Shown piece by piece: positions 1-31,445 of a stretch of 31,445 nt of DNA. The stretch is from a virus, in the IMG/VR virus record IMGVR_UViG_3300050821_000766, positions 1 through 31,445 of that record; one strand, given 5' to 3'. A program made the position numbers and the translations under genes. The first letter of the stretch is position 1. The number at the start of each line of letters is the position of its first letter. The notes beneath the pieces are model-generated. The model did not search any database. It worked only from the letters and a program-made list of their open reading frames with translations, and had not been told where the DNA came from.

Positions 1-519
1 AGCGTCACGTTCAATACGTCGAACTTCCAGGTCGCCGTTACCTTCGGCGCTGGCGCAACGGCTACCGGCCTTTCGGTCGCCAAGCTCATCGAAGCCAAGC
101 GCATCCTGCGTCACTATCATAACGACCTGGACGGCGACAGCCTGTGCCTGGTCATCGGCAGCCAGCAGGAAGCCGACCTCCTGAACCAGGTTCAGGTTGT
201 CTCGACCGAGTTCAATGACCGCCCGGTTCTGACGGACGGCAAGATCACCAAGTTCCTTGGTTACAACGTGGTTCTCAGCGAACGCCTGAACCCGGCCCAG
301 GGCGCTACCAACCAGCGCGGTTGCCTGGCCTTCGTGAAGTCGGGTGTCTATCTCGGTATCTGGAAGGACCTGACGAACCGCATTTCCATCCGCAACGAAC
401 TGTCCAGCGAACCGTGGGACGTTTACACGAACGCGATGTTTGGTTCGACCCGGCTACAGGAAGGCAAGGTCATTTCGATCCTGGCCTCCGATAGCTCTGG
501 CTCAGACATCACCCCGTAA
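1..519 (+). CDS. Major capsid protein, C-terminal part (5' truncated by window edge)
   Basis: The frame is open at base 1 and stops with TAA at 517-519, giving the last 172 residues. The visible part has the layout of the C-terminal half of HK97-fold phage capsid proteins. An alpha helix (TGLSVAKLIEAKRILRHY) is followed by a strand with polar residues (LCLVIGSQQEADLL), a segment FNDRPVLTDGKITKFLGYNVVLSERL, and a final P-domain-like region (ISIRNELSSEPWDVYTNAMFGSTRL). This order is typical of podovirus capsid proteins that form the icosahedral head. An internal ATG at 268 is not a real start, because the reading frame and the similarity pattern continue upstream of it. An SD sequence (AAGGAG) for the next gene lies directly after the stop. 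The call rests on motif recognition and on the downstream tail genes. Confidence 0.8.
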   Translation, partial: SVTFNTSNFQVAVTFGAGATATGLSVAKLIEAKRILRHYHNDLDGDSLCLVIGSQQEADLLNQVQVVSTEFNDRPVLTDGKITKFLGYNVVLSERLNPAQGATNQRGCLAFVKSGVYLGIWKDLTNRISIRNELSSEPWDVYTNAMFGSTRLQEGKVISILASDSSGSDITP

Positions 520-531
520 GGAGCATGGACC

Positions 532-1203
532 ATGACTGCTGAAAACCTCGATAGCGTCAACATCACGAACCTGGATGCGCAGCCCATCGTCATCCAGTCG
601 CAGGGCGAAGGTGCCGTTGGCAACGAGTTCATCCAAACCGATACGGTCAACCACACGACCAACTTCGGTTCGGCTACCAAGAACTCTAGCCGCCAGTGCC
701 GCATCCCGGTCGAAGCCAAGATCAAGCGTGTATGGATGTACACGACTGGCCTTGACAGTTCGTCCGCTCAGACGATCACGCTGGACGTGAACCTGTCCTT
801 CTCGGACAGCCTGTATGACGAGACTGCTCCGGCTCTCCAGAGCCAAATCCCGCAGTCGGGCCTTACCGGCGCTATCACGACCCTGACCAGCTATTCCAGC
901 CCGAACAAGATGTTCGGCGCGGCGCTGACCGTGGCGGCTTCGGGTGCGGTGCAGTTCACCGAAGTCACCTACAAGAACCTGTGGACCCCGGCTCTCGGCC
1001 TCCTGCCTGCTTGGGCGGCCATGGGCGGCTCGGGTGCGGCTACCGCTGCGGTGCAGACCGCGGGTGGCGGCTTTGCCCAGCAGGGCGGCTCCGGCCAGAT
1101 TTGCTCGCCGGGCGGCTGGTTTGACCTGCTGATCGTGACGGCTCATACTGCCACGACCAATGCTACCGGCACGATTGGCACGGAAATCGACTTCGTAATC
1201 TAA
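532..1203 (+). CDS. Probable minor head/decoration protein
   Basis: This 223-aa protein starts at an ATG preceded by AAGGAG, 13 bases after the capsid stop. It is rich in Thr, Ser, Gly and beta-prone stretches, has no signal peptide and has no obvious enzymatic motif. Residues around 75-95 (IKRVWMYTTGLDSSSAQTITLDVNLSF) look like beta strands. A Gly/Ala-rich segment occupies about 160-190. Its place directly after the major capsid gene is where podophages often carry a head-decoration or second capsid protein, and that is the only basis for the role. I do not recognise a named family. A long reverse-strand frame through the same bases (502-1146) is a shadow. Confidence 0.6.
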   Translation: MTAENLDSVNITNLDAQPIVIQSQGEGAVGNEFIQTDTVNHTTNFGSATKNSSRQCRIPVEAKIKRVWMYTTGLDSSSAQTITLDVNLSFSDSLYDETAPALQSQIPQSGLTGAITTLTSYSSPNKMFGAALTVAASGAVQFTEVTYKNLWTPALGLLPAWAAMGGSGAATAAVQTAGGGFAQQGGSGQICSPGGWFDLLIVTAHTATTNATGTIGTEIDFVI

Positions 1204-1206
1204 CCT

Positions 1207-1300
1207 TGTTCCCGCGACTGTGTTGATGAAATCCCGCTTGAAGTTGCCCTCCCTTCGACAAGCCTGGATTTCCCCGGTCGCGGGAACACCTTTTTAAGGT
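1207..1300 (+). terminator. Long nested hairpin followed by a T-run, upstream of a small-gene cluster
   Basis: Bases 1207-1218 (TGTTCCCGCGAC) pair with 1277-1288 (GTCGCGGGAACA) as 12 Watson-Crick pairs. Inside, 1228-1234 (GAAATCC) pairs with 1266-1272 (GGATTTC). Inside that, 1236-1240 (GCTTG) pairs with 1259-1263 (CAAGC). The result is a rod of three stacked helices. It is followed by CCTTTTT at 1289-1295, as in an intrinsic terminator. The T-run also belongs to a short ACCTT/AAGGT hairpin (1288-1300) that contains the AAGG Shine-Dalgarno of the next gene. The element could therefore attenuate transcription after the head genes, control translation downstream, or serve as an RNA processing site. 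Confidence 0.6.
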
Positions 1301-1306
1301 GAGCCC

Positions 1307-1534
1307 GTGACGACCTACTACCTCGTTATCAACCACGGTCAGTCCGGCAGCGTGGCCAACGGTACTAATGTTGTGCTATCGACTTCGGCTCCGGGTGGAG
1401 ACATTATTGTGACGCTTGGCTCGCAGCAGGTTATCGCTGGCATGTCCAAGTCAACGGTCGCAAATCATCTCGCGGCGATGGCGAACTTCGTCCGTTCGTC
1501 CACGTCGGGGGCCATTCCGTTCGGGAGCCAGTAA
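1307..1534 (+). CDS. Small virion-region protein, paralogue of the next gene
   Basis: The 75-aa product starts at a GTG with AAGGTGAG 3-4 bases upstream; that SD lies within the end of the preceding hairpin. It begins MTTYYLVINHGQ and has a beta-rich first half (VVLSTSAPGGDIIVTLG). A probable helix follows (STVANHLAAMANFV). The order of elements matches the following 82-aa protein, so the two look like diverged tandem duplicates. I do not recognise the family. The position between head and fibre genes suggests a small structural or connector protein, which is inference only. Confidence 0.6.
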   Translation: MTTYYLVINHGQSGSVANGTNVVLSTSAPGGDIIVTLGSQQVIAGMSKSTVANHLAAMANFVRSSTSGAIPFGSQ

Positions 1535-1783
1535 ATGACGCAGTATTTCTATTCCGTTAACGCGGGCTTGGCTCCGCTCAACCCGCAGGCCGTTACGGTC
1601 CAGGCGGGCGGCGGTGCTCCTACTGCGGACGTATACGTGCAGGTCAACAATGCCAACCAAGGCGTTGTGAATAAGATGCAGCTTCTTCTCTGCCTTCAGC
1701 AGATCATGCTTCTGATCCAGGGCGAAGGTGTTGGCACGGCTTCGACCGGGACTGCAAACGTAATTCCGCCCATTAATCCGTAG
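1535..1783 (+). CDS. Small virion-region protein, paralogue of the preceding gene
   Basis: The product is 82 aa. The ATG directly follows the TAA of the preceding gene, with GGGAG 7 bases upstream. It starts MTQYFYSVNAG, compared with MTTYYLVINHG in the neighbour. It then has a beta-like stretch (AVTVQAGGGAPTADVYVQV) and a hydrophobic helix (VVNKMQLLLCLQQIMLLIQ). The C-terminus is Gly/Thr/Pro-rich. The hydrophobic helix has Gln and Lys throughout, so it is more likely a packing helix than a membrane span. Function unknown; probably a virion component. Confidence 0.6.
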   Translation: MTQYFYSVNAGLAPLNPQAVTVQAGGGAPTADVYVQVNNANQGVVNKMQLLLCLQQIMLLIQGEGVGTASTGTANVIPPINP

Positions 1784-1791
1784 GTCGCGTC

Positions 1792-2409
1792 ATGACGACC
1801 ACGGCCCTATCCGCGAATATCGGCTCGCCGGATACAGTCGGCATTTTGCCGATTTCGACGTTCAATCTGAGTTCTCAGATTACGACGAGCCAAACCGCTG
1901 CTTCGACGGCGGACACGGCCATGGGCACTTTGCAAACTGAGATTATCACTGCGAACACCAGTGTCGCGACTGCTCTGACGGACTTCGCTTTGATCTATGT
2001 CGATATAGACCTTATGTCGAACCAGATCACCGCTGGGGGCGCGGGGGGACCGTCCTATGTCGGTACGTCCCACATGTGGAGCGGTACTTCGTCCTCTGGC
2101 TTTACACTGAATGCTACCAACGCGTCTGCGTTCCTCGCGGATTGGAACACGCTGGTTACTCAGGTCAACTTGGCCAAGACGGACACGACCACCGCACAGA
2201 CCAATACCACGACAGCGGTTGCACAGGCGGTAGTGACGAAGGCGGATACGGCGGCGGCACTTACGGCGGCCAACGCAGTCGTCCCTCCCTCCACAAGCGA
2301 CATGACTGTCGTTTATACGTCTACCAATGTCGGCACGTCTGCCTCAAAGCTTAATGGTTTGCTCGCCGCCGTCTTGGCGTTCGCCCGAAACGCGGGTCTC
2401 GTCTCGTAA
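1792..2409 (+). CDS. Thr/Ala-rich coiled-coil protein, probable tail or fibre component
   Basis: This 205-aa protein is very rich in Thr, Ala and Ser. Two long stretches look like polar coiled coils: about 25-65 (SSQITTSQTAASTADTAMGTLQTEIITANTSV) and about 115-165 (DWNTLVTQVNLAKTDTTTAQTNTTTAVAQAVVTKADTAAAL). Between them is a Gly-rich loop with a short aromatic segment (GTSHMWSG). Long trimeric coiled coils of this composition are common in phage fibres and in tail or head whiskers. No enzymatic motif is visible. The SD is weak (AGGT), so the start is the obvious ATG rather than a well-supported one. Confidence 0.55.
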   Translation: MTTTALSANIGSPDTVGILPISTFNLSSQITTSQTAASTADTAMGTLQTEIITANTSVATALTDFALIYVDIDLMSNQITAGGAGGPSYVGTSHMWSGTSSSGFTLNATNASAFLADWNTLVTQVNLAKTDTTTAQTNTTTAVAQAVVTKADTAAALTAANAVVPPSTSDMTVVYTSTNVGTSASKLNGLLAAVLAFARNAGLVS

Positions 2410-2424
2410 GGAAGGGACGATGTT

Positions 2425-2766
2425 GTGGGCACTATTACGCATGAGCATGTAACGCTTCTTCCTGACAATCCGACGAAAGACGTAAGCGCTAACGTCTGGA
2501 ACCAGCCCCATGCTTTCAACCTTGGTCCCTCGGATGTTGGGCTGGGCAATGTCAACAATACGTCAGACATCAATAAGCCGGTCTCGACGGCGACAGCAGC
2601 GGCCATTGCTGCGGCGGTTTCGGGAGGGCTAGGCTTCGTAGCTCTCCAGCCGATAGTCGCTCCCGCTACGCCTCTTACCGGCATGATAATCTACGTGGAC
2701 ATAGTCGATAACAAGCTGAAGTCCCTGGCGTCCACTGGCGTAATCACAATTTTGGCGCTACCTTAA
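2425..2766 (+). CDS. Short tail fibre/collar-type protein
   Basis: The product is 113 aa. The GTG start is chosen because GGAAGGGA lies 7-8 bases upstream. The nearby ATG at 2420 opens a frame that stops after ten codons. The central segment LGPSDVGLGNVNNTSDINKPVSTATAAAI is the hallmark linker of phage tail fibres (the VGLGNVDNTSDANKPVS-type motif). Usual fibres are much longer; this protein has only a short N-terminal HEHVTLLPDNPTK segment and a 40-aa beta-like tail. It may be a fibre adaptor or a minimal fibre that packs with the neighbouring coiled-coil protein. Confidence 0.6.
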   Translation: MGTITHEHVTLLPDNPTKDVSANVWNQPHAFNLGPSDVGLGNVNNTSDINKPVSTATAAAIAAAVSGGLGFVALQPIVAPATPLTGMIIYVDIVDNKLKSLASTGVITILALP

Positions 2767-2830
2767 ATGAATGTCCGGTATCTTCGACCCCAACATATTC
2801 GACCCGGCCATATTTGACGAAGGAACTTCG

Positions 2831-4138
2831 ATGGCAAACGAATACTTCACCAATGTTGACATCGGGAACAGGGCGCTCCAACACCTTGGCGCGACCCGCA
2901 TTACGTCGTTCTCGGACAACAGCAAGAACGCTTCTGCCATTTCCTTCGTCTATGACAAGCTTCGCCAGGCTGAACTACGTCGCAACGTGTGGCGGTTCTC
3001 TATCAGGGAGGTAGCGCTTCGGCCCGTAGACACTACCACTCTCCGCGTGACGTTCCTGCCCTGGAGCGCGACGATTGCTTACCAACCGGGGGCAATCGTC
3101 GCGGACCCTTCTCTTAACGGCGTTCTGTGGGTTTCCGCCAAGCCGTTCAACCTTAACCTCGCCCCTGGCACCGACCCGTCATGGGACATCTACTATGGTC
3201 CGCTGACGGCGGACGTGTTCACGCCCATTCCAAACTCTATCGGCAGTCCTGCCTATTACACGGGCGAGCTTGTCTACGAGACGCTGGGCGCTGGCAAAAT
3301 CCAGGTCTATTCGTCCCTGAGTGAACAGAACTCTACCGACCCGGTGAGTGGCACAGACACTTGGGCGGCCACGACTACCTATGCCAAGGGGCAGGTTACG
3401 CAGAACCCCGGAGACAGCTTCTTCTACATCTCCCTAATCGACAATAACCTGAACAACACTCCAGGCACTTACGGCGCGTGGGACAGCGGAACCACCTACG
3501 CGATTTCAACGATTGTCGGGGCATCGGACGGCAATCTTTACATCTCCATGACCAACAGCAATACCAATCATAACCCGATTGGCGACAACGGCACGAACTG
3601 GCAGCCGACCGGCAATCTCTGGCCGTGGACGACCAACTTTACTTCGGGTATCAGCGCCATTCCATGGACGCTCCAGTACTGCATGGTCGGGGCCATGAAT
3701 ATCGTCTATCCGCTTGGCTCCGGCCCGGCCAGTCAGACGTTCACCCGCAATATCTTCAAGCTCCCGAACGGGTTCCTGCGGCAGGCGTCGAACGACCCTA
3801 AGCAGGGAAGCGTATCCTTCCTCGGTGCGCCCGGTGGTGCCCCGTACAACGATTGGAACCTGGAGGGGGAGTTTCTGACTTCGCAAACCGCCTGGCCAAT
3901 CATTCTACGGTTTGGCGCGGACATGACACAGGTGTCGAAGTTCGATCCTATGTTCTGCGAGGGACTGGCGGCCCGCATTGCGATGGAAACCTGCGAAGAG
4001 CTTACCCAGGCGCAGGACAAACTCCGTGCTGCGGAGACGATGTATGCTGGCTTCATGGGCCAGGCGCGTACCGTCAACGGCATTGAGACCGGGCCGACAG
4101 AACCCCCCGAGGATGATTGGCTGACAACTCGCGTCTGA
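2831..4138 (+). CDS. Tail tubular protein A-like (gatekeeper) with carbohydrate-binding-like repeats
   Basis: The product is 435 aa from an ATG with AAGGA 6 bases upstream. The N-terminus (FTNVDIGNRALQHLGATRITSF, then a helix with LRQAELRRNVWRFSIRE) matches the T7 gp11-type tail tubular protein A family, which forms the ring between portal and nozzle. The C-terminal part (GLAARIAMETCEELTQAQDKLRAAETMYAGFMGQARTVNG) is the matching helical half. T7 gp11 is about 196 aa, so this protein is much longer. The extra middle, residues about 78-257, contains four units of the form W...Y..G..V....LY.S......N....P.....W, as in CBM5/12-type modules. An in-frame ATG at 2771 would add 20 residues (IFDPNIFDPAIFD motif) but has no SD. 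Confidence 0.8.
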   Translation: MANEYFTNVDIGNRALQHLGATRITSFSDNSKNASAISFVYDKLRQAELRRNVWRFSIREVALRPVDTTTLRVTFLPWSATIAYQPGAIVADPSLNGVLWVSAKPFNLNLAPGTDPSWDIYYGPLTADVFTPIPNSIGSPAYYTGELVYETLGAGKIQVYSSLSEQNSTDPVSGTDTWAATTTYAKGQVTQNPGDSFFYISLIDNNLNNTPGTYGAWDSGTTYAISTIVGASDGNLYISMTNSNTNHNPIGDNGTNWQPTGNLWPWTTNFTSGISAIPWTLQYCMVGAMNIVYPLGSGPASQTFTRNIFKLPNGFLRQASNDPKQGSVSFLGAPGGAPYNDWNLEGEFLTSQTAWPIILRFGADMTQVSKFDPMFCEGLAARIAMETCEELTQAQDKLRAAETMYAGFMGQARTVNGIETGPTEPPEDDWLTTRV

Positions 4139-4599
4139 TGGCACAGGGGAAGAAAGGAACCGGCCTATCCGGCACTTATCAGGGCAAACCATGTATCCAC
4201 GGCCACGGAACCGCGCGGTATCGTGCAGGAGGCGCTTGCGTTACTTGCTCAAGGCATCGTTCCCGTGACCAGTGGCGGTCCGCAGACCCCGCGTTTAGGG
4301 AAAAGAAACGCATATCCGCTCGAAAGATTTACCCAACTACGCTACGCAATCGTAACCTTCTTCGGGACTACGGAATTACGCTAGTGCAATACAATGAAAT
4401 GGCTGCGAACCAAGGCATGAACTGTGCGATGTGTGATTGTCAGCCGGGCTATCCACTGCGCGTGGATCATTGCCACGATACTGGAACGGTTCGTAACTTG
4501 CTTTGTATTACTTGTAACCTTGCTCTTGGCGCGTTGAAGGATAGCCCGCTATTGGCCGAGAAGGCTGCTGCGTATTTACGCAAGCACGGGAGAATATAA
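4138..4599 (+). CDS. Endonuclease VII-type HNH nuclease, probably free-standing homing endonuclease
   Basis: The product is 153 aa from ATG 4138, which overlaps the previous TGA; a TTG at 4117 would add 7 residues. Two parts are visible. An N-terminal zinc-knuckle-like segment has Cys/His pairs (CIHGHG...ACVTC). A C-terminal His-Me domain has CAMC, then VDHCHDTGTVRNLLCITCNLALGALKD. DHCH-x-TG-x-VR-x-LLC-x2-CN-x2-LG is the signature of the recombination endonuclease VII family (T4 gp49-like), with catalytic His in DHCH and four zinc Cys. Between two tail tubular genes, both intact, it is best read as a mobile HNH gene rather than a packaging resolvase. It would cut DNA and promote its own spread. 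Confidence 0.85.
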   Translation: MAQGKKGTGLSGTYQGKPCIHGHGTARYRAGGACVTCSRHRSRDQWRSADPAFREKKRISARKIYPTTLRNRNLLRDYGITLVQYNEMAANQGMNCAMCDCQPGYPLRVDHCHDTGTVRNLLCITCNLALGALKDSPLLAEKAAAYLRKHGRI

Positions 4600-7268
4600 T
4601 GGCCGTCGTATCACGCGCACAATCCACGTTCCTTGGTGGTGAGTGGAGCCCATACGCGCAGGGTCGCTTCGACCATGCCGGATACAAGACTGCGCTCAAC
4701 GTCTGCCTTAACTCCCACCCCATTACGGAGGGGGCGTGGACACGGCGACCGGGGTTTCAGTTCCTTGGCCTGACTAAGGGCGGAGCCAAGGCACGCACCA
4801 TTGCGTTCGATTTCTCGGAGATTGCTTCGTTCTTCATGGAATTGTCGACCAATAACCTACGGTTCTACGCGGGTACTAGCCGTGTGCACACGGCGGACGA
4901 ACAGGTGGTTTCGGCCATTAGCACGGCGACGCCTGCTGTTATTACGACGGCCACCAGCCCCATCGCCTGGCCAACGGGCAGTGTGGTGGAGTTTATCTTT
5001 CAGGGCTCCACGAATAGTGCCGTGGGTGCGCCGCTGCAAAATCGTCAGTTCACCGTTACCAACATTGATAACGTCCACTATTCCCTGTTCGATATGCAGA
5101 CTGGCGCACCCATCAACGGGGCTACGTTGAATTGGGTTGCGCCTTTTCCTGCACAGCTAGTAGTTGGCCGCGTGCTTGATTTGGCGACGCCATACAACGG
5201 TACTGATTGGCAGCAAGTTCGCAAGGTGCAGGCGGCTAACGTAACCAGCAACCCGCCCCTGGCCGATGCCATCCTGCTGCACAATCTTTATCCCCCGCAG
5301 ACAGTAGCTGAGAACGCACCGAACATCGTAACGCCACGCCTCCAGCAGTTTTCCATTGGCGCTTCGGCTTTCGTGAATGGCCCGTATCTTGACCCGGTGA
5401 ACAACTCTCCGACCGGCAACACTATTCAGCCCAGCAACAGCGCGGGGGCAACTCTTGTCGCCGCCACCACGGGGAACATAAACGGCGGTACAGGGTTCGT
5501 GGCTACGGATGTTGGCCGTATGCTGCGCATGTTCTCGGAGCCGGTTATCTGGAACATTGGTGTCACCTATCCGGCCGGACAATACGTCAAATATCTTGGC
5601 GCTTATTACCTGTCAGGCGTTGGCAGCAACCTTGGCAACATCCCCAACATTTCTCCCTCTGACTGGATACCCGTGGCTGCGTCTACGGCGACTGTTTGGG
5701 TGTGGGGGAAGATCACCGCTGTAACGAACACGACTACGGTTAGCTTTTCGATACAGCCGAACCCGGATGGCGTTCCGGCCACCTTGGCTTATTTTGCGCA
5801 GACGGCGGTCACTACGTGGGCGCTTGGTGCGTACAGCGCCACGACGGGCTATCCGTCCTGCGGCTGCTACTATCAAGGCCGCCTTGTCCTGTCGGGCGCT
5901 ATCGGCAACAGAATTGACGCTAGCGTCACCAATTCTATTTTTGACTTCTCTCCGACTGACACGTTTGGAAACGTGCTGGGCAGTAGCGCGATTGCCAGCA
6001 CGTACAACGCCGATAATACCAACACGGTCTATTGGATTGAAGATACGGCAGCGGGCTTGATCGCGGCCACGAAGACCGGCCAGTGGCTCATCAACGCGCC
6101 TACCCTTGGCCCGTGGACTTCGACCAACCAGGCAGCTTCCCGCGTGACGAAGGTGAAGGCTGGTAATCTCCTGCCCGCTCATACACCGCTTACTCTTGTG
6201 GCTGTGGATAAGTTCGGTCTCAGCATGTTTGAGTTTTACCCGGACGTGTTCAGTGGGCGCATCCAGGCTCCGAACCTGAATGCCTTTGCACAACACATTA
6301 CCGTGCCGGGCGTCCTGGAGATCGATTACCAGTCAGACATTCTCCCCGTCGTGTGGGGCCGTCGTTCGGATGGTGGTCTGATTGGCTGCACCTATTGTCG
6401 CGAGAGATTGTATAGCGCAGACCCGCCCACGTTCTCTGGCTTCCATCGCCATGCTCTCGGCAATGGTCACACTGTCGAAAGCGTGTCAGTAAGTCCTAAT
6501 GCGTTACTGACGCAAGATACGTTGCGCATGGTGGAGTTCGACAGTGTTCAGGGCTTTCGTCATGTCACGACTTCTCGCCCTCTGTTCAAAGCGACGGACG
6601 CCCTTACTTCTGCTTGGTTTGTGGATGATGGTGTGGTGCCGTCTGGAGCGCAACAGTCAACAGTGGGAGGCGTAAGTGGCATCACGTTCTTTGGACTTTG
6701 GCATCTTAACGGAGAGACAGCTTCAGCAGTTATCGGAGGGCTCGACTGCGGCGATTATCTTGTCGGTAACGGCTCCATCTTTGTCCCATTCGGTTCCGAC
6801 CCCGCAGGAAACTTCAAGCTGTCTTATCTGCAATCCCTCTCGCAAGTTGGGGGTTACGGGGACATGTCTGTTCTGCTGGACAGCCCAGCCTACACCTTTC
6901 CAGCCGTCGTCGGACTGACGTACACATCCCAAGGCCAGATGCTTCGGGCTCTCAAGCCGGAAGAGGCAGGCGCACGCACTGGCCCTGGCCTTGGCATGAC
7001 GCGCAGGACGCATATGTTCTCGTCCTTGTTCGGGAACATGATACCGGGCACGGTGTCGTTCGGGACGACGTTCTCTGATCTGCGCCCCTGCACGCCGACT
7101 TTCCCTGGCGGTTCGGCGCTACCCACTACATCTATGTACTCCGGGGTGTTTTGGGGTACATTGGATGATGACTATAGTTTCGACAGTCAATTGTGTTGGC
7201 AGATTACCCGTCCGCTGCCGCTGACCATCGCGGCGTTGGATAGCTTCGCTCACACGCAGGAACGCTAA
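4599..7268 (+). CDS. Tail tubular protein B-like (nozzle)
   Basis: The product is 889 aa; its ATG overlaps the TAA of the HNH gene (TAATG). The N-terminus (AQSTFLGGEWSPYAQGRFDHAGYKTALNVCLNSHPITEGAWTRRPGFQFLG) is the characteristic opening of the large podovirus tail nozzle or stabilisation proteins, equivalent to T7 gp12. The following beta-rich repeats and the mid-protein segment YPSCGCYYQGRLVLSGA...FDFSP fit that family. A single CBM5/12-like unit (WNIGVTYPAGQYVKYLGAYYLSG...DWIP) sits near residues 316-358, of the same kind as the repeats in the tail tubular A protein. The protein forms the distal tail tube through which DNA exits. Its length is within the family range. Confidence 0.85.
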   Translation: MAVVSRAQSTFLGGEWSPYAQGRFDHAGYKTALNVCLNSHPITEGAWTRRPGFQFLGLTKGGAKARTIAFDFSEIASFFMELSTNNLRFYAGTSRVHTADEQVVSAISTATPAVITTATSPIAWPTGSVVEFIFQGSTNSAVGAPLQNRQFTVTNIDNVHYSLFDMQTGAPINGATLNWVAPFPAQLVVGRVLDLATPYNGTDWQQVRKVQAANVTSNPPLADAILLHNLYPPQTVAENAPNIVTPRLQQFSIGASAFVNGPYLDPVNNSPTGNTIQPSNSAGATLVAATTGNINGGTGFVATDVGRMLRMFSEPVIWNIGVTYPAGQYVKYLGAYYLSGVGSNLGNIPNISPSDWIPVAASTATVWVWGKITAVTNTTTVSFSIQPNPDGVPATLAYFAQTAVTTWALGAYSATTGYPSCGCYYQGRLVLSGAIGNRIDASVTNSIFDFSPTDTFGNVLGSSAIASTYNADNTNTVYWIEDTAAGLIAATKTGQWLINAPTLGPWTSTNQAASRVTKVKAGNLLPAHTPLTLVAVDKFGLSMFEFYPDVFSGRIQAPNLNAFAQHITVPGVLEIDYQSDILPVVWGRRSDGGLIGCTYCRERLYSADPPTFSGFHRHALGNGHTVESVSVSPNALLTQDTLRMVEFDSVQGFRHVTTSRPLFKATDALTSAWFVDDGVVPSGAQQSTVGGVSGITFFGLWHLNGETASAVIGGLDCGDYLVGNGSIFVPFGSDPAGNFKLSYLQSLSQVGGYGDMSVLLDSPAYTFPAVVGLTYTSQGQMLRALKPEEAGARTGPGLGMTRRTHMFSSLFGNMIPGTVSFGTTFSDLRPCTPTFPGGSALPTTSMYSGVFWGTLDDDYSFDSQLCWQITRPLPLTIAALDSFAHTQER

Positions 7269-7933
7269 TGCCTAGTGTTGATCCTTTCTCAACCAGTAAC
7301 ATCATCAGTGGTGTTGGCGCGGGTATCGGCGCGGCTGGCTCGCTGTTCTCCGGCATGGGCGCGTCGGCGGGCGCGAGCGCGAGCGCGACCCAATTGTTTG
7401 GACAGTCACAAGCCGCATACTTTCAGGCCAATGGCTACCGGGAGGAAGCCGCTGGATTGAACATCGCTGCGGCGGGCTATGACGAAGCTTCCCATGCCGA
7501 AGCGCTGAACGCTGCTTATGCTAAAGCATCCGGCGACATTCAAGAGGCTCAGATGGGCCGCGAAATCTCCATGTCCCTTGGTCAAACCAAGGCGCAGGTG
7601 GGTGGCGCTGGTTTTGCCGAGAGTGGTAGCGCACTTGACATTCTGCGGGCTAGCAGCGAGCAAGGCGCGTTGGCCACATCTCTTATCGGCCAACAGACGG
7701 CCATTAATGTTAACAGCTACACGATGCAACAGAACGCCTACGAGAGCGAATACCTCAGCACAGAGAAGCAGGCAGATGCGGCCAACAGTGCGGCTGAGGG
7801 CGCTACGGCCATGGCGCAGGCTGACGCTGCGGCGGCTTCGCAGGTTCAGCAGGGCAGCACGATGGATACGATTGGCAGCATTATCGGTGGCGTGGCCAAG
7901 GTGGCTGGCGCTGTTGCTCCGTTCTTCGCGTAG
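7268..7933 (+). CDS. Internal virion protein, small (gp14-like)
   Basis: The product is 221 aa and starts in the TAATG overlap with the nozzle gene. It has a Gly/Ala-rich hydrophobic N-terminus (NIISGVGAGIGAAGSLFSGMGASAGASASA). A long Ala/Gln-rich helical body follows, with NSYTMQQNAYESEYLSTEKQADAAN in it. A second hydrophobic segment lies at the end (IGSIIGGVAKVAGAVAPFFA). This is the layout of the small internal core protein of T7-like podophages, which is ejected first and inserts into the outer membrane. Directly downstream are two much larger internal-protein candidates, as in T7 gp14-15-16. A short GCGAGC tandem repeat (about 7372-7389) encodes the SASASA stretch. Confidence 0.65.
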   Translation: MPSVDPFSTSNIISGVGAGIGAAGSLFSGMGASAGASASATQLFGQSQAAYFQANGYREEAAGLNIAAAGYDEASHAEALNAAYAKASGDIQEAQMGREISMSLGQTKAQVGGAGFAESGSALDILRASSEQGALATSLIGQQTAINVNSYTMQQNAYESEYLSTEKQADAANSAAEGATAMAQADAAAASQVQQGSTMDTIGSIIGGVAKVAGAVAPFFA

Positions 7934-7939
7934 GTTCGT

Positions 7940-9553
7940 ATGCCCAATATCACGCAGTTCACCAGCCCGATAGATAAACTCCAGCCGTCCGAGATTGGCC
8001 CGGAGGCGGTTGCGCGTGCGGCAGCGGTGCAGACACGTTCCGCCGTTCGCATGGGCGTACTTGGCGAACAGCTTGCACAGTCCAGGCGAGAGAGCGCACG
8101 GGCGCAGGCGGAAGGCATCCGCGCCATTGGCCACGGTCAAGAAGTTATCGGCCAAGGGCTAAATCAACTTCAGAAAACAGTCGAAGATTTCGAGGCTCAC
8201 CGCGAGATAGGGCTGTTTGGTTCTGCGTTGATGAAGACGCAGGAACAGCTTGACACCGATTGGAACCAGACGCGCGGCAAGGCGGACCCGAATATTCCGG
8301 TTGGCTCCGACTGGCGTGAAAAGAAGATGGTTCCCGCGCTCGACAAGCTTGTCGAAGATATGCGCAATCCCAAAGCGAGGGAGTTGGCACAGAACCAGGT
8401 AGATGCAGCCAAGCGCCACTACTTCGCCACGACGGAAGCCAACGACAAAGCTGCCGCTGGCGATGGTGCGCTGCGCAATCTTCAGACTGTCGTGGAAGGC
8501 GCAACCATTCGTTCGAGCAAAGACTTCTCGACGATGCAGTACAACAGCGACCTTATCAAAACGACGGGCGAGAATATTATCCAGACTGGCAACCTTGGCC
8601 CGAATGAAGCGCGTCTTGTCCGTGATCATATCGACAAATGGCAGCATGAGAACGTTGTCGCTGGTTGGAAGGGTGCTATCGACCGTAACCCTGGCGGTGC
8701 GCTGGCACAGCTACAGAAGGTTGGTGACAACTCTGGTATCTCTGCCAAGGATATTCAGACGTTGGAACACTACGGCAAGGAGGTACAGCGCGCTCACCGT
8801 TCTGATGCTCTTAACGCGCAGATGAGCGCGGATATTGCCACGCGCAAGCAGTCGGAAGCCCTACTCCAAAAGACGCTCAACGGCCTGACCAATCTTGACG
8901 ACCCGTCCATGTGGAACAAGCTGGGCCAAGGGGCGCTTACTCAGAAGGGGTTGACTTCGGAAGACCGCATTCGTCTGCTTAATCTTTCTCATTCGCGCGC
9001 CAAGGAACTTGAGGACACGGCAACGGGCAAGATTACTCGGCCGAACCCCATGGCGGAATTTGACCTTAACAAGCGCATCAACGATCCGACGAACCCTCTC
9101 ACCAAGAACGACATTGACGACGCGGTGCGCTCTCCCGACTTGAGCAAGCGTATTACGGCGGACCAAGGCATTAAGCTCTACCAGAAGCTGGACCAACTGA
9201 CCAAGGCTGACGCCAAGCCGGAAGACAAAGAGTGGCACGAAGCTAAGACGGCAACGGGCAATGAGCTTAAGGCCGCTGTAGCGGACATCATGCCTAGCGG
9301 TTCGGCAATTATGGCGAGCGCAGCTATTGCTCGGATGCAGCAGTATTTCGATGCGAAGCGACAGGAAGGCGTGCCAAAGGAAAAGCTTTTGGACCCGACT
9401 AGCCCTGACTGGTACATGAACGACCCTGGCTTGCGGAAGATCTTGAAGGACAAGAAAGCCTACGAGATGAAGACTATCCTGGAGAAGGGTGGGCCGTCCG
9501 CTCCCTCCAAACCAGTTGGACCGCTGCCTGATCCGTTTGCGGGCCTGAAGTAA
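7940..9553 (+). CDS. Internal virion protein, middle (gp15-like)
   Basis: The product is 537 aa, charged and almost entirely helical, with no signal peptide or membrane span. The first 110 residues are rich in Gln and Ala (LGEQLAQSRRESARAQAEGIRAIGHGQEVIGQGLNQLQKTVEDFEAHREIG). Long amphipathic helices with Lys/Asp/Gln run through to a Pro-rich C-terminus (GGPSAPSKPVGPLPDPFAGLK). No enzymatic motif is seen. Its size and its place between the 221-aa and 1143-aa genes match the middle internal core protein of short-tailed phages, which forms part of the trans-envelope channel during DNA ejection. The function is inferred from order and composition. Confidence 0.6.
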   Translation: MPNITQFTSPIDKLQPSEIGPEAVARAAAVQTRSAVRMGVLGEQLAQSRRESARAQAEGIRAIGHGQEVIGQGLNQLQKTVEDFEAHREIGLFGSALMKTQEQLDTDWNQTRGKADPNIPVGSDWREKKMVPALDKLVEDMRNPKARELAQNQVDAAKRHYFATTEANDKAAAGDGALRNLQTVVEGATIRSSKDFSTMQYNSDLIKTTGENIIQTGNLGPNEARLVRDHIDKWQHENVVAGWKGAIDRNPGGALAQLQKVGDNSGISAKDIQTLEHYGKEVQRAHRSDALNAQMSADIATRKQSEALLQKTLNGLTNLDDPSMWNKLGQGALTQKGLTSEDRIRLLNLSHSRAKELEDTATGKITRPNPMAEFDLNKRINDPTNPLTKNDIDDAVRSPDLSKRITADQGIKLYQKLDQLTKADAKPEDKEWHEAKTATGNELKAAVADIMPSGSAIMASAAIARMQQYFDAKRQEGVPKEKLLDPTSPDWYMNDPGLRKILKDKKAYEMKTILEKGGPSAPSKPVGPLPDPFAGLK

Positions 9554-12500
9554 TGGCCGACGATGACAAGACGGGTGGCCTGGACACAACGGACCAGTCT
9601 GCCACGACTGCGCCGACTGTTCCGCGTCTTGACGCGGAGGGCAAACCTGTTCCTAGTCTGCTAGATGTGGGCAAGCAGGTCTCGGGTGCACTTGTGCCTG
9701 GCGTGGGTCAGAGCCAGAGACTGGAAGATGCGGGCAAGTCCATCCTTGGCCTGTTCAATGACAAGACCGTCCCCGCTACTGACGAGGAAGCCGCCGCGCG
9801 TGTCGGAAACACCACACCACTGACTGGCCCGAACGCGGGGGAAGCTCGCAACTTCCTGACGAACACACGTATCAATGCGGGCTGGCCCAAGGATAAAGAG
9901 CTTCCGCCGTACATCACGGGCATGGCCAAGGCGAGGGCTCTTGGCCATACGTGGGACGACATTAACGAACATCTGGCAAACTGGCGCACTGAAGCGGAGA
10001 AACGTGGATACACGTCGGACCAGATTGCCACGACATTGTACGGCGCACCGATTGAGACAGACCACAAGCCTATCAGTTTTGATCACGTTCCTTCACCTGC
10101 GGAAGCTGGGGCAGATTTTCGTAATCTAGCGGATAGAATACAGAAGTGGGGCAACGACCCCATTCGCGATGTATTCGAGGGCATGAAGCTTCCTGTGCCA
10201 GGGCAGACCAATTCGGCGGGAGACATCCTCGCGCGCCAGGGTTGGGACGTTATCAACTTCGCCAAGTCGTTTGGCGCTGCACCACTGAACGGCTTGGCCG
10301 CCATAGCCGAGACATTCGATGGCAAGCCGCGTACCGCCTATGAATGGGAACAGCTTGGCTATGAGAGCGCGGGTTTCCTCATGCTGTTCGCAGCAGGGAA
10401 AGAAGGTAAGGCAGGAGACCTGAAGCCGCTTCCCAAGGTGGGAGACGTAGTGGATGCTGCCAGTGGCATAGAGGCGAAGCATGGCACTCCGTTGCCGGAA
10501 GCCCAGCGCGCCGTGGGCGAAGGCTTTGTCAATAAACCTGAAGGACCGTTTATCGACCCGGACAAGCTTCGCCAGATACAGGAAGAACGCTTCGACATCA
10601 TGGACGACCCCCGCCCTATCGAAGAACGGGTAAAGGAAGGAGAAGGCGCGAAGCATCCTGATCCGGTCAAGGCCATGGCAGCCGACATGGCAGCGGTCGA
10701 TAAGATTGTTGACACGTCAGACACTAGCCCCATCCCCAAGGTCCGCGAGATGACTTTTGAGGATTTGATGGGCGTTAAGAAAGGCGACGTACCGCCGGAG
10801 CCGCTTGTCAACATCACGCCGGAGACGTTATTCCGCAAAGACCCGGAGGTTGCCAGTGGTGTCTACAACGATCTCAAGCGATTGTTCACTCCAGGCTCAC
10901 TTGCTCCTGCGGAAGGTGAGGCTATCGCTGCGCAGGTTGCGCAGACGGCGGCAGAGAAAGAGCGCAGCGTTGGCCAAATCATCCGCTTTGGCCGCGCGAT
11001 AGGTGAATTGGCTTCTACGGCCAGGGTAAAGCTTATCGACGACATCGAGGTACGTAACCTTGATGAATACAAGGGAACGCCACTTGGACGCTTTGCAACT
11101 GAGATGCGCAAGCAGCTTGACTATTGGCATGGCGAAATAACGCGCCTTGGCGGCGAAGTGGGGTACGTCACCGATTACATCAAACATATGTATGCCAACC
11201 CGGAAGCGGCTGCGAAGTTCTTTTTGGAGGGGCGCAACCCTTTAGCAGGCAGCAAGGGGTTCACCAAGGAGCGCATCTTCGGCACCTACGCAGACGCGCG
11301 TGCGGCTGGCCTGAAGATGGCAACGGATAACCCGCTGCACCTGACCACCATCGCTATCCATCAAATGGCGCGGTATGTGACGGCGCTGCGCATCGTCAAG
11401 GACTTCCGAGAGAACAACTATCTGATTGACGTAGCGAACAAGACTGCCGCTCCCAAGGACTACACTCCCATCAGCGGTAAGCTGGGGGCCACAGACGGTG
11501 GTACGTTGTACGCTCCCAAGGATGTAGCAGGCTACATCAACAGCCTGACCGACCCTGGCCTAAGCAAGTACCCACTCTATCGTCTGTTGCGCAGCGCCAG
11601 CAATCTCCAGATACAGCTACAGCTTTCCATCAGCGGCTTTCACGGCATGTTCATTTTGAACGACGTGATGACTTCCGGCGTATCGCTCGGGGCGCAGCAA
11701 ATTAGCCGTGGCCTAATGAACAAGCCGACTGCTGCCACCCTGGCTGAAATCCCGCGCGGCTTCCTAACTGCTCTCAGCGCCATGACGGGCGTTACCGCTG
11801 TCAAAAGCTATGTGGCAGGTCGACAGGTGCTTAGTCATCTCCTGGAGGGCAAAGGCACGGGCGACGTGCCGATCATCACTGACGCCTATAAGGAGGGCGG
11901 TGGTCGCCTTGGCATGACCGAGGACTACCAAGGCACGGCCATGGGCAGTCTCATCAAAGCCTTTCAGGGTACCTTCTTCCCGTCTTCCGGTTACGCCACC
12001 CTTGGCCAAGAGATTGGCGACATGTTCCGCAATTCTCAGAACATGCGCGCATTCGGCAAGGAACTCCCTGCGTCCAACATTGCGAAGGCAGCGTTTCAGT
12101 TAATGGGCCGCTTTATCGAGACAGCAGCTTTCCCTATCATGGGCCATCTGGTGCCGACGATGAAAGCCGGTGTGTTCTCCATGGCCATGCGTGACTTCCT
12201 TCGTGTTGCACCAGAAGCCGGGCCGTTAGAGACACGCGCTTATGCCAACCTGCTGAACAAGTCCATGGACAACCGCATGGGCGAAATGGTGTACGATAAT
12301 CGGTTCTGGAACAAGACGGCCAAGGACTTGGCCCATATCAGCGTGCGTGCCCTTGGCTGGAACGCAGGCGACATTGCGGAACTACCGGGCGGCCTTCTGG
12401 ACATGGCTACGCTCAAGAACGCCAAGATTGGCGACATGAACCAGGTCACGCCACGCGCCTCCTATGTTGTGGGCTTCGTGACAACTACGGCCCTGACCGG

Positions 12501-12984
12501 AGCAGCCATTGGCTATATGACGGGCAACCCGCCTGAAGACCTTCTCGACTACATCTTTCCCAAGACGCCTTGGGGCCGTATTTCAATCCCCGGCTATGCC
12601 AAGGATGTCTACAACATGTACAACGACCCTGGCCGCACCGTAGCGGGCAAGGTCAACCCAATGTTTCCAATGCTGCACTCCATGTTCACCAATCGGGATT
12701 GGTACGGTGGCGTCATTGCGGACCCCAAGAATGAAGATGTGCTCACCAATATCAAGGACTACGCCAAGTGGTTCGGTGAGCAGTATATGCCAATCACGCT
12801 CAAACAACAGCTTCAGGCAACTCCCGAACAGGAAGACATTCCCCCTGCTATGCGTTGGCTTGGCGTAAATCCGGCTCCCTACCCCGCGCGTGAGCCGGAG
12901 AAGACAGAGAAGTATCAAAACAAGGACTATAAGGCCGCCGTGAAGAAGCGGGAGAAAATGCGTACCAAACAAAGCACTGAGTGA
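9553..12984 (+). CDS. Large internal virion protein (ejected)
   Basis: This 1143-aa protein is the largest in the window, and its ATG overlaps the previous TAA. The N-terminal 170 residues are polar and Pro-rich. A long helical region follows (PAEGEAIAAQVAQTAAEKERSVGQIIRFGRAIGELA...GYVTDYIKHMYANPEAAAKFF). A central part (LRSASNLQIQLQLSISGFHGMFILNDVMTSG) resembles the helical core of very large phage ejection proteins. A hydrophobic segment (SYVVGFVTTTALTGAAIGYMTG) lies near residue 980. I see no clear lytic transglycosylase Glu motif at the N-terminus such as T7 gp16 has. The C-terminus is very basic (KDYKAAVKKREKMRTKQSTE). The role is inferred from size and gene order. Confidence 0.65.
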   Translation: MADDDKTGGLDTTDQSATTAPTVPRLDAEGKPVPSLLDVGKQVSGALVPGVGQSQRLEDAGKSILGLFNDKTVPATDEEAAARVGNTTPLTGPNAGEARNFLTNTRINAGWPKDKELPPYITGMAKARALGHTWDDINEHLANWRTEAEKRGYTSDQIATTLYGAPIETDHKPISFDHVPSPAEAGADFRNLADRIQKWGNDPIRDVFEGMKLPVPGQTNSAGDILARQGWDVINFAKSFGAAPLNGLAAIAETFDGKPRTAYEWEQLGYESAGFLMLFAAGKEGKAGDLKPLPKVGDVVDAASGIEAKHGTPLPEAQRAVGEGFVNKPEGPFIDPDKLRQIQEERFDIMDDPRPIEERVKEGEGAKHPDPVKAMAADMAAVDKIVDTSDTSPIPKVREMTFEDLMGVKKGDVPPEPLVNITPETLFRKDPEVASGVYNDLKRLFTPGSLAPAEGEAIAAQVAQTAAEKERSVGQIIRFGRAIGELASTARVKLIDDIEVRNLDEYKGTPLGRFATEMRKQLDYWHGEITRLGGEVGYVTDYIKHMYANPEAAAKFFLEGRNPLAGSKGFTKERIFGTYADARAAGLKMATDNPLHLTTIAIHQMARYVTALRIVKDFRENNYLIDVANKTAAPKDYTPISGKLGATDGGTLYAPKDVAGYINSLTDPGLSKYPLYRLLRSASNLQIQLQLSISGFHGMFILNDVMTSGVSLGAQQISRGLMNKPTAATLAEIPRGFLTALSAMTGVTAVKSYVAGRQVLSHLLEGKGTGDVPIITDAYKEGGGRLGMTEDYQGTAMGSLIKAFQGTFFPSSGYATLGQEIGDMFRNSQNMRAFGKELPASNIAKAAFQLMGRFIETAAFPIMGHLVPTMKAGVFSMAMRDFLRVAPEAGPLETRAYANLLNKSMDNRMGEMVYDNRFWNKTAKDLAHISVRALGWNAGDIAELPGGLLDMATLKNAKIGDMNQVTPRASYVVGFVTTTALTGAAIGYMTGNPPEDLLDYIFPKTPWGRISIPGYAKDVYNMYNDPGRTVAGKVNPMFPMLHSMFTNRDWYGGVIADPKNEDVLTNIKDYAKWFGEQYMPITLKQQLQATPEQEDIPPAMRWLGVNPAPYPAREPEKTEKYQNKDYKAAVKKREKMRTKQSTE

Positions 12985-13034
12985 AATTGACACAATTGGC
13001 CTCCATCCCTAAACTCCCGCCAAAGGACATATCC

Positions 13035-13415
13035 ATGCGCAAACTCGGTATCGCTCTCCTGATGGTCTTCGGTCTGCTTGGGGCTCCTGTAGCCGTGGCG
13101 CAGATCAGCCAGCCTGGCCCCAACTCGGCGCAGCGTCTTGGCGCTACGTGGACCGTGGCGACTGTTGCCCTCAACGGCTCCAGCCAAACCCTACTGGCCG
13201 CTAGCGTCGGGGTCTGCAAAAGCATGATTGTCTACAATCCCAGCGCCAACGCTTCCATCTGGATTGACCTTTCAGGCGGTGTAGTTGCTTCCGAGACCGG
13301 CATTAAGGTAGCCGCTGGCACTTGGTACGCGGCGACGGGCTCCATGGGGCCATGCAGCACCGTGACGGTTATCGGCACGAACACCCAGAGCGTTTATGTG
13401 TGGAGTGCGTCGTGA
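13035..13415 (+). CDS. Small exported protein of the virion region (signal peptide)
   Basis: The product is 126 aa. The start at 13035 is chosen over an upstream GTG at 12981 because AAAGGA lies 7 bases upstream and the first residues then form a clean Sec signal peptide. This runs MRKLGIALLMVFGLLGAPVAVA with a cleavage site before QISQPG. The mature part is beta-rich (SSQTLLAASVGVCKSMIVYNPSANASIWIDLSGGVV). It is similar in pattern to small phage surface proteins that describe themselves only as structural. Two Cys (VGVCKSM and GPCSTV) could form a disulfide after export. It is the first of three consecutive genes with signal peptides. Confidence 0.65.
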   Translation: MRKLGIALLMVFGLLGAPVAVAQISQPGPNSAQRLGATWTVATVALNGSSQTLLAASVGVCKSMIVYNPSANASIWIDLSGGVVASETGIKVAAGTWYAATGSMGPCSTVTVIGTNTQSVYVWSAS

Positions 13416-13882
13416 AGAAACTTCTTGCTTTCCTACTCGTTCTCATCCCCGGCATTGCCTTGGCTCAGATTGGCGGTAGTATTTCCAGTGGCGGTACGGG
13501 TGGTTTGTCTGTTGCGCCACTTACTAACTCCATGGGTGGCAACCAGGCCCTCAATACTTCTACGTTCGCGGATGGCCCTTCAGTAGCACAAGGAACGGTT
13601 GGAACGTGGTGTGCCATGGGCACCGTGACCATGACGGATACAGCTTCCGTTAATCCGGTTCAATTGAAACTGTGGGATGGAACCACCGTCATTGCCTCCG
13701 GTGTGGTTGCTATTCCCGCTGCGAATGATCAGACGATGGTAGCCATGTCCGGCTGCATCACGAACCCAGCGGGTAATATACGCATCTCCGGTAAGTCCAG
13801 CACGACATCCACGTCTTCGTTCCTGTTCAATAATTCTGGACTTAGCAAAGACAGCACTATTACCGTTTTCAGGATACAGTAA
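13412..13882 (+). CDS. Exported protein of the virion region (signal peptide)
   Basis: The product is 156 aa from a GTG that overlaps the previous TGA (GTGA), with GGAG 6 bases upstream. The first in-frame start at 13322 would destroy the signal peptide, so it is not used. The leader is MKKLLAFLLVLIPGIALA, cut before QIGG. The mature chain is Gly/Ser/Thr-rich and beta-prone. It contains a TVTMTDTASVNPVQLKLWDGTTVIASG segment and two Cys (TWCAMG, MSGCIT), typical of a small jelly-roll or Ig-like phage structural domain. Function unknown; either a surface-displayed or a virion-associated protein. Confidence 0.6.
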   Translation: MKKLLAFLLVLIPGIALAQIGGSISSGGTGGLSVAPLTNSMGGNQALNTSTFADGPSVAQGTVGTWCAMGTVTMTDTASVNPVQLKLWDGTTVIASGVVAIPAANDQTMVAMSGCITNPAGNIRISGKSSTTSTSSFLFNNSGLSKDSTITVFRIQ

Positions 13883-14742
13883 TGAAACGGCTTTTCCTTG
13901 CCTGCCTTGTTATGCTGGCGGGATCAGTAGCCCATGCCCAAACGGTGCGAGAGCTTTACCCACTCACGGCCAATATGGACTATTACTTCAACTGTTCGAC
14001 GGGTAGCAACTTAAACTCTGGTGCGGCGTCATTTCCTTTTGCTGACCCGCTCTTCGCCTACAATTTCCTTCAACAGCACGTAGACTTGGCCGGATACACC
14101 GTCACGCTCCACGGCCAAGTTGGCTGCGGTGGCGTGGCTTGGACGTTCTCTGGCCCCCTTGTTGGCGCGAAGGGCGCTACCAGCTTCGTCATTGTCGGCA
14201 CTGGCCAGTCCATGCAGATTGGAGCACCCGCCAACGGATATGCCTTTCAGGTTCAGAACGACGCAGGGATTACCGTCCAGAACTTCTCTTGCACGGGTGG
14301 GACGGGCAGCGGCGGGTGCCTCCTGGCCAACGGGGGGACCATCATTGCGGGCGGTGTTGCCGCCAGCATGTGGTTCATCAATGACGCCAGCAACAGCTTG
14401 GCAGACGCAGCCGGACCGCGCTCTATCATCCAGATCATCGGGACGATTGGACTTACTTCTCAGGCTGGCAGTGCAAACACCGTCATAGTGTCGGAAGACC
14501 ATGCCCTGATTACCCTACCTAGCGCATGGGGTATTGGTACGGTCAACTGGACCCTTGGCTTTGCTGTGGCTGATCTTGGCGGTATGATTGACGGGACCGG
14601 CTTCAGCTTCTCAGGCGGCGGCACTGGCACACGTTATGTAGCCTCGTCCAACGCTATCATCTTCACGGGCGGCTCTGGTGGCGCTACCTTCTATCCTGGC
14701 AATGCGGGGGGCACTACAGCTACAGGCGGTTTCTACCAATGA
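13882..14742 (+). CDS. Exported beta-helix-like protein, possible tailspike or surface protein
   Basis: The product is 286 aa; its ATG overlaps the previous TAA (TAATG). It opens with a Sec signal peptide (MKRLFLACLVMLAGSVAHA, then QTVRE). The segment YYFNCSTGSNLNSGAASFPFADPLFAYNFLQQHVDLAGYTVTLHGQVG has the pattern seen at the start of parallel beta-helix domains in phage fibres and tailspikes. Gly/Ser-rich coils follow (QVQNDAGITVQNFSCTGGTGSGGCLLANGGTII). No pectate-lyase catalytic residues are evident. A beta-helix with a signal peptide is unusual for a virion fibre, which is normally cytoplasmic. It may modify the host surface or block receptors. Confidence 0.6.
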   Translation: MKRLFLACLVMLAGSVAHAQTVRELYPLTANMDYYFNCSTGSNLNSGAASFPFADPLFAYNFLQQHVDLAGYTVTLHGQVGCGGVAWTFSGPLVGAKGATSFVIVGTGQSMQIGAPANGYAFQVQNDAGITVQNFSCTGGTGSGGCLLANGGTIIAGGVAASMWFINDASNSLADAAGPRSIIQIIGTIGLTSQAGSANTVIVSEDHALITLPSAWGIGTVNWTLGFAVADLGGMIDGTGFSFSGGGTGTRYVASSNAIIFTGGSGGATFYPGNAGGTTATGGFYQ

Positions 14743-14996
14743 CCGAGCCAAAGATATCCAGTATAGTTACCATTCGAGAACTTGTCCTGTTGGGGGCAGT
14801 TGTCGTCGGCGGTGCCGTAGCGTGGGGGATGCTTGCATCCGATGTGAAAGCTCTTGCGGCCAGGATAGACCGGACCGATGCTCAGAACATACGGTTGGTG
14901 GACAAAGTCAGTGAAACGCGAGATATTGTTATCGAAGTGAGGGCATTGCTACAGCGACAGTTACCAACCGTACCCGGAGGACCCCATGGACCCTAA
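14739..14996 (+). CDS. Membrane protein with coiled coil, possible spanin or holin-like protein
   Basis: The product is 85 aa and starts in an ATGA overlap with the previous stop. One transmembrane helix (about 16-33, LVLLGAVVVGGAVAWGML) is followed by a heptad-rich helix (DVKALAARIDRTDAQNIRLVDKVSETRDIVIEVRALLQRQL) and a Pro/Gly tail. A single N-terminal membrane anchor plus a periplasmic coiled coil is the plan of inner-membrane spanins. It is also the plan of some class III holin-like proteins. It precedes a candidate muralytic gene and a holin-like gene, which supports a lysis role. No specific family is certain. Confidence 0.5.
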   Translation: MTEPKISSIVTIRELVLLGAVVVGGAVAWGMLASDVKALAARIDRTDAQNIRLVDKVSETRDIVIEVRALLQRQLPTVPGGPHGP

Positions 14997-15450
14997 GCAA
15001 CAGCGCGGCTATCTGAATAATAACCCCGGTAATCTGGACCGCTCCGAGCCCCCCTGGAACGGTGAGATAAGGGATGCGGACGACGCTAGGCTCACGCCGT
15101 TCCAGCATCATGAACTCGTGTACGGTCGCTTCTGCGTGTTTGCGGACAGCTTCCACGGTATCCGCGCCCTGGCCAAGAACCTGCTGGCGTACTTTGACAA
15201 GGATGGTCTCAAGAGCGTAACCCAGCTTATCGAACGCTGGGCACCTAACCAGGAGAACAACACTACAGCCTACATCAACAACGTATGCGCCATGATAAGG
15301 GTAACACCCAATGACAAGATCGACCTTCATAACCAGACGGTTCTCCAGGCCATGGCGTCTGCGATTGTTAGGGTTGAGTGTGGTGGTATGCCTTATACTG
15401 ATGCGGAAATGGCTGCTGGCGTAGCAGCCGCTTTGGAGTATCAAGCATGA
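14986..15450 (+). CDS. Possible endolysin or virion-associated muralytic protein
   Basis: The product is 154 aa and overlaps the previous gene by 11 bases. The pattern RGYLNNNPGNLD...PPWNGE...FADSFHGIRALAKNLLAYFDKDG...VTQLIERWAPNQENNTTAYINNV is a widespread phage family annotated either as a structural protein or as a lysozyme-like protein (NNNPGN + W.G + GIRA + RWAP..EN.T..YI). I cannot identify a catalytic Glu with certainty. It is soluble and has no export signal. The position next to a holin-like gene supports a lysis role, but a virion-associated role is equally compatible. Confidence 0.6.
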   Translation: MDPKQQRGYLNNNPGNLDRSEPPWNGEIRDADDARLTPFQHHELVYGRFCVFADSFHGIRALAKNLLAYFDKDGLKSVTQLIERWAPNQENNTTAYINNVCAMIRVTPNDKIDLHNQTVLQAMASAIVRVECGGMPYTDAEMAAGVAAALEYQA

Positions 15451-15644
15451 ACTTTCAGTACATCATCAGCTATGTGCTGGCCCGCCTCAGCGAAGCCAGT
15501 ACCTGGATTAATATCCTCCAGTTCCTCACCGCCGCTGGCATCTATCATTTCAGCGATAGCCAGGCGGGCACGATTGCCTCCCTTGGCGTGGCTATGACTG
15601 CCGCTGTCGGCATGGCCATGAAGGATAAGGGTGCCGACAAGTGA
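15447..15644 (+). CDS. Holin-like small membrane protein
   Basis: The product is 65 aa, starting in an ATGA overlap. One hydrophobic stretch covers about 21-33 (WINILQFLTAAGIYHF). A second covers about 41-57 (GTIASLGVAMTAAVGMAM), and a short charged tail follows (KDKGADK). The pattern RLSEASTWINILQFL...ASLGVAM is seen in small two-helix phage holins. Holins make the inner-membrane lesion that lets the muralytic enzyme reach the cell wall and so set lysis timing. The gene lies directly after the candidate muralytic gene and before the papain-like protease. Confidence 0.65.
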   Translation: MNFQYIISYVLARLSEASTWINILQFLTAAGIYHFSDSQAGTIASLGVAMTAAVGMAMKDKGADK

Positions 15645-16417
15645 GCCGTTACGGGTGCCTTCCCGATATCAAGGACCACAACGACCGGCCATTTACGATG
15701 ACGGCGTCACAGACGCAGACTTATGCGCTCCTATTGCCGCCTGTAATGGACCTGCGCCCTTGGTGTCCGCCTGTCATGAACCAGGTAAGCCTTGGCTCTT
15801 GCACCGCTCACGGGGTCACGGCTGCCTTGCGCTTCAATCTGATCAACAACGGCCAGCCGGACATTCCTCTGTCGCGCCTCCAACTGTATTATGATAGCCG
15901 CGCTTCTGAAGGCACGACGGCTTCTGACGCGGGTGCGCAGATCAGGAATGTCATTAAGACTGCGGCAGCCAAGGGCGTCGGCAAGGAAGAACTCTGGTCC
16001 TATGACTTGACGAAGTGGGCCGTTCCGCCTCCGCCTGAAGTTTACACGGACGCAGTGAACCACGAAGCAATCGAATATAGCCGCGTGGAAGTGTCAGCCC
16101 ATGGCCTGAAGTTGGCCCTGTTCACTGGCCGTCCTGTCGTTATCGGCATTACGGTCCACGCCAGCTTCGAGAGTGACCAAGTTGCGACAACTGGCGTCGT
16201 GCCGATGCCGGGGCCTGGCGAGAATGTTATAGCCGGGCACTGTATGCTGGTAGCTGGCTACGGCCAGATGCCGGGATACTTCACCGTGCTGAACTCGTGG
16301 GGCGAAGGCTGGGGCGACAAAGGCTATTGCTACATCCCCGAAGCGTATCTCGGTTCCGCCAAGTACGGTAGCGATTACTGGTCCATCTATTCCACCACAG
16401 GAGCCAACCCGCCATGA
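15641..16417 (+). CDS. Papain-like (C1A-type) cysteine protease
   Basis: The product is 258 aa from a GTG in a GTGA overlap with the holin-like gene. The catalytic layout of papain is complete. Gln48 and Cys54 lie in NQVSLGSCTAHG (Q-x5-C, as in papain Q19/C25), His200 lies in GHCMLVAGYG, and Asn218 lies in NSWGEGWGDKGY. No signal peptide or propeptide is visible, so the enzyme would start in the cytoplasm. Cys proteases of this clan are rare in phages. Its location in the lysis cassette, next to a holin and a lipoprotein, suggests that it acts on host or envelope proteins late in infection. Head maturation is less likely, because head proteases normally lie near the capsid genes. Confidence 0.8.
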   Translation: MSRYGCLPDIKDHNDRPFTMTASQTQTYALLLPPVMDLRPWCPPVMNQVSLGSCTAHGVTAALRFNLINNGQPDIPLSRLQLYYDSRASEGTTASDAGAQIRNVIKTAAAKGVGKEELWSYDLTKWAVPPPPEVYTDAVNHEAIEYSRVEVSAHGLKLALFTGRPVVIGITVHASFESDQVATTGVVPMPGPGENVIAGHCMLVAGYGQMPGYFTVLNSWGEGWGDKGYCYIPEAYLGSAKYGSDYWSIYSTTGANPP

Positions 16418-16920
16418 TTACCCGTCGTCTTCTCGTCTCTGCGGCCCCGGCTGTCGCGCTCGCCCCGTTGCTTGCGGCTTGCGCTGGCAAGACCGTTGAT
16501 CAGTCCATCGCCACCGTCGTAACGGACGTGTCAACTATTGCGAACGGCCTTCAGGGCACGTTGACCCAGCTTGGGGCTCTCGGCGTTGCTGGCCTTACCC
16601 CGGCCATCGTGTCCACCGTGGGCAACTATGTTGCCGATTTGCAACAGGTAGCTACTCAGGTCAGCGGCGCTACCACTACCGCCGCCGCACAGCCGCTTGT
16701 CCAGAAGGTGGAAACCTACGTCAACACCATCGTATCCACCTTGGCCTTGATCCCCCTGCCGCCCCCGATTTCGACCGCTCTCCAGGCGGCGGCTATCCTA
16801 CTGCCTGTCATCGAAGTTGCAGTCGGTCTGCTGGTTCCGCCGACGAATGGGGCATCCCCCGGCATGACGCCGGACCAAGCCCGGCTTGTCCTTCTAGGCG
16901 CGGCGGCGGCCAAGAAATAG
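16414..16920 (+). CDS. Lipoprotein, possible outer-membrane partner in lysis
   Basis: The product is 168 aa and starts in an ATGA overlap, with an AGGAG about 10 bases upstream. A Tat/Sec-like N-terminus with RR (MITRRLLVSAAPAVALAP) leads to a lipobox LLAAC, so Cys would be lipidated. The rest is Ala/Val/Thr-rich with a Pro-rich hydrophobic stretch (LALIPLPPPISTALQAAAILLPVIEVAVGLLVPP). It then has MTPDQARLVLLGAAAAKK at the end. It is the last gene of the plus-strand block and follows lysis genes. It could be an outer-membrane spanin-type protein, but it is longer and more hydrophobic than typical ones. It could equally be a surface protein. Confidence 0.6.
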   Translation: MITRRLLVSAAPAVALAPLLAACAGKTVDQSIATVVTDVSTIANGLQGTLTQLGALGVAGLTPAIVSTVGNYVADLQQVATQVSGATTTAAAQPLVQKVETYVNTIVSTLALIPLPPPISTALQAAAILLPVIEVAVGLLVPPTNGASPGMTPDQARLVLLGAAAAKK

Positions 16921-16935
16921 GCGGCTGGTTAAGAT

Positions 16936-16967
16936 TTCCGGGTGGGTTGACATCTACCTACCCGGAA
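16936..16967. terminator. Candidate bidirectional terminator between convergent blocks
   Basis: TTCCGGGTGGG (16936-16946) pairs with CCTACCCGGAA (16957-16967); one of the pairs is G-T. T16947-A16956 extends it to 12 pairs around an 8-base loop. It lies 15 bases after the last plus-strand gene and 26 bases after the end of the last minus-strand gene in their directions of transcription. There is no clean T-run on either side, so it may work poorly as an intrinsic terminator or may need a helper. Confidence 0.5.
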
Positions 16968-16993
16968 CATCCAAAGCCCTGTACGGGCAAATT

Positions 16994-17464
16994 CTAGCCC
17001 CCCGTATCAGGCGGCACGAAGCAAAGCACCCGCACTGAATACGTATAGTCCGTCCTACCACGGCTAGTGGACCAATCTTCTCGCAGGCACAAGTGCCCTT
17101 CCTCGGTGGAAGGATTACGTTCGTGCAAAACTAACTCGTCCGGTATCTTGATCCATGGGTCCGCACCCTTGGCGACCATGTATGCTGGCACCCGCGCCCA
17201 CCAGTCTCCATTGCGCACCTCGGCTTGGGTAGGCTCGCAGTCACCGGAGATGTGTATCTTGCCCTGTAGCGTGTCCATGTACTCATTGGCGTTGCAGCAG
17301 GAGTAGCCGTTCCCCGGCTGTTTCCACCCTTGGTAATACATATGATAGCGTTCGTGGGCTGTCGTATCCGGGTTTTGCGCCTGTGCATTAGCGAACAGCA
17401 ACATGATAAGAGCTACCGCCACAAACGCAGCGACAATAACAACGCCTGGCCTAAGCATCTCCAC
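16994..17464 (-). CDS. Exported Cys-rich protein of unknown function
   Basis: The product is 156 aa. The N-terminus MEMLRPGVVIVAAFVAVALIMLLFANAQA is a signal peptide or membrane anchor, with an AQA cleavage site before QNPDTT. The mature part has Cys residues (SCCNANE, DCEP, HLCLRE, VLCFVPP) and aromatic patches (HMYYQGWKQP, NGDWWARVPAYMV), which fits a disulfide-bonded periplasmic or surface protein. It overlaps the upstream gene by 14 bases and is the last gene of the minus-strand block. I recall similar short proteins in bacterial chromosomes, mostly of rhizobial type, but cannot name a function. Confidence 0.6.
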   Translation of the reverse strand: MEMLRPGVVIVAAFVAVALIMLLFANAQAQNPDTTAHERYHMYYQGWKQPGNGYSCCNANEYMDTLQGKIHISGDCEPTQAEVRNGDWWARVPAYMVAKGADPWIKIPDELVLHERNPSTEEGHLCLREDWSTSRGRTDYTYSVRVLCFVPPDTGG

Positions 17465-17723
17465 ACCTGTCCTTTATCTTCTGCTGTATGTCGTGCAGCC
17501 ACAGCCATTCGGCCGCCCAAAGTTTTTCTTCCTTCTTGAAGGCGTCGTCTATGACGGCAATCAAGTCAGGAGGAATGGGGTGCACCATGGCGCAGAACTC
17601 AGTGTATTGAAGCCGAAGGATTTCCTTGGCTTCGTCCCGTGTGATGCTCTCAGCCCTAGCTTTCCCCAAGGAAAGCACAAAGATGACGGCCAAGGTTATC
17701 AGAAGCCAGTCAAGCTTTCGCAT
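17451..17723 (-). CDS. Small exported protein of unknown function
   Basis: The product is 90 aa. MRKLDWLLITLAVIFVLSLGKARA is a signal peptide, cleaved before ESITRDEA. The mature 66 residues are helical and charged, with two Cys (TEFCAMVHP and KDRCGDA) and Trp-rich VH/WLW segments. The start overlaps the end of the DUF3310 gene by 14 bases. It is followed by another exported protein, so the last two genes of the operon both look periplasmic or membrane-anchored. Function unknown; superinfection exclusion is one idea. Confidence 0.6.
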   Translation of the reverse strand: MRKLDWLLITLAVIFVLSLGKARAESITRDEAKEILRLQYTEFCAMVHPIPPDLIAVIDDAFKKEEKLWAAEWLWLHDIQQKIKDRCGDA

Positions 17724-18036
17724 CTTCTTCCTCTATGAGCCTGTCCAGATATGCCTTTGCCTTCCGCAAATCTTCTACGCCGTTCTTGTTCTGCCAGCGA
17801 CAAACATACTTGATGACATTGCCTTCGCAATAGCCCAGCTTGTTCTTGACGATAAAGTCCCAAGGCTCGATGGCCAAGGCGGTGTAGTGGTGTGGCCGAA
17901 TTGGCCGGTGGATTTCTTCTGGTGACGCCACTGTAGTTTCTCCCCACACATGTTTACCGTTTGCCATTTCTGGACATCGAAGGCTGGCGGCCGGGCTATT
18001 CGTCTCGGCCCGGCATAGTTTGCATTGCATCACCAT
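17710..18036 (-). CDS. DUF3310 (SaV-like) protein
   Basis: The product is 108 aa from the ATG at 18036, which forms a TGATG overlap with the phosphoesterase stop and has GGAGG 6 bases upstream. A TTG at 18057 is not needed. A Zn-like CKLC motif is at the start. The diagnostic part is HHYTALAIEPWDFIVKNKLGYCEGNVIKYVCRWQNKNGVEDLRKAKAYLDRLIEE, which is the DUF3310 pattern (HY...IEPWDFI..N.LGY.EGN.IKYV.RW..K.G.EDL.KA..YL). The family is common in phages and lies among nucleotide metabolism and replication genes. Its activity is not established. Confidence 0.85.
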   Translation of the reverse strand: MVMQCKLCRAETNSPAASLRCPEMANGKHVWGETTVASPEEIHRPIRPHHYTALAIEPWDFIVKNKLGYCEGNVIKYVCRWQNKNGVEDLRKAKAYLDRLIEEEDAKA

Positions 18037-19187
18037 CACTTCCCTCCAAAGACGCAATCAGAATGCTTTTGGTTGGACTTGCGTCTCTCATCCAAAAAGA
18101 TTTGCCACTGCGCTGTAATCCCATGCTTTGCATCCACAAACCAAAGCGCTTGGCTTGGGCGGCTGTAAGGGACACGGAGATATAGTCTTGCATATTCATC
18201 GTATCCTTTCAGAGTACCGTTGACGATTACGGGAGTAGCCTCGCCGCGGGGAATGTAGGTATGCCAGTGGCCGATAATCATGGTGTCGAAGTCGCGGCCA
18301 ATGTGCGCCTCCGAGCGCCCCACCTTTACAGCCCCACGAGCGATAGGACCAAGCGCACCAATAATTCCATCGCCACCACGCACGCCAAGAGTGTCGCCAT
18401 GAGTAAGCAGAAAGCGATGCCCAAGAACCGAAAAATGGACATCTGTTTCCCCCGGAACAACAAAGTGAAACCGCTTATCATTCCTGAAATACCTTTCAAG
18501 CTGACAATAAAGGTTCCACTCATAGTTTTCAAATACTCTCCCTTTGGCCCTTGGCTTCATGGTAGTTCGCCCATGATTACCAACTACACAGGGGACAAAC
18601 ACTTTACCGAACTTGTCGGCTATAATCAGGAGCGCAGCTACTAACTCGTCCTGTAGTTCAATGAGGGATTGCTGGACGTGGCCATCGTTAGTCTCGCGCA
18701 ACTCCTCGTGAATGTTGCCGGAGATCATATCGCCGCCAAGGCATACGACGATGCCCGGATACTGCGGCTTGACCATATGCCGCATGGCCAGGTCGATTAC
18801 GTTAGCCACGAGACGGCGAAGGCGTTCCTTGGCAATGGCACGGTTGAAGCTGTTGACGCCGCCGACTTCTTCCTTGCGAACGATTTCTCCCCAATGCCAG
18901 TCTGACCACATCGTCATCGGGATGCCGGGGGCTCCGGCTACGCGCTCGCTGATGAGCCACTTGGGCGGGTTAATCTCTGGCGCTGCCAGGCTGTAAATTG
19001 TTTTACGAATGGAGAGAGCGGTATCGTTCTGGCGCTCTATCGCTTTTATGTCTTGAGCCAGCGACTTCACTTGGAAGCGCAGGCTACGGATTTCCTTATT
19101 CTTAGCGTCGCGTTCAATTTCATATTCATCAACGGACACTAGCTTGTCTCCTACGGTTGCGACAATTTCATATTCATCAACGGGCAC
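18036..19187 (-). CDS. Calcineurin-like metallophosphoesterase
   Basis: The product is 383 aa from a GTG with GGAG 8 bases upstream. The metal-binding blocks are D96-x-H98 in SDWHWGE, GGD (151-153), GNHGR (203-207), THGD (262-265) and GHWH (306-309), all in the expected order. Phage members are usually called metallophosphatases or nuclease-like phosphoesterases; the substrate is unknown. A coiled-coil segment precedes the catalytic part. The gene lies between small basic proteins and DUF3310. The first 16 residues are encoded by a 48-bp tandem duplication, so a second GTG with the same SD lies 16 codons in (19139) and could equally be the real start. Confidence 0.85.
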   Translation of the reverse strand: MPVDEYEIVATVGDKLVSVDEYEIERDAKNKEIRSLRFQVKSLAQDIKAIERQNDTALSIRKTIYSLAAPEINPPKWLISERVAGAPGIPMTMWSDWHWGEIVRKEEVGGVNSFNRAIAKERLRRLVANVIDLAMRHMVKPQYPGIVVCLGGDMISGNIHEELRETNDGHVQQSLIELQDELVAALLIIADKFGKVFVPCVVGNHGRTTMKPRAKGRVFENYEWNLYCQLERYFRNDKRFHFVVPGETDVHFSVLGHRFLLTHGDTLGVRGGDGIIGALGPIARGAVKVGRSEAHIGRDFDTMIIGHWHTYIPRGEATPVIVNGTLKGYDEYARLYLRVPYSRPSQALWFVDAKHGITAQWQIFLDERRKSNQKHSDCVFGGK

Positions 19188-19210
19188 TAGCTTGTCTCCT
19201 ACGGTTGCGA
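19115..19210 (-). repeat. 48-bp tandem duplication over a translation start
   Basis: Bases 19115-19162 and 19163-19210 are identical except for A at 19136 versus G at 19184. Each unit carries on the minus strand a GTAGGAGA Shine-Dalgarno and a downstream GTG with the encoded VDEYEI. The unit is 16 codons, so the phosphoesterase frame is kept. The stop codon (TGA) of the upstream basic protein lies in the right copy at 19177-19179 and is also repeated. Confidence 0.9.
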
Positions 19211-19404
19211 CGGCGTCGGGCGTTTATAACATCCCTGTGTGCCGCATGATACTCCCGGTCCGCCGCAGCCTTGGCGTCCCGTCTGGTCTTCCGATACGCA
19301 CGCATATACTCTAAGCGTTCTTCCCGGTGTTCGCGGTGGAACCGGCCCATCCGCTCCAGTTCTTTGTCTCGGTTAAGTCGGTGCCACTGGCTTGCTGGCG
19401 ACAT
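19177..19404 (-). CDS. Small highly basic protein, unknown
   Basis: The product is 75 aa from ATG 19404; a GTG at 19434 would add 10 residues and increase the overlap with the upstream gene. The protein is Arg-rich throughout (MGRFHREHREERLEYMRAYRKTRRDAKAAADREYHAAHRDVINARRRRNRRRQASAR). It is helical, with repeated YR/EY...H-type segments. This resembles the Arg/Tyr-rich linker seen upstream of some HNH (endonuclease VII-type) domains. No Cys or HNH part is present, so it may be a remnant, or a nucleic-acid-binding protein in its own right. It ends inside the 48-bp duplication and overlaps the start of the phosphoesterase. Confidence 0.5.
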   Translation of the reverse strand: MSPASQWHRLNRDKELERMGRFHREHREERLEYMRAYRKTRRDAKAAADREYHAAHRDVINARRRRNRRRQASAR

Positions 19405-19705
19405 ATACCCTCTTGAACTGTACCACGCACCCACTGGACGTGCGCACTACTACCCGCTTGACGGCAACCTTGCGGTCCTGCTCCGGATCGTCCCAATCAG
19501 GATCAAAGGCTACGTCCACCTTGCGGCCAGGCTTAAGAAGGGGCGTCAATTTCTTTTTGTGGCTGCGCTTCTCCGCCCAATGCTGCCCATTGCCCTGGCG
19601 TCCGTCGCGTTTACGAAGCAAGGAAAGTCTCCGTTTGATATAGTCTTCCGACACAGCCGGGCCGTACAAGTCACGCAGTTCTTCGGCAGTCGGCAAGGCG
19701 GTCAC
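19373..19705 (-). CDS. Small basic protein with predicted helical N-terminus, unknown
   Basis: The product is 110 aa from a GTG in a GTGA overlap with the upstream nuclease. AAGGA lies about 9 bases before it, which supports this start over an upstream ATG at 19762. The N-terminus (LPTAEELRDLYGPAVSEDYIKRRLSLLRKRDGRQGNGQHW) could be a small helix-turn-helix. The C-terminal half is Lys/Arg and Val-rich with beta character (KVDVAFDPDWDDPEQDRKVAVKRVVVRTSSGCVVQFKRVYV). No catalytic motif is recognised. Its place next to a nuclease suggests DNA binding, as inference only. Confidence 0.55.
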   Translation of the reverse strand: MTALPTAEELRDLYGPAVSEDYIKRRLSLLRKRDGRQGNGQHWAEKRSHKKKLTPLLKPGRKVDVAFDPDWDDPEQDRKVAVKRVVVRTSSGCVVQFKRVYVASKPVAPT

Positions 19706-20016
19706 AGTTTGATTTCCTTCAGCCAGATAAGCAAGTCTTCCATACGAATGATGCCGTACCATTCGCTGCGGTTCCTTCGGTGCATGACGACGGGCATTTT
19801 GGAACCAGCGTCGTGGATGGCCTGCTCCATCCAGTCGTGGAGGTTTCCCTTCTCCACGCGCTTGACTTCAATATGTACATTGGGAATGGAACTGACCACA
19901 TCCGGGCTCTCCGTACCGCCACTGAACTGCTGGCCACGCCTGGCCTCCACACCATGTTGACGGAGAAATAGCGCCGCCTCCAACTCGCCCCGCTTGCCCT
20001 TGGCTCTACTGTTCAT
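19702..20016 (-). CDS. PD-(D/E)XK nuclease, Holliday-junction-resolvase-like
   Basis: The product is 104 aa. The start has GGAGGG upstream. The visible catalytic pattern is Glu11 in GKRGELEAALFLRQHG, Asp in SPDVVSSIP, and E-x-K in HIEVKRVE. This is the core of small phage PD-(D/E)XK nucleases often annotated as Holliday junction resolvase. The RRGQQFSGGTESPDVV stretch and the SEWYGIIRMEDLLIWL tail are also typical. The enzyme would cut branched DNA during replication and recombination or before packaging. It overlaps the PAPS-reductase-like gene by 11 bases and the next gene by 4. Confidence 0.8.
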   Translation of the reverse strand: MNSRAKGKRGELEAALFLRQHGVEARRGQQFSGGTESPDVVSSIPNVHIEVKRVEKGNLHDWMEQAIHDAGSKMPVVMHRRNRSEWYGIIRMEDLLIWLKEIKL

Positions 20017-20749
20017 CTAACCCTCCGCATACCACACCGCATTCAATGTCTGGTTCTTCAACGTACCGCCCTGCTAGAGGGTCCAGTTCATCCAGATAGA
20101 CGCGCTTCACTTCACCGCCGCGACGATCCTTAAGAATTGTCGCTCCTAACTCGCGCTCTACCTTGGCCATACGGATGAAATCTTCTGGGAAATCTTGGCG
20201 TATCTTGTTCCAATAACCCATGCCGCCTTTCACGCAACCGATGCAATTGTTATTCTTATAGCCGAGTTGGTACATGCGTGGAAGTTCTATACCGGCGTGG
20301 CGCAGTCGAGCATAGCACTCGTCTTTGTCTATGCCTCTGTCATACAGAATGAAATCGGTTATTACTTCAAAGTTCTCCCGCTTAAAACGTTCGATACGTT
20401 TTCCCTCGCTGGCCGTGAACCCGAAAACCTGCACATCGTCTGGGCGTTGGTATTCTTTGCGGGGTATCTTTTTCATCTCCGTAGTACAGCGCGCACCTCG
20501 ATTACCCACTAGCCAGCGCGTCTTTTTGAACACGTCCATAATATCCGCGTACTCTTTTGAGTGTAGAAGCTTAATCTCCATCCCTATCCACCGCTCTACG
20601 TCCCATAGAAAGCGTTGATTGTCCGGGTGCTCGTAAGCCAGCGTATCACAGTACAGGACTTCACAGCGTTCCCCATATTTTTCCACGGCGAGCTTGGAGG
20701 CTATGGCACTGGCCGCACCACATGAGAACCAGGACAGAACTCGGTTCAT
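20006..20749 (-). CDS. PAPS-reductase-like N-type ATP pyrophosphatase
   Basis: The product is 247 aa with SD GGAAGGG directly upstream. The P-loop SCGAASA (residues 9-15) is the modified SGGxxS motif of N-type ATP pyrophosphatases. RCTTEMKKIP (87-96) corresponds to the conserved CT..LK-like block of PAPS reductases. CIGCVKGGMGYWNKIR (169-184) and the tail IECGVVCGG carry further Cys. Phage homologues often act on nucleotides, tRNA or DNA rather than in sulfate assimilation, and some are associated with DNA modification such as sulfur insertion. No reductase partner is seen in the window. A role in DNA modification is a hypothesis. Confidence 0.75.
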   Translation of the reverse strand: MNRVLSWFSCGAASAIASKLAVEKYGERCEVLYCDTLAYEHPDNQRFLWDVERWIGMEIKLLHSKEYADIMDVFKKTRWLVGNRGARCTTEMKKIPRKEYQRPDDVQVFGFTASEGKRIERFKRENFEVITDFILYDRGIDKDECYARLRHAGIELPRMYQLGYKNNNCIGCVKGGMGYWNKIRQDFPEDFIRMAKVERELGATILKDRRGGEVKRVYLDELDPLAGRYVEEPDIECGVVCGGLDEQ

Positions 20750-20759
20750 CTAACCCTTC

Positions 20760-22766
20760 CTACTTCCTGTAACGATCACCAGACCAAACTTCCGCCGCAA
20801 CGGGCACTTGCATTTCGCGCGCCCACGATGGCACGTCACACATGATATCTTCAAGGACTTTTTCTGTACTGCGCGGGTCATACTTAGGTTCCGCTACAAT
20901 CTCATCGTGTACGGTTAACACGACCGGCAAGCCGTTCTTCTCCGCCTTGAACATGCCAGCTACCAGCAAGTCCCTGGCCAAGCCCTGCACCACGTTCTCA
21001 GTCAGCAGGCCGCCAAAGGCATGAATGGTCTTCCACTGGCCCGTCTTCTGCGCCTTGTACTTCCACCCCATGCGGAAATCCGGTTGCTCCGGCGTGGACC
21101 ACGGCATCTCTTTCCGCTCTACCTCCGGCGCGAAGTACCAGAGCTTCCGGTCAGATGGGAGACGGGCTGATAGCCAAGCATCTTCCCTGGCGTAGGTTAC
21201 TCCATAAGCTTCATGCGGAGCGCCCGTGTCCACTGTCTTAAAGGCGGCTTCTTCGAGCCCCTTCCATACCTTGGGGACGCCAGGGGCCCACTTGGTTCGG
21301 TAGGCTTCGATGACGCCTTGGGCGAACTCATCAGTTTGATCTCGACAGTAACGGTCTTTGAACTTTCGCCAGCCCATTTGGAAGCCGCAACCAAGCACAG
21401 TATTTTTGCCGATATGCCGTTGTGATGTATGGTGCTGTTTATTAAACGAACCTTGGGGAGCACGGTAGATAGCTTCCGCCATATCGAGGTAAACATCTTT
21501 GCCCTCCGCCATCATCTGGCATTTGTCATGTTGACCTGCGAGTGCGAGAACGATCCGAGCTTCGATGCCAGCGAAATCCCCAACAACAAACATCCGATTG
21601 ACAGCAGGCACAAGAGCGTGACGAAGACCACCAACAACAACTTCGACAGCAGGGCCAAGTACCTGGTCAACATATTCATGGTCTCCCGTCATGATAGCGT
21701 CAACGACAACTTGCGGGTCAGGTGCTTCCTTGTCTAGCTTGATCGTTCCACGGGGGAAGTTTTGTGGCTGAAGCAGACGACCAGCCCATCTTCCTGGACC
21801 CGCACCGTGGTACTGGAGTAGCCCGCGAGCGCGCCCATCGTGGCAAACAACGCTCTCCATCCTCGCAAGCTTCTTGACGGATGCGCTGGAGACGAGAGAT
21901 CGAATATGCAGTGCTCGTTCAACGTGACCCGGAAGCCGGGGTAGCGGTTCGTCGGACGTATCGCCATCGTCTTCCACTTCCTCTCCTAGTATCCTGGCCA
22001 GGGTTTCCTTCTTCAGGTCGCCTAGCGGGTAGCCTTGGTCGTTGACCCATTGGAGGAACTTGTCTCTTTGGGTTGGCTTGACGCCGGTAAGCTCTGAAAA
22101 TTCTTTGACCAGAGGGTAAGATGCTCCAGCCACGATGACTTGTGCCTGTCGCACAAAATCGAGGTCGATACGAACTCCGCGTTCATTAATCTTTTGATCG
22201 AGCAACCACACGTCGCGCTCAGTTGGAGGAAGGTACCCAACTCTGTCGAGCAATGCCACTTGAGTATCGATATCCCGGAGGCAGTAGGAATATACTCTAT
22301 CGAGCTTAACATCCGAGTGGTCATAGTATCCCCACTTGTCTGGCCTGGACATGCCGATGGTAAGACGCGAACCCTCGGTGTCCTTCTGGTACGGCAACCC
22401 TAGCACACGGGCTGCGGATGCCAACTCAAGCGGAATATTCTTCATGGCGCAAGTGGCCATCGTGTCATGCCAACGGCTGTTAGGGATATCGGGGAAGCCA
22501 TACTGCGACACCATGATGTTGCGCCAGATGGCTTTCTCAAAGCCCGCGTTGTGGGCTACGAACATTATGTTAGGTTCGGCCGCCAACATGCCCAAAGCAC
22601 CTGGCTTTTGCGGCGGTACCCACAGCCCAACGTCAGGTTCATCCTTGGCCATGTGCCAAGCACAGCACAGTATCTCCGTCGTCACGTCTTCGGAGTAGCG
22701 CCAGGCTCCCGACTTCTTCAAGTCGCAGTCGGACGAAGTCTCGAAATCTAGGACAACGACACGCAT
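20760..22766 (-). CDS. DNA polymerase, family A with 3'-5' exonuclease domain
   Basis: The product is 668 aa from ATG 22766. Upstream in-frame codons (22970) are ignored because the protein begins with the exonuclease motif VVVLDFETSSDCDL (D7, E9). HNAGFEK and RWHDTMATCAMKN are further exonuclease-region blocks. Polymerase motif A is VGDFAGIEARIVLALAG, motif B is RHIGKNTVLGCGFQMG and motif C is VLTVHDEIVAE. The order matches T7-like and other phage family A polymerases. It is the replicative enzyme, together with the primase-helicase and SSB of the same block. There is no SD before the ATG; a 46-aa ORF ends 18 bases inside it, suggesting translational coupling. Confidence 0.95.
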   Translation of the reverse strand: MRVVVLDFETSSDCDLKKSGAWRYSEDVTTEILCCAWHMAKDEPDVGLWVPPQKPGALGMLAAEPNIMFVAHNAGFEKAIWRNIMVSQYGFPDIPNSRWHDTMATCAMKNIPLELASAARVLGLPYQKDTEGSRLTIGMSRPDKWGYYDHSDVKLDRVYSYCLRDIDTQVALLDRVGYLPPTERDVWLLDQKINERGVRIDLDFVRQAQVIVAGASYPLVKEFSELTGVKPTQRDKFLQWVNDQGYPLGDLKKETLARILGEEVEDDGDTSDEPLPRLPGHVERALHIRSLVSSASVKKLARMESVVCHDGRARGLLQYHGAGPGRWAGRLLQPQNFPRGTIKLDKEAPDPQVVVDAIMTGDHEYVDQVLGPAVEVVVGGLRHALVPAVNRMFVVGDFAGIEARIVLALAGQHDKCQMMAEGKDVYLDMAEAIYRAPQGSFNKQHHTSQRHIGKNTVLGCGFQMGWRKFKDRYCRDQTDEFAQGVIEAYRTKWAPGVPKVWKGLEEAAFKTVDTGAPHEAYGVTYAREDAWLSARLPSDRKLWYFAPEVERKEMPWSTPEQPDFRMGWKYKAQKTGQWKTIHAFGGLLTENVVQGLARDLLVAGMFKAEKNGLPVVLTVHDEIVAEPKYDPRSTEKVLEDIMCDVPSWAREMQVPVAAEVWSGDRYRK

Positions 22767-22888
22767 ACGTGATATCGCGTATTGGCCGGAACCGTTGCGG
22801 CTTCGCAGGAAGCTTCGGTCTGGTACGTAGCCGTCGTCACGGTGTGATCGTAACCGATGATCACCAGGAGCCACATGGCTGCGATCAT
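22748..22888 (-). CDS. 46-aa ORF with hydrophobic N-terminus, coupled to DNA polymerase
   Basis: The ATG forms an ATGA overlap with the TGA of the preceding zinc-finger-like gene. The product is MIAAMWLLVIIGYDHTVTTA, then TYQTEASCEAATVPANTRYHVCVSLS. A hydrophobic start (AAMWLLVIIG) looks like a weak signal peptide. Two Cys (28 and 42) with an SCEAA motif resemble small exported phage proteins with a YxTxxxCExA..C pattern. It ends 18 bases inside the DNA polymerase frame. Confidence is moderate because it is short, but the overlap and the need for coupling of an SD-less polymerase both support it. Confidence 0.5.
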   Translation of the reverse strand: MIAAMWLLVIIGYDHTVTTATYQTEASCEAATVPANTRYHVCVSLS

Positions 22889-23088
22889 CTGTGCCTAACC
22901 TTTCCCTCTTCAAAGCCAGCGGGAAGCAATGCCTTGTCGCGCATCTCTTCGACGCACTTGGTGATGCCATACTTGCAGGCCATCGGCATGGTGGCGGAGA
23001 AGACCGTTTTGTCGTCCAGGTTCACCGTGACTTCGCGCGTGGCGCGGCAATAGAAGCAAACCTCTCCGCGATTACGTAGCCTTGGCAT
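22885..23088 (-). CDS. Small zinc-finger-like protein
   Basis: The product is 67 aa. The start is well supported: GGAGG lies 5 bases upstream. It has C11-x2-C14 (VCFYC), then VNLDDKTVFSATMPMAC38KYGITKC45. The Cys spacing could bind a metal ion. Otherwise it is charged and has no known motif. Between the ssDNA-binding protein and the DNA polymerase, it may be a replication accessory, but no family is recognised. Confidence 0.65.
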   Translation of the reverse strand: MPRLRNRGEVCFYCRATREVTVNLDDKTVFSATMPMACKYGITKCVEEMRDKALLPAGFEEGKVRHR

Positions 23089-23170
23089 AAAGCCCTCCGG
23101 AAAAAGAACCGACGACAGAAGGGAGAGTTAGAACCGAAATCACCCTACATCCCTAATGCCGCCGGGTACG

Positions 23171-23830
23171 CTACTTCATGAAGTCGTCATCGTCTGCTAC
23201 GGTTCCCGCAGTCGGGTCCTCCGCCGATAGCTTGCCAAGATATCCCTTGAACGCCTCCGCTGCGGAGCGACCGCCGCCGATACGCGCGCCGGTATTGAGA
23301 GAGACAATCTTGTTCATGTAGCAAGCCACGTACTTCTTGCGGTCAACCTCCATCGCACGGAAGTTGAGCACAGCCAACACATCAACGCCAGAGTAAAACT
23401 TTGCCACCAGCGGTCCCATGTCGGCGGAAGGAACCTCCGGTGTGAACGCGCCATTGGCGAACGATGCCACCATCGGCGGGTAGTCTTTGCCAGCCGTGGC
23501 CTTGATAACAAACTGGCCGTTGTAGAGCGAGCCATCCTTGCCGTTCGCCGCACGCTCCGCTGCTTCCGTCGCACCGAAGGACATAGCAAAGCTCACGTCA
23601 CTCTTGCTCTTGTCCAGGCTCAATTTGGCTTCTGGCCACTTAGCCTTAGCCAGCTTCGCGAGCAACGTCTTGAGAGGGACGGCGTCGGGATGATCGTCGG
23701 GGAAGAGGAAGGAGGCGCGAAACTTGTAATCGCCCTTACCCTTGTACTGTTCAGCAGTGACCAGCTTCGGCCAGAGTAGGCGCATCGGGTGGCTGGTATC
23801 GAAGATGCCTGCGTTCTTGTCGTCTGTCAT
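23171..23830 (-). CDS. DUF2815 ssDNA-binding protein (Enc34-type)
   Basis: The product is 219 aa with AGGAG 5 bases upstream of the ATG. The layout fits DUF2815. An N-terminal part has FDTSHPMRLLWPKLVTAEQYKGKGDYKFRASFLFP, with the OB-fold following. A middle part has GQFVIKATAGKDYPPMV, and a late beta part has KFYSGVDVLAVLNFRAMEVDRKKYVACYMNKIVSL. The chain ends with an acidic tail (VADDDDFMK), which in SSBs recruits partner proteins. It would protect single-stranded DNA during replication and recombination. It neighbours the DUF2800 nuclease and the polymerase, as in many phages. Confidence 0.85.
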   Translation of the reverse strand: MTDDKNAGIFDTSHPMRLLWPKLVTAEQYKGKGDYKFRASFLFPDDHPDAVPLKTLLAKLAKAKWPEAKLSLDKSKSDVSFAMSFGATEAAERAANGKDGSLYNGQFVIKATAGKDYPPMVASFANGAFTPEVPSADMGPLVAKFYSGVDVLAVLNFRAMEVDRKKYVACYMNKIVSLNTGARIGGGRSAAEAFKGYLGKLSAEDPTAGTVADDDDFMK

Positions 23831-23863
23831 GTTAGCTCCTGTTAACGCGGTTTAACAACTGGT

Positions 23864-23914
23864 GCCGGTATGGAAGCTTCTCGCTCTCTCCACGGCGACG
23901 TGCGCACTACCGGC
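23864..23914 (-). promoter_or_regulatory. Structured leader between an unknown gene and the ssDNA-binding protein gene
   Basis: This 89-base gap is one of the few in the minus block. GCCGGTA (23864-23870) pairs with TACCGGC (23908-23914), enclosing the palindromes GAAGCTTC and GTGCGCAC. A GTTAA/TTAAC pair lies nearer the SSB start. Either an mRNA leader structure or a promoter/operator is possible; no clear -35/-10 pair is seen. Confidence 0.3.
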
Positions 23915-23919
23915 CATCA

Positions 23920-24294
23920 CTAGACTACAACTTTGTCGCGGGGACGCAAGTCTTTTCCGACCCACTTTTTCAACTCTGTGAATAACGCAGTACGTTCATC
24001 GTCGTTCAACTTGCAATGGTCGGCCAAGCGGCGGAACTCGTCACGCAGGGCATGGATGTGGCCAAGAGGCATTTCACGTTTATCTGCGCCGTTGTAGGCC
24101 ACGGCCAGCACTATGCCGTCATGGCGTATCACAGCCGCCAAGCCAAGCACGATAGGTAACACCGGCTTGAAGCCCATCACCGCCTCCACAATAGGCCCCA
24201 TGGCCGGGTGGATAAGCGATGCCAGGTGCACACGCTTGGACCAAAATATCTCGGGGTCCGTGATGGCGACGCTGGAGTAATAGCGATAGGTCAT
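23920..24294 (-). CDS. Unknown protein, 124 aa
   Basis: The ATG is in an ATGA overlap with the previous small coiled-coil gene. The protein begins MTYRYYSSVAITDPEIFWSKRVHLASLIHPAMGPIVEAVMGFKPVLPIVLGLAAVIRHDGIVLAVAYNG, with a hydrophobic middle that is too interrupted to be a clear membrane span. A charged helical C-terminal half follows (LGHIHALRDEFRRLADHCKLNDDERTALFTELKKWVGKDL). No motif is recognised. Its genomic position is between the DUF2800 nuclease and the ssDNA-binding protein. Confidence 0.6.
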   Translation of the reverse strand: MTYRYYSSVAITDPEIFWSKRVHLASLIHPAMGPIVEAVMGFKPVLPIVLGLAAVIRHDGIVLAVAYNGADKREMPLGHIHALRDEFRRLADHCKLNDDERTALFTELKKWVGKDLRPRDKVVV

Positions 24295-24428
24295 CTCTTG
24301 GCCGCTTCTATAAATTGCTTTGCTGCGCCACGTAAGAAATCCTCCAAGTCCGTCACGCGCCGCTCAAGCCGAGCGATTTCACGTTCCAGACGCATAACCC
24401 TATCTCGCTGCATTCGTTCAGTTTCCAT
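24291..24428 (-). CDS. 45-aa leucine-zipper-like peptide
   Basis: The start METERMQRDR at 24428 has GGGAAGG 6 bases upstream; earlier in-frame codons back to 24500 would overlap the DUF2800 gene more deeply. The whole protein is one coiled coil (MRLEREIARLERRVTDLEDFLRGAAKQF). It overlaps the DUF2800 stop by 11 bases and the next start by 4. It probably dimerises, either by itself or with a neighbouring protein. Function unknown. Confidence 0.6.
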   Translation of the reverse strand: METERMQRDRVMRLEREIARLERRVTDLEDFLRGAAKQFIEAAKR

Positions 24429-25545
24429 GGAGCACCTTCCCGAACACTTCCTCCACCGTGCGCGTCTTGATGGCAGGGCGCTTATCGCTGGCCAGGGCAA
24501 CGCTGGTGCCAGTGGACGGCGTATACGCCCATTCCTTCACGATACGGGCCCCCTCACTGCTAATCTTCTCCACTTGAGCAACAGACTTCAATTCTCGTTC
24601 ATACAGTTCATCGTCAAGGAAGTGGGCTTTGAGAACCTCAAGCGCGCCTTCCTTCCACACCCGGTTGGCCTTGGACGCCACGAGCTTGGTGTTGTAGACA
24701 TCGCGACCCGCAGTCAGACGCTTAAACGTCTCCGCCTCAATGGCCTTGAGGTACATCTTCACCGGGCCAATGCGTTCAAATTCGCGGCCAAGGGCTTCAT
24801 CGTTCATGTCGCGGATGACATCTTGGGGGGTCAGTACCGCCCCGGCAAACATGCCTTGCAACACGGGGCAGACAAGCTTAGCCGGGCAGAAGCGACACCA
24901 GTCGCCAGCGTCGAAGTCTTCGCTGTCCTGCGCCCGGTTCATCGCGGGGATCAGCGTTTCCTCGGCCCACTTACACAGGTCGGGAACGCTGATTGACCAC
25001 TCGCGGATTGGCCCCGCAGGGTGAAAGCCGCGTGGCTGGACAATGCGGACGCGCACATGCTCCACACCCGGATAGAGGGGAAGCAATCCGTAGGCATAGT
25101 ACATTAGCTGCGGATTGTTCTCGGCGTCAACCACGATGCCGACGCCGTGCTTGTAGTCCGTTACGTCCAGGAGCTTTTCGACTGCCATGTAGCAGGCCAA
25201 ATCGGCTGTTCCGTAGTATTGTTCATGGATGTCCGGCCGATGGAACTTCTTTTCGATGCGGACGCCTGCTGCCTTGGCCATGAGGGGTCGAGTAACGTCC
25301 AAGTATACTTGGACTGCTTCAGCCATTTCCGGCGAGATTTTTTCGTCAACCTTTTCCCAGGCATCGGTCTTGTCCTCCAGGCATTGCGCACACACGCTGT
25401 GGGCCAGCGTACCCTCCGCAGCGAAGTCACTTTCTTCGCTTACCAGGTTCAGGGTCTTGACCAGGCTTATGCTGCCCGGACAGTTCATCCACCGTTCCGC
25501 GCTGCTGGCTCCTAGCGGACTGTGGGCTGGCAAATTCTCGGTCAT
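24418..25545 (-). CDS. DUF2800 nuclease (Cas4/AddB-like PD-(D/E)XK, Fe-S)
   Basis: The product is 375 aa. ASSAERWMNCPGS (with Cys22) at the start, GTADL (112-116), D-V-T-D130-Y-K132 and later CRFC/CPAKLVC (C217, C220, C226) are the blocks of the AddB/Cas4 type of nuclease. The PD-(D/E)XK core is GTAD + DYK; the four Cys (C22, C217, C220, C226) would hold an iron-sulfur cluster. In phages this gene accompanies DUF2815 and recombination functions, as here. It would process DNA ends during recombination. The start overlaps the zinc-ribbon gene by 119 bases. Confidence 0.85.
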   Translation of the reverse strand: MTENLPAHSPLGASSAERWMNCPGSISLVKTLNLVSEESDFAAEGTLAHSVCAQCLEDKTDAWEKVDEKISPEMAEAVQVYLDVTRPLMAKAAGVRIEKKFHRPDIHEQYYGTADLACYMAVEKLLDVTDYKHGVGIVVDAENNPQLMYYAYGLLPLYPGVEHVRVRIVQPRGFHPAGPIREWSISVPDLCKWAEETLIPAMNRAQDSEDFDAGDWCRFCPAKLVCPVLQGMFAGAVLTPQDVIRDMNDEALGREFERIGPVKMYLKAIEAETFKRLTAGRDVYNTKLVASKANRVWKEGALEVLKAHFLDDELYERELKSVAQVEKISSEGARIVKEWAYTPSTGTSVALASDKRPAIKTRTVEEVFGKVLHGN

Positions 25546-25657
25546 AGTTCACCCAATGGATGCGGTTAAACTGCTGGCACTCTGGACACTGAGTGGGCCG
25601 GGGTGATTGCGTCCATTCGCAACCACAGGCCAGGCATTTGTAGTACGCGAGCTTCAC
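25427..25657 (-). CDS. Zinc-ribbon protein, out-of-frame overlap with DUF2800
   Basis: The product is 76 aa from GTG 25657, in a GTGA overlap with the previous gene. CLAC (C8, C11) and CPEC (C24, C27) form a zinc ribbon (YYKCLACGCEWTQSPRPTQCPECQQFNRIHWVNYD). The last 38 or so codons lie inside the start of the DUF2800 gene in another frame. They are low-complexity (SPQSARSQQRGTVDELSGQHKPGQDPEPGKRRK), so this tail may be non-essential. A nucleic-acid-binding or transcription-related role is plausible but not shown. Confidence 0.6.
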   Translation of the reverse strand: MKLAYYKCLACGCEWTQSPRPTQCPECQQFNRIHWVNYDREFASPQSARSQQRGTVDELSGQHKPGQDPEPGKRRK

Positions 25658-26217
25658 TTGAGCGCAGCAAGTTCCTTGAGGAACGCGCCACGCTTCTCCT
25701 GCGGGATAGCCGAGATACGCGGAGCATACTCGCCCACCAGCTTGCGCACCGGCAGATTGCCACCAAGGCGCTTGACCGCTTCGCCGCACGCCTTGTTCAA
25801 GTCGGTGTCGGTGTACTCCTTGGGCGCGGCTTCCAAGTCCAGGTTCGCGTCCATGTCGCGAGCGTCGTCCGCGTCGGCTGCGCTCAAGTCGGCAACCCGT
25901 GTATCCTCCGGTCGCTTACCCTCCACGAGCGCAGCCTCCGCCGCGATGATCTTGTCCGACTTGGCGTGTTCTTGCTTGGGTTCCACCTTCGGCGCGGGCG
26001 GCTTGGACGGAGCCTTGATGATGGATGGCGTTTGGTCAAGCAACTCGGAGACCTTGAGCCTCACGAGCGACATTACCTGGTCCAGCACCGCGCTATGGTC
26101 TTCGCCCGCGTCAACGGAGAAAGTGATTTCAACTTCCGCCTTCTTGGGTGGTGCGTATTCGACCGGCGACTTGACGCCGTCCGTGAATGAAATCTTGCCG
26201 CCGCAAATCTGTGTCAT
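25654..26217 (-). CDS. Replication/recombination-region protein with linker, unknown
   Basis: The product is 187 aa from ATG 26217, chosen because GGAGG lies 5 bases upstream; in-frame codons to 26307 lack support. An N-terminal beta-like domain (MTQICGGKISFTDGVKSPVEYAPPKKAEVEITFSVDAGEDHSAVLDQVMSLVRLKVSELL) is followed by a Pro/Lys/Ala-rich, then acidic, linker. The C-terminal 50 residues are helical (YTDTDLNKACGEAVKRLGGNLPVRKLVGEYAPRISAIPQEKRGAFLKELAAL), a pattern seen in phage proteins near recombination genes. I cannot name a function. It sits between the SNF2-like helicase and the nuclease, which suggests a recombination accessory. Confidence 0.6.
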   Translation of the reverse strand: MTQICGGKISFTDGVKSPVEYAPPKKAEVEITFSVDAGEDHSAVLDQVMSLVRLKVSELLDQTPSIIKAPSKPPAPKVEPKQEHAKSDKIIAAEAALVEGKRPEDTRVADLSAADADDARDMDANLDLEAAPKEYTDTDLNKACGEAVKRLGGNLPVRKLVGEYAPRISAIPQEKRGAFLKELAALK

Positions 26218-26240
26218 ATAGTCCTCCGTTGAGAGAAGTA

Positions 26241-26278
26241 TCCTACAAAACCATTTTGTAGGACAACCGAAAAGGTTG
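26241..26278 (-). promoter_or_regulatory. Two adjacent hairpins upstream of the 187-aa gene
   Basis: TCCTACAAAA (26241-26250) and TTTTGTAGGA (26254-26263) are a perfect 10-bp inverted repeat with a 3-base loop. Directly next to it CAACC (26264-26268) pairs with GGTTG (26274-26278) around GAAAA. The pair fills the gap between the helicase stop and the SD of the next gene, so it could be an attenuator, a protein-binding operator or an mRNA processing site. Confidence 0.5.
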
Positions 26279-26281
26279 AAA

Positions 26282-27973
26282 TTAAATTGCGAATTCGCCC
26301 CTGGCATCCAGGGCCTTGTGGGTAGTCTGGCCCTTCTTGAGCGACGACGCCAGGATGCGCTCGGCTATGGAGCCAGGCGCAACGAACAGGTCTACTTGGA
26401 CCTTTCCGCGTTGTCCGCCTCTATCAAGTCTATCAGCCGCTTGCTGGTTATTCCCTGGAACCCAATCCGGTTCAACAATGAGCGCGTGGCTTGAGACCTC
26501 CTGAAGTCCGTCTGTTCCAATTCCCATAGCTTGGATATTGCCAAGGCATATTCCAACACTTCTGTCTCTGACAAAGCGTTGGACCTTAGCCTCTTTGCTA
26601 GCTCCGCTGTCACGCCCATCAATTCGTACAACACCATGGCGAGCCAATCCTTTCTGTAAGATGTCCAGCACGTCGATGTGCCAGCCGAAGATGGTAAGTT
26701 TTTCCTCGCCGCCATCCATGAGCATGTTCACGTAGTCCACGACTTGGGGAGCGATGGCCAAGCCCATCTGATGACGCACGACGGCAACATGTCCGAGGAT
26801 GGCGGCATTTGCTCCCTCCAGAGTGTCCGGATCAATGTCAAGCATTCGTTCGGCGGCAAGTGCCTGTTTGACTGCACCAGTTTCCTCGACTTGGATAAGA
26901 TCGTATGCGGGCAACTGGAGTTGAGACATGACTTCCCATTTGAGATGGCGCACCATGAAATTCGCGCGAAGGCGGTTTTGCAGTTCTCCATGTCGGCCAC
27001 TCCTTTCGTCTACGTAGCGGTACGCCGAACCGTCCGCCCTTTCGCCTTCGATGACGACGGACGGGTTGAACCGCTCGGAGAATGCGTCCTCAGAAAGCCA
27101 ATCAATTGCATCAAAGCAAAGCCCGCGTGCGAGAGTGTATGCCTCTCGGGGTCTGTTAGGGAGTGGGGTACCCGTGAGTGCCAAGACTGCACCGCAACGT
27201 GAAGCAATCGCGCTGAATTTGCGATCTTCCCCGCCTCCAAAGACAGCGCGCGTTCGCTTGGCGTCAATCGTTTTGAGGTAGTGCGCTTCATCGAGGATGA
27301 GTAAGTCATAGTGCTGCCTCGCTAATGCTGACCCTATCGCTGGCGTGCGGGCAAGGTCATAGGAAACGATATTCCAAGTCGCGGGGTACGTATCGTCTGT
27401 TGGTGCAACCCCGCGTCGTCCGGATGATATCGTATGGACGATACAATTAAACCCATGCTCAAAGGACTTCCGCGACCACTCCCGAATGCGACGCGCCCAT
27501 TGCCTGCGAATGTTTGCCGGACAGATGACCAGAACATGTTTTGCGCCCATCTCGTTTGCAGCGCAAATACCCACTGGCGTTTTCCCCAGCCCAGGTTGAT
27601 CGCCGACCAATGTGTGTTTACGCCGTAGGACATAGTCCAAGTCTGCCCTCTGAAAAGGCCAAAGTTCATGATCGGGCGGCTCCCAATAGTGAGAGCCAGA
27701 AGTTGATGCCCAGGATAGTTGAATTTCATCTAAGATGCCTTTCATGCTGGCCCTGGCGCGCTCGGTGGCGTGCTCGGCAAACGACGCTGCGCAGTACGGT
27801 TCCTTGGTGAACAGCACGGCCATGGATGGCGTACTGGCCGACGTAGAGAAGTCCATGCCATGCTCGCGCACCAGCGACTTTACCAGGTCCCGCTTGTTGC
27901 GAGGCACGCGCAGGATGTACGCCCCGTTCGCTGGGTTGAAATCGAGTTGAATGATAGCCCTCCAGCTAATCAA
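26282..27973 (-). CDS. SNF2-type superfamily 2 helicase
   Basis: The product is up to 563 aa. The ATPase motifs are GDQPGLGKT (Walker A, 124-132), ICPANIRRQW (Ia), LILDEAHYLK (DEAH, 228-231), ALTGTPLPN (267-273) and, near residue 520, QAADRLDRGGQ (motif VI). This is a compact SMARCAL1/HARP-like SNF2 helicase as carried by many phages; it would remodel replication forks or annealed strands. The TTG at 27973 is the only canonical start far enough upstream but has no SD. GGAGG at 27959-27963 points to an ATT at 27952 instead. The conserved region begins right after that (IIQLDFNP). Confidence 0.85.
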   Translation of the reverse strand: MISWRAIIQLDFNPANGAYILRVPRNKRDLVKSLVREHGMDFSTSASTPSMAVLFTKEPYCAASFAEHATERARASMKGILDEIQLSWASTSGSHYWEPPDHELWPFQRADLDYVLRRKHTLVGDQPGLGKTPVGICAANEMGAKHVLVICPANIRRQWARRIREWSRKSFEHGFNCIVHTISSGRRGVAPTDDTYPATWNIVSYDLARTPAIGSALARQHYDLLILDEAHYLKTIDAKRTRAVFGGGEDRKFSAIASRCGAVLALTGTPLPNRPREAYTLARGLCFDAIDWLSEDAFSERFNPSVVIEGERADGSAYRYVDERSGRHGELQNRLRANFMVRHLKWEVMSQLQLPAYDLIQVEETGAVKQALAAERMLDIDPDTLEGANAAILGHVAVVRHQMGLAIAPQVVDYVNMLMDGGEEKLTIFGWHIDVLDILQKGLARHGVVRIDGRDSGASKEAKVQRFVRDRSVGICLGNIQAMGIGTDGLQEVSSHALIVEPDWVPGNNQQAADRLDRGGQRGKVQVDLFVAPGSIAERILASSLKKGQTTHKALDARGEFAI

Positions 27974-28037
27974 GAAGAAACGGCAACGCCATGATGAACA
28001 GGCACAGAAACAAAAACAACGTCACAATGTCGTTCAT
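27966..28037 (-). CDS. 23-aa transmembrane peptide (third of a series)
   Basis: The peptide is MNDIVTLFLFLCLFIMALPF plus LLD. Its ATG forms an ATGA overlap with the stop of the second peptide. Residues 4-22 are hydrophobic, long enough for one membrane span. Its TAG lies next to the GGAGG thought to serve the helicase. It is too short for usual gene callers; real translation is supported by the overlap pattern but not proven. Confidence 0.45.
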   Translation of the reverse strand: MNDIVTLFLFLCLFIMALPFLLD

Positions 28038-28102
28038 GAACAGGTCCGTACGACCACGAACATTATAGCGACACCGACGAAAACGCCAAGGATAAACATC
28101 AT
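28034..28102 (-). CDS. 22-aa transmembrane peptide (second of a series)
   Basis: The peptide is MMFILGVFVGVAIMFVVVRT plus CS. Two adjacent ATGs are possible (28102, in an ATGA overlap with the first peptide, and 28099). GGAGG at 28107-28111 is 4 and 7 bases upstream of them, so the second ATG may be the real one. It is hydrophobic over residues 3-18, with one Arg near the end. A single membrane span is likely. Confidence 0.45.
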   Translation of the reverse strand: MMFILGVFVGVAIMFVVVRTCS

Positions 28103-28182
28103 CTGTCCTCCAAAGCTGTGACAATCAGAATAACAAACATCACGGCGTAGGGTGACATAGCAATGCACATATCTACAATCAT
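28099..28182 (-). CDS. 27-aa transmembrane peptide (first of a series)
   Basis: The peptide is MIVDMCIAMSPYAVMFVILI plus VTALEDR. The ATG forms an ATGA overlap with the acetyltransferase stop, with AAGGGGGG 4 bases upstream. Residues 10-23 are hydrophobic; the end is charged (EDR). This is a possible membrane micropeptide. Confidence 0.5.
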   Translation of the reverse strand: MIVDMCIAMSPYAVMFVILIVTALEDR

Positions 28183-28616
28183 GCTACCCCCCTTACAATG
28201 AACTTGCGCCAGTAGACCCATTCTTTGTGCTCCGACCAAGGGAATGCTGGCGTATAGGGACGAAAGCCGCACTTGATCAAATTGTTCATCGAAGGCGCAT
28301 TGGTGGGCCGGGTGTCCGTTATGAGCATGGTCCAGCCCTTCTTGAGTGCCTCGCGCTCGCGGAGCCGTATCATGCGCCGCTGTAGGCCCTTGCCGCGAGC
28401 GTGGGCGCATACCCCGGCCAGGGCCAGATAGCCTACGCCTTCCTGCCTGATGCTGGCCTGGAGCCCACAGAAGGCGACCGGCATAGGATCATAGGCTAGC
28501 CACCAATCGCCATGCCACTCGCGCCAGCCGTCTTCCCACGGAAAGCATTCTTTCTTGATGGCCAAGATGGTATCCTGGATGCGCTGGAGGCTGGTATCGA
28601 CAAGCTTAATCCTCAC
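28179..28616 (-). CDS. GNAT N-acetyltransferase
   Basis: The product is 145 aa from GTG 28616, with CGGAGG 6 bases upstream, overlapping the primase gene by 11 bases. The acetyl-CoA-binding block is GVCAHARGKGLQRRMIRLREREALKKGWTMLITDTRPTNAPSMNNLIKCGFRPY, with the R-x-G-K-G-L loop and the N-x-x-x-M-N-N-L-I-K-C-G-F end that mark GNAT enzymes. The substrate is unknown. In phages such enzymes may modify host or phage proteins, or inactivate a toxin. Confidence 0.85.
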   Translation of the reverse strand: MRIKLVDTSLQRIQDTILAIKKECFPWEDGWREWHGDWWLAYDPMPVAFCGLQASIRQEGVGYLALAGVCAHARGKGLQRRMIRLREREALKKGWTMLITDTRPTNAPSMNNLIKCGFRPYTPAFPWSEHKEWVYWRKFIVRGVA

Positions 28617-30477
28617 GGCCAGCCTCCGGTAGCCACCACCACGTTACGCCATCTTCCTCGGTACAATACGGGCGCAGCTTGGTCTTCGCAAGCTTCTCCA
28701 GCGCCTTCACGCCTTTTTCGTCGCCAAGCGGGCCGCCAAGAGCCGTAAACAGCGTGGCCGAAATCAATGCACTGTCCCGGCTCCTGCACCCGCGTTCGAC
28801 TAGAATTTTGGCGACTTTGGACGAAGCGAACGCATCCGCTTGCTCCACAACCTGACGGTATTCGTCGGTGGTTGATGGTTCAAAGACGAGGCTGCCCGCG
28901 AAGTTACGTCCTTTAAACAACCAGCGCGCTCCGTCTGCGGCGTTTTTGTGCTTGCGGACGATGACTTCCGCGCTGAGTTGGGTTTTGTCGGGCCGGATGG
29001 TTTCGATGACGCTATCAAAATCTGCAAGCCACGCGCTAGACCCTCTAGCGCCTCTCTCACTGTCCTTGCCTGAATGGTGTACGGCAACAACCGAGCAACC
29101 AAACCGTTCGCGTAGAGTGTCACAGAACCGTCCAAAAAGACGGACGCTCGTACTATCGTTTTCACTCAATCCTCCCAATACTTTACCGGCCGTGTCGATG
29201 GCCAGGAGCGCGAGCTTTCTATCGCCAAGCCAACTGGAAATCTCCTGGCACCATTCGTCGACCTCGCCGTGTACCTCTTGAACATAAGGCACCATGCTCG
29301 CGCGGAAGTTCTCAAGTTTATCTGAAGATAGACCCTTAGCTGTCTGCCATGCACGTCTTCGTGTCTTACCAACGTTACGCAAATCCTCCAAAGCGCCATA
29401 AAGAACGCATCCCTTGCTCGGTGTATGACCAAACGTTTGCGTGCCGGATGCAACGCCAAGAAACACATCAAGCAGGAGGAAGGACTTGAAAGCCTGGGAT
29501 GGTCCAATCCACAGGACAGTGCTATCTGCCGGTATGAGATTTTGGACAATCCACGTAGGCTCGGGCTCATTGTCAAAATCCTCCGCGCTCATCAAGCGAT
29601 AACGTGATTTGGCTTTCTCCGTCTTGGCCAGGGCTTCGCGGAACGCCTCATTGGTTCCGAACACTTCGGCCGCACTACGATTATCTACGTTGGCAGGCTC
29701 GTTCTGGGCATACTGCCAAGCGTTATTGCCAATCGTCTCTAATTCTTCCTCGCTCCATGGCGGCCGACAGCCAGCGTTCCAGCCGTCGTCGGCTAGCAGG
29801 AGCCCGAGGGACTTCTCTCGGCTGACACCCAAATCTCTAAGTTGCGCAAAAACTTGATAAGTGAAAGCATTTCCTCCGGCTCCAGAGATTGCAACTGCCC
29901 CTCTGCGTAACAGACTGCGTAGGTAACTCTCTCCGCGAGCCAATCCGGTGGGGGTATCGAGTTCTCCAACGCTAAGTTTGCGTTGGCCATCTGATTGCGC
30001 AATACGATCCGCAATCCATCGCGGTAGCTCAACAATGTCTCTGTCATGCAGCACCTGATAAGGTTTACCGCCAACAACACTCGGAGGAACTAAAACGTAT
30101 CCGCCTTTGCCGCGCGTGTCTACATGAGAAGCAAGCTTGCCAACAGTAGAAGGTACGCTGCCGACGAAATACAAATGACGACCGTCACGCGGCGTTTGGA
30201 CTTCGTATGTAGGTCCATGACCCCCACTATCGTTAGCCAGAGTATTCCAGTGACCATCCCCACCGGGGTCAATATCAACCACAGCCCAACCAACAGTGTC
30301 GGGGCGAACACCAATGTTGAAGTCGTCACGGTTCCACCACTCATCAATTACTTCCAAGTCCGTCGTAGCTTCGTACATACCGTTGGCCACGGCAGGATGC
30401 TTGGCGTCCGGTGCGCAGGGGAAAACGGGTATTCCCGCCTCGGCCAGAGCACGGGCCTGCATATGCAAAGGCGTCAT
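28606..30477 (-). CDS. Primase-polymerase/RecA-fold helicase fusion
   Basis: The product is 623 aa, starting in an ATGA overlap. The N-terminal part is a bifunctional primase-polymerase (Prim-Pol): VVDID (D68, D70) and TPRDGRHLYF (H101), with DTRGKGGYVLVPPS (120-133) as the last catalytic block. A PriCT-like helical domain lies around residues 190-260. The C-terminal half is a RepA-like RecA-fold ATPase with Walker A GPSQAFKS (325-332), Walker B LLAID (424-428) and VAVHHSGK (464-471). The enzyme would lay primers and unwind DNA for the family A polymerase downstream. I see no zinc finger like that of the T7 gp4 primase. Confidence 0.85.
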   Translation of the reverse strand: MTPLHMQARALAEAGIPVFPCAPDAKHPAVANGMYEATTDLEVIDEWWNRDDFNIGVRPDTVGWAVVDIDPGGDGHWNTLANDSGGHGPTYEVQTPRDGRHLYFVGSVPSTVGKLASHVDTRGKGGYVLVPPSVVGGKPYQVLHDRDIVELPRWIADRIAQSDGQRKLSVGELDTPTGLARGESYLRSLLRRGAVAISGAGGNAFTYQVFAQLRDLGVSREKSLGLLLADDGWNAGCRPPWSEEELETIGNNAWQYAQNEPANVDNRSAAEVFGTNEAFREALAKTEKAKSRYRLMSAEDFDNEPEPTWIVQNLIPADSTVLWIGPSQAFKSFLLLDVFLGVASGTQTFGHTPSKGCVLYGALEDLRNVGKTRRRAWQTAKGLSSDKLENFRASMVPYVQEVHGEVDEWCQEISSWLGDRKLALLAIDTAGKVLGGLSENDSTSVRLFGRFCDTLRERFGCSVVAVHHSGKDSERGARGSSAWLADFDSVIETIRPDKTQLSAEVIVRKHKNAADGARWLFKGRNFAGSLVFEPSTTDEYRQVVEQADAFASSKVAKILVERGCRSRDSALISATLFTALGGPLGDEKGVKALEKLAKTKLRPYCTEEDGVTWWWLPEAGRED

Positions 30478-31283
30478 TTGACGATATGATCCTGAGCACG
30501 GCGGTAGGCTTCAAGGTAGCGCTCGTCCGGCTCTCGCGGCGGTACACGAGCCATGATGCGAGGCTGTAGCTTCTTGCTCTCGGTGTCGTTGTATTCAAAG
30601 TGTTCGACCATCTGCGCAAGGTTGGTGGGCTCCGGCAGTCCGAGCTTACTGCGCACGCACGCTGCCTTGGCCAGACGCTCCGGGCGAGTGCGCATGTGGA
30701 AGTCCCACCAGAACTCCAAGTCGCGTATGCGTGGATTGTATTGACCAGCCTTGCCTACAGCCAGGATGTCGTTGGCTAGGCGTGTAGGGGAACCTGCCAC
30801 GTAGTGCCACACTTCAGACAGGCCCAAGTCTGCGAACCAGAATGGGTAGTGCTCAGAAAATACTTCTCTATCCATTGCGTCGAGCCAGCCGTTAGACAAA
30901 ACGAACAAGGTGGCACAGCCTGGGTTTGCGGTGTCGTTGAGGCAGAACAGGCCAGCGGCTTTTGGGGTGAACGTGTCAAGATAATCCTCTACTTTCTGGT
31001 CCCAGCAATCGGTCGCAATTACGTGGTCATCAGCGTTGATGAGATAGGCGTCGGCCTCAACCTCGCGGGCCAGGCGGTTCCAGCACTCGGCGGGGGAGAC
31101 GGGACGCGGGCCAGGATGCAGAGTGGCCCCAGTATTAAAATCGGCGATGTGGTCGTCATCGTAGTCGTAAGCGATGTGGTAGCTTACCTGATGCTTGCCG
31201 CTTTCGAGCATGTGAGCCATTTCAACGATGGCCGTAGCCTGCTGCGGTCGCCCGCGCGTGGCCATTAGCATTGCGATTTTCAT
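30474..31283 (-). CDS. Glycosyltransferase-like protein (GT-A type)
   Basis: The product is 269 aa from ATG 31283; GAGGG lies 5 bases upstream, so the extra 20 residues back to 31343 are not used. MKIAMLMATRGRPQQA (nucleotide-sugar-binding loop, ATRGRP) and YLINADDHVIATDCWD (the DxD-like metal site, residues 85-86) are the main signs of a GT-A fold. The rest has WFADLGLSEVWHYVAG with charged surroundings. Phage enzymes of this kind glucosylate modified bases, or decorate surface sugars or virion proteins. No base-modification gene is seen nearby except the PAPS-reductase-like one. Target unknown. Confidence 0.65.
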   Translation of the reverse strand: MKIAMLMATRGRPQQATAIVEMAHMLESGKHQVSYHIAYDYDDDHIADFNTGATLHPGPRPVSPAECWNRLAREVEADAYLINADDHVIATDCWDQKVEDYLDTFTPKAAGLFCLNDTANPGCATLFVLSNGWLDAMDREVFSEHYPFWFADLGLSEVWHYVAGSPTRLANDILAVGKAGQYNPRIRDLEFWWDFHMRTRPERLAKAACVRSKLGLPEPTNLAQMVEHFEYNDTESKKLQPRIMARVPPREPDERYLEAYRRAQDHIVK

Positions 31284-31303
31284 GGTGCCCTCGGAAGCAA
31301 ATT

Positions 31304-31331
31304 GGGGGCGAGGAAGATATCCCCCGCCCCC
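31304..31331 (-). promoter_or_regulatory. G/C hairpin upstream of the glycosyltransferase
   Basis: GGGGGCG (31304-31310) and CGCCCCC (31325-31331) pair perfectly around 14 bases. The hairpin lies between the repeat-protein stop and the glycosyltransferase SD. No T-run follows on the minus strand, so attenuation or mRNA stabilisation is as likely as termination. Confidence 0.35.
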
Positions 31332-31339
31332 TGAGAATG

Positions 31340-31445
31340 TCAAAGGCGAGCTAAAGCGGTGATGATCTTCGCGTTAGCGTCCCTGGCAGCGGCCCAGGCA
31401 GCGGTCCCGGCAGCGTCCCTGGCAAAGGCCCAGGCAGCGTCCCTG
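31340..31445 (-). CDS. Tetrapeptide-repeat protein, C-terminal end (truncated by window edge)
   Basis: The minus-strand frame is open to base 31445 and ends with TGA at 31340-31342. The 34 visible residues are RDAAWAFARDAAGTAAWAAA, then RDANAKIITALARL. They fall into 4-residue units (RDAA, WAFA, RDAA, GTAA, WAAA, RDAN), that is, a 12-bp DNA period (visible as CAGGGACGCTGCC). Similar A/W/R/D arrays (AAWAAARDAA) are found in several phage proteins of unknown function. The rest of the gene lies outside the window. Confidence 0.65.
   Translation of the reverse strand, partial: RDAAWAFARDAAGTAAWAAARDANAKIITALARL

Follow-up and report, generated by a model that had tools for sequence, protein, structure and literature searches.

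Assembly of tailed phages is, in the textbook account, entirely cytoplasmic, and for P22 it is established that tailspikes attach late and spontaneously. The tailspikes known to us carry no signal peptide, and the open-access literature searched yielded no description of a tail fibre with a signal peptide or of an exported fibre with disulfide bonds. The closest described proteins are BcepC6B gp19 and orf35 of Xanthomonas phage PBR31, annotated as tail fiber or structural protein and encoded between the tail proteins and the holin. A signal peptide on gp19 or orf35 is mentioned neither in the records nor in the passages found in the PBR31 paper, where the signal-peptide mentions concern another gene. 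T5 Llp, encoded beside the receptor-binding protein, is exported and disulfide-bonded and blocks FhuA from the periplasm (PMC9586334).

The window analysed here is the whole 31.4-kb fragment of an uncultivated podovirus (virus record), and its first bases fall inside a major capsid gene (PHROG 3437). The features considered are the following.

2771 (start): tail tubular A, downstream of the capsid gene
4599: tail tubular B (PHROG 376, E=8e-67)
7268, 7940 and 9553 (span 7268-12984): three internal virion proteins, assigned by position
9553-12984, plus strand: large internal virion protein, upstream border of the fibre slot, by position relative to BcepC6B and HTVC035P
13035-13415, plus strand: SP1, predicted signal peptide and 104-aa beta-rich module with 2 Cys
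13035-13100, plus strand: SP1 signal peptide, 22 aa, AVA/Q (Sec scan)
13412-13882, plus strand: SP2, GTG start, predicted signal peptide and C1q/TNF-like head
13412-13465, plus strand: SP2 signal peptide, 18 aa, ALA/Q (Sec scan)
13882-14742, plus strand: SP3, predicted signal peptide and beta-helix-like fibre module with 4 Cys, its last residues being YPGNAGGTTATGGFYQ
13882-13938, plus strand: SP3 signal peptide, 19 aa, AHA/Q (Sec scan)
14739-14996, plus strand: holin-like single-TM protein, downstream border (PHROG holin, E=0.022, and hydrophobic segment)
14986-15450, plus strand: endolysin-type lysozyme domain (PHROG 873, E=8e-46)

SP1, SP2 and SP3 occupy the slot for tail fibres in a podovirus resembling BcepC6B, with an internal virion protein on one side and lysis genes on the other, and tail fibres sit in the equivalent slot of BcepC6B and HTVC035P. 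The nearest likeness of tail tubular B is to Pelagibacter HTVC035P, a Manatee Spring podovirus and Burkholderia BcepC6B; used as sole query against IMG/VR, it gave no match, and family comparison of the 9553-12984 product gave none either. Other genes of the window were also observed: 4117-4599 (plus strand), between tail tubular A and B, has an HNH/endonuclease VII-type look by its Cys/His pattern; 15641-16417 (plus strand), in the lysis block, encodes a papain-family (C1) cysteine protease (Pfam Peptidase_C1, E=2.5e-14) related most closely, among phages, to proteins of a 595-kb uncultured phage and of Burkholderia phage FLC9; and 30474-31343 (minus strand) weakly matches PHROG 14945, a phage glycosyltransferase family (E=0.0012).

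The three genes are consecutive and translationally coupled, with overlapping stop and start codons (SP1 and SP3 start with ATG, and the holin-like gene at 14739 overlaps the SP3 stop), and each is preceded by a Shine-Dalgarno-like sequence. Signal peptides were called with a rule-based Sec scan, which predicted Sec/SPI cleavage at MRKLGIALLMVFGLLGAPVAVA/Q for SP1, MKKLLAFLLVLIPGIALA/Q for SP2 and MKRLFLACLVMLAGSVAHA/Q for SP3, each with a positive n-region, a hydrophobic core and an AxA cleavage motif. No lipobox (SPII) was found in the three proteins, the cut being before Gln and the +1 residue not Cys. Among 84 related-phage loci the rule was passed by 22/1074 ORFs versus 7/1074 after N-terminal shuffling, and with such a low background rate three consecutive signal peptides are not expected by chance. 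The mature part of SP2 contains 2 Cys, at positions 49 and 97. These results bear out the preliminary description, which had placed three genes with signal peptides cut before Gln, and with Cys in each mature part, in the virion region: tail tubular A/B and the internal virion proteins lie upstream and lysis genes start from 14739.

Only two other ORFs of the window gave strong signal calls. The 16414-16920 product (plus strand), whose N-terminus is MITRRLLVSAAPAVALAPLLAAC, has a lipobox-like LAAC and RR close to the start and is a predicted lipoprotein, possibly with a role in lysis or exclusion. The product of the opposite-strand ORF 16994-17464 (minus strand) is a further candidate exported phage protein; it contains 5 Cys, and its predicted signal peptide (ANAQA/Q) is strong.

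Single-sequence searches with SP1, SP2 and SP3 against IMG/VR and INPHARED gave no matches. The SP2 family was recovered through its conserved KLWDGTT motif, searched as a DNA pattern, which led to about 95 ORFs having the SP2 mature part as C-terminal module, the best being 45-55% identical. The AlphaFold model of SP2, built with 38 homologs (pLDDT 92.7), is predicted to adopt a C1q/TNF-like jelly-roll; its best solved match is the N-terminal domain of the BC2L-C lectin (Foldseek E=3.5e-5), and among viral proteins it matches phage fibre, C1q and collagen-type proteins. A scan of bacterial genome assemblies for the SP2 module revealed 2 loci only, the full-length one (L324) being devoid of signal; since the module is very rare there and common in viral contigs, its carriers would be mostly virulent phages. 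In L324, an Isosphaeraceae MAG, this no-signal form lies directly ahead of lysis-type genes. Near another exported SP2-module gene, L335:6894-8075 (minus strand) encodes a further fibre-like protein with an export signal (...ATWPAAA/Q) and an N-terminal stretch, GNPANTNSWGGVLNTDFDLLD, like the N-termini of no-signal fibres.

SP1 has a clear homolog without signal at L352:2210-2614 (minus strand; E=1e-16), adjoining an SP2-module gene and having non-Cys residues at both positions of the SP1 Cys. This homolog came from a later scan; the SP1 family profile search had yielded one other member only, weakly convincing. Longer fibre-like proteins, most of which have an N-terminal part of their own and no signal peptide, end in a module (...FPGxxAGTTxTGGQY) to which the SP3 mature part corresponds; signal-bearing members are few. 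The beta-helix-like fold attributed earlier to SP3 appears reasonable, in view of a moderate model (pLDDT 75.7), weak fold matches and the homology to fibre ends. L142 has two neighbouring genes for fibre-like proteins without signal, one of the SP3 module and one of the SP2 module, just upstream of an endolysin-like gene, whereas in the window each of these modules bears a signal. The mature parts of SP1, SP2 and SP3 are each homologous to a module which other phages make without signal peptide, and they are receptor-binding type C-terminal modules homologous to fibre proteins.

The comparison of cysteines covered a non-redundant set of 75 SP2-module proteins whose N-terminus could be classified, 31 signal-bearing and 44 not. 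A Cys pair equivalent to mature residues 67 and 109 was found in 28/31 proteins with signal versus 3/44 without (Fisher 5e-14, a value inflated by the relatedness of the proteins), and Cys at the first position was always accompanied by Cys at the second. Other exported SP2 modules have other pairs, 49/97 in the window and 50/134 in L167. With strand limits from the SP2 model and the TNF strand order, the pairs 67/109, 49/97 and 50/134 would each join two neighbouring strands, namely D-G, C-F and C-H, respectively. Furthermore, the total of mature Cys was even in all 31 exported SP2-module proteins (2 to 18 Cys; cleavage sites of several were hand-set to a conserved A/Q-like site) versus 20 of 40 no-signal ones, and in 32/32 exported proteins with the automatic cleavage rule. 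A second pattern scan, for which the prediction had been fixed beforehand, gave five new exported members, two of them near-identical, all even and with two Cys in the module. A sixth rule match, L374 (1 Cys), was judged after the fact to be a false positive due to an internal start.

A tree-based independent-pair test offered 3 supported contrasts only and was underpowered (median p=0.25), none being opposite to expectation. Odd numbers of mature Cys occur in some exported relatives (3 in the L350 and L157 head-binding proteins, 9 in L196, 5 in MW202898), and one no-signal family (L124, L127, L186) likewise has two Cys. Outside the SP2 family, the unrelated C-terminal module of the signal-bearing BcepC6B gp19 contains a Cys pair (GMCQF, TVCQA) at whose positions the no-signal fibres of KpV74, Peat1 and BF25/12 have non-Cys residues; the PBR31 homolog is devoid of this pair, and a different one nearer the N-terminus is common to both. 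The Cys-pair and parity signals constitute strong, although indirect, support for real export and oxidative folding of the signal-bearing fibre modules, and hence for the export proposed initially for SP1, SP2 and SP3.

In four loci, a signal peptide precedes a P22/Sf6-type tailspike head-binding domain.

L350:1541-2557: exported head-binding protein
L104:4715-5809: exported head-binding protein
L157:3689-4753: exported head-binding protein
L196:1-822: exported head-binding protein

Their no-signal relatives begin at the expected signal cleavage point. Single-sequence searches matched the head-binding domains of solved tailspike structures, 7eeq and 9vyg (E about 1e-5 to 8e-7), as did a profile search (8e-20), and L350 matches a PHROG tail family over its mature length (E=5e-58). 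In L350, L104 and L157 the gene directly follows an internal virion protein and lies upstream of an exported SP2-module fibre; the corresponding protein at the equivalent locus of L200 has no signal and 0 Cys. As a decoy would have no need of a virion-binding domain, exported tail fibres joining virions at or after lysis are favoured over pure surface decoys.

The best explanation, which in our judgement has an even chance of being correct, is that the three proteins are exported receptor-recognition modules, folded with disulfides and most likely fibre components that join the tail at lysis. SP1, SP2 and SP3 would be tail-fibre type modules exported by Sec late in infection, their signal peptides would be removed, disulfide bonds would form as they fold in the periplasm, and the exported fibre would attach to the tail once lysis mixes virions with the periplasm. 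The general form of this scheme, a two-compartment assembly where Sec-exported, disulfide-bonded fibres attach to cytoplasm-built particles only at lysis, is advanced as a tentative proposal. Against the best explanation, both BcepC6B and PBR31 have, next to the exported protein, a distinct tailspike that lacks a signal; the exported protein is thus not their sole receptor-binding protein. That same tailspike is compatible with modules that never enter the virion and act as late decoys, periplasmic or released, occupying receptors or envelope glycans and preventing superinfection or the trapping of progeny on debris. We consider this rather unlikely, but it is kept in play by T5 Llp, a precedent which serves superinfection exclusion (PMC9586334), and SP1, SP2 and SP3 have no recognisable adaptor, a search of the three for an N-terminal virion-attachment domain having recognised none. 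On the other hand, their genes are located among late structural and lysis genes and lack the Llp/Cor-type lipobox, and homologous exported proteins have kept the virion head-binding domain. The suggested display on the infected cell to block receptors is possible, whereas this domain fits fibres that join the virion better.

The preliminary description had also evoked a change of surface sugars, for which no support was found. It appears improbable that the proteins are enzymes or lectins secreted to act on exopolysaccharide during lysis, unconnected with receptor blocking or assembly: SP3 has weak fold matches to a lyase-like beta-helix and SP2 resembles the lectins BC2L-C and PLTL, but no glycan-degrading family was matched and SP1 and SP2 appear non-enzymatic. 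It is more doubtful still, to the point of being very improbable, that the hydrophobic N-termini are assembly or membrane-association sequences of proteins remaining in the cytoplasm. In favour of this, signal cleavage is a prediction from sequence; against it, the AxA/Q sites are conserved, the Cys numbers are even and the Cys pairs are almost confined to signal-bearing copies.

If exported fibres that join the virion are the correct reading, recurrent exported and oxidised fibres would break the rule of cytoplasmic assembly; otherwise, soluble receptor-binding decoys would be widespread. Disulfide-stabilised fibres and a dependence on the host Sec and Dsb systems are predicted in either case, and a signal peptide with an even number of Cys is a sequence signature to find more exported fibre proteins. 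The occurrence of signal and paired Cys in many unrelated phages too suggests that some phages route receptor-binding proteins through the envelope rather than assemble them in the cytoplasm.

Among known systems, the P22/Sf6-type head-binding domain (PDB 7eeq, 9vyg), present in the exported relatives L350, L104, L157 and L196, is missing from SP1, SP2 and SP3 of the window. SP2 shares the fold of the C1q/TNF-like lectin heads (BC2L-C N-terminal domain, 2wq4; PLTL, 9ib7) with a TM-score of about 0.65 and a sequence identity of about 10%, and sugar binding by SP2 is conjectural. Like SP1, SP2 and SP3, for which disulfides are predicted, the T5 Llp and Cor superinfection-exclusion proteins are exported, disulfide-bonded and encoded beside receptor-binding genes, but they are lipoproteins without fibre modules, and Llp is expressed early. 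BcepC6B gp19 and PBR31 orf35 differ by other sequence modules and by the separate tailspike that precedes them, and they have in common with SP1, SP2 and SP3 the slot, a Sec signal peptide, fibre-type modules and a mature Cys pair.
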